A DNA stretch of 45,250 nt from a virus. The position numbers and the translations under genes were made by a program. The stretch spans positions 1 to 45,250 of the IMG/VR virus record IMGVR_UViG_3300010885_082206. One strand, written 5' to 3'. This document shows, one piece after another, positions 1 through 45,250 of this stretch. The notes under the pieces are model-generated. The model did no database searches and was not told the origin of the DNA. It saw nothing but the letters and a program-made list of their open reading frames with translations. How positions within the stretch are numbered: the stretch's first letter is position 1; each line of letters begins with the position of its first letter.

Positions 1-213
1 CAGCAGAATCAACAACGCCATCCAGACAAACAGACATACATCCAGGGGCGGCATGACATAGATCTCGGCCCGCATCATGCTCAGATAGGTGGGCACAAAG
101 GCCAGATGCAGCAACACCAGGGCACACCATTCCAAGAAGTTTGCGGTGCCCTGGCTAAAGTTACGACCGCAGTAGTTCACGAAGTCTTCCAACAATTGCT
201 GCGCTTTATCCAT
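1..213 (-). CDS. Small membrane protein, partial (3' end off the left edge)
   Basis: An open frame starts with ATG at 213 and runs off the left edge, giving at least 71 residues. The start MDKAQQLLED is followed by two hydrophobic stretches, at about residues 28-46 and 56-71, so it is probably an integral membrane protein with a short cytoplasmic N terminus. The start overlaps the 3' end of the SleB-type hydrolase by 8 nt, which suggests co-translation with it. I do not recognise the family. The pairing with a cell-wall hydrolase makes a lysis-related role conceivable, but that is only an inference from position. Confidence 0.6.
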   Translation of the reverse strand, partial: MDKAQQLLEDFVNYCGRNFSQGTANFLEWCALVLLHLAFVPTYLSMMRAEIYVMPPLDVCLFVWMALLILL

Positions 214-739
214 GATCCTCACCATAGAAAATATGACGTCCAATCTTTACCAGTCGGGGTTTGTGCCAGCCTGGCGTTACATAGTCAGCATGGTAGTACA
301 GGGCCTTGCCCAGGCTAGGCAAACGATAGCCCTCGAGCAACACCATCTTGGCTACATTCATGCTTTCAGTATAGTACTGCTCCACGGGTTTGCGTGCTCT
401 ATGGTTGCCCTCGCAGTACCAGCTAAACTGGCAGATGACTCGGGCATAGACTACGTTCTTTTGATACACCACACCGCAAACGCTGTTGGGGAATCGCCCC
501 GAATTCATTCTATTTATGGTGACCTGCGCCACGGCAACCTTGCCCTCGAAGGGTTCCGTGGCGGCCTCCCAATAGATGTTGTTGGCCAGACAGTTCAGCT
601 CCTGTTGCCGCTGAGCCGCACTGACGATCTCTTGGGGCTCTGGAACTCGTTGTTGTCTGAAATCCAGGGCCTGCATCATGAGATACAGGGCTAGAACAGC
701 AAAGGCTGCTCGGGTTGCTAGATGTACTAGGCGTACCAT
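206..739 (-). CDS. SleB-type cell-wall hydrolase
   Basis: This 177-residue protein has a hydrophobic N-terminal segment (about residues 8-24, a membrane anchor or signal), then a SleB/Hydrolase_2-type lytic domain (about 45-175). Visible signatures are the early ANNIYWEA block with the likely catalytic Glu59, the VAVAQVTINRM helix (68-78), and the C-terminal ALYYHADYVTPGW and IGRHIFY blocks (146-172). Family members cleave peptidoglycan glycan strands as lytic transglycosylases or amidases. In a phage this would act in the periplasm at lysis, or be carried for another wall-opening step. A second muralytic enzyme (GH19) lies at 4454-5080 and a putative holin at 1856-2140. Confidence 0.85.
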   Translation of the reverse strand: MVRLVHLATRAAFAVLALYLMMQALDFRQQRVPEPQEIVSAAQRQQELNCLANNIYWEAATEPFEGKVAVAQVTINRMNSGRFPNSVCGVVYQKNVVYARVICQFSWYCEGNHRARKPVEQYYTESMNVAKMVLLEGYRLPSLGKALYYHADYVTPGWHKPRLVKIGRHIFYGEDHG

Positions 740-792
740 TGGTTCTCCTTCTCTGGGGGACTGCTCGAGCAGACACAGCCCCGTTCGTCAGA

Positions 793-1062
793 TCACTTCT
801 TGGTGGAAGTTTTTACGTCTGCGTGGATTTGAGACACGAAGCCATTGAGCATCTGCGCCTTGGCAATAATTTCGGCTTCGGTGGGATAGGGCGGAAAGCC
901 CGGATGTTGCGGCGGGGTCTGCCCCGCGTGCTTGGCGACTTCGACCTGTGTGGTCCAGTCCATGCTGATGGACTCACGCCGCCCATAGTAGTCCTCGGCG
1001 AGCATGTCCTTGGCCATCTTCAGCAGTTCGAGTCGAATCTCAAAGGGTGTCATGTTGCTCAT
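793..1062 (-). CDS. Conserved T4-like phage protein of unknown function
   Basis: An 89-residue acidic soluble protein that begins MSNMTPFEIRLELLKMAKDM. The MTPFEIRLELLKMAKDML block followed by an acidic, tyrosine-containing stretch recurs in small proteins of marine T4-like phages as I remember them; no function is known to me. The start could also be the second Met (MTPFEIR). It has its own sigma70-like promoter about 55 nt upstream and is the first gene of the leftward unit leading into the SleB-type hydrolase, after a 53-nt gap. Confidence 0.7.
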   Translation of the reverse strand: MSNMTPFEIRLELLKMAKDMLAEDYYGRRESISMDWTTQVEVAKHAGQTPPQHPGFPPYPTEAEIIAKAQMLNGFVSQIHADVKTSTKK

Positions 1063-1117
1063 TGATATCTCCTAGTGTGTGAAATGTGTGCGCCCGTGGG
1101 GTTTCTCCACTGGCATC

Positions 1118-1146
1118 AGTATATATGCCTTTGCTGCCAGGGTCAA
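1118..1146 (-). promoter_or_regulatory. Sigma70-like promoter for the leftward unit
   Basis: On the minus strand TTGACC (1146-1141), a 17-nt spacer and TATACT (1123-1118) form a near-consensus bacterial promoter. It lies 56 nt upstream of the start at 1062. The host RNA polymerase would be expected to use it, and it faces away from the plus-strand operon. Confidence 0.65.
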
Positions 1147-1153
1147 TAGAAAT

Positions 1154-1161
1154 CATAAATA
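1154..1161 (+). promoter_or_regulatory. Possible late promoter for the plus-strand operon
   Basis: CATAAATA on the plus strand matches the T4-type late promoter octamer (TATAAATA, relaxed first base). It lies in the 235-nt divergent region upstream of the three rightward membrane genes. The predicted leader would be about 130 nt, longer than usual, so this is tentative. The rest of 1063-1297 shows no other clear feature. Confidence 0.35.
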
Positions 1162-1297
1162 ACAGTATACCAATGGCATAACATGTTAGCAACGTGACCG
1201 TACCCGGCTCGATGCCATGTTTACATTACCATACCTGATGCGACGGTTCTGACTGGCCAACAGAACCAACTGTACTATCCTCTAGAACAGGAGCATC

Positions 1298-1579
1298 ATG
1301 GAAGACATTCTGACCCTTATCACTGAACTAGGTATTCCTGTCAGTGCCGCTCTGCTCATGGGCTATGCGGTGTTCACCATGCTCAAGTTTATACTGCGGG
1401 GCGTTCTGGAAGAAATCCAGCAGCTTCGCACCATGATTACCGGACTCAACACCAGAGTTCGCACCATGACCGATGACGTTATCAAGATCGACGTTGCCAT
1501 CAGCCATCAGCTAGGGCTTCGGGCCGATGCTCGACGTCTGAGTCGCAGCGATGGCAAAAATTCGGCTCGCAAGGACTAG
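1298..1579 (+). CDS. Small membrane protein, paralogue A (TM plus coiled coil)
   Basis: A 93-residue protein with one N-terminal hydrophobic segment (about residues 12-36), then a heptad-rich amphipathic region (about 38-75) and a basic, arginine-rich tail. An AGGAGC Shine-Dalgarno-like sequence precedes the ATG. It is a tandem paralogue of the next gene. Both begin with M-E-x-I-x-L-I, keep a G-x-P-x-x-A-A-L-x-x-G-Y core, and follow it with a coiled-coil-like stretch. The general design (short exterior end, one membrane span, cytoplasmic or periplasmic helix) resembles YvrJ-like or holin-associated phage proteins, but I cannot assign a function. Confidence 0.75.
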   Translation: MEDILTLITELGIPVSAALLMGYAVFTMLKFILRGVLEEIQQLRTMITGLNTRVRTMTDDVIKIDVAISHQLGLRADARRLSRSDGKNSARKD

Positions 1580-1580
1580 C

Positions 1581-1859
1581 ATGGAAACTGTCATTGCTCT
1601 CATAGAAACCTATGGATTCCCCGCCGTGGCAGCCCTGGGCTTTGGCTACATGGTCTACGGCGTCTGGCGCTGGAGCACCGAGGAAGTACAGCCTGCCATA
1701 GAGGAAACCAATCAAGAACTCGTGGCGCTCATAGACCGTATTCGCATGCTGGACAACGATCTGATCCGTCTCACGGAAAAGGTCAATGTAGCCACGGAAC
1801 TACTGCAGCGTGCCGAGCTGGCTCTGAAGAAAAACAACAACAAGGGAGACCCCCAATGA
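1581..1859 (+). CDS. Small membrane protein, paralogue B (TM plus coiled coil)
   Basis: A 92-residue protein starting at the METVIALIETYG Met, one base after the stop of paralogue A. This start matches the start of paralogue A and avoids a long overlap. One membrane span (about residues 11-32) is followed by a long amphipathic helix (about 35-83) and a Lys/Asn-rich tail. The 3' end overlaps the holin-like gene by 4 nt (ATGA). The tandem duplication suggests that the two products form a hetero-oligomer or have diverged after duplication; that is inference. Confidence 0.78.
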   Translation: METVIALIETYGFPAVAALGFGYMVYGVWRWSTEEVQPAIEETNQELVALIDRIRMLDNDLIRLTEKVNVATELLQRAELALKKNNNKGDPQ

Positions 1860-2140
1860 ATACTCAGTACAGTCTCAAGAAGTGGAAGTACATGATGGGC
1901 TACATGTACATGGCGGTGTGTGTATTTGACTTCATTGTTGCGCCCATACTGTTCACCATAGTCCAGTTCTGGGAAATACAGGCTGCGAACGATGCCTTTC
2001 GTCAGTGGGAGCCCCTGACCTTGCAGGGCGCGGGATTCTTCCACATGGCCATGGGTGCGGTGCTGGGCATCAGCGCCTTCAAGGGTGCCGACGTACAACG
2101 CGCCGAGAACGAAGCCCCGAGCGACAACACCAACGAATAA
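1856..2140 (+). CDS. Putative holin (three-span GTA-holin-like)
   Basis: A 94-residue membrane protein. It opens with the basic stretch SLKKWKYMMGYMYM, then a hydrophobic region (about residues 13-42), a short polar loop, and a second hydrophobic region around QWEPLTLQGAGFFHMAMGAVLGISAF (about 50-76). The tail is acidic and soluble. The LTLQGAG-FH-AMGAVLGI pattern recalls the 3-TM holin family of gene-transfer agents and marine myoviruses. A holin would open the inner membrane at lysis and release the endolysin. Its position next to a SleB-type hydrolase fits, but the family call rests on remembered resemblance only. Confidence 0.6.
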   Translation: MNTQYSLKKWKYMMGYMYMAVCVFDFIVAPILFTIVQFWEIQAANDAFRQWEPLTLQGAGFFHMAMGAVLGISAFKGADVQRAENEAPSDNTNE

Positions 2141-2147
2141 CAAAAGA

Positions 2148-2171
2148 ACGGACCCGCGCGAGCGGGTCCGT
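2148..2171. terminator. Bidirectional intrinsic terminator
   Basis: A perfect 10-bp stem (ACGGACCCGC pairing with GCGGGTCCGT) with a 4-nt loop sits 7 nt after the holin stop. Read on the minus strand it is followed by TTCTTTTGTTATT, a good U tract, so it should end the tmRNA transcript. Read on the plus strand it is followed by a weaker T-containing stretch and closes the three-gene operon. The two convergent transcripts meet here. Confidence 0.85.
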
Positions 2172-2174
2172 GGT

Positions 2175-2495
2175 GTTTCTGTTGCTAGGCCACCGGCCCC
2201 GAGCGATCAAGCGGCGAGCGCCAGATCCTCAGCATAAACGTCGTCATTGGCGTTTAAGGGTTTTGCTTCTCTGGCCGGGAGGTCCCAACCCTACGGCTTC
2301 GGCTTTGCCGTGCTGTCCATGTCCCTAGTCAATGTCCTGTCGAAACCTGGACACCCCCATCATATACACACTAATGGTTTGCCTGCGCTCTCATGTGATT
2401 TGAGCCGGTTTTATGCATTAGTGTGCATATGGTGGAGGTGGCGAGAATCGAACTCGCGTCCAAGACACCTTTCAGTCTACTTCATACAGCAATTC
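2175..2495 (-). ncRNA. ssrA: Circularly permuted (two-piece) tmRNA
   Basis: On the minus strand the 3' acceptor piece comes first. It has T-stem and loop GCGAG-TTCGATT-CTCGC (2457-2441), acceptor strand CACCTCC (2440-2434), discriminator A, and an encoded CCA (2432-2430). A 71-nt intervening segment follows, and then the 5' coding piece starts at 2358 with GGGGGTG, then GGTTTCGACAGG. The acceptor strands pair over 7 bp with a G3-U70 wobble, the alanine identity element. A resume codon GCC (2251-2249) opens the tag ANDDVYAEDLALAA and the stop is TGA (2209-2207). ACAGCA (coding piece) and TGCTGT (acceptor piece) can form helix P2, and AGGGTT/AACCCT a PK1-region stem. The intervening segment has a 14-bp stem. 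The outer ends are approximate. tmRNA with SmpB rescues stalled ribosomes and tags the nascent chain for proteolysis. Confidence 0.93.
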
Positions 2496-2692
2496 GTCGG
2501 AGGCAGAGTACGAACAAATCTACTCCAGGCCTCATCAAATCCCGAGTAATACAACACGGCTTCTTCGTTGTACCAGAGCCGGCGTGTATAGTCTCGAATT
2601 ATGGCCTCGAGATCAGCGTCATCGAAATACTTGAGATGACCCTTGACCAAGTAAAACATTTCATAGGCCAAGCGACGCTGGTTCTGATCCAT
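2477..2692 (-). CDS. Hypothetical protein overlapping the tmRNA acceptor piece
   Basis: A 71-residue protein starting MDQNQRRLAYEMFYLVKGH. It is mainly helical, acidic and aromatic in its first half, and ends in the unusual TNCCMK. I do not recognise it. A longer in-frame start at 2791 would overlap the Bfd-like gene much more, so the internal Met at 2692 was chosen. The last codons share bases with the 5' end of the tmRNA acceptor piece, so maturation of the RNA would cut the end of this mRNA. No strong Shine-Dalgarno site is visible. Confidence 0.5.
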   Translation of the reverse strand: MDQNQRRLAYEMFYLVKGHLKYFDDADLEAIIRDYTRRLWYNEEAVLYYSGFDEAWSRFVRTLPPTNCCMK

Positions 2693-2831
2693 GGTTATCT
2701 TGTTCAGTTTCACATCGATACTGTTGCTGGCACTGACCGCAGATCTGATCGGGCTCCAATATGCGAGCTCGAAGCTCGTCCTCGGAGTCATACTCTGAAC
2801 TGCGAATGTCCCGGCACATGCACACTATCAT
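2661..2831 (-). CDS. Bfd-like [2Fe-2S] protein
   Basis: A 56-residue protein with the cysteine pattern of bacterioferritin-associated ferredoxin: MIVCMCRDI at the N terminus (Cys4, Cys6) and ICGQCQQQ (Cys34, Cys37). The C-x-C, about 28 residues, then C-G-x-C arrangement is the Bfd-like [2Fe-2S] binding fold. Cellular Bfd binds bacterioferritin and passes electrons that release stored iron. The domain also occurs as a module in other redox proteins. Here it stands alone under its own strong promoter, just upstream of the tmRNA. It could tap host iron stores, for instance for the phage's iron enzymes (NrdB, 2OG oxygenase), which is inference. Confidence 0.72.
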   Translation of the reverse strand: MIVCMCRDIRSSEYDSEDELRARILEPDQICGQCQQQYRCETEQDNHGSEPASLGL

Positions 2832-2838
2832 GACACGT

Positions 2839-2867
2839 ATTGTAGTATCTTTGGTGCCAGTTGTCAA
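2839..2867 (-). promoter_or_regulatory. Strong sigma70-like promoter for the Bfd-like gene and tmRNA
   Basis: TTGACA (2867-2862), a 17-nt spacer and TACAAT (2844-2839) lie on the minus strand, starting 2 nt after the stop of the preceding gene. Transcription would begin a few bases before the Bfd-like ATG at 2831 and continue through the tmRNA to the terminator at 2148. Confidence 0.75.
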
Positions 2868-2869
2868 GC

Positions 2870-3175
2870 CTAGATAGGCAGTCCTGCAGCCCGAGCCCGT
2901 AATGCCTGCATTGGTACTTCTGTTGCAGTCTCGCGGTCCGTCCAAAGCACCCAGATCTGAATCTTCGGGTGCTTGCCATAGGCTGTCCAACAGCCCTGAA
3001 CCCCACGCCCGTTGCTTTCTATGCCCCGCGCTCGAAACTCAAAGCCCTGTGCGCGCAATACTGTCTGATCGCAGGCTTCCAGATACAGCTGGACTTCACC
3101 GCCCGCACTTGTGGGTGCACGCAGATAGTTCTGTTCGGTGTCGCTGGCCAAGGCCAGCCAGAGTATCCAGTCCAT
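2870..3175 (-). CDS. Hypothetical protein
   Basis: A 101-residue protein starting MDWILWLALASD. Only the first 10 residues are hydrophobic, too few for a convincing signal peptide. The middle is polar with several Cys, and the later part contains a CWTAYGKHPKIQIWVLW stretch rich in aromatic residues. I do not recognise the family. It follows the 2OG oxygenase after a 12-nt gap that contains a late-promoter-like octamer only 4 nt before its ATG. Confidence 0.6.
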   Translation of the reverse strand: MDWILWLALASDTEQNYLRAPTSAGGEVQLYLEACDQTVLRAQGFEFRARGIESNGRGVQGCWTAYGKHPKIQIWVLWTDRETATEVPMQALRARAAGLPI

Positions 3176-3179
3176 ACTG

Positions 3180-3187
3180 TATTTATG
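3180..3187 (-). promoter_or_regulatory. Late-promoter-like octamer abutting a start codon
   Basis: CATAAATA reads on the minus strand between the stop of the 2OG oxygenase and the ATG at 3175. If it worked as a T4-type late promoter, the transcript would begin at about the first base of the start codon. Confidence 0.35.
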
Positions 3188-3742
3188 TTACCCGTGATGG
3201 TGATAGCCGCCTATGATGTACTTGGGTCCGCTGCGGGGCGCCAGACCAGCATGCAGGAACTGCCAGGTTGCAGGAAACATCACCAGCCGGCCCTGCACAG
3301 GCTGTACCTGCACCTCTCGATCCAGCCCGTAGAATTCGGTCTCGCCGCCCGCCTCTACTGTGTTCAGATACCAGAAGTATACCATGAAGCGCTGAGCCGT
3401 GGCGGCGTTCCAGGCATCGGTGTGTGGTCGGAACTCTTCGTTGTTATACGGTCGATATCGCTTCATGCGTAGCTCTTCCCAGTCATGTGCTGGATTGATG
3501 TGCCGAGCAGTAATGCCGCAGTCGGCCCAGTAACGATTACGATACTGAACCGCTAGCTGCATGAGATCCTGTGCTGGCCAGGCATACTGCATGACATTGA
3601 TTTCTGTGAAGCTCATGATCTCGTTGTCACGGCATTGCTGTTGCGCGGACTCACGCTCAAATCGTTCTATGAGCTCTTGGCAGCGGTCAGCCGCTAGCGC
3701 ATTGTCATAGACCTTAATGTAGTCGCTTAGATTCATCTTCAT
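3188..3742 (-). CDS. 2-oxoglutarate/Fe(II)-dependent oxygenase (prolyl-4-hydroxylase-like)
   Basis: A 184-residue protein with the double-stranded beta-helix signature of 2OG oxygenases. The iron ligands are His107 and Asp109 (FRPHTDAW) and His164 (QFLHAG). Lys174 in GPKYIIGGY is the probable 2OG carboxylate partner. The strand RFMVYFWYLNTVEAGGETEF (118-137) is typical of the P4H branch. Such small enzymes are common in T4-like marine phages, where targets are unknown; hydroxylation of a protein side chain is the usual activity in this branch. It lies between the PD-(D/E)XK nuclease (20-nt gap) and an unknown gene. Met1 or Met3 could be the start. Confidence 0.88.
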   Translation of the reverse strand: MKMNLSDYIKVYDNALAADRCQELIERFERESAQQQCRDNEIMSFTEINVMQYAWPAQDLMQLAVQYRNRYWADCGITARHINPAHDWEELRMKRYRPYNNEEFRPHTDAWNAATAQRFMVYFWYLNTVEAGGETEFYGLDREVQVQPVQGRLVMFPATWQFLHAGLAPRSGPKYIIGGYHHHG

Positions 3743-3762
3743 TAACCGGGTACACAGCGAGT

Positions 3763-4461
3763 CTAAGGGTGTGTCAATGCAGAGTCGATGCTTTTTTCAT
3801 AGCGGTCCCGATATTCAAGCAGGCCCCGCACCCAGCGGTTGCGTCGCTCGAAAAACACCTGAGGTGCATGATCCTCCACGGCAATCAACACCACAAGATT
3901 AGGTACAGGTATGCCCGTGAGTTCTTCGTACATGATGGCATAGGCTGTGCACTGCATGAAGTAGTTGTCAATCCAGTCGACCTGCTTGGGACGACTGCTG
4001 GTCTTGAAGTCGATGACACTGAGCATACCACGATATTCGGCTATGCAGTCCACGGTGCCAGCCAGACGCAGATGATGACTGTACAGAGGCGTTTCCAGGG
4101 CGTGTACATTATCGATGTCCTCGAGCACCGACCGGAACGTCTGAAAGTATTCCTGAGACATGAGATCGGCGCCAAAGTCCGGCGGCTGATTGCTCAGGTA
4201 CTGTTCGGTCAGAGCATGCAGTCGAGTGCCACGCCGAGCTGCTCGACCGCTGATGCGAGCGGCTTCCTCACTGCCCACGCGCCGGCGCCAGGCCTGCAGT
4301 GCCTCGGCGCCGTGCGGTTTAAGTATGGTGGTCACACTGGGATATCGTTCGCCCGACGGCGTCGCGTAGACTCGACTGCCATCCTCGGCAGTTTCGCGTT
4401 GTAGAAAGGGCAGGGTCAGCCCCTGCCCACCAACCCCTACATGATGAAATTGCTTATGCAC
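3763..4461 (-). CDS. PD-(D/E)XK superfamily nuclease (RecB/Cas4-like)
   Basis: A 232-residue protein with the motifs of the RecB-like nuclease branch. GTRLHALTEQYL (about residues 78-89) is the N-terminal His/Glu helix, GTVDCIAEY (about 134-142) contains the catalytic Asp, and VIDFKTSSRPKQ (about 148-159) holds the D-x-K core. QCTAYAIMYEELTG (170-183) matches the following Q-x-x-x-Y helix. Relatives in T4-like cyanophages are predicted exonucleases of DNA repair or end processing. It overlaps the GH19 gene by 8 nt, so the two are expressed together although their functions differ. Confidence 0.82.
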   Translation of the reverse strand: MHKQFHHVGVGGQGLTLPFLQRETAEDGSRVYATPSGERYPSVTTILKPHGAEALQAWRRRVGSEEAARISGRAARRGTRLHALTEQYLSNQPPDFGADLMSQEYFQTFRSVLEDIDNVHALETPLYSHHLRLAGTVDCIAEYRGMLSVIDFKTSSRPKQVDWIDNYFMQCTAYAIMYEELTGIPVPNLVVLIAVEDHAPQVFFERRNRWVRGLLEYRDRYEKSIDSALTHP

Positions 4462-5080
4462 CGAGCACCTTTAGGGCCTGTTCATAGTGTTGTTTGCGCT
4501 CCTCTAGCCCAAGGGTGCCGCCGTTGATGCGTTTGGTCAGTGCCACCATGTCGCCGGCGTCGGCCAGGGCGTTGAGTTTGTTGGTGTTCCAGAACCAGCA
4601 GGCACTTTCAATGGCACCCTTAAGTGTCTCAGTATAGGCTACAGTTTCATCCAGAGTGCGGTTGATGCTGTGAGCAAACTTCGTGTAGTTTTCCCGACCA
4701 GTAAGCTGAATGGCTCCGCGCCCCCGAAACTTGAATCCATCACCCGAGGCCTCGGGTCCGTTGCCCATGCGGTCAGCATAGATTCGGTTGGCAATCTTTT
4801 CAGGATTGCGAGCCAAGGGCTGGGCCGCGGCTGCTGTGGGAAACCGCTTGGGGAAGACCTTGGCCAGGCCCTCGGCACTGTAGTTGAGATTTTCTCGGAG
4901 CACGGTAAAGTCTACGCTTTCGTGACCACACTGGGCCAGAAAAGCCGAGACCCGCTTCACGGTGTTGATCTCATAGCGAGGCAGTACCTCGCTCAGAGCC
5001 GCAAAAAGCTCATCTGCATTCTTGTTGCGTTTTACGCAGCTCGATAGTTTTTCTCGGGTAAACGTAAACTCAAAGCTCAT
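4454..5080 (-). CDS. GH19 chitinase-like endolysin
   Basis: A 208-residue single-domain GH19 protein. The catalytic acid is probably Glu54 in AQCGHES (49-55), and the second Glu is in LRENLNYSAEGL (61-72). FRGRGAIQLTGRENY (118-132) and SACWFW (159-164) are family hallmarks, and ITKR-like and NGG motifs follow. Phage GH19 enzymes cleave the glycan strands of peptidoglycan. There is no signal peptide, so export would need the holin. It sits in the middle of the glycan gene string and overlaps its neighbours by 8 and 11 nt. Together with the SleB-type enzyme it gives this phage two muralytic proteins. Confidence 0.9.
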   Translation of the reverse strand: MSFEFTFTREKLSSCVKRNKNADELFAALSEVLPRYEINTVKRVSAFLAQCGHESVDFTVLRENLNYSAEGLAKVFPKRFPTAAAAQPLARNPEKIANRIYADRMGNGPEASGDGFKFRGRGAIQLTGRENYTKFAHSINRTLDETVAYTETLKGAIESACWFWNTNKLNALADAGDMVALTKRINGGTLGLEERKQHYEQALKVLGA

Positions 5081-5903
5081 AGCCCAGATCCTTTAGGTAC
5101 AGGTTGCTGTAATGGTTGATCAGATGCGGGGTCTGATTGTGGCGGTCCCACTGATGAATCACCGCGGGCAGACGACCATAGACCGAGACTCGACCGTCCT
5201 CCAGCACTCGAAGGTCATTGGGCGGAGTCAGACACAGGGTGCCCACACCGTCGCCGTTTTCACACTGCACATGCGGCAGAAGATTTTTATGGAAGATGTA
5301 GTTGTAGGGGCCTTGTTCGTCTGGAATGCCACCCAGCTTCTGCATCTTGTCAACGTCACGCTGATTCATGAGTGTAACAATGTACTGAATGATTTCTTCC
5401 TGCCCGCCCAAGGTGGTGCCGCTGCAAAGAATGCGACAATCTGCCAACTCTGCCGCTACGTCTTCGCCATAGTTGCTGGTCAGAACATATTTATTGAAGC
5501 GTTCGCTACAGTTGCTGCGAGGGTCTTCCTGAAACACAAACAGGTCGGACTGGTTGGCTTGTGCTACGATTTGGTCAAAGACGTTGCCCTGAAATGCCAC
5601 GTCGCGCACATCGGTCAGAAACACTCGACCATACTGGCCTCGCTCTTCCAGCAGAATGTCCAGGTACTTGAAGTAGCGCGTATTGTGTATGGCACTGGGT
5701 ATGAAGTAGCCCGCGCTGAAGAAGCGTACGTCGACGCCGCTGTCCAGGAGATAGTTGAGTTTGTCCTGGGCAACGTCAGGTTCCACCAGCATGATCATTT
5801 CCGTGTTGTCTGCGCAGTAGCGCTTCCAGCTTTCCACGAAAATGGCCACAAGGTCAACTTTATACCCCCAGCCTGTACAGAGTATAAGATTAGGTTTAGT
5901 CAT
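5070..5903 (-). CDS. Glycosyltransferase-like protein (GT-A type)
   Basis: A 277-residue protein. After an N-terminal Rossmann-like strand (NLILCTGWGYKVDLVAIFVE) it shows FKYLDILLEERGQYGRVFLTDVRDVAFQGN (79-108), in which the DVRD segment resembles a metal- and nucleotide-sugar-binding DxD. The downstream HQWDRH is a possible metal ligand site. The same architecture occurs in predicted glycosyltransferases of marine T4-like phages. The donor sugar and acceptor cannot be read from the sequence, though GDP sugars are plausible because gmd is in the same transcript. It overlaps the next gene by 8 nt. Confidence 0.65.
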   Translation of the reverse strand: MTKPNLILCTGWGYKVDLVAIFVESWKRYCADNTEMIMLVEPDVAQDKLNYLLDSGVDVRFFSAGYFIPSAIHNTRYFKYLDILLEERGQYGRVFLTDVRDVAFQGNVFDQIVAQANQSDLFVFQEDPRSNCSERFNKYVLTSNYGEDVAAELADCRILCSGTTLGGQEEIIQYIVTLMNQRDVDKMQKLGGIPDEQGPYNYIFHKNLLPHVQCENGDGVGTLCLTPPNDLRVLEDGRVSVYGRLPAVIHQWDRHNQTPHLINHYSNLYLKDLGYEL

Positions 5904-6657
5904 AGATCATGGTTCCTGTGGGGGCAATGGTGCCCATGCAATGAGTATGTTCCAGTTCCAGGCTTTGGTCTGGACCAATATGTTTGAACAACAGATGTTC
6001 CATGTCAATGTAGTTGGTCTTGGTGATTTCCAGCGCGTCTTGGCCCATGACATCCCAGATTTCACGCAGATAGTCCAGCTTGTTGACAGGAAAACTCCAG
6101 AGTCGGCTGCTGTAGCTGTATTCAGTGCCCACCAACTCCTGAGCATTTTCAATCCAGCTCTTGTCACGTTGTCGAAACACAAACCGGTCCTGTGCTGCCG
6201 GCGTCGCATAGATCGCAGTATCAAACAACGGGCTAAGTTGATAACGCCCCGAGATCTTAAAGATGCGGTCTACTTCCATGGCTGGGCGAAGCTCCTCTTG
6301 AGTCGCCAGACTTCGCAGAGCACTGCCCATGATGGTGATTTCCGCCACGGTTTTGACCAGGCCCGTGGTGCCGCCCATTTCGTTGCGATTGGGTACTCGG
6401 TTCAGGAAGTTATTGTGCAGATGTTCGATCTGATTGTTGCTGGTCATGTCCAGGAACACGTGACAGCGTTTGCGTAGCGCCTCCAGATGTGGAGTCAGCT
6501 CCAGGGGTTTGCCGGCCTCGACCAACACCAAGATGGCATCGGGATAGAAGCGCAAGATGCTGTTGATGGTTTCGTGCGTCTGTAAGATGCGCGCGCCAGG
6601 GTCATAGACACCAACATTGGTGTTGATGGCGCTGCTAATGATCCAGGTTGTTTTCAT
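5896..6657 (-). CDS. Probable glycan-modification protein (WavE or glycosyltransferase-like)
   Basis: A 253-residue protein beginning with the Rossmann-like MKTTWIISSAINTNVGVYDP, with QTHETINSILRFYPDAILVLVEAG next, which is reminiscent of the N-terminal half of WavE-like and GT-A sugar enzymes. FKISGRYQLSP (about residues 133-143) is a conserved-looking block of that kind. No clear DxD was found. It is coupled to the upstream gene by an ATGA overlap and overlaps the downstream glycosyltransferase by 8 nt. A sugar-transfer role is inferred mainly from context. Confidence 0.5.
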   Translation of the reverse strand: MKTTWIISSAINTNVGVYDPGARILQTHETINSILRFYPDAILVLVEAGKPLELTPHLEALRKRCHVFLDMTSNNQIEHLHNNFLNRVPNRNEMGGTTGLVKTVAEITIMGSALRSLATQEELRPAMEVDRIFKISGRYQLSPLFDTAIYATPAAQDRFVFRQRDKSWIENAQELVGTEYSYSSRLWSFPVNKLDYLREIWDVMGQDALEITKTNYIDMEHLLFKHIGPDQSLELEHTHCMGTIAPTGTMIYD

Positions 6658-7559
6658 ACTGTGATGTACTCCGTACCATGAAGTCGTTGTGTAATCAGGC
6701 GGTGTACGATGTTGGCGCAGGCCACATCGTCAATACTATCTGCAAAGGCGTGCCGAGCTGGATATAGGCTCCCGCCATTGAGGCAATCTGTCAGTCTAGT
6801 GCTAAAGCTTAGAAAAGTCAATCGGGGATTCAGAAGATTTTCCCTGTTGCAGCAGTAACTAAACGGGCCGCTGTTCTTGCCCACAATGATGCGCGCGCCT
6901 CGACTCATGTAGGCGATGAGATTGATGTCGCTGTCCAGGTTTCCCAGGAGATCGCTGGTGTAGCGAACATTGGGCAGATCCAAACCCTCGAGCCGCTGAG
7001 TGCAAACCAGGGTATGCTCGGGCAGGCGCTGGGCCAGGTCGGCTACTATGTTGCGCATGTCACCCATGCGGCTCTGACCACTGTTGGCTGGGCCATTACA
7101 GAACAGGCTCCAGCCCTGATCTCCGAGCTCACGCATTGCCGCTTGTGCCTGTGTGAGATTGTCGATGCGAGTCCAGTCCATGTCGGGCAGATAGCGGTCT
7201 CGATCCTCGCTGAACTTTAGGCCCAGATGCTGATAGTATCGACGCCAGATTTCATGCAGGCGCTGATAGTTGATGTGCTCGCCATAGTTGAACAAGGCTC
7301 CTTGCCAACAGCCCACCCAGGTGTTGATGTACATGGTCTGCTTGTCTGAACTTTCGGCTACGCGCACCTGGTGGTCCAGCGCAGTCATGTCCTCCAGTGG
7401 CATGTACTGCAGGGGCAGATCTGCTACAATGCTGGGATGGTTACGATGCGCGTAGTGAAACTCAATCTCGGGCAACTGACTGACGATGTCGCGTATGTAG
7501 CCCTTGGGCACAAAACAATCACCATTATGATACTGATTAAAGAAGACAATGCGCTTCAT
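6654..7559 (-). CDS. Probable glycosyltransferase (GT-B / heptosyltransferase-like)
   Basis: A 301-residue protein. The N terminus MKRIVFFNQYHNGDCFVPKGYIRDIV resembles the first strand and loop of GT9-type enzymes, and the C-terminal domain has ARIIVGKNSGPFSYCC (about residues 222-237), similar to the G-x-x-S-G-P nucleotide-sugar loop of that group. Cys-rich positions around 216-240 are unusual. It lies between the C-methyltransferase and another sugar gene with ATGA overlaps on both sides. Related proteins are found in cyanophage glycan clusters, but the acceptor is unknown. Confidence 0.55.
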   Translation of the reverse strand: MKRIVFFNQYHNGDCFVPKGYIRDIVSQLPEIEFHYAHRNHPSIVADLPLQYMPLEDMTALDHQVRVAESSDKQTMYINTWVGCWQGALFNYGEHINYQRLHEIWRRYYQHLGLKFSEDRDRYLPDMDWTRIDNLTQAQAAMRELGDQGWSLFCNGPANSGQSRMGDMRNIVADLAQRLPEHTLVCTQRLEGLDLPNVRYTSDLLGNLDSDINLIAYMSRGARIIVGKNSGPFSYCCNRENLLNPRLTFLSFSTRLTDCLNGGSLYPARHAFADSIDDVACANIVHRLITQRLHGTEYITV

Positions 7560-8788
7560 GATGGTGCAGCGATGACTTCAAATTCTGGGCAGGGCACAAT
7601 AAAGCTGCCGCCCCGTGCCAGATAGTCGGCTTCACGTTTCACAAACTCGTCGATGAAGTGCCAGGGCAGCACCAGCACATAGTCAGGCTGAGCCTTGCGA
7701 AACTCGTCTTCGCTTACGATGGGAATCTCGGTGCCCACAGTTTTCTTGCCCCACTTGTAGGGACTTCGCTCAGCAATGGCCACGATGTCTTCATTGGTGA
7801 GCCCAAAGTACTGCAACAGAGTATTGCCCTTGGTGCTGGCTCCATAGCCCCAGACGGTCTTGCCCTGAGCCCGAGCGTCTCGAATAAACTTCACGGTGCG
7901 GTCTCGCAGTTTCTCCAGATCCCGTCCAAACTCACGCCAGACGCTGGGGTTACGAATATCGCAATGGATGTTCTCCATGAGCAGCAGAGCATCGGTGCGA
8001 TAGCCGCAGACGTGCCGCATCTGTTCGGTAGCAAAGGCGCGGGGGTTGCTATCGTTGTGCATCAAATAGATGCGAATACTACCGCCATTGGTATCGTTCA
8101 GCGTGGCATCCACGATGCGCATGTTGTGTTGGTCAAACAGTTCTTCGATGCTGGCCAGGCTGTGATAGTAGACATGCTCATGACAGATGTTGTCAAACGC
8201 CATTTGCTGCACCATGAGCGGAGTATAGCTCATCTGCAGCACCAGAACTCCATCCTTGTCCAGCACGTCAACAAGGTCATCGATGAAAGAATGCGGGTTG
8301 TCCAGATCATAGAACATGGCGATGCAGGTAATGACCTTGGCACGGGCATCGCCGGCTGCTTTGCGCCAGGCCTCTTTGCTGAAGTAGTCCTGCACAATGG
8401 TGCCGTGCTTGGAACTTTCTACGACATAGCTGTCGTCGCAGGGGTCGATACCTACGCGATGAATGCCCTCGGGTACGAAACTCAGCAGGGTGCCGTCGTT
8501 GCAGGCAATGTCTAGCCAATGATCGCCACGCTTGAGTTCGATACGGCTCTGTACTTCGTCTACAATACCCTGCAGTTCGCGCCGCATAGTGTTATTGGTG
8601 CCGCTGCGATACCAGTACTGACCCCACATGCTCTCAGGCGGAGCAACCTCACCCAGTCGAACTGCACCAATACTTTCGTCCAGATACAGGTCCAGGCTGT
8701 AGCGATTGCGACCTTCGCTGCTGGCACCGGCCTCCAAGAAGTCACTGACGTAGTGTGCGCCTAACTCCAAAAGTTTTTTCTGTGTCAT
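7556..8788 (-). CDS. Sugar C-methyltransferase-like protein lacking the N-terminal zinc cysteines
   Basis: A 410-residue protein with the three-part layout of NDP-hexose C-3 methyltransferases. An N-terminal domain (about 1-75) holds GQYWYRSGTNNTMRRELQ. A SAM-binding Rossmann domain follows (about 80-200, DHWLDIACNDGTLLSFVP and VGIDPC). The C-terminal domain has VWGYGASTKGNTLLQYFGL (about 325-343), a family signature. The N-terminal domain usually binds zinc through four Cys, and none of these is present here. The second ATG (8788) has the better spacing to AGGAG. In the pathway it would methylate a 4-keto sugar, perhaps the product of the dehydratase encoded upstream. Confidence 0.82.
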   Translation of the reverse strand: MTQKKLLELGAHYVSDFLEAGASSEGRNRYSLDLYLDESIGAVRLGEVAPPESMWGQYWYRSGTNNTMRRELQGIVDEVQSRIELKRGDHWLDIACNDGTLLSFVPEGIHRVGIDPCDDSYVVESSKHGTIVQDYFSKEAWRKAAGDARAKVITCIAMFYDLDNPHSFIDDLVDVLDKDGVLVLQMSYTPLMVQQMAFDNICHEHVYYHSLASIEELFDQHNMRIVDATLNDTNGGSIRIYLMHNDSNPRAFATEQMRHVCGYRTDALLLMENIHCDIRNPSVWREFGRDLEKLRDRTVKFIRDARAQGKTVWGYGASTKGNTLLQYFGLTNEDIVAIAERSPYKWGKKTVGTEIPIVSEDEFRKAQPDYVLVLPWHFIDEFVKREADYLARGGSFIVPCPEFEVIAAPS

Positions 8789-8796
8789 CATAACTC

Positions 8797-9180
8797 CTAG
8801 TCGTAAATCTTTTCTTCAACAATGCTGCTATGGTAGGCTTCGTTGGCAATGCGCTTGAGTTCGGCTCGGCGATCATTGGCACGGGGGATCTCTTGCGCCG
8901 TGTTCATGTAGACTTCGCCAAAATCCTGATTGCGAATGCAGCCGCGAATAACGTCCTCCAGATCCCAGAGCTGACGGTTGACGCGGGTCAGTTCGGCCAC
9001 GATGCCTTCAAACATAGGATGTCCGCCCAGGTTAACACCATCGGCGCGCTGTTGCAGAAGCTGTAGTTCACGGTCGACGTTGCTGCGCTGTTCGTCGGTA
9101 CGAGCAAAACGATGTTTGAGTTGCAGTATGGTGATCTTGTCTATGAGCTCACCGACACTAACTGGTACTTCTACAATCAT
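8797..9180 (-). CDS. DUF6165 family protein
   Basis: A 127-residue protein with the family pattern: [19 protein letters not shown] at the N terminus, [24 protein letters not shown], the [15 protein letters not shown] block, and VEEKIYD at the end. The fold looks all-helical. The family's biochemical function is unknown to me, but its members commonly sit beside nucleotide-sugar and glycosyltransferase genes. Here it is between gmd (ATGA overlap) and the C-methyltransferase, consistent with a role in the same sugar pathway. Confidence 0.75.
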
Positions 9181-10217
9181 GGTAGCCTCGAACTTTCGAA
9201 TCGAGCCAGCTCCAGATCATGGTTCACCATGTCAGCCACCAGCCCCTCAAAACTAAACTCTGGGCGCCAGCCCAGTTCCTGTCGCGCTCGACTACTGTCG
9301 CCCAGCAACAGATCCACTTCCGCGGGTCGATAGAATGCTGGATCTATGGTGATCACGGTTCTGCCAGTATAAAGGTCCCGCCCCTGTTCGTCGATACCTG
9401 ACCCTGACCAGGTCAGTTCCATGCCCAGGAAATCGCCGGCTAGGTTACAGAAATCACGCACGCTGTGCGTTTCATTCATGCTCACGACATAGTCTCGGGC
9501 TTCATCCTGCTGCAGCATGAGATGCATGGCTTGTACATAGTCTCGGGCATGACCCCAGTCTCGCTGTGCGTCCAGGTTACCCAGGCGTATGGGTGGAGCG
9601 GTGGGGTCTTGAGCAATGCGCGACAGGCCTCGGGTAATCTTGCGTGTAACGAATCCCTCGCCACGTCGCGGACTCTCATGATTGAACAGTATGCCCGCGC
9701 ATGCATAGATGCCGTAGCTCTCACGATAGTTGGTAGTGATCCAGTGTGCGAACAACTTGCTGCAGCCATAGGGACTGCGAGGATAGAAGGGCGTGGTTTC
9801 GCGCTGTGGGGTCTCCTGCACCCTACCAAAGAGCTCGCTGGTGCTAGCCTGGTAGAACCGAATTTTCTTGGTGAGACCAAGATCGCGTATGGTGTCCAGA
9901 ATGCGCAGAGCGCCCAGGCCGTCTACATCGGCCGTGTACTCTGGTAACTCAAAGCTGACCTGTACATGACTCTGTGCTGCCAGATTGTAGATTTCGTCGG
10001 GCTGGATGCGGCCTATGATGTTGCGGAGATTGGTGCTGTCGGTAAGGTCGCCATAGTGCAGCTGCACCTGGTCTTTGACATTGCGCAGATTGGGATGGTC
10101 CACAAAGCTGCTGTTGCGGCGTATGAGTCCGTGGACTTCGTAGCCCAGCCCCAGCAGCAGTTCTGCCAGATAGCTGCCATCCTGGCCACTGATGCCAGTA
10201 ATCAATGCTCGTTTCAT
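9177..10217 (-). CDS. gmd: GDP-mannose 4,6-dehydratase
   Basis: A 346-residue extended SDR. The [15 protein letters not shown] nucleotide-binding loop, LIRRNSS (the NADP 2'-phosphate region), [13 protein letters not shown], the catalytic [11 protein letters not shown], and [10 protein letters not shown] (Tyr and Lys) followed by [16 protein letters not shown] are all characteristic of GMD. The start MKRALITG at 10217 was chosen because the family begins there and not at the in-frame TTG or ATG upstream. It converts GDP-D-mannose to GDP-4-keto-6-deoxy-D-mannose, the precursor of fucose, rhamnose, perosamine and other sugars. It is the first gene after the terminator at 10246 and leads a unit of glycan genes. 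No fucose synthase follows directly. Confidence 0.95.
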
Positions 10218-10245
10218 GCTGTATCCCATCAAGGTCTATGACAAA

Positions 10246-10267
10246 CAGGGCGGGTTTCCCCGCCCTG
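10246..10267 (-). terminator. Intrinsic terminator after phoH
   Basis: On the minus strand CAGGGCGGG, a GAAA tetraloop and CCCGCCCTG form a 9-bp perfect stem, followed by TTTGTC. It lies 2 nt after the PhoH stop and 28 nt before gmd, separating the two transcripts. Confidence 0.8.
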
Positions 10268-10269
10268 GG

Positions 10270-11028
10270 TTAGTTGTGCTTACTTTCAAATTCCATGCGT
10301 GCAAGTATATATTCCCGCACGATGTCGCTGCGTACAATGTCGTCGGCTTCGAACTCCACGGTCTGGAAGCTGGGCATGGCATCAGCAATGGCCAGGAACT
10401 TCTGCAACCCGCTCATGTCGTGTTTCTTGTAGAGATCGGTCTGACGGAAATCGCCACAGAAGATGATCTTGCTGTGGTTGCCAATGCGCGTCATGATGCT
10501 GTTGAGCTCCATGTCGGTCATGTTCTGGCATTCGTCTACAATGATGATGCTGTTGTCCAGGGTGATACCCCGCACAAAGCTCGTAATCATGAACGCCGCA
10601 TGTTTCTGCTCCAGTAGTCGACCCCAACTATCGGTACGATGATAGAATAGACGATTGCAGATGTCAATATAGGGCGCCATGTAGACTTCGGTTTTTTCTC
10701 GCTCATCGCCCGGCAGGTGTCCGATCTCCCGGCTCGGAACTGCACTGCGCACCACGATGAGTTTTTCATAGGGGTTACTTCGATCCAGTACTTCTTCCAG
10801 CGCCTTGTACATGGCTATGAAGGTCTTGCCTGTACCAGCCACGCCATGTAAGAGCATGCAGCTGTGTCCCTGTTTGTAGAGCTGAAAGAAACGTGTCTGA
10901 TTTTCTGTCAGAGGTTGAAAGGTAGCCATCTGGTCCAGCGTGACCTGTAGTTTTGGCGTTTTACTACGTGCAGCAAGCTTGCTAACATCGTCGTCGTTGA
11001 TCGCCAACTGTGCAGATCTTTTTGTCAT
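10270..11028 (-). CDS. phoH: PhoH-like ATPase
   Basis: A 252-residue protein from the MTKRSAQ start, chosen for its GAGGA Shine-Dalgarno site; longer in-frame starts lack one. Walker A is GVAGTGKT (62-69), SAVPSREIGHLPGD (95-108) is the typical PhoH block, and Walker B is IIIVDECQNM (161-170). GDFRQTDL follows as sensor-like motif. PhoH-like proteins are P-loop ATPases found in many T4-like marine phages and have been proposed to act in phosphate stress or RNA metabolism; their role in infection is uncertain. A terminator precedes the gene, so it probably has its own promoter in 11029-11072, although I see no good -35/-10 pair. Confidence 0.92.
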   Translation of the reverse strand: MTKRSAQLAINDDDVSKLAARSKTPKLQVTLDQMATFQPLTENQTRFFQLYKQGHSCMLLHGVAGTGKTFIAMYKALEEVLDRSNPYEKLIVVRSAVPSREIGHLPGDEREKTEVYMAPYIDICNRLFYHRTDSWGRLLEQKHAAFMITSFVRGITLDNSIIIVDECQNMTDMELNSIMTRIGNHSKIIFCGDFRQTDLYKKHDMSGLQKFLAIADAMPSFQTVEFEADDIVRSDIVREYILARMEFESKHN

Positions 11029-11064
11029 GGTCGTCCTCTTTTGGGTAAGTTGCCGGGACATGCC

Positions 11065-11103
11065 AAAGAAAAAGGACCTCGTGCCACTCATAGGCAGGGT
11101 CCT
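11065..11103 (-). terminator. Intrinsic terminator after the FmdB-like gene
   Basis: On the minus strand AGGACC and GGTCCT form an outer 6-bp stem (11103-11098 with 11078-11073). An inner TGCC/GGCA stem lies inside it, and TTTTTCTTT follows. It should end transcription from the uvdE and fmdB side. Between it and 11126 I see nothing else. Confidence 0.72.
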
Positions 11104-11125
11104 AGCGGGCTCAACACCGAATTCA

Positions 11126-11386
11126 TCAGAATTTCTGATTGAGATTGGACTTGGGGCTACGTTCGTGAATTTTTTGTAAAACCTCCTTGAAGCCGTTGTC
11201 TATGCGACGAATGCCGAGTCGGACTGGATCACCAAGAGAAGGAGCACCGGCTATGGTCTTGTGGACCGATCCCTGACTCTGGCAACCTGGGCAGGGGTCT
11301 TCCGTAGGTAGGTGCATCTCCGCGATCTTTAGCAGCCGTTCAAACTCGACACCACAGTTACTGCAGGAATATTCATAGGTAGGCAT
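11126..11386 (-). CDS. FmdB-like zinc-ribbon protein
   Basis: An 86-residue protein starting with the classic MPTYEYSCSNCGVEFE, with the second pair of cysteines in DPCPGCQ (CxxC...CxxC, one zinc site), then a flexible tail rich in Arg and Lys. FmdB-type ribbons are frequent in phages and bacteria and are called putative regulators, although mechanism and targets are unknown. A late-promoter-like CATAAATA abuts its start codon. It ends just before a terminator. Confidence 0.9.
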   Translation of the reverse strand: MPTYEYSCSNCGVEFERLLKIAEMHLPTEDPCPGCQSQGSVHKTIAGAPSLGDPVRLGIRRIDNGFKEVLQKIHERSPKSNLNQKF

Positions 11387-11391
11387 GATGG

Positions 11392-11399
11392 TATTTATG
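11392..11399 (-). promoter_or_regulatory. Late-promoter-like octamer abutting the FmdB-like start
   Basis: CATAAATA lies 5 nt before the ATG at 11386 and overlaps the stop codon region of uvdE. With T4 late-promoter spacing the first transcribed base would be the A of this ATG, giving a leaderless mRNA. It is one of three such placements in the window. Confidence 0.4.
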
Positions 11400-12405
11400 T
11401 TACGAGGTCTTTGATGAGCGCATCTCGAGCCAGATTCTTAGCCTTGCTTTCACACTGAATGTCAAAGTCCGGGAGAAAACTCAGGGCCCATTGATTCACT
11501 GCAGTATTCCAGTAAAAGTCGCTGTGCGCTCGCAATCGGCTGCGCTTGTGGCCGGCGTCTAGTAGGGCCCCCAGATCGGGGCGTGTACTGGGATCGTGTC
11601 CAACCAGGTAGTCTTCTCGGCTGCAGCTATAATGCAGTGCAGGGCGTACACCACGCCAGCTATCACGAACACGCAGTACGCGATCATCCTGAGACTCGAG
11701 ATACTCACCCGTGCGAACCCAGTGGTGATGTATGTCCAGCACCAGGGCACAATCCTGGACCAGTTTGAGGCTTTCTTCGATGCCATGTTTGGTTTCATCG
11801 TTCTCTATGGTGATGATGTTGCGAGCCTCGGGGCTCAGTCTCTGCAATGCACTCCGGATGCCGGCGGCACCGAGTTTGCCACTGATGTGCACGTTGCATT
11901 TGAAATCCTGGAATCGCTGTCCGTAGCCCATCCAGCGAACCATGCTGGCATGATACTCAAACTCCTCGATGCTGCGTTCGACAATCTCGGCTCGATCACT
12001 AGCCAATACACAGAACTGCCCAGGATGAAAAGATAGCCTAACACCAAGATCACGAGCAGCCTGGCCCACGGGCGCGAAACGCCGTTCCAGTTCAGCACGG
12101 ACATCAGGCTGTTGCCAAAAGTAACGCCAACTAGGCTCAGTGTAAACAGGCAGAATATCGCTACCCAGTCGTACCATGCGTCTGCGTTCATCCAGACCAC
12201 CCACTCGTTGTACCAGCTCATGTATGCTGGTGATGTTGTGTTGCATGAGCTCCCAGAGCCGAAGTTCGGCCTGAGCCCGAGGTTGGCGGTTCAGCCAGGC
12301 CACGGTGGTCACGCGAGTGTTCAGGGCCCGGGCAGCATCATTGGGGCGAAACCCATCGATCTGCTCCGGCGTGTCAATCCACTTACAGCAAAATCCAATT
12401 TTCAA
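11395..12405 (-). CDS. uvsE: UV-damage endonuclease (UvdE/UvsE)
   Basis: A 336-residue TIM-barrel enzyme. It starts MKIGFCCKWIDT, and the metal-ligand motifs of the family appear in order: LSFHPGQFCVLASD (about 124-137), NVHISGKLG (about 170-178), ITIENDETKHG (about 197-207) and LVLDIHHHWV (about 219-228), with further His and Glu residues in HYSCSRED. The enzyme nicks 5' to cyclobutane dimers and 6-4 photoproducts, starting an alternative excision repair. Phages of sunlit water often carry it. It overlaps the upstream small gene by 4 nt. Confidence 0.93.
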   Translation of the reverse strand: MKIGFCCKWIDTPEQIDGFRPNDAARALNTRVTTVAWLNRQPRAQAELRLWELMQHNITSIHELVQRVGGLDERRRMVRLGSDILPVYTEPSWRYFWQQPDVRAELERRFAPVGQAARDLGVRLSFHPGQFCVLASDRAEIVERSIEEFEYHASMVRWMGYGQRFQDFKCNVHISGKLGAAGIRSALQRLSPEARNIITIENDETKHGIEESLKLVQDCALVLDIHHHWVRTGEYLESQDDRVLRVRDSWRGVRPALHYSCSREDYLVGHDPSTRPDLGALLDAGHKRSRLRAHSDFYWNTAVNQWALSFLPDFDIQCESKAKNLARDALIKDLVT

Positions 12406-12578
12406 GAGTCACCATAGATAACATGAAGAAGGGCATCAGTCAATTGTTGTAGTCTCTGGACCTGAGGATTACTTTGATCCTGGTTGTCCAACCAAGCATG
12501 CACACTCTTAACATAGGCAATGGCCTGCTCCGGGGTAATGTTATGTAGTTCGTGCCCCGGATACCTGTTGAAGTCCAT
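12402..12578 (-). CDS. Small hypothetical protein
   Basis: A 58-residue protein, MDFNRYPGHELHNITPEQAI, with a clear GGAGG Shine-Dalgarno before the ATG at 12578, which decides the start. It is mainly helical and polar. No family recognised. It overlaps uvdE by 4 nt and lies downstream of the small gene at 12612-12818. Confidence 0.6.
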   Translation of the reverse strand: MDFNRYPGHELHNITPEQAIAYVKSVHAWLDNQDQSNPQVQRLQQLTDALLHVIYGDS

Positions 12579-12611
12579 GTCGGCCTCCAAAATGTGGCGG
12601 TGCAATATGTA

Positions 12612-12818
12612 TCATTTCGTGGCGGTCGGCCAGGGCAGTTTAAGTGCATGTGCTACAATCTTGCTGCTAATGGTATCGGGTACACTCAGATAGGGCAATT
12701 CGGCCTCGAACGGGCAGCCACTCAGCCCCCAGCCACCGGTCTGCAGATACTGCCGATACAGGTTGCGATCTGTGCGCGACTGCACGTCAAAGGTGCGTTT
12801 GATAGTATGCGGTCTCAC
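12612..12818 (-). CDS. Small conserved phage protein
   Basis: A 68-residue protein starting with GTG; the GTGA overlap with the ligase stop codon shows translational coupling. The segment GGWGLSGCPFEAELPYLSVPDT (about residues 28-49) resembles short proteins found next to ligase or repair genes in marine T4-like phages, as far as I can recall. Function unknown. Confidence 0.6.
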   Translation of the reverse strand: MRPHTIKRTFDVQSRTDRNLYRQYLQTGGWGLSGCPFEAELPYLSVPDTISSKIVAHALKLPWPTATK

Positions 12819-14155
12819 TGGATGACTTCGGCTCGGTCTGCAGTATTCTTGTCGTCCCGGAATTCTACAAACACTGGCAGGAATAGGCTACCCACACTGC
12901 TGGTCTTGTCAGTGATGCGAGTATTGTATTTCACAGATACGATACGACCGACGCTGTTGCTGACAGTAATGCCATCACGGTCAGCATCGCTAAAGCCCGT
13001 ACCAACATTGACTCGGATACCACCACAATCAGACTCAAGAACAAGAGCACCCAACCTGTTAGCATTTTTTCCAGTTCCTTCTTCCCATCCCACACAACGG
13101 AGATCGCATTCTAGTTCACCCTTGAACTTGATCAAGGAACGGCTGCGCTTGTTTTCCCAGACACCGTCCTGCGTCTTGAGAATGATGCCTTCTTCACCCT
13201 GGCTCAGCAGTTGATTGAACATGGTCTGAGCCTCGTGCTGGCTCTGCACAGGCTGACTCCGAATCAGCTCAATCAAATGACCCAGATGACGAGCTCGCTG
13301 ATCCTTGCAGTCGCTCACACAGTTGCTGAGCTTGGCCAAGCGAATCTGATAGGCCTCATCAAAGTACCCCCGCTCAAAATCTATCAGGGGAATGGCATCC
13401 CAGAGTGTGGCTCGAACCTGTTGAGCCTCGGCTTCACTCATGGTGCCCTTGACCGCCTTGTTCAGAATGCCGTTGCCAGTCTTACGGTCCAGATGACGTC
13501 CGAATTCGTTGACCACCATGAGCTCACCGTCAAACACCATGTCGGTGCCAAAGTAGGCCGCCATGTGTACAAACACCTGAGCAAACGCTGCGCTGGGAAT
13601 GTTGACTTCCTTGCCGTTGCGGCTGCGAAACTCGCAGGCACCGTTACGCACCACGGCATTGAAGCGCATACCATCCATCTTGACCTGGGCCAAGGCCGGC
13701 CAGGTGACTCGGTCCACGAGTTTTTGATCGAACGCACTGGCCAGCATGCACGGATACTCGGCAATAAGCCCGGGCCAGATCTTGTTCACAGTAGCGTCGC
13801 TGATGCCGCAGCGCAGATCCTTGGCAATGATGCGTTCGATCACCGTGGCATCGGCCGGTGTACAGTGCGCGAGGATGCGAGTCAGGTGCTCGATGGCAGC
13901 ATTGCCTGTGATACGCCGCGAGCTTAATTCGCCCAGGGCGCGCATGGCGGCAGTGAGATTGAGATTCACAACCTCGTTGTTATACGCCGGAATCTTGCGA
14001 ATGTAGAACTGAGTGAAGGGGTCCAGCGCCAGTTTGATGGCGTCCTTTAGCACAGCATCGGTTTGATTGTCGCGCAGCACGGCTTCTTTGTGAAGCCTGC
14101 TGTTGCTGCTGGCCACGTCTTCGAGAATTTCAAGTACAGTCAAGTTATGCTCCAT
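12815..14155 (-). CDS. 30: ATP-dependent DNA ligase (T4 gp30-like)
   Basis: A 446-residue ligase. An N-terminal helical domain (about 1-140) is followed by the nucleotidyltransferase core with motif I VKMDGMRF (adenylated Lys159) and FRSRNGKEV (motif Ia-like). DMVFDGELMVV is motif III, GEEGIILKTQDGVWENKRS is motif IV with its extension, and LIKFKGELECDLRCVGW is motif V, leading into the OB domain. It seals nicks in replication, repair and recombination. The length is close to the T4 enzyme's. It precedes the GTG-started small gene. Confidence 0.95.
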   Translation of the reverse strand: MEHNLTVLEILEDVASSNSRLHKEAVLRDNQTDAVLKDAIKLALDPFTQFYIRKIPAYNNEVVNLNLTAAMRALGELSSRRITGNAAIEHLTRILAHCTPADATVIERIIAKDLRCGISDATVNKIWPGLIAEYPCMLASAFDQKLVDRVTWPALAQVKMDGMRFNAVVRNGACEFRSRNGKEVNIPSAAFAQVFVHMAAYFGTDMVFDGELMVVNEFGRHLDRKTGNGILNKAVKGTMSEAEAQQVRATLWDAIPLIDFERGYFDEAYQIRLAKLSNCVSDCKDQRARHLGHLIELIRSQPVQSQHEAQTMFNQLLSQGEEGIILKTQDGVWENKRSRSLIKFKGELECDLRCVGWEEGTGKNANRLGALVLESDCGGIRVNVGTGFSDADRDGITVSNSVGRIVSVKYNTRITDKTSSVGSLFLPVFVEFRDDKNTADRAEVIQ

Positions 14156-14157
14156 GA

Positions 14158-14475
14158 TTACAGCACAATTTCTTGGGCCGGGTAGATAATCTTACCTTCG
14201 TAGTCCAGCTGGCTACGCTCGAACGCGGTGAGGTAGTCATCGGCCTCCACACTCCAGTTGATGATAGTCTCCTCGAACGCATCGTTCGAGGTCTCGATCT
14301 GCGCACGAACGCGATCAACGATGACATCGATCATGTCAGACTCGTCGACGTTGTTGACCACGTAGTCGTTGCCGCCCTTGGGCTTCCAGTAAGCATTGGC
14401 TCCGGTGCCCAGGCTACCGTCTTTGCGCCAGGCGTAGTTTTCGTAGACCTGAGTGAAAATCATCAACTTGCTCAT
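14158..14475 (-). CDS. Conserved phage protein of unknown function
   Basis: A 105-residue acidic protein; the start MSKLMIFTQVYENYAWRKDG at 14475 was chosen because the longer frame would run back into the promoter. The N-terminal FTQ-x-x-E-N-Y pattern followed by YWKPKGGNDYVV (about residues 30-41) resembles small proteins in many phages. The C-terminal half contains many Asp and Glu. It is headed by the first copy of the repeated promoter module, so early expression is likely. It ends 2 nt before the ligase start. Confidence 0.68.
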   Translation of the reverse strand: MSKLMIFTQVYENYAWRKDGSLGTGANAYWKPKGGNDYVVNNVDESDMIDVIVDRVRAQIETSNDAFEETIINWSVEADDYLTAFERSQLDYEGKIIYPAQEIVL

Positions 14476-14504
14476 CGCTAACTCCTCATCATCAATGTAA
14501 CACC

Positions 14505-14532
14505 ATGATATAGGAACGATACAGACTGTCAA
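14505..14532 (-). promoter_or_regulatory. Repeated early-type promoter module, copy 1
   Basis: TTGACA (14532-14527), a 16-nt spacer containing TATCGTTCCTA, and TATCAT (14510-14505). The spacer sequence is almost the same as in six other copies between 15680 and 23971, and the leader down to the ATG at 14475 is similar too. Begins 2 nt after a TAG stop. Confidence 0.8.
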
Positions 14533-14534
14533 GC

Positions 14535-15131
14535 CTATTTGATGGCCTGCCCCGGCGTGCCCACCAAAATCTTGGTATGTCGGATGCCGTTGACGTCTCG
14601 TACGTAGAAGTGATCCTTGAGTTCGGGATGCCGCAGCAGTTCAGGGTCATTGGCCTCGGGCCGTTCAATGGTCTCGCCCTTGCTGGCAAAGTATTGCCGG
14701 GCCTGGTCGAAGGTATGAGCATGATCAGTGACGTTGACGTTCTTCTTCAGAAAGCTCAGGGCCTTGCCGCTGACTTCGCCATGAGCACGCCGGTGCCGTA
14801 GATCGTCCCGCACTGCGTAGCCCAGACTTTGCTTGCCTTCGTCGCTTCCGTCGCTGGCCATGGCCACGCGTTTGCGACCCTGACTATCCTTGTACATGCT
14901 CACGCTGGTGATCTTGCCCTGGCGGTTGCGATGCATCTTCCAGAACGGAATCTTGTCCACCATTTCTTCGGGACTGCTGAACCCCGAACCATGGATGCCG
15001 CCTATGGGTCGGTACGCGTTCTGCAGCATGTCCCAGACCTGCTGCTTGACCCGATGCTTTTCGGCTTCATGCTGCGGCAACAGGTTGATGACGCGCTCTT
15101 CTAGATACTCTTGAAATTTTTTCATGCCCAT
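14535..15131 (-). CDS. Conserved phage protein of unknown function
   Basis: A 198-residue basic, soluble protein starting MGMKKFQEYLEERVINLL. The MKKFQEYLEE-type beginning is frequent in T4-like virion and prohead proteins. The centre (about residues 35-110) contains DMLQNAYRPIGGIHGSGFSS, the lysine-poor IPFWKMHRNRQGKI, and SMYKDSQGRKRVAMASDGSDEGK, a pattern that recurs in marine phage proteins. I cannot assign an activity, although a nucleotide-modifying or acetyltransferase fold has crossed my mind without firm support. A CATAAATA late promoter sits 22 nt upstream, inside the esterase gene. Confidence 0.6.
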   Translation of the reverse strand: MGMKKFQEYLEERVINLLPQHEAEKHRVKQQVWDMLQNAYRPIGGIHGSGFSSPEEMVDKIPFWKMHRNRQGKITSVSMYKDSQGRKRVAMASDGSDEGKQSLGYAVRDDLRHRRAHGEVSGKALSFLKKNVNVTDHAHTFDQARQYFASKGETIERPEANDPELLRHPELKDHFYVRDVNGIRHTKILVGTPGQAIK

Positions 15132-15133
15132 GC

Positions 15134-15667
15134 TTAGAAGCTGTGTTCAAGCATATTTATGGCATCAGCAACCGCAGGGACATGAGCATCGGTCATGCGA
15201 TGGCCGCCATCGACAAGCACAACCTCGGCGTGGTCCCGATAGCGATCCTCGGCGGCGACGTGGGGAATGATGGCATCGTCAGTGCTCAGGATCACCACAC
15301 GGCGCCGAGCGCTGACATCATTGACCAGCGCCAGTTCGGTGTACCGTTCCAGTACCTCGGGCTCAACATCATAGCGAGCCAGGGTACGAGCTGGGTTCAG
15401 GGCCGGGTTGAACAGCACCAGGTCCACGAGCAGACGTTCAGCAACCTTCTCGGCATACCAACCACCGAGACTGCTGCCAACAACAATGGCTTCACCATGA
15501 CCAATTTCGTTGACCAGGGCCTCGATGCTGCCAGTGGGATCACGATAGTCATAGGTCAGTGCACGAAGCTCGGGGAAACGAGCGCGCAATCGCCGAGCAG
15601 TATCACTGTCGGGGCTGCTACGAAAACCATGGATATAAAAGACGTTCACTTTGGGAAACTCCATCAT
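15134..15667 (-). CDS. YqiA-like alpha/beta-hydrolase (UPF0227)
   Basis: A 178-residue serine esterase. FYIHGFRSSPDSD (about residues 10-22) carries the oxyanion HG, VVGSSLGGWYA (about 62-72) is the nucleophile elbow with Ser65 or Ser66, STDDAIIPH (acidic residue) and GGHRMTD (catalytic His) follow in order. YqiA-family enzymes hydrolyse short acyl or palmitoyl-CoA esters. The role in a phage is unknown. ATG triplets in a row leave the exact start open. It follows a repeated promoter module, so early expression is suggested. Confidence 0.85.
   Translation of the reverse strand: MMEFPKVNVFYIHGFRSSPDSDTARRLRARFPELRALTYDYRDPTGSIEALVNEIGHGEAIVVGSSLGGWYAEKVAERLLVDLVLFNPALNPARTLARYDVEPEVLERYTELALVNDVSARRRVVILSTDDAIIPHVAAEDRYRDHAEVVLVDGGHRMTDAHVPAVADAINMLEHSF
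15154..15161 (-). promoter_or_regulatory. T4-type late promoter octamer
   Basis: CATAAATA on the minus strand lies inside the 3' end of the esterase gene, 22 nt upstream of the ATG at 15131. That spacing suits a normal leader with a ribosome binding site. Confidence 0.5.
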
Positions 15668-15679
15668 CAATACCCTGTC

Positions 15680-15707
15680 ATGATATAGGAACGATGCAGA
15701 GAGTCAA
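15680..15707 (-). promoter_or_regulatory. Repeated early-type promoter module, copy 2
   Basis: TTGACT (15707-15702), 16-nt spacer with ATCGTTCCTA, and TATCAT (15685-15680). It lies directly after the TAG stop at 15710 and 13 nt before the esterase start. Confidence 0.75.
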
Positions 15708-15709
15708 GC

Positions 15710-15925
15710 CTAAGCCACCTGCACCGAGCCAGTAAAGGCATTGTAGCACCAGACCTTCACACAGATGGTGCGATTGGGATGACGAGCCTGGATACGAGCC
15801 CGAGTCTCGGGCAGGTCATCCAGGGTGCGCAAGGCGCCAAAGTTGTGCCAGCCTTTGTTGCGTCCCTTGCTGTCCAGACATGCGTACTCTACGAGCAGGG
15901 TGTCTTCCAACAAATCAGAGAGCAT
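15710..15925 (-). CDS. Small hypothetical protein
   Basis: A 71-residue protein (MLSDLLEDTLLVEYACLDSKGR from ATG 15925; a GTG 9 nt further up is an alternative). The middle LVEYACLDSKGRNKGWHNFG has many aromatic and basic residues, and the end NRTICVKVWCYNAFTGSVQV is beta-rich. No family recognised. Overlaps the upstream gene by 11 nt. Confidence 0.6.
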   Translation of the reverse strand: MLSDLLEDTLLVEYACLDSKGRNKGWHNFGALRTLDDLPETRARIQARHPNRTICVKVWCYNAFTGSVQVA

Positions 15926-16217
15926 CGTGGTCACCGTAGTAGAGGTCGTCCAGAATGTCTAGCCGCGCATCGGATTCAATGCCGAGGTCGTCTTGACGTG
16001 GATGTGCCTGCCAGTCACTGAGTGGTCGAAGATCGGCGCCAGGGTCTTCCTGAATCTCCAGGTGTCCGTCGAACACGTAGCCCGCGCCCCGCAAGAACTG
16101 CTCGAAGTCCTGCAGAACATCGCTGAGCAGAACCTTGTTGCCTCGCAGGGTAAACGTCGTGCCATCGCAGTTACGCATCCAGAAGCGATAGCTGTTGTCT
16201 TCTTCGTAGTACTTCAT
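15915..16217 (-). CDS. Hypothetical acidic protein
   Basis: A 100-residue, strongly acidic protein (pI must be low: DNSYRFWMRN, QDDLGIESDARLDILDDLYY). The first half contains TTFTLRGNKVLLSDVLQDFEQFLRGAGY, possibly a helix-rich domain. No family was recognised. It has an ATGA overlap with the DsbA-like gene upstream and overlaps the following gene by 11 nt, so it belongs to one polycistronic unit that begins at the promoter at 17081. Confidence 0.6.
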   Translation of the reverse strand: MKYYEEDNSYRFWMRNCDGTTFTLRGNKVLLSDVLQDFEQFLRGAGYVFDGHLEIQEDPGADLRPLSDWQAHPRQDDLGIESDARLDILDDLYYGDHDAL

Positions 16218-16483
16218 GCCGCCTCCCGGTTGGTATGAGTGACACTCTCGTAAAGCTGTTCAAAGTCGGCCTGTTCCTGCAGCTCCGTGCTATAATTGCG
16301 GCGATGAAATACCTTGGCCGTGCGGCGGAACACCTTCTTGTCGAGTTTTAGAGCGCCGCAGGTGTTGTTGATGATGTCACGAATCAGGTCGCGCTCGGCC
16401 TCGATGCGAGTCAGGCTCTGGCTTACTTCTTCCAGGGCTCGACGAATCTGTGCCAGATCTGTGGGATTAGACGGCAACGTCAT
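16214..16483 (-). CDS. dsbA: DsbA-like late transcription modulator (dsDNA-binding)
   Basis: An 89-residue protein starting MTLPSNPTDLAQIRRALEEV, with an AGGAGA Shine-Dalgarno. The order helix (VSQSLTRIEAERDLIRDII), then LKLDKKVFRRTAKVFHRRNYST, then an acidic C-terminal helix QEQADFEQLYESV matches the T4 DsbA pattern (E-RI/I-ERDLI-DI, then KLxxKxFRRxAKxxHR). T4 DsbA binds dsDNA upstream of late promoters and modulates late transcription. Its finding here fits the (C/G)ATAAATA octamers elsewhere in the window. The identification rests on remembered similarity. Confidence 0.6.
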   Translation of the reverse strand: MTLPSNPTDLAQIRRALEEVSQSLTRIEAERDLIRDIINNTCGALKLDKKVFRRTAKVFHRRNYSTELQEQADFEQLYESVTHTNREAA

Positions 16484-16649
16484 TGGTGTTCTCCTGTTGT
16501 TTGAGTTCACGCGGGGTAATCTTACGTGCGGCCGTGAGTTGAGCATCGATAAGGGCATCAAGAAGTTCTCGACGCCGGCTCGGGTCCAACACCCGACTGA
16601 TATCGCGCTTGGCCTGTTGTTTAAGACGAAAATTATGGTCGGTTTTCAA
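16467..16649 (-). CDS. Small basic protein, TTG start
   Basis: A 60-residue protein (MKTDHNFRLKQQAKRDISRV) with a TTG start preceded by GGAG at 9-10 nt. It is helical and Lys/Arg-rich, as in many early phage proteins. The gene begins 3 nt after the stop of the previous gene and overlaps the DsbA-like start by 17 nt, consistent with coupling. Function unknown. Confidence 0.55.
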   Translation of the reverse strand: MKTDHNFRLKQQAKRDISRVLDPSRRRELLDALIDAQLTAARKITPRELKQQENTNDVAV

Positions 16650-16652
16650 ACT

Positions 16653-17036
16653 TTAGTTTCTCCGCATTTTGCTGATTTCGGCTGCATCTTCGGCTCGGAA
16701 AACTGGCACCGAATTGCTCTTGTGCATGGTGGCCACACCCAGCATGGCATCACCAGTATAGACCTTGCTGGGTGCCGCCGAGGCTTGTCCCAGGCCACTA
16801 TCGCGGCTAGGAATCGTCATAGTCTCTCGGCGCATGGGTGGCAAGGTAGTAGGCAATCGTACTGGTTCAACACGCTCACCTCGTTTTGCTGGTCGTACGC
16901 CATGACGATCCAACAGATCCTGCCAGGCGGCAGCATTGGCTCGAGCCTGAGCCGCAGCCTCGGCGTTGCGAAAACGGCGCTTGCTTTTGCGCCGGCCAGT
17001 TGTGGTCAACCAGGGTCCTTCTAGATGCATGCTCAT
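16653..17036 (-). CDS. Conserved phage protein (YTGDAMLG / MHKSN motif)
   Basis: A 127-residue basic protein starting MSMHLEGPWLTTTGRRKSKR after a GGAG site. The C-terminal half contains PSRDSGLG (about residues 75-82), KVYTGDAMLGVATMHKSNSVPVF (about 90-112) and the tail EDAAEISKMRR. This string of motifs occurs in conserved proteins of many phages, though the function has not been described to my knowledge. The tail is Arg-rich. It is the first gene of a five-gene unit under the promoter at 17081. Confidence 0.75.
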   Translation of the reverse strand: MSMHLEGPWLTTTGRRKSKRRFRNAEAAAQARANAAAWQDLLDRHGVRPAKRGERVEPVRLPTTLPPMRRETMTIPSRDSGLGQASAAPSKVYTGDAMLGVATMHKSNSVPVFRAEDAAEISKMRRN

Positions 17037-17080
17037 AACTAAACTCCAGTCCAGTGTCTGTTGACGAAGGCTAGATCTCG

Positions 17081-17109
17081 ATGATAGTGTCTGTCTGTGG
17101 CGCTGTCAA
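17081..17109 (-). promoter_or_regulatory. Sigma70-like promoter
   Basis: TTGACA (17109-17104), a 17-nt spacer and TATCAT (17086-17081). Unlike the repeated modules the spacer sequence is different. It stands between the glycine-zipper gene stop and the gene starting at 17036. Confidence 0.72.
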
Positions 17110-17541
17110 TCAGCGACCGGACTGCCCTGCAGCATAGGCTTCTTGCTCCAGTTGTTGCTGGCGCTGACGCAGATAGTCCTGCTGCCCCCGGCAATAGGCC
17201 TGAGCCGCGCCCGGATTGTACTGACCGTTGTACTGAGTCTGCCCGGCACAGGCATCTGCGGGCAGCTGATAGGCTCGCTGCACGACGTAGGGGTTGGGCG
17301 GTACCCCATAGGGGTCAGCGTTGTAGAAGCGCGGATCTCGATTGCGTTGACTAAGATTGTTGGCAACCTGACCACCAATGATGGCGCCAATGGCCGTGGT
17401 GGCCAGCTGTCCGCTGCCACCGCCAAACTGGCTACCAATTACGGCACCAGCGATACCACCAATGGCAGTGCCAACATAGTCGTCGGCTAACGCCTGGGGT
17501 GAGGCAGCCAGCAGTGCCAGGGTCAGAATCGAAGTTTTCAT
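17110..17541 (-). CDS. Secreted glycine-zipper protein
   Basis: A 143-residue protein with a clean signal peptide: MKTSILTLALLAASPQALA followed by DD, a likely SPase I site. Residues 22-65 form a glycine-zipper (GTAIGGIAGAVIGSQFGGG and AIGAIIGG), as in 17-kDa antigen and Gly-zip 2TM proteins. The C-terminal half is Pro/Tyr/Gln-rich and ends in a helical QQQ stretch. Such proteins are found in the periplasm or attached to the outer membrane. The start at 17541 places the signal peptide at the N terminus and uses a GGGAG site. A role in superinfection or envelope change is possible, but unproven. Confidence 0.78.
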   Translation of the reverse strand: MKTSILTLALLAASPQALADDYVGTAIGGIAGAVIGSQFGGGSGQLATTAIGAIIGGQVANNLSQRNRDPRFYNADPYGVPPNPYVVQRAYQLPADACAGQTQYNGQYNPGAAQAYCRGQQDYLRQRQQQLEQEAYAAGQSGR

Positions 17542-17542
17542 G

Positions 17543-17608
17543 CTACAACAATCTCCCAATAAAGATGCCGAGAACCAGACACAGCACAATTAGTCCAATC
17601 AGACTCAC
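17543..17608 (-). CDS. Putative 21-residue membrane microprotein
   Basis: GTG-started frame between the SWIM protein and the glycine-zipper gene: SLIGLIVLCLVLGIFIGRLL after the start residue. It is one hydrophobic span ending in Arg-Leu-Leu. It starts 3 nt after the SWIM stop with GGGAG upstream. Its stop is 1 nt from the next start, and the next gene's Shine-Dalgarno lies inside it. The arrangement suggests translation, but length is short for a firm call. Confidence 0.45.
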   Translation of the reverse strand: MSLIGLIVLCLVLGIFIGRLL

Positions 17609-17611
17609 GTC

Positions 17612-17875
17612 TTACTCCCAGCGATATTCCGGAGCAGGTTCCACCAGACGGTCATGCACGCTCCGTATGTGCCGACAATGACCGTGTCCAACAAATCCCC
17701 AGCAAGTGCAGGTAAATCCAGCATCCTGCATGATGACCTCATAGTGGTCACCCCGACTGCCTGTGATGGGCCAAACCGTGCCCACCAGGAAACTGTTGCG
17801 AGTCACCAGATCGTCAAAGGTCTGGGCCCGACGCGCGTAGCGAGCGGCTCGGCGCTCGGTTGAAGTCTTAACCAT
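17612..17875 (-). CDS. SWIM-type zinc-finger protein
   Basis: An 87-residue basic protein. DHYEVIMQDAGFTCTCWGFV (about 43-62) and GHCRHIRSVHDRL (65-77) form a C-x-C...C-x-H SWIM zinc-binding module, and the N terminus (TSTERRAARYARRAQ) is Arg-rich. SWIM domains bind DNA or proteins. In phages similar short proteins are predicted but uncharacterised. It overlaps the upstream gene by 8 nt. Confidence 0.75.
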   Translation of the reverse strand: MVKTSTERRAARYARRAQTFDDLVTRNSFLVGTVWPITGSRGDHYEVIMQDAGFTCTCWGFVGHGHCRHIRSVHDRLVEPAPEYRWE

Positions 17876-18101
17876 GCCGAGCCTTGATCACGGCCTTTAC
17901 CGCAGCCTGCAAGGAGCCATAGCTCGAACGTCCGACAATCCAATGCCGAGCTCGGTACTGGCGATAGTCTGCTGTGTAACGTTCGTACCGGACGTCGGCG
18001 TGGTCGTTGCGACCAACGCGAACCACAGTCACACCCTCGAAGTCCGAGACTTCGCCAATCTTGGCTGCATTGGGGGTTTGCACCCTAACTTCTATGGACA
18101 T
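17868..18101 (-). CDS. Small hypothetical protein
   Basis: A 77-residue protein, MSIEVRVQTPNAAKIGEVSD, with an AAGGAG site before ATG 18101. The sequence is beta-rich in the first half with FEGVTVVRVGRND, then YTADYRQYRARHWIVGRSS and a C-terminal helix with Lys/Arg. No family recognised. It is the first gene after the promoter module at 18129 and overlaps the SWIM gene by 8 nt. Confidence 0.6.
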   Translation of the reverse strand: MSIEVRVQTPNAAKIGEVSDFEGVTVVRVGRNDHADVRYERYTADYRQYRARHWIVGRSSYGSLQAAVKAVIKARHG

Positions 18102-18128
18102 CCTGCTCTCCTTCATCACGATAACAGC

Positions 18129-18156
18129 ATGATATAGGAACGATGCGAGCTGTCAA
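18129..18156 (-). promoter_or_regulatory. Repeated early-type promoter module, copy 3
   Basis: TTGACA (18156-18151), 16-nt spacer with ATCGTTCCTA, TATCAT (18134-18129). The leader GTTATCGTGATGAAGGAG is shared with copy 7. Confidence 0.8.
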
Positions 18157-18172
18157 GCCCGCATCAGATAGC

Positions 18173-18511
18173 CTAGGCACGGGCGGCAGCCAGGCGAGCC
18201 GCAACCGCTTCCACCCGACGCTGAGCCAGGTAGGCAGCAAACCCATCGGGCGTGGCAGCGAAACCCATGCTCTTGAGCAGGCGCTTCACCGTGGCGCTGA
18301 CATAGCCGCGGTCACGCAGAATTTCTGCCGGGCTCTCGCCCGCAGCCAGGCGACGGAAGTATTCTTCCACACTGAAGTTCTTGATCAAGAAGCTGGTAAA
18401 GCCAGCACGCTCGCTGCGAGCGGTCTTGAAACGAGCCACGAAACGATGCTCCTCACCATAGGTCAGGTACATGCCATCCCAGCGAAACTCCGACTTTACG
18501 AACTTGCTCAT
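18173..18511 (-). CDS. Hypothetical protein with helix-rich C terminus
   Basis: A 112-residue basic protein starting MSKFVKSEFRWDGMYLTYGE with a good AAGGAG site. The C-terminal half contains SPAEILRDRGYVSATVKRLLKSMGF (about residues 63-87), which looks like a helix-turn-helix-type stretch, followed by an Ala/Arg-rich helix. A nucleic acid-binding role is suspected from this and the basic charge, no more. It has its own promoter module (18545). Confidence 0.6.
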   Translation of the reverse strand: MSKFVKSEFRWDGMYLTYGEEHRFVARFKTARSERAGFTSFLIKNFSVEEYFRRLAAGESPAEILRDRGYVSATVKRLLKSMGFAATPDGFAAYLAQRRVEAVAARLAAARA

Positions 18512-18544
18512 CTTCAACTCCTTCATCATCATCAACGTACCACC

Positions 18545-18572
18545 ATGATAATGGAACGATGCGCAGAGTCAA
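18545..18572 (-). promoter_or_regulatory. Repeated early-type promoter module, copy 4
   Basis: TTGACT (18572-18567), 16-nt spacer with ATCGTTCCAT and TATCAT (18550-18545). The TGA stop of the upstream gene is inside the -35 hexamer. Confidence 0.75.
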
Positions 18573-19057
18573 GCAGTTTTTCTGGGTCGGCCCCGACCGC
18601 GGCGTTCTACCATGGGCTGAGCCGCTGGCAGCAGCTCGGGCCAGACATCGCGCACCAGGTCTTCCGTGATCCTAGGGTACAGCGCATCGAAGCTTCGGTT
18701 CTTGATGCTGCACAGGAGATCGGCCTCGCTGCAATGCACGCCTTCCAGAATCTGCACCCAGATGTTTTCCATCTGAATGCGCTTCAGTCCGGCTGGTCGG
18801 CGCGGATGATTACGAATCACCAGGTACAGACGCCGAGCCTCGTTGTAGAGATTGCTGTCGCTCAGGCTCCAGTCAATCTGTCGATTGGTTTTGAACGGAG
18901 GGTTGCCTGCGGGTAGATCAAACTCCACGCTGGGGTCAAAGGTCAGGCGCAGCAGCTCCTGCAGCAGTGGCGTGTTATGCTTGGTGAGCAGGGCTCGTTG
19001 TTGATCCGGACTGGCCTGATCAACTTGTTGCAGGATTTCTGGAATGCTGATGCGCAT
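18569..19057 (-). CDS. Conserved T4-like phage protein (DUF6433-like)
   Basis: A 162-residue helical protein. The pattern HNTPLLQELLRLTFDPSVEFDLP with NPPFK (about residues 27-55) then the MENIWVQILEGVHCSEADLLCSIKNRSF block (about 97-124) and YPRITEDLVRDVWPELLP match a family widely seen beside rnh in T4-like cyanophages. The C terminus ends in a basic RRGRGRPRKTA tail, an AT-hook-like motif, which suggests DNA binding. Start ATG overlaps the rnh stop (TGATG). Confidence 0.75.
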   Translation of the reverse strand: MRISIPEILQQVDQASPDQQRALLTKHNTPLLQELLRLTFDPSVEFDLPAGNPPFKTNRQIDWSLSDSNLYNEARRLYLVIRNHPRRPAGLKRIQMENIWVQILEGVHCSEADLLCSIKNRSFDALYPRITEDLVRDVWPELLPAAQPMVERRGRGRPRKTA

Positions 19058-19959
19058 CAAAATTCTCCAAGATGTTCCAAAAGGTTCTTCATGCGATGTT
19101 GCATGAAGTAGTTCAACAACTGACCGCGGTCCTTGTGAACTCGACCAGTCCAGGCCTCAATGATGTTGTTGCGAACCGTGTCTGGAATATAGTCAAAGTC
19201 GATGAGATAGCGATTGCGCTGAAAGTTACGAGCGGTCTCAATGTCAACGTGAGTAGTGAACTCATCGGGACTATACTGCTGCCAGGATTCTAGCCGCTTG
19301 GCGGTAATGGGACGCTGGCGTGCATCGGTCACAAAGGTATCGTCGGCGCTGAGAATGTTGGGGATGCCGTCGCCCTTGTCGCCCTTGATGATGTGTTCCA
19401 TGAGGTAGCTGGTGATGGTGCTATCGGGTTTGACCCAGCGTTTGTGCACGGGACTGTACTGCGCCACGTTCTTGTACTTCTGCAGCTGAATGAAGTCATG
19501 GTCGCCGCTGAGAATCAGCACGGGCTGAGGCTGAGGTTCACCAAACAGGCCATCGGGTTCCTGCAGGTCATTGGTCTGCGTCCAGGCCGTGAGCACGGCG
19601 ATGACATCATCGGCTTCGGCGCCGTCTACGTCAATCACAGCATAGGGGAAGAACTGATCCAGCTCGGCCCGAATTTCGGCCAGAGTGTCGAAGATCAGCC
19701 GCCAGTCGAAACCACTGTCGGCTCGAGCCTTCTTACGGCTGGCCTTGTAGTGCGCAAACTTGTCTTTGCGCCAGTAGTGGCGGTTATCGCAGGCAATGAC
19801 CAACTCTCCAAATTCAGCACCAAACTTGACTCGGTAGCTGCGGAGATTGTTGATGATCATGTGGCGGATTAGATCCTTGCGAATCTCTACGTCGGTTCGG
19901 CCGCCTAGCTCTGCCATGAGAGCACTGATGGCGGTCTGATTGAAGTCAACAATTATCAT
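19057..19959 (-). CDS. rnh: RNase H (T4 Rnh-like 5'-3' flap/RNA exonuclease)
   Basis: A 300-residue FEN/PIN-fold nuclease. MIIVDFNQTAIS supplies the first catalytic Asp, ELVIACDNRHYWRKDKFAHYKASRKK (about residues 51-76) the second Asp and Lys-rich bridge region, IDVDGAEADDVIAVL (about 108-122) the acidic cluster, and LSGDHDFIQLQ (about 148-158) another pair of Asp. KGDKGDGIPN is the helix-3-turn type DNA-binding loop. T4 RNase H removes RNA primers and short flaps in lagging-strand synthesis. It has a promoter just upstream and ends overlapping the DUF6433-like gene. Confidence 0.92.
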   Translation of the reverse strand: MIIVDFNQTAISALMAELGGRTDVEIRKDLIRHMIINNLRSYRVKFGAEFGELVIACDNRHYWRKDKFAHYKASRKKARADSGFDWRLIFDTLAEIRAELDQFFPYAVIDVDGAEADDVIAVLTAWTQTNDLQEPDGLFGEPQPQPVLILSGDHDFIQLQKYKNVAQYSPVHKRWVKPDSTITSYLMEHIIKGDKGDGIPNILSADDTFVTDARQRPITAKRLESWQQYSPDEFTTHVDIETARNFQRNRYLIDFDYIPDTVRNNIIEAWTGRVHKDRGQLLNYFMQHRMKNLLEHLGEF

Positions 19960-19987
19960 GATGGTTGTCCAAAATTATGTCTGGACC

Positions 19988-20016
19988 ATTATGTATTCAA
20001 TTGGGGGAAAAGTCAA
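19988..20016 (-). promoter_or_regulatory. Promoter for rnh
   Basis: TTGACT (20016-20011), 17-nt spacer and CATAAT (19993-19988), 28 nt before the rnh ATG. It overlaps the last codons of the small membrane gene. Confidence 0.6.
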
Positions 20017-20149
20017 TGACCAATATCAAAAACCCTGCTATCACGGCCCATTCAACAAGCGTGTGCTGATGGTACAGATCACTCAACCCAGGATTTTGCT
20101 GCAGCCAGCGTTGTAGTCTATACCACGCGGAGGAGAACAGTATCTTCAT
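19997..20149 (-). CDS. Small membrane protein
   Basis: A 50-residue protein from ATG 20149: MKILFSSAWYRLQRWLQQNP then a single hydrophobic span (LVEWAVIAGFLILVI, about residues 30-44) and a short acidic end. It overlaps the 3' end of the 374-residue gene by 32 nt, and the Shine-Dalgarno is weak (GGGA). Moderately credible as a gene. Confidence 0.45.
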   Translation of the reverse strand: MKILFSSAWYRLQRWLQQNPGLSDLYHQHTLVEWAVIAGFLILVIDFSPN

Positions 20150-21242
20150 TGATGCGTCCCGTAAGTTTGGTTTCGGTTGTGGTGAGGTCACTGAGGATAC
20201 GCCGCAGCGCTACCTTGCCCGCTTCCAGCGTCTTGTTGATGGTGTCCGCGGGCTTGCGAAGGGTTCGCTGCACACTGGTGTCGCTGTCCCAGCCCTGCAG
20301 ACTGGTACCCTTGACACTGAACCCAGCAGCGCCTGTGGCATAGTACACGCCCAACTTCTTGGTGCGAGTATTGTAGACCCAGAGCTGCTGAGCACCCACG
20401 ACGTTGGTGGGACTCACACTGCGCAATCCCAGCTCGCTGAACTCTGCACAGTAGCGCATCTTGGCCACCTGCACGCCTGCGGGACGGGCGCGCTTGGCGG
20501 GTGTCTTACGATTGGCCCGCTTGAAGCCCACGTAGCGGCCGCAGTCTTCGATCTGCTGCGTCAACCAAGCCATGAGTCGGCGAAGCTGGGCCTGTGTAAA
20601 GTTGCCATAGCCTTCCTGCAGCTGTTCACAGTTTTCGATTTCCTGAAGCTCGGCCAGCCGCGTTTCGCAAACCTCGATCCAGGCCTGAGCATACTGTCGA
20701 GCCGCGTTGCGCGCCTGCAGAAACTTGAACAGGTCTTCACCACTCCGACAGTCATTGGTGATGAAGTCATCCATGAAGCCTTCGAGTTCGCCCAGGAACT
20801 CGGCCTGCTTCTCGGCCATGATGTCCTGAATACTGCGCCGCGTGGCAGTGTTCTCAGGCTCGCTCTGAGCCTCGGGTTCAGCCGTCTGTACCTGAGCCAG
20901 GCTCAGATAGTCGTCCAGGGTGCGAGCAATGCGAGCCCTATGCTCCGGGCTAAGCCGCGCGCCCTGTTGATCCATGCGAGCCAGCCAGCCCCAGGTCTGA
21001 CCTGGATAGCTGGGCAGGGTATCCCAGGCCTTGACACCGGCAGTGCCTCGATGTTGCCGCACCCAGGCTCGCATATAGCCCAGGGCTGTCTTGTAGTCTT
21101 TTTCGTAGTTGTACCAGCCCAGGGCCCGCATCAGGTCCGCGGTATAGTTGTTGCGAGCATGATCAACATCGTCGGCTCGGGGTTCAACGCCATAGCCTGC
21201 ACTGGCCAGAATTTCTTGACGACGAACAGCACTTAGTGCCAT
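20118..21242 (-). CDS. Conserved phage protein of unknown function
   Basis: A 374-residue protein starting MALSAVRRQEILASAGYGVE. The N-terminal part (1-130) is helical with WYNYEKDYKTALGYMRAWVR. The middle is acidic and helical. The C terminus (about 270-374) carries AQQLWVYNTRTKKLGVYYAT, GTSLQGWDSD, and the end TKLTGRINEDTVLLRV, a beta-rich module conserved among related phages. Function unknown. Its own promoter module at 21271 and absence of membrane segments suggest an early soluble protein. Confidence 0.72.
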   Translation of the reverse strand: MALSAVRRQEILASAGYGVEPRADDVDHARNNYTADLMRALGWYNYEKDYKTALGYMRAWVRQHRGTAGVKAWDTLPSYPGQTWGWLARMDQQGARLSPEHRARIARTLDDYLSLAQVQTAEPEAQSEPENTATRRSIQDIMAEKQAEFLGELEGFMDDFITNDCRSGEDLFKFLQARNAARQYAQAWIEVCETRLAELQEIENCEQLQEGYGNFTQAQLRRLMAWLTQQIEDCGRYVGFKRANRKTPAKRARPAGVQVAKMRYCAEFSELGLRSVSPTNVVGAQQLWVYNTRTKKLGVYYATGAAGFSVKGTSLQGWDSDTSVQRTLRKPADTINKTLEAGKVALRRILSDLTTTETKLTGRINEDTVLLRVV

Positions 21243-21270
21243 GTGGTTCTCCTTGGTTATTCAGACCACC

Positions 21271-21298
21271 ATGGTATAGGAACGATGCGAGCTGTCAA
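21271..21298 (-). promoter_or_regulatory. Repeated early-type promoter module, copy 5
   Basis: TTGACA (21298-21293), 16-nt spacer with ATCGTTCCTA, and TACCAT (21276-21271). The stop codon TGA of the preceding gene is inside the -35 hexamer. Confidence 0.75.
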
Positions 21299-21603
21299 GC
21301 AGTCTGTGCCTGGATGCTCTGAATGCGATCCCAGCAGAAGCTGCGCCAGGCCTGGGCATCCAGATCCCAGACACTCAGACTTGAGATGCTGGGCTGTCGG
21401 TTGCTGTTGCCCTCGCTAACCGGCGTGTCTCGCAGGGTGCAGCGCATGGTGCGAGCACTGCCATCCTTCTTCATGAACTCTATTGTAACCTCCTGCTCCA
21501 GCAACAGTCCTCGCAGCCAGTCTCGAAATGCTTCTTGGTCCTGGTCGGTCATGCTGGTGTATAGGCTGGGGTTTGCAACGTCAGGTGTGATGTCCATCAT
21601 CAT
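21295..21603 (-). CDS. SH3-like protein (DUF2693-like)
   Basis: A 102-residue protein after AAGGAGACAC. The pattern EVTIEFMKKDGSARTMRCTL (about residues 37-56) and VWDLDAQAWRSFCWDRIQSI (about 78-97) fits the SH3-like DUF2693 domain common in phage genomes. The N-terminal part is acidic. Function unknown. It is the last gene of the ATGA-coupled chain that begins at 22635. Confidence 0.65.
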   Translation of the reverse strand: MMMDITPDVANPSLYTSMTDQDQEAFRDWLRGLLLEQEVTIEFMKKDGSARTMRCTLRDTPVSEGNSNRQPSISSLSVWDLDAQAWRSFCWDRIQSIQAQTA

Positions 21604-21611
21604 GTGTCTCC

Positions 21612-21731
21612 TTAAAAAGTCAGTATCAAAAATCCAGAGCAGCGTTCACGCGCGGCATCGCACACCCGTGGACCCTGCAGGCTGCTGCAGCCCAGGATGA
21701 ACAGCAGCGGGACAAGCGCCAGTGTCTTCAT
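21612..21731 (-). CDS. Putative 39-residue lipoprotein
   Basis: MKTLALVPLLFILGCSSLQG: a short signal with lipobox F-I-L-G-C, with Cys15 as the expected lipidated residue. The remainder (CDAARERCSGFLILTF) has two more Cys. ATGA overlap with the gene upstream. No obvious spanin pair, but small phage lipoproteins often act in superinfection exclusion or lysis, which would be a guess here. Confidence 0.6.
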   Translation of the reverse strand: MKTLALVPLLFILGCSSLQGPRVCDAARERCSGFLILTF

Positions 21732-21889
21732 GATCGACGATCCGAGTGCACCAACAGGGCCAGCGCAGCGAACAGCACAGTCCAGAAGAACAACATGGTT
21801 TGTATGTAACGATCCGAGCTGAACAGTACAAAGTCCAGGCAAAGTACAGCACACACCAGACTCAGGCCGGCCCAAAACCTCCACATCAT
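21728..21889 (-). CDS. Small two-span membrane protein
   Basis: A 53-residue protein, MMWRFWAGLSLVCAVLCLDFV and MLFFWTVLFAALALLV, with two hydrophobic segments (about residues 6-23 and 32-47) and a basic end (HSDRRS). It is joined by ATGA overlaps at both ends to the neighbouring microprotein genes. The start may be the second ATG, 3 nt later. Confidence 0.6.
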   Translation of the reverse strand: MMWRFWAGLSLVCAVLCLDFVLFSSDRYIQTMLFFWTVLFAALALLVHSDRRS

Positions 21890-22023
21890 GACGTCCACCA
21901 ATGCAGAGATTCCGTGCCATATGCCACCACCAGCATCAACAACACCACAATGGTGATGTACATGGCAGTCAGTACTCGATCCACGAGCTGCTCGATGCGA
22001 TCCAAACGTTTACTAAGTTTCAT
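21886..22023 (-). CDS. Small single-span membrane protein
   Basis: A 45-residue protein, MKLSKRLDRIEQLVDRVLTA followed by MYITIVVLLMLVVAYG (residues 21-36) and ESLHWWTS. A basic amphipathic helix precedes the span, as in small inner-membrane proteins. ATGA overlaps with both neighbours. Confidence 0.6.
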   Translation of the reverse strand: MKLSKRLDRIEQLVDRVLTAMYITIVVLLMLVVAYGTESLHWWTS

Positions 22024-22112
22024 AGTGCACCCGCCAGCATCAGACCCAGCACAAGGCCAGCACTGAACAAGCAGGTCCAGCCCACGATGCGATCACCCAG
22101 TTCCGGTGTCAT
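22020..22112 (-). CDS. Small single-span membrane protein
   Basis: A 30-residue protein, MTPELGDRIVGWTCLFSAGL then VLGLMLAGAL. One hydrophobic segment (about residues 9-30). Both ends are ATGA overlaps, which supports translation despite the length. Confidence 0.5.
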   Translation of the reverse strand: MTPELGDRIVGWTCLFSAGLVLGLMLAGAL

Positions 22113-22378
22113 AGCGTCTCCAGTCGAGCCATGAGGCTCTCGAGATTGTTGAAGGTTTCGCTGCCCCAGCAGCTAGTGCGCAGAATCAGGAAGCCGCGGT
22201 TGTAGATTTCCACTGTGGCATCCAGGCTACGGGCTCGACCAAAGGTCACGGCGCGAACACGTCGCCCGCTGCGGTTAGTAAACTCGCCGGCGATGATGCC
22301 GTAGGGTGCGGTAAAGTCCCGAGTCTGGGCCCAGGCTTCGATGTGGTTCTGAATCTCAGTGCTGTTCATGTTGTTCAT
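22109..22378 (-). CDS. Hypothetical soluble protein
   Basis: An 89-residue protein, MNNMNSTEIQNHIEAWAQTR, with YGIIAGEFTNRSGRRVRAVTFGRAR (about residues 26-50) and a beta-rich middle. No family recognised. Its start overlaps the previous stop by ATGA and it leads the small membrane genes. Confidence 0.65.
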   Translation of the reverse strand: MNNMNSTEIQNHIEAWAQTRDFTAPYGIIAGEFTNRSGRRVRAVTFGRARSLDATVEIYNRGFLILRTSCWGSETFNNLESLMARLETL

Positions 22379-22635
22379 TGGTTGGCAATAATCAAGTGGT
22401 CAACACCGGCGACATCACCCAGGGGGCGGTAAACCTGCTGTTCGCCGTCCCAGCCGTCTTGGTCAAAAAGAACGTCTTCGGGACCCACGACAACGAAACG
22501 CACTTGCTTGCCAGTGTGGTGGCTTTCCACCATGAAGGTCCTGGGCATGCCAATCAGCGCCGACGGCATTCTGAGTACGCGGCGGATGGGATCGTAGTCG
22601 CAGACTCGCAAACTAACCTGGGGAATGTCTTTCAT
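22375..22635 (-). CDS. Hypothetical protein heading the coupled chain
   Basis: An 86-residue protein, MKDIPQVSLRVCDYDPIRRV, after GAGGAGC. The central part MPRTFMVESHHTGKQVRFVVVGPEDVLFDQDGW reads like a beta-rich domain. No family recognised. It is the first gene after promoter copy 6 and starts the run of six coupled genes. Confidence 0.65.
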   Translation of the reverse strand: MKDIPQVSLRVCDYDPIRRVLRMPSALIGMPRTFMVESHHTGKQVRFVVVGPEDVLFDQDGWDGEQQVYRPLGDVAGVDHLIIANQ

Positions 22636-22665
22636 GTTCTAGCTCCTCTTCATTACGATAACCAC

Positions 22666-22693
22666 ATGATATAGGAACGATACGAGCTGTCAA
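22666..22693 (-). promoter_or_regulatory. Repeated early-type promoter module, copy 6
   Basis: TTGACA (22693-22688), 16-nt spacer with ATCGTTCCTA, TATCAT (22671-22666). The TGA stop of the upstream gene is inside the -35 hexamer. Confidence 0.8.
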
Positions 22694-23010
22694 GCCACAA
22701 ACCATTCAAGATCTTCTTCCAGCACGTAGCTCTCGGCGCCGTCGTATTCTTCAATCCGGAAGCGCGTTCCCTGGGGTATCCAATGTACTCGGAGACCACT
22801 GATGCCGCCACAGTAGACATCATCACCATAGTTGGACCGACAGTACTCTAGGATTTCTTCATCCTTGGCCGATCGAGACACCATGTCCACAATCTCGGGA
22901 TCGAACAACAGTACGGGGTCACGGTGCCAGCTGTACCAACCCGCACCAAATCCGTGTGAGATTAAAAAGGCAACCTCGCCGTCGACAACCTTTTTGCGAA
23001 TATTGTCCAT
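22690..23010 (-). CDS. Hypothetical phage protein
   Basis: A 106-residue acidic protein, MDNIRKKVVDGEVAFLISHG with GFGAGWYSWHRD (about residues 21-32), a pattern I remember from small proteins of T4-like and other tailed phages. The end (IEEYDGAESYVLEEDLEWFVA) is strongly acidic. ATG 23010 was preferred to longer in-frame starts that would overlap the upstream gene. Function unknown. Confidence 0.7.
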   Translation of the reverse strand: MDNIRKKVVDGEVAFLISHGFGAGWYSWHRDPVLLFDPEIVDMVSRSAKDEEILEYCRSNYGDDVYCGGISGLRVHWIPQGTRFRIEEYDGAESYVLEEDLEWFVA

Positions 23011-23014
23011 GATG

Positions 23015-23350
23015 TTAATCCCAGTTGTTCCAGTCCGCGACACTGAACGTCATGCTTAGGTAGACCTTGGGTTCGTCCCGATACACCACGGCCTCATATT
23101 CAAACCCACCAGTGCCCCAGCGGCTTCGAGCCTTCTTCTTCTTGGTCTCGGCCAGCTTGGCCTGTGCCGCCTCGGCTGCTTGCCTGAGCCAGCGACGATT
23201 CGCCTGCTTCATGTAGTCGATGCTGGGAACGCCATAGCCGCAATCGGCATGGGCCCAGTTCCACTCCAGGCATTCCATGACGCGGTGCACTCGAGCATAG
23301 TCAAAGTTTTCTATGAATCCGTCAATTTCCTGATCAAGATTCGAGCTCAT
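23015..23350 (-). CDS. Hypothetical phage protein
   Basis: A 111-residue protein, MSSNLDQEIDGFIENFDYAR. A helical N terminus with VHRVMECLEWNWAH, a basic centre (AKLAETKKKKARSRWG) and a C terminus TGGFEYEAVVY with DEPKVYLSMTFSVADW. Short proteins with this layout are common in T4-like phages but uncharacterised. ATGA overlap with the upstream gene. Confidence 0.65.
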   Translation of the reverse strand: MSSNLDQEIDGFIENFDYARVHRVMECLEWNWAHADCGYGVPSIDYMKQANRRWLRQAAEAAQAKLAETKKKKARSRWGTGGFEYEAVVYRDEPKVYLSMTFSVADWNNWD

Positions 23351-23556
23351 GTGTTCTGCTCCCGGAGGTAGTTGTCCAGCCAGAGCTGGGCCAGCCTGCG
23401 ACTGTAGTTGTCGTTGCCTCGCACGCTGTGGATGACCTTGCCGGTACGACGCCGTACTGTATCCAGGGGATTGGGATGGTCACCCCAGGCTACTACGTCC
23501 CAGCGACTCCAGCGGTCCGGGTCCTCGTAGAGGTCAATGGTGTAGTGCATGCTCAT
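23347..23556 (-). CDS. Small hypothetical protein
   Basis: A 69-residue protein starting MSMHYTIDLYEDPDRWSRWD after AAGGAAC. Aromatic and charged, with GNDNYSRRLAQLWLDNYLRE at the end, mainly helical. Overlaps the upstream 51-residue gene by 23 nt and the next by 4 nt. Not recognised. Confidence 0.58.
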   Translation of the reverse strand: MSMHYTIDLYEDPDRWSRWDVVAWGDHPNPLDTVRRRTGKVIHSVRGNDNYSRRLAQLWLDNYLREQNT

Positions 23557-23689
23557 GTTCCTTGCGTTGTTTGCGAATGATGTCTATGGCCTGCTGTATG
23601 GTTTTGTCGCTCAACCGACCTTCGCCTGCCAGCAGGCGGATATCCTGCCAGCCAATGCCGTCTTCGGTGGGCACAACTGGGGCAGCCAT
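23534..23689 (-). CDS. Small hypothetical protein
   Basis: A 51-residue protein, MAAPVVPTEDGIGWQDIRLL then AGEGRLSDKTIQQAIDIIRK and a His-rich end (EHEHALHH). The ATG overlaps the preceding TAA stop (TAATG), which supports coupling. Not recognised. Confidence 0.55.
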   Translation of the reverse strand: MAAPVVPTEDGIGWQDIRLLAGEGRLSDKTIQQAIDIIRKQRKEHEHALHH

Positions 23690-23916
23690 TAGTACACCTC
23701 GCGTTCAATCACGGTGTCGCTGCCATGGTCCAGGACCAGGAACTCATCACCGGTGTAGCCATAGAACTCGCTGAACCAGCTGCGCTGCTCTTCGGCATTG
23801 CCGATGTCTCGGCTCGAGTACACCAGGTCCTTACGACCGTGAAGATCAGGCCGGCTGGGCATGTTCCAGACTCGGTAGACGCGGAAACGGTAAACGGGTT
23901 CGGTATAGGTCGACAT
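23689..23916 (-). CDS. Small hypothetical protein
   Basis: A 75-residue protein from ATG 23916 (MSTYTEPVYRFRVYRVWNMP), preceded by AAGGAG. Central SSRDIGNAEEQRSWFSEFYGYTGDEFLVLDHG, acidic end. First gene after promoter copy 7. Function unknown. Confidence 0.6.
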   Translation of the reverse strand: MSTYTEPVYRFRVYRVWNMPSRPDLHGRKDLVYSSRDIGNAEEQRSWFSEFYGYTGDEFLVLDHGSDTVIEREVY

Positions 23917-23943
23917 CTTCAACTCCTTCATCACGATAACCAC

Positions 23944-23971
23944 AGTGTATAGGAACGATGCGAACTGTCAA
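23944..23971 (-). promoter_or_regulatory. Repeated early-type promoter module, copy 7
   Basis: TTGACA (23971-23966), 16-nt spacer with ATCGTTCCTA and TACACT (23949-23944). The TGA stop of the upstream GIY-YIG gene is inside the -35 hexamer. Confidence 0.75.
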
Positions 23972-24423
23972 GCAGTTTGGGTGCCCCGGGGCTGGGGTAC
24001 ATCGATGACGTGGCTGCGATGGATCCGACACTGTATGATGCCGTTGTACCAGGCATTGGGCTGTTCCAGCACGCCCAGCCGAAACTGTTCACGCGCTTCC
24101 ACGTAGCTCAGGGTTCCTCGACTACCACAGTAGTACAGTATCTCGCGCCGAAAGTTATCCTCGCCCAGGCGCACCACATCGGCCTGCAGTTCGGGGCTGC
24201 TGCTCCAGTAGGTCTGCCAGTCGCTGTCCACGAGCTCCCGCAGCTTCTTTTTCTTCTTGGTGCCGTTGCGGAGCGTGACAGTTACAGTACGAGTGCGACG
24301 AAACTTGGCCAGTTTCTTGCCTATGTAGCGACGACCATCCAGCAAATTAGTGATGAGATACACGAAGCCAACATACTGGTCAGGTATGTTGTCCACGGGC
24401 TCATTGTTGTAGGTCCAGGTCAA
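23968..24423 (-). CDS. GIY-YIG family protein
   Basis: A 151-residue protein. The motif pair is GFVYLITNLLDGRRYIGKKLAKF (about residues 19-41: G-F-V-Y with Y-I-G), the diagnostic core of GIY-YIG nucleases; a long basic insert (TVTLRNGTKKKKKLREL) follows, then SDWQTYWSSSPEL and LGEDNFRREILYYCGSRGTLSYVEAREQF, where Arg and Glu residues would complete the active site. Related short GIY-YIG proteins occur in T4-like phages. The product could be a homing or repair-type nuclease. It has no associated intron that I can see. Confidence 0.8.
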   Translation of the reverse strand: MTWTYNNEPVDNIPDQYVGFVYLITNLLDGRRYIGKKLAKFRRTRTVTVTLRNGTKKKKKLRELVDSDWQTYWSSSPELQADVVRLGEDNFRREILYYCGSRGTLSYVEAREQFRLGVLEQPNAWYNGIIQCRIHRSHVIDVPQPRGTQTA

Positions 24424-24452
24424 CAGATACTCCTTTACGGGTATCTATCGGC

Positions 24453-24608
24453 TCAGACTACGTCGTCCTCGTCAATGTCGTAGTTGTCGTCGCTGTCGAG
24501 CTGGCTGCCGCAGAACGGGCACCACTGAACCGTGTAGTAGTTACCGTCCAGGTCATGCCTGAGCCTGAAGACCGCGTCGCAGTTGCTGCATTCGTAGTGA
24601 GTGTTCAT
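24453..24608 (-). CDS. Small zinc-ribbon protein
   Basis: A 51-residue protein: MNTHYECSNCDAVFRLRHDL, then WCPFCGSQLDSDDN and a very acidic tail (YDIDEDD). CxxC...CxxC is a zinc-ribbon pattern. ATG 24608 and TGA 24453 bound it. It lies 3 nt after the dCMP deaminase stop. Perhaps a small regulator or chaperone of the host machinery, unknown. Confidence 0.6.
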   Translation of the reverse strand: MNTHYECSNCDAVFRLRHDLDGNYYTVQWCPFCGSQLDSDDNYDIDEDDVV

Positions 24609-24611
24609 GGG

Positions 24612-25100
24612 TTATGGTAGTTGTTGTACCTGGACTCCACCCTGTCGCAAAAAGTCCAGTCCCTCGGTGGTTCTATATTCATGGCGATAGTATACTGCGA
24701 TGATTCCGCTCTGCAGTATTAGCTTGGCACAGGTCAGGCAGGGTGCATGTGTTACGAACATCGAGGCGCCCAGACCAGATTCAGTACTGCGCGCCAACTT
24801 GGCTATGGCATTTTCTTCGGCATGGATAACTTCGGGACGAGTCACTAACTTGTAGTAGCCCTGACTGTCGCCGCAGTTAAATCCCTGTCGCTGAAGTTCT
24901 CGTGTGTCAGTAAGCTCGGCTGGAGCATCGATGCGGTCCTCGCAGTTGTTGTTCCAGCCCGTGGGTGTTCCATTGTAACCAATACTTATAATTCTGTCGT
25001 CCTTGACGACTATGGCACCCACACGCAGACGCCGGGCTGGGCTAAGTTTAGCGTATCTGGCCGCAACATCCAGATGAGCTTGGAGCATAGTTGCTTTCAT
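24612..25100 (-). CDS. cd: dCMP deaminase
   Basis: A 162-residue cytidine-deaminase fold protein. The zinc site is HAE (residues 93-95) with PCLTCAK (Cys121, Cys124); SIGYNGTPTG (39-48) is a substrate-loop motif shared with T4 Cd. It converts dCMP to dUMP, the substrate of ThyX at 37789. It is normally allosterically controlled by dCTP and dTTP. The frame upstream of 25100 overlaps the zinc-ribbon gene, so this Met (or Met5) is the start. Confidence 0.93.
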   Translation of the reverse strand: MKATMLQAHLDVAARYAKLSPARRLRVGAIVVKDDRIISIGYNGTPTGWNNNCEDRIDAPAELTDTRELQRQGFNCGDSQGYYKLVTRPEVIHAEENAIAKLARSTESGLGASMFVTHAPCLTCAKLILQSGIIAVYYRHEYRTTEGLDFLRQGGVQVQQLP

Positions 25101-25263
25101 GGACGGGCTCCCAACGAGGCGGGTTATCGGGGCAGGTTTGTTCCTTGAAGTTGGTCTTGGCTGGCATGAAACAACCACAGATAGCGCAGGTCTTTACGAT
25201 GTTATTGTAGTGTTCGCAACTGCGGCAAATCTCCATGCGCACCCGACTGTATTCAGTAAGCAT
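25048..25263 (-). CDS. Cysteine-rich zinc-ribbon protein
   Basis: A 71-residue protein, MLTEYSRVRMEICRSCEHYN with CAICGCFMPAKTNF and CPDNPPRW: CxxC, CxxC and more Cys, which suggests one or two zinc sites. Similar DUF6171-like ribbons occur in phages. The start (TGATG overlap with the RmlB-like stop) shows coupling. It overlaps the deaminase start by up to 53 nt. Confidence 0.62.
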   Translation of the reverse strand: MLTEYSRVRMEICRSCEHYNNIVKTCAICGCFMPAKTNFKEQTCPDNPPRWEPVHESNYAPSSSGCCGQIR

Positions 25264-26216
25264 CACCAGATCCAATTTTTCTGATAGTACTGTACGATCC
25301 CTGGCATCTCAGCGTAAAAGTTTCGTCGGGTCTCCCAGCCCAGGGCCCGCAACTTGCCATCATCGATGCTGTAGCGAACGTCCTGGCCGGCTCGTTGGTA
25401 GCTGAAATCCACGTAGTCTTCCAGGGTGTCTTCGTCATACAGACCCAGATTTTCCAGTATGTTGCGCACCACATCTAGGTTACGAATTTCAAAGTTGCCG
25501 GCAATGTTGTAGATTTCATTGACCTGCCCATGTTCGATGATGTGCATGACAGCCTCGGCCGTGTCCTCGACGTGCAACCAGGTTCGTACCGGAGTACCGC
25601 CCTGATGCAGGGGAACCTTGCGACCCAGCGTCAGATACTTGACAGTTTTAGGGATGAGTTTTTCTACGTATTGTCCGCGGCCATAATTGTTGGTGGGGCG
25701 AACAATGATCCAGGGCACACGATGTGTTCGCCCCCAGGCCATGATCAGCTGGTCAGCCGCGGCCTTGGTGGCACTGTAGGGATTGCTGGGACACAGTAGC
25801 TGTTGTTCAGTAAAGCTGCCGGTTTCGATATCGCCATAGACTTCGTCGGTGCTGAAGTGCAGCAACACCGGCATCTTGTACTGTCCCTTGCTTTCAATGA
25901 GTTTGAGCAGATGATGCACACCGTTGATATTGCTGTGCACGAACACGTCACTGCTAGCAATGCTGTTGTCTACATGAGTTTCGGCCGCACAGTTGATGAC
26001 GTAGTCGCAGTCCACGAGCCGTTCCAGCTTGTTGATGTCCACGAGTTCAAACTGAAACCGGTCTCTGTACTGTTCTAGTTCGTCCAGCAGATTGAAGTTG
26101 GCAGCATAGGTGCAGCTGTCCACCCCTCGCACATACCAGCCAGCCTCCAGACAACGCTTGGCCACATGGAACCCAATGAAGCCCAGACACCCAGTAACAT
26201 AGACAATACGTTTCAC
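25263..26216 (-). CDS. dTDP-glucose 4,6-dehydratase-like SDR
   Basis: A 317-residue extended SDR with GTG start (GTGA overlap). GCLGFIGFHVAKRCLEAG is the NAD-binding loop, CAAETHVDNSI is the ribose/active-site strand, FSTDEVYG carries the Thr-Asp-Glu triad, and NPYSATKAAADQL the Tyr-Lys pair, as in RmlB. RmlB-type enzymes make the 4-keto-6-deoxy intermediate. With the RfbH-like enzyme at 28175 the physiological substrate may be CDP-glucose instead of dTDP-glucose. Last but one gene of the coupled sugar operon. Confidence 0.9.
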   Translation of the reverse strand: MKRIVYVTGCLGFIGFHVAKRCLEAGWYVRGVDSCTYAANFNLLDELEQYRDRFQFELVDINKLERLVDCDYVINCAAETHVDNSIASSDVFVHSNINGVHHLLKLIESKGQYKMPVLLHFSTDEVYGDIETGSFTEQQLLCPSNPYSATKAAADQLIMAWGRTHRVPWIIVRPTNNYGRGQYVEKLIPKTVKYLTLGRKVPLHQGGTPVRTWLHVEDTAEAVMHIIEHGQVNEIYNIAGNFEIRNLDVVRNILENLGLYDEDTLEDYVDFSYQRAGQDVRYSIDDGKLRALGWETRRNFYAEMPGIVQYYQKNWIW

Positions 26217-27010
26217 TGATACTCCTCCATGCCTGCTAACAGGCCCCGTAGATGAAGATTAAGTCCGGCCAGGCGCAGTCCGCTGCCGGTATAGTCCGGT
26301 GCACGCACTGGCTCTACACTGATGCGAGTCTTGATGCCGTGAACGCGAGTAAAGATTTCGGCCAGATCACTGAGCAAAAACTTGTTGGCATACACAGCAT
26401 TGACGTCCTGATAGCGCGGACTTTCGGTACAACAAAAGTATTCAATGACTCGACTCAGATCCTGCATGTCCATGTAGTCAAAGAAACAATCTCGCAGCAC
26501 TAGCTCGGGCTGGCCATTGCGTAGCCTCCGAAACAGTTTATAGCCGGGCTCGCTGCCATGTAATATGCCCCAGAGTCGAACTGTATAGAAGTTGGGCATG
26601 GTGCTGCAGATGCGGCTAATGGTGTTACGACTCAGACCGTATCCATCCAGAGGCCGCCGATGCCAGATTGCAGTTTCAGCTGGCTCCAGGGCAGTCCGGG
26701 TTCGGTCGAATTCAGCGCCACTGCCCAGATTGATGTAGCGACCAAATTCGTGGTGTGCTGCCAGCACATTGGTAAACAGGTTCAGATTGTGGCTGGCTAT
26801 GTCGGGACGTGGCGCCAACTCGTATTCGGGGTGCTTGGCCGCGCCAATGACGACATCGAACTTTTCGCGCCGTAGATACTGCTGAGTGGCGCCGGCATCC
26901 AATAGGTCAACCTGCTGTCTGGTAACAGCCACAGTCTCGCCCAGAATACGCAGACTCTGCACCAAATAGCTGCCAATATAGCCATTGCCGCCCAAGACGC
27001 CGATCTTCAT
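26213..27010 (-). CDS. SDR reductase/epimerase with YxxxR
   Basis: A 265-residue SDR: GGNGYIGSYLVQSLRILG (nucleotide loop), INLGSGAEFD (strand with Ser), and YGLSRNTISR in place of the usual Y-x-x-x-K, so Arg replaces the catalytic Lys. It may reduce the C-4 keto group of the branched sugar. ATGA overlaps at both ends. Confidence 0.72.
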   Translation of the reverse strand: MKIGVLGGNGYIGSYLVQSLRILGETVAVTRQQVDLLDAGATQQYLRREKFDVVIGAAKHPEYELAPRPDIASHNLNLFTNVLAAHHEFGRYINLGSGAEFDRTRTALEPAETAIWHRRPLDGYGLSRNTISRICSTMPNFYTVRLWGILHGSEPGYKLFRRLRNGQPELVLRDCFFDYMDMQDLSRVIEYFCCTESPRYQDVNAVYANKFLLSDLAEIFTRVHGIKTRISVEPVRAPDYTGSGLRLAGLNLHLRGLLAGMEEYQ

Positions 27011-27543
27011 CGCCCGTAGTCCGGTAATTCCACCAGTATGCTGCTGCCTTGGCGTTGCATGGCGGCCTGATAGGCCGGCAGTATGCTTTCTGGTGTGGTT
27101 AGTTCCACTACCTCAATGGTGCGGCACATGCTGCGAAATGCCTCGCTGAAGTTGCCCTTGTGCTGGTCCTGCGGGTCCACGGGTCGTTCCGAGCCCACGG
27201 CCACGCGAATAATCACTCGGGGGCAATAACCACCGTCACTCATGAGCGGAAGTTTGTCTAGATGGTTCACGACCTGGTCCGCGGCTACCAGGAGAAAGTT
27301 CCAGCGTGGTACGGTACAGATCGGAGTCAGACCCTGCAGCGCCAGACCCGTGCAGTACCCGACCTGGAAGTTCTCGGCCACGGGAAACTCCTGCTTGAGA
27401 TGCGTTGGTACCTCGGTCAGACTGTCGTACAGTCCAGTACCGGCATACTCCACGGCCTGACCAATGAACCGGATTCGTGGCTGCGTAGCCACCCAGTTCA
27501 TGGTCTGCTTGAGTTCATGATTGTAGCGTTGGTTTTCTGTCAA
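27007..27543 (-). CDS. TPP-enzyme beta-type subunit (pyrimidine-binding domain)
   Basis: A 178-residue protein with TTG start overlapping the alpha-type stop (TTGA). IRFIGQAVEYAGTGLYD (with the FIGQ...E region), VAENFQVGYCTGLALQGLTPI and GGYCPRVIIRVAVGS are typical for the pyrimidine-binding (Pyr) domain of 2-oxoacid dehydrogenase E1-beta or transketolase C-terminal halves. There is no third C-terminal transketolase domain. It should pair with the next subunit to form a TPP-dependent acyl or ketol transfer enzyme. Confidence 0.78.
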   Translation of the reverse strand: MTENQRYNHELKQTMNWVATQPRIRFIGQAVEYAGTGLYDSLTEVPTHLKQEFPVAENFQVGYCTGLALQGLTPICTVPRWNFLLVAADQVVNHLDKLPLMSDGGYCPRVIIRVAVGSERPVDPQDQHKGNFSEAFRSMCRTIEVVELTTPESILPAYQAAMQRQGSSILVELPDYGR

Positions 27544-28175
27544 AATTGCACCCTCACTCCAGCACCGGCATGCGGATACTTATCATTGCTGTATTCATAG
27601 TAGAGCATCTTGGGAGCGGTCCAGTATCGCACACCCTGGCCCTTGTCCTGCAGCGTGGCGCCACGGAGATACCAGGGTTCGGTGCGAGCCCAGATTTCGT
27701 CCGTGGGCGTAAGCACACTCAGATGATTGTTCTCCACGATGAAGGTGATGCGAAGATCATGATTCACAGCATATTTGTAGGCTTCGTGAAAAGCTCCGGT
27801 TTCCGCACTCATGTCACCCAGGAAACACCAGACGTGCGATCCCAGCTCAGCGGCTGCAGCCAGTCCCGTGGCAATGCTGGGAATTCCGCCCACGATGCTG
27901 CTGCATACAATGCGATACTCGGGCAGGTTCATGACCATGCTCTTGCCTGCGCGAATTCGCTCCTCCAGAACCTCGGGTGGTACTCCCTTGAGCAGGCACT
28001 GATAGTGATTGCGCCAGGTACAGCAAACCCAGTCTCGTTGACGATCCACGCTCTGAAATATATGCTGCATCATGGCTTCGTTGCCATGATACAGATGTAT
28101 GGGCGCTCGGATCTCGGCCCGATTAAATGCGTCGCCAATGCGGGTTTCAAAGTCCCGTAGTTGTTGAGTATTCAT
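27540..28175 (-). CDS. TPP-enzyme alpha-type subunit (PP-binding domain)
   Basis: A 211-residue protein. IVGGIPSIATGLAAAAELG (about residues 93-111) and FLGDMSAETGAFHEAYKYAV (about 116-135) with VENNHLSV give the GDx(n)N TPP-diphosphate motif of E1-alpha/transketolase N-terminal domains. The split with the beta-type gene next door is like PDH or acetoin dehydrogenase E1. Here the surrounding genes suggest sugar branching, as in YerE-type pathways. Start is ATG 28175 in a TGATG overlap. Confidence 0.8.
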   Translation of the reverse strand: MNTQQLRDFETRIGDAFNRAEIRAPIHLYHGNEAMMQHIFQSVDRQRDWVCCTWRNHYQCLLKGVPPEVLEERIRAGKSMVMNLPEYRIVCSSIVGGIPSIATGLAAAAELGSHVWCFLGDMSAETGAFHEAYKYAVNHDLRITFIVENNHLSVLTPTDEIWARTEPWYLRGATLQDKGQGVRYWTAPKMLYYEYSNDKYPHAGAGVRVQF

Positions 28176-29530
28176 CACAGGTTGGCCGTGTAGGTTTGCA
28201 TGAATTCCTGCACTAGCGTTTGCATGAATTCCTGCACTAGCTCGCCAATGTAGTCCAGTTGCGGATCTGTGATGACCGGGCTGGTGCCCAGGAAGAAGGT
28301 GTGCGTAGTGACGTGTGATGCCACGGGGAAGCGTTCCCGAGCGTTCTCGGCCCAGGGTAGATGGTCATAGGCCGGCTGCAGCATGATGTTGCCTGCGAAA
28401 TAGGGCCGAGTCTGTACACCGTGACTTTCCAACCAATCCACGATGTCGCTGCGCTTAAAGGGCGTGCCAGTACGAAGCGTCAGGGCAAAGGCAAACCAAT
28501 CGGGGTCGCTGTTGGGCTGTCGCACCGGTAGCTGGAAGAATTGCTCATAGGGTTTGAAGATCTGATAGAGCCGACTAAAGTTGTGCCGCCGGCGACGACC
28601 AATCTCCTCGAGTTTGTCCAGCTGTTGCAGGCCCATGCTGGCCTGCAGTTCCATGGGCTTGAGGTTGTAGCCAATCTCATCGTACACGTACTTGTGGTCA
28701 AAGATTTCGTTGGGCATGCTGGGAATCCAGTTACTGAATCTTCGCTTGCAGGTACCACACTTGAGTTTGTTGGCTTCGGGACCAACACAGTAGCAGCCTC
28801 GGCCCCATTCACGGAAACTGCGAACAATGTCTTCAGTGACCTTGTCATTGCAGGCCACGAAGCCGCCCTCGCCCATGGTCATGTGATGCGCCGGATAGAA
28901 ACTGCAGCTTGCCATGACACCAAAACTGCCCAGGGGCTGGCCAGCATAGGTGGATCCCAGGGCATCGCAACAGTCTTCCAGTAGGATAAGATTGTGGCGG
29001 TTCACCAGCTCCATGAGTCGTTCCATGTTGGGTGGATTGCCTAGCACGTGCGCAAAGGTAATGACTCTGATGTTAGGGTCTGCAGCCAGCGCCGCCTCGA
29101 CCTGGTCCAGATCCAGGTTCAGAGTCTCGGGTTCAATGTCTACAAATACAGGTTCGAACCCAACCTGCAGCAGAGGATTTACCGTGGTGGGGAATCCAGC
29201 CACGGGAGTCAGCACGCGGGTACCAGCTGGTAGATTGTGGCCTCGTTTGCTGCGAAGTGCGTTCATCATCAACAGGTTGGCACTGCTGCCGCTGTTGGTG
29301 AGTACGCCGTGCCGCTTGCCCAGCAGGGCCGGAAACTTTTGTTCGAACCGAAGACAGTCCTTGCCCATGACCAACCAGCCTTTGAGCAGGGTCTCGGCTG
29401 CGGCCACGATTTCAGCATCATCAAAATACGGGCCAGCATAGTGTATGGTATCGCCGGGCTGCCAATGTCGTTGCTGTTGCTGCTCCCGAACGTATTCGCC
29501 GACATGCTCTAGTAATTGCTTCAATTCCAT
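28175..29530 (-). CDS. RfbH-like PLP/PMP dehydrase (CDP-4-keto-6-deoxyhexose-3-dehydrase, E1)
   Basis: A 451-residue fold-type I aminotransferase-like enzyme. SFYPAHHMTMGEGG (210-223) has His in place of the Schiff-base Lys, the hallmark of RfbH/ColD/E1, so it works with PMP as a dehydrase, not a transaminase. GCYCVG with LKCGTC (Cys246, 248, 258, 261) fits the [2Fe-2S] cysteines of E1. LLEDCCDALG (183-192) holds the PMP-binding Asp. E1 removes the C-3 hydroxyl of CDP-4-keto-6-deoxyglucose with reductase E3. I see no separate E3 gene in the operon. The C terminus carries an 8-residue duplication (LVQEFMQT x2). Confidence 0.9.
   Translation of the reverse strand: MELKQLLEHVGEYVREQQQQRHWQPGDTIHYAGPYFDDAEIVAAAETLLKGWLVMGKDCLRFEQKFPALLGKRHGVLTNSGSSANLLMMNALRSKRGHNLPAGTRVLTPVAGFPTTVNPLLQVGFEPVFVDIEPETLNLDLDQVEAALAADPNIRVITFAHVLGNPPNMERLMELVNRHNLILLEDCCDALGSTYAGQPLGSFGVMASCSFYPAHHMTMGEGGFVACNDKVTEDIVRSFREWGRGCYCVGPEANKLKCGTCKRRFSNWIPSMPNEIFDHKYVYDEIGYNLKPMELQASMGLQQLDKLEEIGRRRRHNFSRLYQIFKPYEQFFQLPVRQPNSDPDWFAFALTLRTGTPFKRSDIVDWLESHGVQTRPYFAGNIMLQPAYDHLPWAENARERFPVASHVTTHTFFLGTSPVITDPQLDYIGELVQEFMQTLVQEFMQTYTANL
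28194..28241 (-). repeat. 24-bp perfect tandem duplication in the RfbH-like gene
   Basis: Two adjacent identical 24-nt units (28194-28217 and 28218-28241) encode LVQEFMQT twice in frame at the extreme C terminus. A perfect duplication at nucleotide level suggests it is recent. It does not disrupt the frame. Confidence 0.9.
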
Positions 29531-29541
29531 GCTGACTCCGA

Positions 29542-30210
29542 TTAGTAAATGATGTGTGGGCGATACTCTTTGATTAGGTCTAGTCGTTCCCTGGGCTGTG
29601 TACCGGGCCAGTGCACCAGCCAATCGCCGGACTCCCATTGGCCTCGATAGCCATGTACATCGACGTTGTCCGTGTAGTTCCAGGGCGGGACTCGATACAT
29701 GCGATATTCGTAGCTGTTCATGAAATGCTGGGGCTGCAGATCAATAATATCTTCGTAGCGGTCAAAACTGTCCAGCATGTACTGCTGTTCCTTGAACTGG
29801 TGTTGAGCATACTTGGGCATGTTGTCCATGATGTCCTGTAACCAGGCTCGACTCTGTTCACTGTTGCGCACCAGCATGCTGTCACAATTGATAGCAAAGT
29901 TGAAGTCGCCGCTCATGATGATGTGCGCGTCAGGGTCAGCCTGCGCAATCTTGTCCTCGACTCGAGTCTGAAAGTTCATGATCAAACTATCGCTACCGGT
30001 CCACCAGGTCCAGCTAATTTCGGGATTGGCCTCGAACAGATCCAGCATGAACTGGATCTTTTCAAACCCAGGCTCAAATCCATAGAAGTCATCGGTCTTG
30101 GCCCAGGTAGCATAACCATGCTGTTCGGCATACTGCACCTTGTTGTTGTCCCAGGTTTCCTGCGCCAGCTCTTGATACCGCTCGTTGTGCATTGAGGTCA
30201 AAACAATCAT
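29542..30210 (-). CDS. Glycosyltransferase GT34-like
   Basis: A 222-residue protein: YQELAQETWDNNKVQYAEQHGYATW, FEKIQFMLDLFEANPEISWTWWTGSDSLIMN (about residues 49-79) and GDWLVHWPGTQPRERL (about 195-210). This resembles the MNN10/GMA12 family (GT34) with its W-x-D-x-D-like strand; here TGSDSLIMN may be the variant. It would transfer a hexose from a nucleotide sugar. Overlaps the next gene by 4 nt; 11 nt separate it from the RfbH-like gene. Confidence 0.7.
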   Translation of the reverse strand: MIVLTSMHNERYQELAQETWDNNKVQYAEQHGYATWAKTDDFYGFEPGFEKIQFMLDLFEANPEISWTWWTGSDSLIMNFQTRVEDKIAQADPDAHIIMSGDFNFAINCDSMLVRNSEQSRAWLQDIMDNMPKYAQHQFKEQQYMLDSFDRYEDIIDLQPQHFMNSYEYRMYRVPPWNYTDNVDVHGYRGQWESGDWLVHWPGTQPRERLDLIKEYRPHIIY

Positions 30211-31055
30211 GCTATGGCTTCCTTGAGTTCATCGATTTTATTCAACACCTGCTCACCAAAACGTTCCCAGATTGCAGTATCTGCGACGTCGTTGTAGTCG
30301 TATTCATGAAACACGCTGTCAGGTATCTGTGCGCCGGGCGCGTCGGGAGCACGATCCGCGGTGCTGCCACGAGCCTGTTTGACGGTCTTGAAATACTCCC
30401 AGCTCTTGCACTGATAGTGATTGATGCGCATGGGCGCATGCACTGGCTCTACGCTGGCGTTGTGACCGCAGTGCGGAGCAATCAGTCGTCCCTGCAGATC
30501 AAAGGTTCCAAACTCCGTGGTGAACACGTGCGGGTTAGTACCCCGAGCCCAGCCACCCTGACCACGACCTCGCACTATACTCTTCATGTGATGATTCGTG
30601 GAGATGCCCAGATCTCCACGTCTTGTATAGCTGGGCAGGACCAGCTCTGGATCCTGTACATGGCCAGAGCTCCCAAAAGCGCACCAATACACACCCAAAG
30701 CACTGAGTTTCTGATTGCGGTAAAGATCCAGGACTTCACGAATGTTGCCATGTTGTGTTGGAAAGTAGAACTCATCCATGTCAGCAAAAATCAACCAATC
30801 CACCGTAGGCAGCACCTCGGTCAAAGCATGCTGCAACATGGGGTAGTGTACATTGTAACCATCTCGATGATGAATGTCAATGGCCACTCCGGCCTGTTGT
30901 AGCCGCCGATAGATCTCAGCAGTGTCATCGGTGCTCATGTGGTTGTAGATTACGAACCTATCCACCCCCTGCACCAGATAGTAGGCCATCCACTCTAGTA
31001 TATATTTGGCTTCATTGCGTTGCATGCTGGCAACGCAGACGTCATCACGATGCAT
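30207..31055 (-). CDS. Glycosyltransferase GT92/GT2-like
   Basis: A 282-residue protein: CVASMQRNEAKYILEWMAYYL and GVDRFVIYNHMSTDDT, then LIFADMDEFYFPT (DxDEF) near residue 92, and C-terminal INHYQCKSWEYFKTVKQARGS. This series is typical of Glyco_transf_92 or DUF23-type enzymes, with ATG 31055 after AGGAG. ATGA overlap with the GT34-like gene. Acceptor unknown. Confidence 0.78.
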   Translation of the reverse strand: MHRDDVCVASMQRNEAKYILEWMAYYLVQGVDRFVIYNHMSTDDTAEIYRRLQQAGVAIDIHHRDGYNVHYPMLQHALTEVLPTVDWLIFADMDEFYFPTQHGNIREVLDLYRNQKLSALGVYWCAFGSSGHVQDPELVLPSYTRRGDLGISTNHHMKSIVRGRGQGGWARGTNPHVFTTEFGTFDLQGRLIAPHCGHNASVEPVHAPMRINHYQCKSWEYFKTVKQARGSTADRAPDAPGAQIPDSVFHEYDYNDVADTAIWERFGEQVLNKIDELKEAIA

Positions 31056-31064
31056 TATCAACTC

Positions 31065-32051
31065 CTAGGTGGCCCAGACATCCTCCCAGCTACCGGTGAG
31101 CGCGCCCTTGGCGTAGTCGGTAACTCGGTTCTCAAAAAAGTTCCCGTGTACAGGGGCATTGATCATGGATTCTACCCAGGGCAGGGGATTCTTCTTGCGT
31201 TTGAAGATGCCCTTCATGCCCAGCGCAATGAGGCGACGGTCTGCGATGTAGCGAATGTATTCCTTGACCTGGTCCGCAGTCAGATCTCGCATCTCGTAGT
31301 CATTGAAGCTCAGCTCAATGAATCGATCCTCGAGCTCCACCATCTTTTCCGCGATGCTGTAGATCTTGCCCTTGAGCTCGTCGTTCCAGATTTCGGGATT
31401 TTCCTTGATGTAGGTACGGAACAGCTGAATCATGCTTTCGGTGTGCATGGTTTCGTCCACGATGCTCCAGGTCACAATCTGTCCCATGCCCTTCATCAGA
31501 CCGTGCCGGGGAAAGTTCAGCAGCATGATGAACGAACTGAACAGCTGCATGCCCTCGGTGAACGCACTGAATACTGCGATGTGCTCGGCCGTGCTGGCCG
31601 CGGTGCCGTTGCGACTGCTTAGATCCTTGACGAACTCGTGCTTGTCCACCATCTCGGCATATTCCAGGAACTCGTTGTAGGTGCTCTCGGGCATGCCAAT
31701 GGTTTCGATGAGATGACTGTAGGCTGCGATGTGCAGAGCTTCACGCGCCGCGAATCCGGCCAGCATCATGCGAATCTCGGGCTGGGGGAAGTAGGGCAGG
31801 TAGTTCTTGACGTAGCCGCCTGCCACGTCGATGTCGCCCTGCGTGAAGAAGCGAAAGATGTTGGTGAGAAAACGTCGCTCTGGATCTGTGAGGCGCTTCT
31901 TCCAGTCCTTGACATCCTCGGCCATGGGCACTTCGGTGTGCAGCCAGTGCGCCTGCTCGTGTTTGAGCCAGCGTTCATAGGCCCAGGGGTAGCTAAAGGG
32001 CTTGAAATAGTCGCGTTCGTCCCGCAGAGTGAGTTTGGTTTTCTTGATCAT
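31065..32051 (-). CDS. nrdB: Ribonucleotide reductase small subunit
   Basis: A 328-residue class I NrdB. The di-metal ligands and the radical Tyr can be lined up with E. coli: Asp73, Glu104, His107, Tyr111 (in EALHIAAY), Glu166, Glu200 and His203 (DETMH). The short spacing H-x-x-x-Y is retained, so it should be a class Ia/b-type tyrosyl-radical subunit. NrdA is encoded at 35007, separated by unrelated genes. ATGA overlap with the GT4 gene. Confidence 0.95.
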   Translation of the reverse strand: MIKKTKLTLRDERDYFKPFSYPWAYERWLKHEQAHWLHTEVPMAEDVKDWKKRLTDPERRFLTNIFRFFTQGDIDVAGGYVKNYLPYFPQPEIRMMLAGFAAREALHIAAYSHLIETIGMPESTYNEFLEYAEMVDKHEFVKDLSSRNGTAASTAEHIAVFSAFTEGMQLFSSFIMLLNFPRHGLMKGMGQIVTWSIVDETMHTESMIQLFRTYIKENPEIWNDELKGKIYSIAEKMVELEDRFIELSFNDYEMRDLTADQVKEYIRYIADRRLIALGMKGIFKRKKNPLPWVESMINAPVHGNFFENRVTDYAKGALTGSWEDVWAT

Positions 32052-33046
32052 GCCCGAGCCTCGATTAGGTTTTCTTTGAAGATGTTCCAGCAATTTTCCC
32101 AGGTCCAACGCATGCTATGTTGCCGAACCCGACTGCGATCCAGCGTCAGACACTGCTCCACACACTGCGCCAGATCTGAGCCCAGAACACCGGTCTCGGG
32201 CTCCACGACATCGCGTGGACCAGCTACATCATAGGCAGCTACAGGTGTGCCCTGACTCATGGCCTCGATCATGACGATACCAAAGGTATCAGAGCGACTG
32301 GGGAACACGAACACATCGGCCCGAGCGTAATGATCTGCCAGGTCCGAGCCATGCTGAAATCCCGTAAATCTGACGCCGGGGTATTTATGCTCTAGTCGTT
32401 GCCGTTCTGGCCCGTCGCCTACGACGGTGACTCGATATCGGTCCGAGAGTCGGCATACGTCGTCGACGTTCTTTTCTGGGCTAAGTCGACCCACGTAGAG
32501 CAGGCGCGGACGACGACGGTCTCGGCGCCAACGCCGGCTGGCTCGAAGGTGATCTCGATTCACACCCCGAGTCCAGCTGCGAATCTCACCCTGAAATCCA
32601 TGATCCTGTAGCTCCTGCACCATGGTGGGAGTCGTGGTCAGCACTACACCGCTGTGACGATGAAACCAACGCAGATAGGCCCAGGACAGCCAACGCGGCA
32701 CACGATAGATGGTGTGCAGTATATCAGCAAACTTGGTGTGATAACTGGTATTGTAGCGCCAGCGCTGGCGATCTAACCAGAACCTCGCAAAAAGTCCCAG
32801 AGGGCCTTCTGTTGCAATGTGTACATGGTCCGGAGATATTTCCAGTATCTTGGCACCAAGCTGCCGAGGCCAGCTGAGTTTGACTTCAGTATAACCAGGA
32901 GCATCAACATGAGGGAACTGCCGGGGATCAAGATATACAACACGGTACCCAGCGCCAGTAGCCAGCCTTTCCAGGTTTGTAAATGTTGTAACCACGCCAT
33001 TGATTTGGTCCGGTAGGTTGTCAGTGATGATTAAAATGGTCTTCAT
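32048..33046 (-). CDS. GT4-family glycosyltransferase
   Basis: A 332-residue GT-B enzyme. ITDNLPDQINGVVTTFTNLERL matches the G-G-V/N-G-V-x-T loop of the N-terminal domain. HIATEGPLGLFAR, LYVGRLSPEKNVDDV, VTVVGDGPERQRLE, and DVFVFPSRSDTFGIVMIEAMSQG (E-x7-E) form the nucleotide-sugar site of alpha-mannosyltransferase or SQD2-like enzymes. The gene is coupled to the LpxH-like phosphoesterase (ATGA), a pair seen in bacterial genomes for glycolipid synthesis. Confidence 0.9.
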   Translation of the reverse strand: MKTILIITDNLPDQINGVVTTFTNLERLATGAGYRVVYLDPRQFPHVDAPGYTEVKLSWPRQLGAKILEISPDHVHIATEGPLGLFARFWLDRQRWRYNTSYHTKFADILHTIYRVPRWLSWAYLRWFHRHSGVVLTTTPTMVQELQDHGFQGEIRSWTRGVNRDHLRASRRWRRDRRRPRLLYVGRLSPEKNVDDVCRLSDRYRVTVVGDGPERQRLEHKYPGVRFTGFQHGSDLADHYARADVFVFPSRSDTFGIVMIEAMSQGTPVAAYDVAGPRDVVEPETGVLGSDLAQCVEQCLTLDRSRVRQHSMRWTWENCWNIFKENLIEARA

Positions 33047-33786
33047 GCTTGTTCAGTCCAGGTAACGATTTCCCAGCGCCCATCTTGGTGTTCTACCAGT
33101 GCGGTGCAGCTCTCTACCCAGTCGCCGTCGTTCATGTAGACTATGCCGTCCATGTCTTTGATTTCTGCACAGTGAATATGGCCGCAGATTACACCCTGGT
33201 AGCCCTTGCGACGACAGTAGTTGGCCAGATTGAGTTCAAACTGAAATACAAAGTCCACGGCCTTTTTGACTCGGTGCTTGAGGAATCGGCTCAGACTCCA
33301 GTAGCCAAAGCCCAGTCGATGACGCCACCAGTTGAAACGCGTGTTCAGGCACAGCACAAAATCATAGGCCCGGTCCCCGAGCATGCTCAGCCAGGGCGCC
33401 AGACGCGTGATGCCGTCAAACATGTCGCCATGCACCACCAGATAGCGACGCCCATCCACACCAACATGTTCGGCATGATTGGCGAGCTCGATGCGACCAA
33501 AATTCAGGTCATAGGGCAGCAGCAGACGCAGAAATTCATCGTGGTTACCGGCTATGTACACCACGCGGGTACCGCGCCGAGCAAAACTCAAAATCTTGCG
33601 TACTACATTGGTATGACTCTGTTGCCAGCGCCAACGGTTCTGTTGTATACGCCAGGCATCGATGATGTCGCCCACCAGATACAGCGTGTCGCAGGTGTTG
33701 TGCTTGAGGAACTCCAGCAGCTGCTCGGCCTTGCAGTCTCGGGTGCCCAGATGCACGTCGCTAATAAACATGGTTCGATAATGCAT
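33043..33786 (-). CDS. LpxH-like metallophosphoesterase
   Basis: A 247-residue calcineurin-like phosphoesterase. FISDVHLGTRD, LYLVGDIIDAW, YIAGNHDEFLR, LVVHGDMFDG, and GHIHCAEI give the five metal-binding motifs of the UDP-2,3-diacylglucosamine pyrophosphatase branch (COG2908). LpxH makes lipid X in lipid A synthesis, but COG2908 members paired with GT4 enzymes may hydrolyse other diphosphates. Start ATG 33786, 1 nt after the stop of the previous gene. Confidence 0.88.
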   Translation of the reverse strand: MHYRTMFISDVHLGTRDCKAEQLLEFLKHNTCDTLYLVGDIIDAWRIQQNRWRWQQSHTNVVRKILSFARRGTRVVYIAGNHDEFLRLLLPYDLNFGRIELANHAEHVGVDGRRYLVVHGDMFDGITRLAPWLSMLGDRAYDFVLCLNTRFNWWRHRLGFGYWSLSRFLKHRVKKAVDFVFQFELNLANYCRRKGYQGVICGHIHCAEIKDMDGIVYMNDGDWVESCTALVEHQDGRWEIVTWTEQA

Positions 33787-33787
33787 G

Positions 33788-33991
33788 TTAACTATTGTTC
33801 CCAAACTTCAGTGTTAGAAATTTCTTGGCGACTTCGCTACCACCCACCACGCTCATGTACACCAGCAGCATCTCCCAGTGTGTGGCATCGGCATGCTGTA
33901 CAACAACATAGGTCGAGACAGCATAGGCGATGTTGGTCCACATCTTGCTGACGCTGAACTCACCCTGGGGATCGCGGAACAGGCTTTTCAT
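33788..33991 (-). CDS. Small phage membrane protein
   Basis: A 67-residue protein starting MKSLFRDPQGEFSVSKMWTN; the motif FSVSKMWTNIAYAVSTYVVV gives one span (about residues 18-32), a second hydrophobic segment is LLVYMSVVGGSEVAKK. The same beginning is common in T4-like cyanophage proteins of unknown function (holin-like or DUF2644-like). Confidence 0.7.
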   Translation of the reverse strand: MKSLFRDPQGEFSVSKMWTNIAYAVSTYVVVQHADATHWEMLLVYMSVVGGSEVAKKFLTLKFGNNS

Positions 33992-34082
33992 ATTGGGCCA
34001 CGGGTACAGGCAAGGGTTTGTGAGTCATCATCCAACAACAACGACGACGGTTCTGTGCAGCGGTCTGAGGACGTGATTGCAT
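33960..34082 (-). CDS. Possible 40-residue Arg/Pro-rich protein
   Basis: Frame from ATG 34082 (TGATG overlap with the nuclease stop) to TGA 33960: MQSRPQTAAQNRRRCCWMMT followed by a Pro-rich end. It overlaps the next gene by about 30 nt. The junction with the nuclease gene is of the coupled type, but composition and length are weak evidence. Confidence 0.35.
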   Translation of the reverse strand: MQSRPQTAAQNRRRCCWMMTHKPLPVPVAQYEKPVPRSPG

Positions 34083-34498
34083 CATGGGCACCAGCTTTTC
34101 TTGGCTTCACCATGATAAGGGCGTGCCAGCTGTTTGTCAATCAGCATTTTGCTCAGACGTTGACCATCCAGGATGACGTCGCCCAGCACGCGCCCACCAA
34201 ACTTGTCCCAGTCTGCAAGCTCGATCTGCACGGTCTTGGCCGAGGCCACGGCCTTTTTAGTGAACTCTGTGGCCTGCAGCCCGCGCTGGGCTTCGACGTC
34301 GCAATGGGCTCGAGGTGCCTTTTCCGGAGTATCCACGCCCAATACGCGCAGAGCCAGCACGGGCTTGAGCGGGGCCGGCAGGAATGCTGCCTGAAATTCC
34401 ACAGTGTCGCCATCTTTGACTCGAGTCACGGGATAGTCATAGACCTCGGCCTGAGCCAGGGTAGGCAGCAGCAACAGCAGGGGCAGTATTTTCTTCAT
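34082..34498 (-). CDS. Secreted staphylococcal-nuclease-like (TNase) protein
   Basis: A 138-residue protein with signal peptide MKKILPLLLLLPTLAQA followed by E. The SNase fold motifs are VTRVKDGDTVEFQ (about residues 24-36), LRVLGVDTPEKA (Arg and Glu of the active site, about 50-61), and WDKFGGRVLGDVIL (about 96-109). This fold cleaves DNA and RNA at the 5' position of phosphate with Ca2+. Export to the periplasm suggests action on DNA entering from outside, for example competing phage or released host DNA, but this is a hypothesis. Confidence 0.85.
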   Translation of the reverse strand: MKKILPLLLLLPTLAQAEVYDYPVTRVKDGDTVEFQAAFLPAPLKPVLALRVLGVDTPEKAPRAHCDVEAQRGLQATEFTKKAVASAKTVQIELADWDKFGGRVLGDVILDGQRLSKMLIDKQLARPYHGEAKKSWCP

Positions 34499-34500
34499 GG

Positions 34501-35010
34501 TTACCTCGTCCAGTGTCGGTTGAAACGTTCGTAGTAGAACATGAGCTCATGTGTGTTGTTGTCGTAATACTCGGCAACATAGTCACTCTTTACGGCACTG
34601 TGAAGATTTTCGCACAGTGCCACGGTGGTGATCTGGTCGCGACGGAATCCCATGACGTCGGTCAGCACCTCCAGCATCCAGCGCCAGTTGCTGCCCCGTA
34701 TGATGCCGGCTTCCACCAGCACCAGATGGTCATAGATCCTAAAGTCCTGAATCTGCAGTTCCATGCGGCGCCGACAATCCTCGGGATCTTCGTCGGGATA
34801 GGCTACATGCACTGGAATCAGGCTAAGCATGTCGCCGTCCCGACTCCAGGCATGAGCCAGATGCATGGCTACGGTGGCACTGTAGTCTGGGCTGGCCATG
34901 ACCACGGCCGTGGTATTGGGATGAAAGTTTCTGTCATCCACGATGGTGAGCAGCCGCTGAATCAACTCCAGCTCATGCTCTCGTGTAATAAAGTGCAGGG
35001 GCCGCTTCAT
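34501..35010 (-). CDS. PRTase-like conserved phage protein
   Basis: A 169-residue protein, start MKRPLHFITREHELELIQRL (coupled to nrdA, ATGA). TTAVVMASPDYSATVAMHLAHAW (about residues 33-55), HLVLVEAGIIRGSNWRWMLEVL (about 98-119) and ITTVALCENLHSAVKSDYVAEYYD resemble the PRPP-binding loop and hood of type I phosphoribosyltransferases. The VLVEAGIIRGSNW string replaces the usual DD acidic pair, so it may not bind PRPP. Conserved next to nrdA or nrdB in other T4-like phages. Confidence 0.55.
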   Translation of the reverse strand: MKRPLHFITREHELELIQRLLTIVDDRNFHPNTTAVVMASPDYSATVAMHLAHAWSRDGDMLSLIPVHVAYPDEDPEDCRRRMELQIQDFRIYDHLVLVEAGIIRGSNWRWMLEVLTDVMGFRRDQITTVALCENLHSAVKSDYVAEYYDNNTHELMFYYERFNRHWTR

Positions 35011-36797
35011 CCTTCGCAGGCCAAACATTCGTTGCCCTCGACCAGAGCCCGCAGATCGATCTCGGCTATGACTTCGCGTTCAATGCGCTTGCTGACCTTG
35101 TCGGCCTTGGCAATCTTGTCGCTGCGACAGTAGTACATGGTCTTGAGCCCGGTCTTCCAGGCCATGAAGTGCACGGCATGTATGTACTTGATGTTGCTGT
35201 CAGGCCGGAAGAACACGTTCAGACTCTGGGCCTGGTCTACAAACTCCTGTCGGTCAGCGGCATGCTGTATGACCCAGCGCTGGTCGATTTCCATGCTGGT
35301 CTTGAACACGTCGCGGGTCCAATCGTCCAGAAACTCCAGGTGTTGAACACTTCCATCGTTGGCGATGATACTGCTCCAGATTTCGTTATAGTCCAGCTTA
35401 GCGTCATGATTACAGTGCTCCTTGATGATGCGGTCCAGGTAGCGATTCTTGTTTAGGAACGATCCCGAAAGTGTGTCCTGGCGATATGCATTGGCGCGGA
35501 AAGGCTCAATACTAGGACTAGTATTGCCCATGAGAATACTGCTACTGGCATTAGGAGCAATAGCCATGAGATGACTAAAACGGCGCCCAGTACCCTGAGC
35601 GTCAGGAGCTTCGCCACGTGTAGCACCCAGCGCCAGGTTAGCGGCCTCCAGTCCGCTTCGGATGTGACTGAATATCCTGCGGTTAAGCCCCACGGCCTGT
35701 GCACTCTCCCAGGGAATGTTTTTCTGCTGAAGTAGAGCGTGCCATCCCAGAGCGCCAACACCAATGCTACGCTCGCGCTCAGCACTGTAGCGAGCACGAG
35801 CAATATGGTCTGTGGCATGGTCAATAAAATACTGCAGAACATTGTCCAGCATTTCTGCAACGTCTCGGAGAAACTCCGGATGGTCTTTCCAATCATCGTA
35901 ATACTCCAGGTTCAGGCTGCTCAGACAGCAGACCGCGGTTCGCTCTTCGTTGGTGGGCAGTATGATTTCGCTGCAAAGATTGCTCTGATGTACTCGCAGT
36001 CCACGCTCACGCAGCCAGCTGGGCAGATGACGATTGCTGGTGTCGATGAAGTGCAGATAGGGCTCGCCGGTCTGCATGCGTAGCTCCAGAATGCGCTGCC
36101 AGAGTTCTCGAGCGCTCACGGTTTCTCGCACCACGCCGCTGTGCGGGTCGGTGAGATTCCAGCCATCGTCGGCCTCGGCATCCACCATGCAGCGTTCAAT
36201 GATCCCCATGAACTCGTCTGTAATGTTCACACCGTGATGCAGATTCAGGCAGCGCATGTTCTGGTCGCCCGTGGGTTTACGCATCTCCAGGAACTGAACA
36301 ATGTCGGGATGGCTTACATCTAGGTACGCGGCGTAGCTTCCCCGTCGTGTTCGGCCTTGCCGATACGCCAAAGAGCTTGCATCATAGATCTTGAGGTGAG
36401 GCATAACTCCTGTGCTTTTATCATCAGCACTGCGTATGCCAAAGCCGATGCCAACACCGCCTCCGAGCATGCTAAGCCAGTTGGTCTCAGACAGGTTGTC
36501 CACCAGTCCTTCGGCTGTGTCTTCGATGTAGTTGAGGAAGCAGCTAATGGGCAGTCCTCGTTTGCTTCGCCCGAAACTAAGTATGGGTGTGGCATAGCTC
36601 AACCAATGTTTGCTGGAATAGTCATAGAGCCGCTGCGCGTGCTCGGGATTGCTGGCAAAGGTCTGGCTTACAAAAGCAAACCGATGTTGTGGGCTGGTTT
36701 CTTCTTCGCGCATGTAGCTTTCACGCATGCGCGTCAGACCCAGCTCATCAAAAAGTACATCTCGACTCAGGTCAATGTCGATACCCAAATACTGCAT
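35007..36797 (-). CDS. nrdA: Ribonucleotide reductase large subunit
   Basis: A 596-residue class I NrdA. C86 (PISCFLN) and C290/C291 (RTAVCCLSS) give the redox pair, and the N-C-E active-site triad is N273, C275, E277 (SNLCSEI). Two Tyr near LKTMYYCR form the radical relay. The C-terminal C-x-x-C (CLACEG, 591-594) is the thioredoxin-type shuttle. It is shorter than the about 750 residues of E. coli because the N-terminal ATP-cone is absent, so it should lack the dATP off-switch. Confidence 0.95.
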   Translation of the reverse strand: MQYLGIDIDLSRDVLFDELGLTRMRESYMREEETSPQHRFAFVSQTFASNPEHAQRLYDYSSKHWLSYATPILSFGRSKRGLPISCFLNYIEDTAEGLVDNLSETNWLSMLGGGVGIGFGIRSADDKSTGVMPHLKIYDASSLAYRQGRTRRGSYAAYLDVSHPDIVQFLEMRKPTGDQNMRCLNLHHGVNITDEFMGIIERCMVDAEADDGWNLTDPHSGVVRETVSARELWQRILELRMQTGEPYLHFIDTSNRHLPSWLRERGLRVHQSNLCSEIILPTNEERTAVCCLSSLNLEYYDDWKDHPEFLRDVAEMLDNVLQYFIDHATDHIARARYSAERERSIGVGALGWHALLQQKNIPWESAQAVGLNRRIFSHIRSGLEAANLALGATRGEAPDAQGTGRRFSHLMAIAPNASSSILMGNTSPSIEPFRANAYRQDTLSGSFLNKNRYLDRIIKEHCNHDAKLDYNEIWSSIIANDGSVQHLEFLDDWTRDVFKTSMEIDQRWVIQHAADRQEFVDQAQSLNVFFRPDSNIKYIHAVHFMAWKTGLKTMYYCRSDKIAKADKVSKRIEREVIAEIDLRALVEGNECLACEG

Positions 36798-36804
36798 GGT
36801 GCCC

Positions 36805-37395
36805 TCACGGATTCAGTTTATGTTGTTCTCGTACCCAATCCTGCAGGGCTCTTAGTTGTTCTCGGACTTCGTAGAAGGTTCCGTAGTTGGTGACGGTGGT
36901 GTCGAGGAGTCTGCTGAGCGTAATGTTGCTGGCGGCTCCCGCATGAGCAAGTCGGGCGGCATCGGGAACTTGGTTCGCTGCGGCAGCGTCGTGGAGCAGG
37001 ACAGCAGCAGCAGTAATGGTGCAAGCAGCATCAGCCTCGGGTGTAATATACACGGGAATTTCTCGAATGACAGCATCGCTGTTCTCCTTGACTACGCGGG
37101 TACGGTCTATGTATCGGGTCACAACCTTGGCGGTGATCTCGGCGCTGGCTGCTTGTAGCCGAGCAATCTCGGCCTGCTGTTCAGCGACTCGGATGGCCCA
37201 GCTGCGTTCGTTGTACTGGGCGCCCACCAGGGCCGCGGATATCACCAACACCAGTATGGCCAGAGCCTGTGCCGGAACTCGAATCTGGGCAGGAATCAAC
37301 CAGGTGGCTATCGCTCCCACCACCAGTATGGCCAGGGCCAGAGCCAACACCACTGCGGCCACCCAGTCCGGAATAAAATTGATGATCAACTCCAT
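36805..37395 (-). CDS. Putative i-spanin (Rz-like)
   Basis: A 196-residue protein with two N-terminal hydrophobic segments (about 12-33, 43-61), then a long Ala/Glu/Gln-rich region with heptads (about 66-100) and a polar Ala-rich C terminus. A gene for a small lipoprotein lies entirely inside it in a different frame (36852-37031), the Rz/Rz1 layout. i-spanins span the periplasm and, with the o-spanin, fuse the inner and outer membranes at the end of lysis. Two spans instead of the usual one is a deviation. Confidence 0.7.
   Translation of the reverse strand: MELIINFIPDWVAAVVLALALAILVVGAIATWLIPAQIRVPAQALAILVLVISAALVGAQYNERSWAIRVAEQQAEIARLQAASAEITAKVVTRYIDRTRVVKENSDAVIREIPVYITPEADAACTITAAAVLLHDAAAANQVPDAARLAHAGAASNITLSRLLDTTVTNYGTFYEVREQLRALQDWVREQHKLNP
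36852..37031 (-). CDS. Putative o-spanin lipoprotein (Rz1-like) nested in the Rz-like gene
   Basis: A 59-residue protein from ATG 37031: MLLAPLLLLLSCSTTLPQRT. LLSC is a lipobox-like site (Cys12), followed by a short Pro-rich chain (PPDLLMREPP, TPPSPTTEPS). It is in a different frame inside the Rz-like gene, which fits the classical nested spanin design. A GAGG site precedes the ATG at close distance. The outer-membrane lipoprotein would bind its partner through its C terminus. Confidence 0.75.
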   Translation of the reverse strand: MLLAPLLLLLSCSTTLPQRTKFPMPPDLLMREPPATLRSADSSTPPSPTTEPSTKSENN

Positions 37396-37766
37396 GATGC
37401 CCTGTCACTGTTGTTCAATACAGTCTCCAAATCCGGCGGTGAATAGCTCTCTGGCTTGAGGACTTTGCCATCCTCGCGCTTCAGAACCTGTCCGTTGCTG
37501 CTGATCTTGCTAAGATTACTGCGAGCTACTTCATCCCAGATGGCCTGCTGGGGCAGAGCCAGCGTGTGTTCCAGCCCTTCAATGACCCAGCGAAGGTCAG
37601 CCAGAGCGTCGGCAACGCCCACCAGATCGCGGTTGTCATAGGCTGCCTCCAGTTCCAAAAATTCTTCACGCACCAGGTTCATGTACAGCTCGACCTGGTC
37701 ATCGTTGAGAATCTGGGTCTGTCCTGCAGCCTCCATGAAGCGCCAGACGTCGTCGCGGGTGTTCAT
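37386..37766 (-). CDS. MazG/HisE-like NTP pyrophosphohydrolase
   Basis: A 126-residue all-helical protein. LVREEFLELEAAYDNRDLVG (about residues 32-51) and DALADLRWVIEGLEHTL (about 54-70) provide the E-x-x-E...D/E-x-x-D Mg2+ motifs; SNLSKI follows. The family cleaves NTPs or PR-ATP to the monophosphate. In T4-like cyanophages a similar protein is widespread and is suspected to alter (p)ppGpp or NTP pools. Overlaps the spanin gene by 10 nt. Confidence 0.82.
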   Translation of the reverse strand: MNTRDDVWRFMEAAGQTQILNDDQVELYMNLVREEFLELEAAYDNRDLVGVADALADLRWVIEGLEHTLALPQQAIWDEVARSNLSKISSNGQVLKREDGKVLKPESYSPPDLETVLNNSDRASWS

Positions 37767-37776
37767 ACTATACTCC

Positions 37777-37784
37777 TATTTATG
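37777..37784 (-). promoter_or_regulatory. Late-promoter-like octamer before the MazG-like gene
   Basis: CATAAATA 10 nt upstream of the ATG at 37766, with AGGAG partly overlapping its downstream edge. The predicted leader would be only about 5 nt, so the Shine-Dalgarno would not be in the transcript. Confidence 0.35.
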
Positions 37785-37788
37785 GTGT

Positions 37789-38484
37789 TCATTCACGGTC
37801 CTGTGCCAATCTGGGAAAGATTTTTGCAATCTCCAGCGCACAGGCCTCGGCCAGTTGTCGATGTTCGCGTTGCGTGCCGGCATCGAGACGAACCTCTAGA
37901 TAGTGAATCCAGCTACGCAAGGTACCATTGACGTATAGCCGGCTCGTGGTCAGACCCTCGGGCAGCACGGCTCGAGCCACCTCCTTGGCGATGCCGTTTT
38001 TAATGGCCCAGCTGTATACATCGTCGCAGTAGGCTGCCAGTTCCCGTTGACGCTTTTCCCACTGATGTGCCAGGTAGCGTTGTTCGATGTCGTCGGGATT
38101 GATGTCCAGACTGTTCTGCCGATTGCGAGTATCCTGTAGTCGGCATTCCCGAATGCGGTAGTCGACGTTGCTACCAGCATCGTTCACCGTAGCGTAGCGC
38201 TGGCTAAACTCCTGAAAGCTGAAGCTGCGATGCCGCAGCAGCTGACGAGCAATGTCGCGCGTGGTGATGACCTCCAGACAGACATTGACCATTTCGAACG
38301 GACTCCAGTGTCGATGCGCGATCAGATAGTCCATGAGCCGAGCACTGGTTTCGGTGTTGAGCTGGTTGTCGGGGTTGCTGACTCGGGCGCAGTAGGCCAC
38401 GATTTCCTGCAGGTTGTTGATTTCCTCGGCGTTGACCCAGCCCGGAGCCGGCTGTGTAAAGCTGATCAGATTCACGGTTGCCAT
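37789..38484 (-). CDS. thyX: Flavin-dependent thymidylate synthase
   Basis: A 231-residue ThyX. The signature RHRSFSFQEFSQRY (84-97) follows the R-H-R-x7-S-x-R-Y pattern; HWSPFEM (59-65) and the C-terminal RLDAGTQREHRQLAEA (the last R-x-x-x-A-Q helix type) are also found. It methylates dUMP with methylene-THF and FADH2, which joins dCMP deaminase, NrdAB and MazG in one nucleotide pathway. It is adjacent to the primase gene. Confidence 0.95.
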   Translation of the reverse strand: MATVNLISFTQPAPGWVNAEEINNLQEIVAYCARVSNPDNQLNTETSARLMDYLIAHRHWSPFEMVNVCLEVITTRDIARQLLRHRSFSFQEFSQRYATVNDAGSNVDYRIRECRLQDTRNRQNSLDINPDDIEQRYLAHQWEKRQRELAAYCDDVYSWAIKNGIAKEVARAVLPEGLTTSRLYVNGTLRSWIHYLEVRLDAGTQREHRQLAEACALEIAKIFPRLAQDRE

Positions 38485-39510
38485 CTAGACTTTTCTCCAG
38501 AGATTAAATTTCAGACGCGCTGCCGCGCCCGTATAACTATTACCATCGATGATGCCCGTCAGCAATGCCGGCGCTGTGCCGTTGCTGACCAGATCATTGA
38601 TGTCCTTGGTCATGATCCAGCTGGGCCAGATCATGACGCGATGCCCAGCATCGATCACACGTTCATAGACCTTACATACTTCACTGTTGCGCGGCTGATT
38701 ATCTATCACCACGGTGCACTGACTCAGATCCAGCCCCAGGGTATCCAGCTTGTTAAAGCCCGTGCCACCCACGGCCAGAGCATTGGGCAGAAACAGACTG
38801 TCCAAGGGACCTTCGACAATATAGCCCGGGCGCGTTTCGCGGAACACATCCAGCCCAAACACCAGGGGTGCATCTTCGTTGATGCGCACCGTCAAGTAGC
38901 GGAGTGCCTCGCCACGCAGACCCCGAGCACTCAGGCCCACGAGCCGTCCACTGCGGTCTCGAAACGGTATGACCAGGCGGGGTTCACGTCCGGGTATGGT
39001 GCCCTGATAGCGAGCGTTCAGTCCCTCGAGCAGGTTCGCAGACTCTACCAGGTATAGCTGGTCAAGTGCAGACTCTGGTAACTGACGCTGCTGGCAGAAT
39101 CTGCGCACCTCGCTGTCGGGGTCGCAGTCGCTGACTCGAGTGAGCAGAGCATCCAGCAGATTGCGTTCGGGCCGGGGCTCGAACACTGGTGGAGCAAACT
39201 CAAACTCGGGCTGGGCGTGGGGTCGGCGATTTTCGCCGTTACTGTAGCGTTCCAGGGCATACTCTCGATACAGGCCTGGATCAAAGGTTTTCAGAAAGGT
39301 GCCAAAGTGCTGACTGACATCGCAGTTATGACACTTGAAGAATAGATCGTTGCTGTGACGATAGAAGTAGCCACGAGCTCGATTGCGCTTGCGCTGGCTA
39401 TCGCCGCATACTGGACAGCGACAATTGTAGAGATACTCACCTTTGCGTTTGAATAGGGGCAGGCGAGTTCCGATCTGGTTCAGATACTTAACGTCTATGT
39501 ACAGGCTCAT
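38485..39510 (-). CDS. 61: DNA primase (T4 gp61-like)
   Basis: A 341-residue primase. The N-terminal zinc ribbon has CRCPVCGDS (residues 30-38) and FKCHNCD (about 58-64). RLVIPFRDRSGRLVGLSARGL (about 178-198) is the substrate/metal region, and a TOPRIM-like fold follows: GYIVEGPLDSLFLPNA (about 230-245), TVVIDNQPRN (about 267-276) and MTKDINDLV. It synthesises RNA primers for the lagging strand, with the helicase gp41 expected elsewhere. Its promoter is very close to the ATG (39517-39545). Confidence 0.9.
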   Translation of the reverse strand: MSLYIDVKYLNQIGTRLPLFKRKGEYLYNCRCPVCGDSQRKRNRARGYFYRHSNDLFFKCHNCDVSQHFGTFLKTFDPGLYREYALERYSNGENRRPHAQPEFEFAPPVFEPRPERNLLDALLTRVSDCDPDSEVRRFCQQRQLPESALDQLYLVESANLLEGLNARYQGTIPGREPRLVIPFRDRSGRLVGLSARGLRGEALRYLTVRINEDAPLVFGLDVFRETRPGYIVEGPLDSLFLPNALAVGGTGFNKLDTLGLDLSQCTVVIDNQPRNSEVCKVYERVIDAGHRVMIWPSWIMTKDINDLVSNGTAPALLTGIIDGNSYTGAAARLKFNLWRKV

Positions 39511-39516
39511 GTGTGC

Positions 39517-39545
39517 ATGATAAAGGAGGTCGTCTCAAGAGTCAA
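39517..39545 (-). promoter_or_regulatory. Sigma70-like promoter close to the primase start
   Basis: TTGACT (39545-39540), 17-nt spacer and TATCAT (39522-39517). Transcription would begin at about the ATG at 39510, so translation from this promoter might be leaderless, or the main transcript comes from further upstream. Confidence 0.55.
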
Positions 39546-39548
39546 TGG

Positions 39549-39752
39549 TTATTTGAGTACACTCCAGGTTTCAGAGCCGTCTTCATTGACCATGATCTGG
39601 CTGACGGGGGTGCCGTGTGTATACTGCAGATACTGTTCCCAGGTAACACCAGCGGTCTGAGCCAGGGTTTCTGCAGTTGTCTGAGCTAGTTCTATGGTAG
39701 ACACAAAAATATAGCTGCCTGCCCAAGGATCAAAAACGGCATACCGTATCAT
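39549..39752 (-). CDS. Small protein next to the adhesin
   Basis: A 67-residue protein, MIRYAVFDPWAGSYIFVSTI with a helical middle (ELAQTTAETLAQTAGVTWEQ) and acidic end. ATGA overlap with the adhesin gene suggests a chaperone or accessory, as small adhesin-linked proteins often are. Not recognised. Confidence 0.6.
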   Translation of the reverse strand: MIRYAVFDPWAGSYIFVSTIELAQTTAETLAQTAGVTWEQYLQYTHGTPVSQIMVNEDGSETWSVLK

Positions 39753-40684
39753 GACACAGAACCGTAGACTGTACCGTTTACCAAAAACGTGGCAGTATAG
39801 CCATTGAGTGTTATGGCTTTACCTCCCGTGCTGCTGCCGCCACCAGCACCCCCAGATGCAGTTGGCCAGGCCCCATTACCCCCGCTTTGATTGGTCAATC
39901 CCCCTAGGCCATAAACATACGCGAGCACTCCGGAGATAGGGCCAATGCTGAATGCGGCGCCGGGCTTTGCCCCCCAGCCCCCACCGCCACCGCCGCCGAT
40001 GCGATTGGTGAGGTTCGGCCCTGCAGACCTGATCGTACCGCCACCTCGGCCCCCTGCCTCGTGGATGGAACTGCCAGGCAATATTCTACCTCCACCCATT
40101 GCTGCACCCGTACCACTGGATGATGTTGCAGTATTGCCAACAGTTCCACCCGCGGAACCAGGAGATGTAACATTACCGGTCACGGTCCAGCCTGAGCCAC
40201 CAGTTCCGCCGCCGGCGCCCCCGCCCCCACCAGCAGCATCAGGCGTGAGACTAAGCCCGTCACCACCGCCGCCACCACCGGCAATATAACTGTTGTTGGT
40301 GATGCTAACATTGTAGTTAAGGGTCATGGCTGGGCCGCCATTCGTTCCATACTTAGTGCCCTGACTTGCACCTGTCATGTTAGCACCATCTCCGCCCCGG
40401 CCCATGATGAACCCATTGTTGATGATGCTGACGGTGCTGCCCGTAGGAAACGGGCCACCGGTGGCGAACGCAGCAGTTGAGGTTGTATCACTCCAGACAT
40501 AGACGTTGGTGTCTACAGTGACGGTGGCAATCAGGGGCGCGATGCCGTTCCAACCCGCAGCCGTGGCGTCAGTGGCCAGATTGTAGTTTTGGGTGTTGCT
40601 GGCTATGGTTTTGATGAAGGTGAAGTTACGACCCAACCCCCGGCCAGTTAGTATTTTGTTGGAGATTTGGTTAAGCCTGGGCAT
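39749..40684 (-). CDS. Glycine-rich tail adhesin-like protein
   Basis: A 311-residue protein. The N-terminal half is beta-rich and Thr/Ser/Asn-rich (MPRLNQISNKILTGRGLGRN) and would link to the fibre. From about residue 130 come Gly-rich runs (GGGGGGDG, GGGGGAGGGTGGSG, GGGGGGGWGAK, GGAGGGSSTGG) separated by variable loops, as in gp38-type adhesins of T2/S16 where poly-Gly II sheets carry receptor-binding loops. The hypervariable loops would decide host range. Gene order (fibre, adhesin) agrees. Confidence 0.72.
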   Translation of the reverse strand: MPRLNQISNKILTGRGLGRNFTFIKTIASNTQNYNLATDATAAGWNGIAPLIATVTVDTNVYVWSDTTSTAAFATGGPFPTGSTVSIINNGFIMGRGGDGANMTGASQGTKYGTNGGPAMTLNYNVSITNNSYIAGGGGGGDGLSLTPDAAGGGGGAGGGTGGSGWTVTGNVTSPGSAGGTVGNTATSSSGTGAAMGGGRILPGSSIHEAGGRGGGTIRSAGPNLTNRIGGGGGGGWGAKPGAAFSIGPISGVLAYVYGLGGLTNQSGGNGAWPTASGGAGGGSSTGGKAITLNGYTATFLVNGTVYGSVS

Positions 40685-40686
40685 GG

Positions 40687-41364
40687 TTACCCCTGCGAGG
40701 TTGCGGCACCCAGCACACTCCAGCTGCTGCTGACGCGCACCAGGCTAAAGGTAAAGGCGTCAGTTTTGCTGGTGCCCGGGGTAGGGGCTGTACCGCCCTG
40801 CCAGAGTATGGTCTGCGTAGCGCCAGCAATCTGCAGCGACGTAACAGCACGCGGTGTAGCGCCCTGATTGAGTATCACCGTCAATGAAACCACTCGATTG
40901 TCCGTGGTGGGAACATTGGTGAAGTTTACGGTCACGGTGGTGGTGTTGCCGGTCAGATACCAGATGGCAGCGTCAGCAATGTTGAGATTGAGCGTGCTGG
41001 TGGTGTTGTTGGCAACGCTACTGACGTATTCCGAGGTGCGACCGAACGCTGGCAGCCCCACATTGAAGTCCGGATTGGGTGCCAGGCCCATGATACTGCC
41101 GGCGATTGCTATGCTGGTGTTGTCGGGTCGAACCAGGCCGGCAGCACTGCTCGTGGCCAACGGAACCGACACAATGCCGCCCGTGGGAGTAACTGTGATG
41201 CTGGTGTTGTCGGGTCGAACTGCACCCAGAGCACTGCTCGTGGCCGGCGTAAAGGTACCGCCCGGAACCACGCTCAAGAACCCGCCGAGGACTACAATGC
41301 TGGTGCCGTCTACAGGCAGACCCTGGTTCTGCAGGGTTCGGTTCTTGATGTTCTGTATGCTCAT
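40687..41364 (-). CDS. Tail-fibre-like protein with repeats
   Basis: A 225-residue protein with two imperfect repeats, ATSSALGAVRPDNTSI and ATSSAAGLVRPDNTSI (about residues 40-85), of the tail-fibre A-G-x-V-R-P-D-N-T type. C-terminal beta-rich part with YLTGNTTTVTVNFTNVPT and VTSLQIAGATQTILWQGG, as in virion proteins that bind sugar or form trimeric tips. Start ATG 41364 overlaps the previous stop (TAATG). Confidence 0.72.
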   Translation of the reverse strand: MSIQNIKNRTLQNQGLPVDGTSIVVLGGFLSVVPGGTFTPATSSALGAVRPDNTSITVTPTGGIVSVPLATSSAAGLVRPDNTSIAIAGSIMGLAPNPDFNVGLPAFGRTSEYVSSVANNTTSTLNLNIADAAIWYLTGNTTTVTVNFTNVPTTDNRVVSLTVILNQGATPRAVTSLQIAGATQTILWQGGTAPTPGTSKTDAFTFSLVRVSSSWSVLGAATSQG

Positions 41365-41690
41365 TACACTTCGCTACCAAACAGGCTGAAACTTACACTG
41401 CTGGTGGTGCTATAGACATCTACCACGTCCGTGGCATTGAGGCTGATGCCAATGGTGAGAAATAAACTGTCACGCGTAGCCAGGGTTAGGTCGTAGACTA
41501 TGTAGTGCTTGGCATCAATCGCGGCTCCACTGGGCCGTACTGCCACGCGTAGTACTGCGGCTACACTGCTATGCTGATTACAGGCCGATAATGTACTGCA
41601 GAAAGCCTGAGTGCTGGCGGGCACAGTATACAATGCGGTTAGGTTACTGCTGTTGTGCAGCAGCTGTCCCAGAACCTTGTAGCTTGACAT
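41364..41690 (-). CDS. Conserved virion protein
   Basis: A 108-residue beta-rich protein, MSSYKVLGQLLHNSSNLTAL. YTVPASTQAFCSTLSACNQH (about residues 21-40) with HYIVYDLTL, GISLNATDVVDVYST and VSFSLFGSE matches a short structural protein found near fibre genes in T4-like cyanophages. Probably a fibre-tip or base-plate decoration. Not assigned a T4 number. Confidence 0.72.
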   Translation of the reverse strand: MSSYKVLGQLLHNSSNLTALYTVPASTQAFCSTLSACNQHSSVAAVLRVAVRPSGAAIDAKHYIVYDLTLATRDSLFLTIGISLNATDVVDVYSTTSSVSFSLFGSEV

Positions 41691-41691
41691 A

Positions 41692-42192
41692 TTAGGCCTT
41701 TATGAAGTCCAAGACGAAGTTTAGCACAAACCCACCCACCAGACCCGCACCCACCAACATGTAGCGCCAGCGTTCCAGAGCCTGTACCCGGTCGTCTAGG
41801 TTACGCTGACGCTCGTTGTGATAGTGCTGGTCGGCCTTGATCTCGGCCTTGAGCTCGTCCAGGCCCGCCATGATGCGCTGTTCGGTCTTGGCTATGTTGT
41901 CGCCAATCTCTCGGGTCACTGTGGTGATGCGGCTATGCAGTTCTTTGTTTTCAGCGTTCATTTCCTGTCGCCGTTGTTCCACCAGGGCAAAAAGATCGTC
42001 CTGTTTGCGCTGCTGCTGTTCTAGTTTTTCGTCGTGCACTGCCAGTATGCGATTGATACCGGCATTGATGTCCGTGAGTCGTTCCAGATTGCGATCCAGC
42101 TTTTCCAGCAGTTCCGAGGTCTGGTTGAACTCACTTTCCAGTATGGCAATCTGACTTTCAACGTTCATGGCTGTTGGTTTTCTTGTTGTCAT
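41692..42192 (-). CDS. Coiled-coil protein with C-terminal membrane anchor
   Basis: A 166-residue protein. A long heptad-rich region (about 12-140; ILESEFNQTSELLEKLDRN and AKTEQRIMAGLDELKAEIK) ends with YMLVGAGLVGGFVLNFVLDF (about 144-163), a hydrophobic anchor. Similar XhlA/hemolysin-like or DUF7201-like proteins are common in phages with structural genes. The octamer at 42218 suits late expression. Confidence 0.68.
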   Translation of the reverse strand: MTTRKPTAMNVESQIAILESEFNQTSELLEKLDRNLERLTDINAGINRILAVHDEKLEQQQRKQDDLFALVEQRRQEMNAENKELHSRITTVTREIGDNIAKTEQRIMAGLDELKAEIKADQHYHNERQRNLDDRVQALERWRYMLVGAGLVGGFVLNFVLDFIKA

Positions 42193-42217
42193 GATGGTGT
42201 CGTCCGCGTTGACCTGT

Positions 42218-42225
42218 TATTTATC
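42218..42225 (-). promoter_or_regulatory. T4-type late promoter octamer
   Basis: GATAAATA on the minus strand, 25 nt upstream of the ATG at 42192. A late promoter in this place would fit the following structural genes. Confidence 0.55.
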
Positions 42226-42254
42226 TACTTGACTCTCTATTCAGATAGGTTGTT

Positions 42255-42420
42255 CTAGTAAACTTCTCGCCATTGTATACCCACACCCACCGTGGCAGTG
42301 TTTGAACCCATGTTTTTAATCAATACTACATAGGCTTCGCGTTCCTGCAGTTGTTGTATTTCCGTGGCCCAGTGCCTGGCTCAGTGTGATCAGCGACTGA
42401 AGTTCATGTAGACGCTGCAT
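42255..42420 (-). pseudogene. Small virion-region gene with apparent +1 frameshift
   Basis: ATG 42420 opens MQRLHELQSLITLSQAL (17 codons) after which the frame leads into GHGNTTTAG and a stop at 42316. One base later the other frame reads ATEIQQLQEREAYVVLIKN and ends in GIQWREVY with TAG at 42255. Joined, they give a consistent 54-residue product with a coiled-coil-like helix and a beta-rich end. The shift lies in the GGG run near 42368. It is either a programmed +1 event, a true mutation, or a sequencing indel. Overlaps the gene upstream by 17 nt. Confidence 0.55.
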
Positions 42421-42946
42421 TGCCAACCTTGATGCGTTTGCGTCGCCGTACTGGACCGAACACAATGTCGGCGCCGGCCAGATTGGCGTTGGGCGCGGGC
42501 GTGGCCTGGCCGCTGAAACCACCGCCCACAACATTGGCGATTTCTTCGTTGAATTCTGCAAAGGTTAGTCTGCGACCTTCCAGAAACTCCTGAGCTTCGG
42601 TCAGGGAACGAGCGTCGGGTACCATGTTTATGAATTCGCGCTCTAGCTCTATGGGCTCTACGCCGCGATTGACATGCTCTCGAATCAAGAGCAGGGCACT
42701 GGCCAGACTCACGAGCCGCTTGTTGTCCACGGGCACCTTTTCAATGATGCGCTTTAGCCGAAACACCAGACGGTCCAGCAGGGTATAGGCCTCGCGCTCG
42801 GCATCGGTTTTTAGATCGCGTTCCTTTTTCAGCACTCGGCCCCGGTCGTCAATGATGCCCAGCCGATAGGCCTCGGTCTCGTTGAAGGGCGTGACCAGCT
42901 TTTTAAGGATGCGATAGGTGATGATGGTGTCAACGAAGCGAGTCAT
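42404..42946 (-). CDS. Conserved T4-like virion-region protein
   Basis: A 180-residue protein, MTRFVDTIITYRILKKLVTP. FNETEAYRLGIIDDRGRVLKKERDLKTDAEREAYTLLDRLVFRLKRIIEKVP (about 21-72) is a conserved block in T4-like cyanophages, and the C terminus (FGPVRRRKRIKV) is basic, as in virion or DNA-associated proteins. Scaffold- or head-related is possible. Function unknown. ATGA overlap with the next upstream gene. Confidence 0.72.
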   Translation of the reverse strand: MTRFVDTIITYRILKKLVTPFNETEAYRLGIIDDRGRVLKKERDLKTDAEREAYTLLDRLVFRLKRIIEKVPVDNKRLVSLASALLLIREHVNRGVEPIELEREFINMVPDARSLTEAQEFLEGRRLTFAEFNEEIANVVGGGFSGQATPAPNANLAGADIVFGPVRRRKRIKVGNAAST

Positions 42947-43329
42947 AGTTGGCGCAGTAAACCTATGATGTTGGTGTCCAGAGCAATATCGCTCTCGTTG
43001 ATGCGTCGTCCCCGAATCTGCAGTTGCTTGGGCATGAGATTCAGAAACACCAGAAACGTCTTCAGCGCTGACCAGAACCGTTCGTTGATCTTGAAGAACA
43101 ACATGTGACTCGCAGCCTCGGCACCAAACACATTGTACAACACCACGATGTGGTTAATCACCAACCGCTCTTTGATCTCGCCCGAGGTCTGATACCGCCC
43201 CAGCAGACGTTTGACATAGCGCAGTCGTTTCAGATCATCATTGAACTCTCGCAGCCCTGCACAGCTGGGGTTGTCGTAGTTCTTGATGGCATACATGATG
43301 AAATTTTCGTTGGTCAATTCAAAGGTCAT
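42943..43329 (-). CDS. Conserved T4-like phage protein (DUF7207-like)
   Basis: A 128-residue protein, MTFELTNENFIMYAIKNYDN, with PSCAGLREFNDDLKRLRYVKRLL, HIVVLYNVFGAEAASHMLFFKI and FLVFLNLMP (about residues 20-95). This conserved order is found in many T4-like marine phages beside structural genes; mostly helical. Function unknown. Confidence 0.75.
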   Translation of the reverse strand: MTFELTNENFIMYAIKNYDNPSCAGLREFNDDLKRLRYVKRLLGRYQTSGEIKERLVINHIVVLYNVFGAEAASHMLFFKINERFWSALKTFLVFLNLMPKQLQIRGRRINESDIALDTNIIGLLRQL

Positions 43330-43332
43330 GGT

Positions 43333-43839
43333 TTATCGGCGAAACAGCATGGCCCTCCAGCGAACTGCAATGGTGCTAGTAGTGATGCTGGTGTTGCCGC
43401 TACGAGTAAATCGCATCACTACGTTGTTGCCCGAGGTTGCGGGCGCAGTGGGCGTAAACTCCGCGCCGGCATAGTGATTGGTCATGCTCTCTACAGTGCC
43501 ACTGCTGGTGCCATTGTTACGCCAAAACATTTCAATGCTACCATAGCTATGGTAGTTACTGCTGAACATGTCATAGGCCTGGAACTGCAGGTCACAGTAG
43601 TCATAGATGGTTCGGTCAAAACTGAACCAGACGTCGGTGGGTGTACCCTGTGAGGTAGCCACAGTGGTGCGCCCCACGACAACGGTGCTAAGGCTACTCT
43701 GCGTCATGGGAGCATTGAAACTGTTGAGCAGGCTGCTCACAGTCATGCGTTTACTGACGCCGTTCTGCACCACGTACACCAGGTCTGCTGGACCCAGTGT
43801 CGTGGCTGCAGTTAGTTCGCTAAGTTTCTGGTCGGCCAT
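43333..43839 (-). CDS. Virion structural protein
   Basis: A 168-residue protein, starting MADQKLSELTAATTLGPADL and followed by VYVVQNGVSKRMTVSSLL, the usual beginning of small T4-like virion proteins and fibre adaptors. The later part is Ser/Thr-rich and beta-like. FDRTIYDYCDLQFQAYD (about residues 74-90) is prominent. Probably a fibre or neck decoration. Confidence 0.72.
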   Translation of the reverse strand: MADQKLSELTAATTLGPADLVYVVQNGVSKRMTVSSLLNSFNAPMTQSSLSTVVVGRTTVATSQGTPTDVWFSFDRTIYDYCDLQFQAYDMFSSNYHSYGSIEMFWRNNGTSSGTVESMTNHYAGAEFTPTAPATSGNNVVMRFTRSGNTSITTSTIAVRWRAMLFRR

Positions 43840-43855
43840 GATCTAGCGTTCCAGC

Positions 43856-44413
43856 TTAGGCTGTGGTCACAGCGTTGCTGGTACCACCCACCACCAGAGC
43901 CGCGGACTTGACATCGCCACTGGCAATGGTGAGATCGCTGGTCACCGTGGTGCTGTTCAGATCGTTGATGCCCATGGTGATGGTCTGTGCAGCGATGCTC
44001 AGGAACACACCCGTGGTGCTGGGTACCAGGAAGTTGAAGTCAACATAGTTGGTGCCCGTGGCGCCAGTGCGGGTAGCCGTGATCGTGGTGCTGGTGCCGC
44101 TGCGCGTAACCAGCAGGGTGCCCGTGGTACGAGCCGTGACCTTTTCGTTCCACACAACCCGAACCGTGCCCGTGGTGCCGGTGCCGTAGCTGGCGCTGCG
44201 GAAGTAGACTTCGGTGATGGTGGCGCCGCCCAGTTTGACCGTGCTGGTAACAGTGCCGCCGCTGAGATCCCGAATTGCAACCAGGACTTCTTCGATGCCG
44301 TCTGGTCGGGTAATGACCCAGCCTCGGCTATCGGCGAAGGTACGAGACTTTTCTTCGGCAGTCAGGTTCTTCGGCTTGCTTTCATCGTTGGTGTTTGCGC
44401 CCCAGAGTGGCAT
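43856..44413 (-). CDS. Virion structural protein
   Basis: A 185-residue protein. The N terminus MPLWGANTNDESKPKNLTAE with EKSRTFADSRGWVITRPDG is a widespread T4-like marine phage signature. The rest is beta-rich and Thr-rich (TVKLGGATITEVYFRS, TTITATRTGATGTNYVDFNF), perhaps Ig-like. A GATAAATA octamer is upstream at 44447, and the ATG is preceded by AAGGAGAAC. Function in the virion unknown. Confidence 0.78.
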   Translation of the reverse strand: MPLWGANTNDESKPKNLTAEEKSRTFADSRGWVITRPDGIEEVLVAIRDLSGGTVTSTVKLGGATITEVYFRSASYGTGTTGTVRVVWNEKVTARTTGTLLVTRSGTSTTITATRTGATGTNYVDFNFLVPSTTGVFLSIAAQTITMGINDLNSTTVTSDLTIASGDVKSAALVVGGTSNAVTTA

Positions 44414-44445
44414 TTTGTTCTCCTTGTAGGTACTGGCAGTACCGG

Positions 44446-45250
44446 TTATTTATCGTTATCGTCCTCGCCAGTGTCGGCCGCAAGCTTGCTCTTGGGAGCC
44501 GGGCTCATGGTTTCCAGACGCTGACTGTTGCCGTGGTAGATGTGGCGTGTACGCTTGCCGCTGGGTTGCGTAACAACAAAACTGTGATAGGTTTCACCGC
44601 CCTTGGTGGTGTGCACCACGTCGGTGACCTTGTTTCCGGCCTTAACGTGACCCCGAATGTTGCTCTCAACGTCGGAGCGCATCATGGCCTCCAGGAATAC
44701 ATCCTCGTTCTTGGCCTTGTAGCTGGCGTCCACGGCGTTGAAGAATGCCTTTTTCTTCTCGGCGGTTTCCAGCTCGCCCGGATGCGTGATGCCATACTTC
44801 TTCATCATGGCGCGGAAGTGGGCGTCATAGCTGTTGGTCTGAGCTTCGTCGATGGTGAAGGTACGGGTACGATATTCAATGGTTTCGTCCACGTTGTCGA
44901 TCTGTTCAACTTCTTCTTCAACTCTTTTGTGACGTAAGTAATCCGGGGTCTTTGTGGACTGCCCTTGAGCCCTCAGTCTTATATTGGCCAATTTAATACC
45001 TTGTACAACTTTTTTACTCCTGTCATCATATTCGCCTGCACTCATATGCGGATCGAGCTTAAAATCGCGTTGTTGTTCGCGTCTCCCTGCCTTAAAATTG
45101 TGCATTGTATTAGGACTCAGTTCATCAAGTTGTTCGACTTCTTCATCGTATGCTTCACCGATGTGTTTGTCCACTAACTTACCATATCTCCTGAGTTTCT
45201 TTGCATGCATTTCCAATTCTTTTTTATCTGCATCAGTATGATTTTCAGGA
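44446..45250 (-). CDS. T4-like virion-associated protein, partial (5' end off the right edge)
   Basis: The frame is open to the right edge; an internal Met lies at 45216. It contains EEVEQLDELSPNTMHNFKAG (about 30 residues after that Met), RREQQRDFKLDPHMSAGEYD and SKKVVQGIKLANIRLRAQ, which occur in T4-like head- or scaffold-associated proteins. The C-terminal part is more soluble and contains SNIRGHVKAGNKVTDVVHTT. From about 44930 to the edge the composition falls to near 40 per cent GC (hand count 96 of 240 in 45001-45240) compared with 55-65 per cent at 44461-44580. The gene therefore may be a mosaic. Confidence 0.68.
   Translation of the reverse strand, partial: PENHTDADKKELEMHAKKLRRYGKLVDKHIGEAYDEEVEQLDELSPNTMHNFKAGRREQQRDFKLDPHMSAGEYDDRSKKVVQGIKLANIRLRAQGQSTKTPDYLRHKRVEEEVEQIDNVDETIEYRTRTFTIDEAQTNSYDAHFRAMMKKYGITHPGELETAEKKKAFFNAVDASYKAKNEDVFLEAMMRSDVESNIRGHVKAGNKVTDVVHTTKGGETYHSFVVTQPSGKRTRHIYHGNSQRLETMSPAPKSKLAADTGEDDNDK
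44447..44454 (-). promoter_or_regulatory. T4-type late promoter octamer
   Basis: GATAAATA on the minus strand overlaps the final Asp-Lys-stop codons of the gene at the right edge and lies 33 nt upstream of the ATG at 44413, a suitable position for a late promoter for the virion genes to its left. Confidence 0.6.

Follow-up and report, generated by a model that had tools for sequence, protein, structure and literature searches.

The tmRNAs of Bxz1-type mycobacteriophages and of Bacillus phage G are of the standard, unpermuted form. These one-piece RNAs resemble the locus presented here in coming from phage-borne ssrA genes (PMC4131195). Two-piece tmRNAs have been published for the pelagimyophage Mosig EXVC030M and the OM43 phage Melnitz, the Melnitz gene having been grouped with alphaproteobacterial ones, and 53 of 133 phage tmRNA structures were two-piece (PMC9004378); the phage two-piece tmRNA is therefore already a known kind. 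Permuted genes are covered by a merged model, RF04321 (tmRNA_permuted), described in PMC11915505.

Here we present a circularly permuted tmRNA gene (ssrA) on the minus strand of a 45,250-base linear virus record (hereafter the window), at approximately 2495-2148, identified with Rfam covariance models and ARAGORN. The window represents part of a T4-like phage genome and carries genes for a gp61-type primase, a T4 RNase H, a ligase and a class I ribonucleotide reductase, as well as ThyX, PhoH and a PD-(D/E)XK exonuclease. RF04321 matched at 2491-2207 with 117.1 bits (cut-off 47, E 2.5e-22) and over its full length (model positions 1-213 of 213), and ARAGORN called a tmRNA* at the same gene, in agreement with RF04321. 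RF01850 (beta_tmRNA) reached 84.5 bits, just above its cut-off of 84, and covers 2552-2145, including the terminator. The initial annotation, which gave no strand, had read a permuted two-piece-type tmRNA in a phage gene cluster at 2175-2495 and had proposed an Infernal search with the permuted models as a check; the RF04321 and ARAGORN results uphold that reading, and as the scores of RF04321 and RF01850 lie above their cut-offs the search does not refute it. The proposed interval holds most of the gene, but the gene extends slightly further (model match to 2552-2145, terminator to 2148). Weak matches of miRNA families at 2352-2440 fall on the intervening hairpin, far under their own cut-offs, and were rejected. 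The features of the locus are as follows.

2148-2495, minus strand: permuted tmRNA gene (ssrA), approximate precursor, acceptor piece through terminator (RF04321, RF01850, ARAGORN)
2430-2495, minus strand: 3′ (acceptor) piece, including one P2 strand (sequence, covariance-model alignment, T-stem and P2 covariation in relatives)
2457-2441, minus strand: T arm GCGAG-TTCGATT-CTCGC with the canonical T-loop TTCGATT (sequence)
2440-2430, minus strand: acceptor 3′ strand CACCTCC and encoded ACCA (sequence)
2359-2429, minus strand: intervening segment, 71 nt, expected to be excised; ends TGAT before G1 (helix against shuffles)
2429-2416 / 2376-2363, minus strand: 14-bp terminal helix closing the intervening segment (shuffles, relatives)
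2207-2358, minus strand: 5′ (coding) piece, G1 through the stop of the tag (covariance-model alignment, fold)
2358-2352, minus strand: 5′ acceptor strand GGGGGTG (sequence)
2207-2251, minus strand: tag frame GCC...TGA, encoding ANDDVYAEDLALAA (ARAGORN, sequence)
2148-2171, minus strand: intrinsic terminator with a 10-bp stem, ACGGACCCGC-TCGC-GCGGGTCCGT followed by TCTTTTGTT (sequence)
2477-2791, minus strand: 104-aa ORF directly upstream of the tmRNA
3763-4461, minus strand: PD-(D/E)XK exonuclease (phrog_298), the conserved upstream neighbour in relatives
206-739, minus strand: cell-wall hydrolase (Hydrolase_2), which usually follows the tmRNA in relatives

The acceptor and T-arm piece is encoded ahead of the 5′ piece: the acceptor strand at 2440-2430 is followed by 71 nt and then by G1 at 2358. 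The T arm, the encoded CCA preceding GGGGGTG, and G3-U70 can all be read in the sequence, as initially described. The acceptor stem is paired at 7/7 positions and the T-stem at 5/5, the discriminator is A, and the G-U pair at position 3-70 provides the alanine identity element. The coding piece runs from GGGGGTG through the GGUUUCGAC element, a P2 strand and a hairpin/pseudoknot region to the tag. The tag frame opens at the resume codon GCC, with UUAAAC directly before it and A at -4, and ends in a hydrophobic AA terminus and a TGA stop; the initial annotation had noted both this frame (2251-2207) and a terminator (2171-2148).

The fold exceeds chance expectation. The folding energy of the 351-nt RNA lies 4.5 standard deviations below that of dinucleotide shuffles (z -4.5). 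Pairing was then compared in 75 unique phage relatives from among the matches listed, selected on a sequence motif and not on pairing. In the T-stem it reaches 100% (77% after shuffling), with compensatory pairs of 10 types; in the first P2 helix it reaches 91% (70% after shuffling), with compensatory pairs of 14 types. The 14 pairs of the intervening-segment helix in the window were reached by 0 of 2000 shuffles, and 74% of 89 relatives (among the matches listed) score 8 or more for this helix, against 2.7% of shuffles. G3-U70 is found in 100 of 101 phage relatives, again among the matches listed.

The last codons of the ORF at 2477-2791 overlap the acceptor piece, which makes the tmRNA the last element of a minus-strand gene series; searches of Pfam and PHROG gave no match for this ORF. 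A promoter-like TTGACA-17-TACAAT lies at 2867-2839, in a region whose promoter count equals the shuffle mean. The terminator at 2171-2148 also ends the convergent plus-strand genes at 1298-2140. Near this convergent terminator, two overlapping phrog_18771 genes form a tandem duplication (1298-1859, plus strand). Elsewhere, at 5070-10232 and 25263-33046 on the minus strand, this T4-like phage carries a large sugar/polysaccharide gene block with GDP-mannose dehydratase, epimerases, a DegT aminotransferase, a methyltransferase and glycosyltransferases.

The type of the RNA differs from that suggested for it at first. The canonical T-loop and the GGUUUCGAC element of the window are signatures of the tRNA-like domain of beta-permuted and one-piece genes: both occur in 4/4 permuted beta host genes, and one-piece host genes have the T-loop in 29/29 and GGUUUCGAC in 27/29 cases. 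Among 114 alpha host genes, the T-loop was found in none, GGUUUCGAC in 2 and the alpha element in 102; alpha tags are almost all ANDN and none is ANDD. The alphaproteobacterial two-piece tmRNA (RF01849, Caulobacter type) thus shares with the window the permuted order and the two pieces, but lacks the canonical T-loop, nearly always lacks GGUUUCGAC, and carries ANDN tags. RF01849 is not the best clan model for the window, in which the alpha T-loop, the AGGAUCGAC element and the ANDN tag are all absent. Judged by its T-loop, GGUUUCGAC and ANDD tag, the window RNA would not be of the alphaproteobacterial type, and the hint at an alphaproteobacterial host drawn from its tag finds no support. Within its clan, RF01850 is the best model for the window, as it is for those phages of our set with a match to a tmRNA model of this clan at all. 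The betaproteobacterial two-piece tmRNA that it describes has the canonical T-loop, GGUUUCGAC and permuted order in common with the window, but bacterial genes score 169-296 bits (84.5 in the window), their intervening segment spans 24-42 nt (71 in the window), and the window tag is 4 residues longer. In an 84-column tree, which is weak, the window falls near the genes of Stenotrophomonas, Xanthomonas and Alcaligenes phages (89/92); AU tests reject none of the alpha (p 0.22), beta (0.30) and one-piece (0.66) placements.

A plain blastn search with the gene matched no phage or plasmid record at E 1e-5; only pattern scans and related viral copies led to relatives. Viral contigs were scanned with two patterns, one for the T-arm/acceptor and one for the ANDDVY tag, so that the resulting counts are lower bounds. 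Tags starting ANDDVY occur in at least 118 viral contigs, the window included; the six codons take at least 15 synonymous DNA forms across these contigs, and at least 35 different complete tags are present, nearly all ending in AA. Together with the published two-piece structures, these numbers contradict the earlier statement that phage-borne tmRNAs are rare. They also bear on whether the phage RNA might act as a decoy or inhibitor that damps host trans-translation by taking SmpB or AlaRS from the host tmRNA. A form consisting of the tRNA-like domain only is reported to inhibit tmRNA (PMC4131195, PMC11915505), such a role has been proposed for the tag-less form of phage DS6A, and smpB was not found in the present record. 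However, a decoy would not need a conserved tag, stop and degron, whereas the tag frame, stop, resume context and AA-ending degron are conserved through synonymous changes in at least 118 contigs, and we regard this explanation as improbable.

The gene also has a conserved address. Among the matches listed, 72 of the 80 contigs with both genes have the permuted tmRNA in the orientation of the exonuclease and at most 2.5 kb downstream of it, a sample that is not dereplicated and was mostly gathered through the tmRNA patterns. The exonucleases of these contigs are mostly only 36-60% identical to that of the window, and a cell-wall hydrolase gene often comes next after the tmRNA. The order of exonuclease then tmRNA recurs in the isolate Mosig (SAR11 host). 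Conservation of this order despite divergent exonucleases, and its presence in Mosig, indicate that the tmRNA has been kept by phages over long times. The nearest relative is collinear with the window, with protein identity of up to 80%, and has its tmRNA in the same region but with the tag ANDEQFALAA in place of ANDDVYAEDLALAA; the tag thus evolves more quickly than the region around it. The gene is missing from some relatives: it is present in 3 of 19 viral loci fetched by the exonuclease alone, and no tmRNA was found in phage C48C1. In one related contig (L270, IMGVR_UViG_3300044724_005133), an abiF RNA (RF03085, 54.3 bits, cut-off 37) lies at 1458-1495, directly upstream of the permuted tmRNA, which may connect the tmRNA locus with a defence-associated RNA.

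Among cultured phages, RF04321 scored above its cut-off in the Stenotrophomonas phages Moby, Marzo and DLP_6, Alcaligenes phage QDWS595, Xanthomonas phage X1, Pseudomonas phage SM1, Acinetobacter phage BUCT628, Achromobacter phage JWDelta and Tunturiibacter phage Tunturi_5. The permuted tmRNAs of these nine phages are mostly unannotated, and their proteobacterial host genera are expected to use one-piece tmRNA. Permuted tmRNAs that score above the RF04321 cut-off and are not annotated as such lie in MN095772.1 (68083-68349), KU245542.1 (54071-54370), MZ593728.1 (39452-39666), OK149171.2 (55063-55316), KU682439.2 (102838-103059), OQ427096.1 (121009-121337), KF787094.1 (19736-20120) and PP885688.1 (157899-158195); the Moby annotation has a hypothetical protein (CPT_Moby_106) spanning the tmRNA. 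The Stenotrophomonas Menderavirus phages Moby and Marzo, together with DLP_6, share the permuted form and are the nearest isolate sequences in the weak tree, but in Moby and Marzo the tmRNA sits in a tRNA cluster before nrdA and not after the exonuclease; the tags are AANDDSYTVRIAA in Moby and Marzo and ANDDSFAPMAIAA in DLP_6. Mosig and Melnitz resemble the window in being T4-like phages with the permuted form, and the Mosig gene likewise lies downstream of a PD-(D/E)XK exonuclease. By contrast, the Mosig tag is GEDNFALAA (14 residues in the window), and gp33 and thyX come after the Mosig tmRNA gene; the window RNA differs from those of both phages in being of the beta/one-piece type and in that the Rfam model search found no glutamine riboswitch in the window.

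No tag starting ANDD was seen among 116 permuted genes from a random Pseudomonadota draw. In 84,980 species-level genomes, the phage-type ANDDVY tag with its upstream context matched six times; three matches are tmRNAs, all one-piece (Methylococcus, Thiomargarita), and none is permuted. This pattern requires TAAAYGC ahead of the tag, a feature of just 14 of the 130 loci sampled (mostly alpha); it is tuned to the phage context, and the result therefore means that the phage lineage was not found there, with ANDDVY tags in other contexts possible. The 14-aa pattern ANDD-Y--D-A-AA found none in 299 Pseudomonadota genomes, which ties the 14-aa tag to no host group; a fixed-length, badly spaced tag pattern gave 2 matches in 398 genomes. 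Within Burkholderiales, 5 of 150 genomes have a match above the permuted cut-off.

These comparisons weigh on a second alternative, that the gene is a recently captured copy of a host tmRNA, a recombination leftover with no phage-specific role. Phages do acquire host genes, and one-piece tmRNAs occur in some viral loci of our set, where they may derive from ssrA attachment sites; one such locus is a contig with ANDDNYGSDFAIAA (L120), which we take to be a xanthomonad-like tag. Capture is hard to reconcile with a neighbourhood shared by Mosig and many divergent phages, or with the lack of any permuted match to the phage-type ANDDVY tag and context in the genomes searched, and we consider it very improbable. 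That the gene is a decaying relic, its structure persisting but no longer processed or used, is hardly credible: its score of 117 bits does fall under most bacterial permuted genes (about 120-165), but the acceptor stem, T-stem, CCA, G3-U70, tag and stop, and terminator are all intact.

We therefore consider it very probable that the locus is a genuine permuted phage ssrA gene lending extra tmRNA for ribosome rescue through host factors. Neither smpB nor sspB was found in the record, which is a fragment, and PF01668 (smpB) had no match in the window and 14 related contigs, possibly all fragments; the absence of both genes from the record suggests that the phage tmRNA depends on the host. Most likely, as far as sequence can tell, the phage tmRNA would supplement rescue during infection through host SmpB, AlaRS and ClpXP. 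The transcript would come from the end of the minus-strand gene series and stop at the hairpin at 2171-2148, and the acceptor and coding pieces would pair on folding. By analogy with the permuted family, host tRNA-processing enzymes would excise the 71-nt segment to give a two-piece tmRNA, which host AlaRS would charge through G3-U70. Host SmpB would deliver it to ribosomes stalled on broken mRNAs, translation would resume at GCC and append (A)ANDDVYAEDLALAA, and the tag would act as a ClpXP degron, destroying the unfinished protein. The phage may benefit from ribosomes kept free and amino acids recycled while host and phage nucleases break mRNAs, and may plausibly swap or supplement the host's tag.

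With the tmRNA-borne alanine, the window tag reads AANDxxY + AEDL + ALAA. In PMC8512704, AANDENY was the part bound by SspB and ALAA the part bound by ClpX. That study ranked AANDENYSENYALAA, in which four residues separate the two, with the most effective ClpXP degrons whether or not SspB was present; its degradation was no worse than that of the natural tag, and was superior when SspB was absent. The window tag has the layout of this synthetic degron (AANDxxY, four residues, ALAA), and the phage tag may gain from the same spacing. A broader reading is possible but doubtful: phages may own a long-lived pool of permuted tmRNAs, independent of the form used by their hosts and with its own degron family (ANDDVY, a variable tail and xAA), that also works in one-piece bacteria and may be the source of the sporadic beta permuted genes.

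What this analysis seems to add is a conserved address for the gene, a prediction from degron spacing, an ANDDVY family that spans many contigs, and unannotated genes in cultured phages that infect laboratory hosts; no papers on these were found in a literature search of incomplete coverage. The window adds a well-formed example to the phage two-piece tmRNAs; in T4-like phages these have a conserved address after the PD-(D/E)XK exonuclease, which speaks for selection and against accident. As permuted tmRNAs occur in cultured phages of common laboratory hosts, the phage's gain is testable with existing strains, and the spacing of the 14-aa tag, being that of a synthetic degron efficient with ClpXP, yields a direct prediction.
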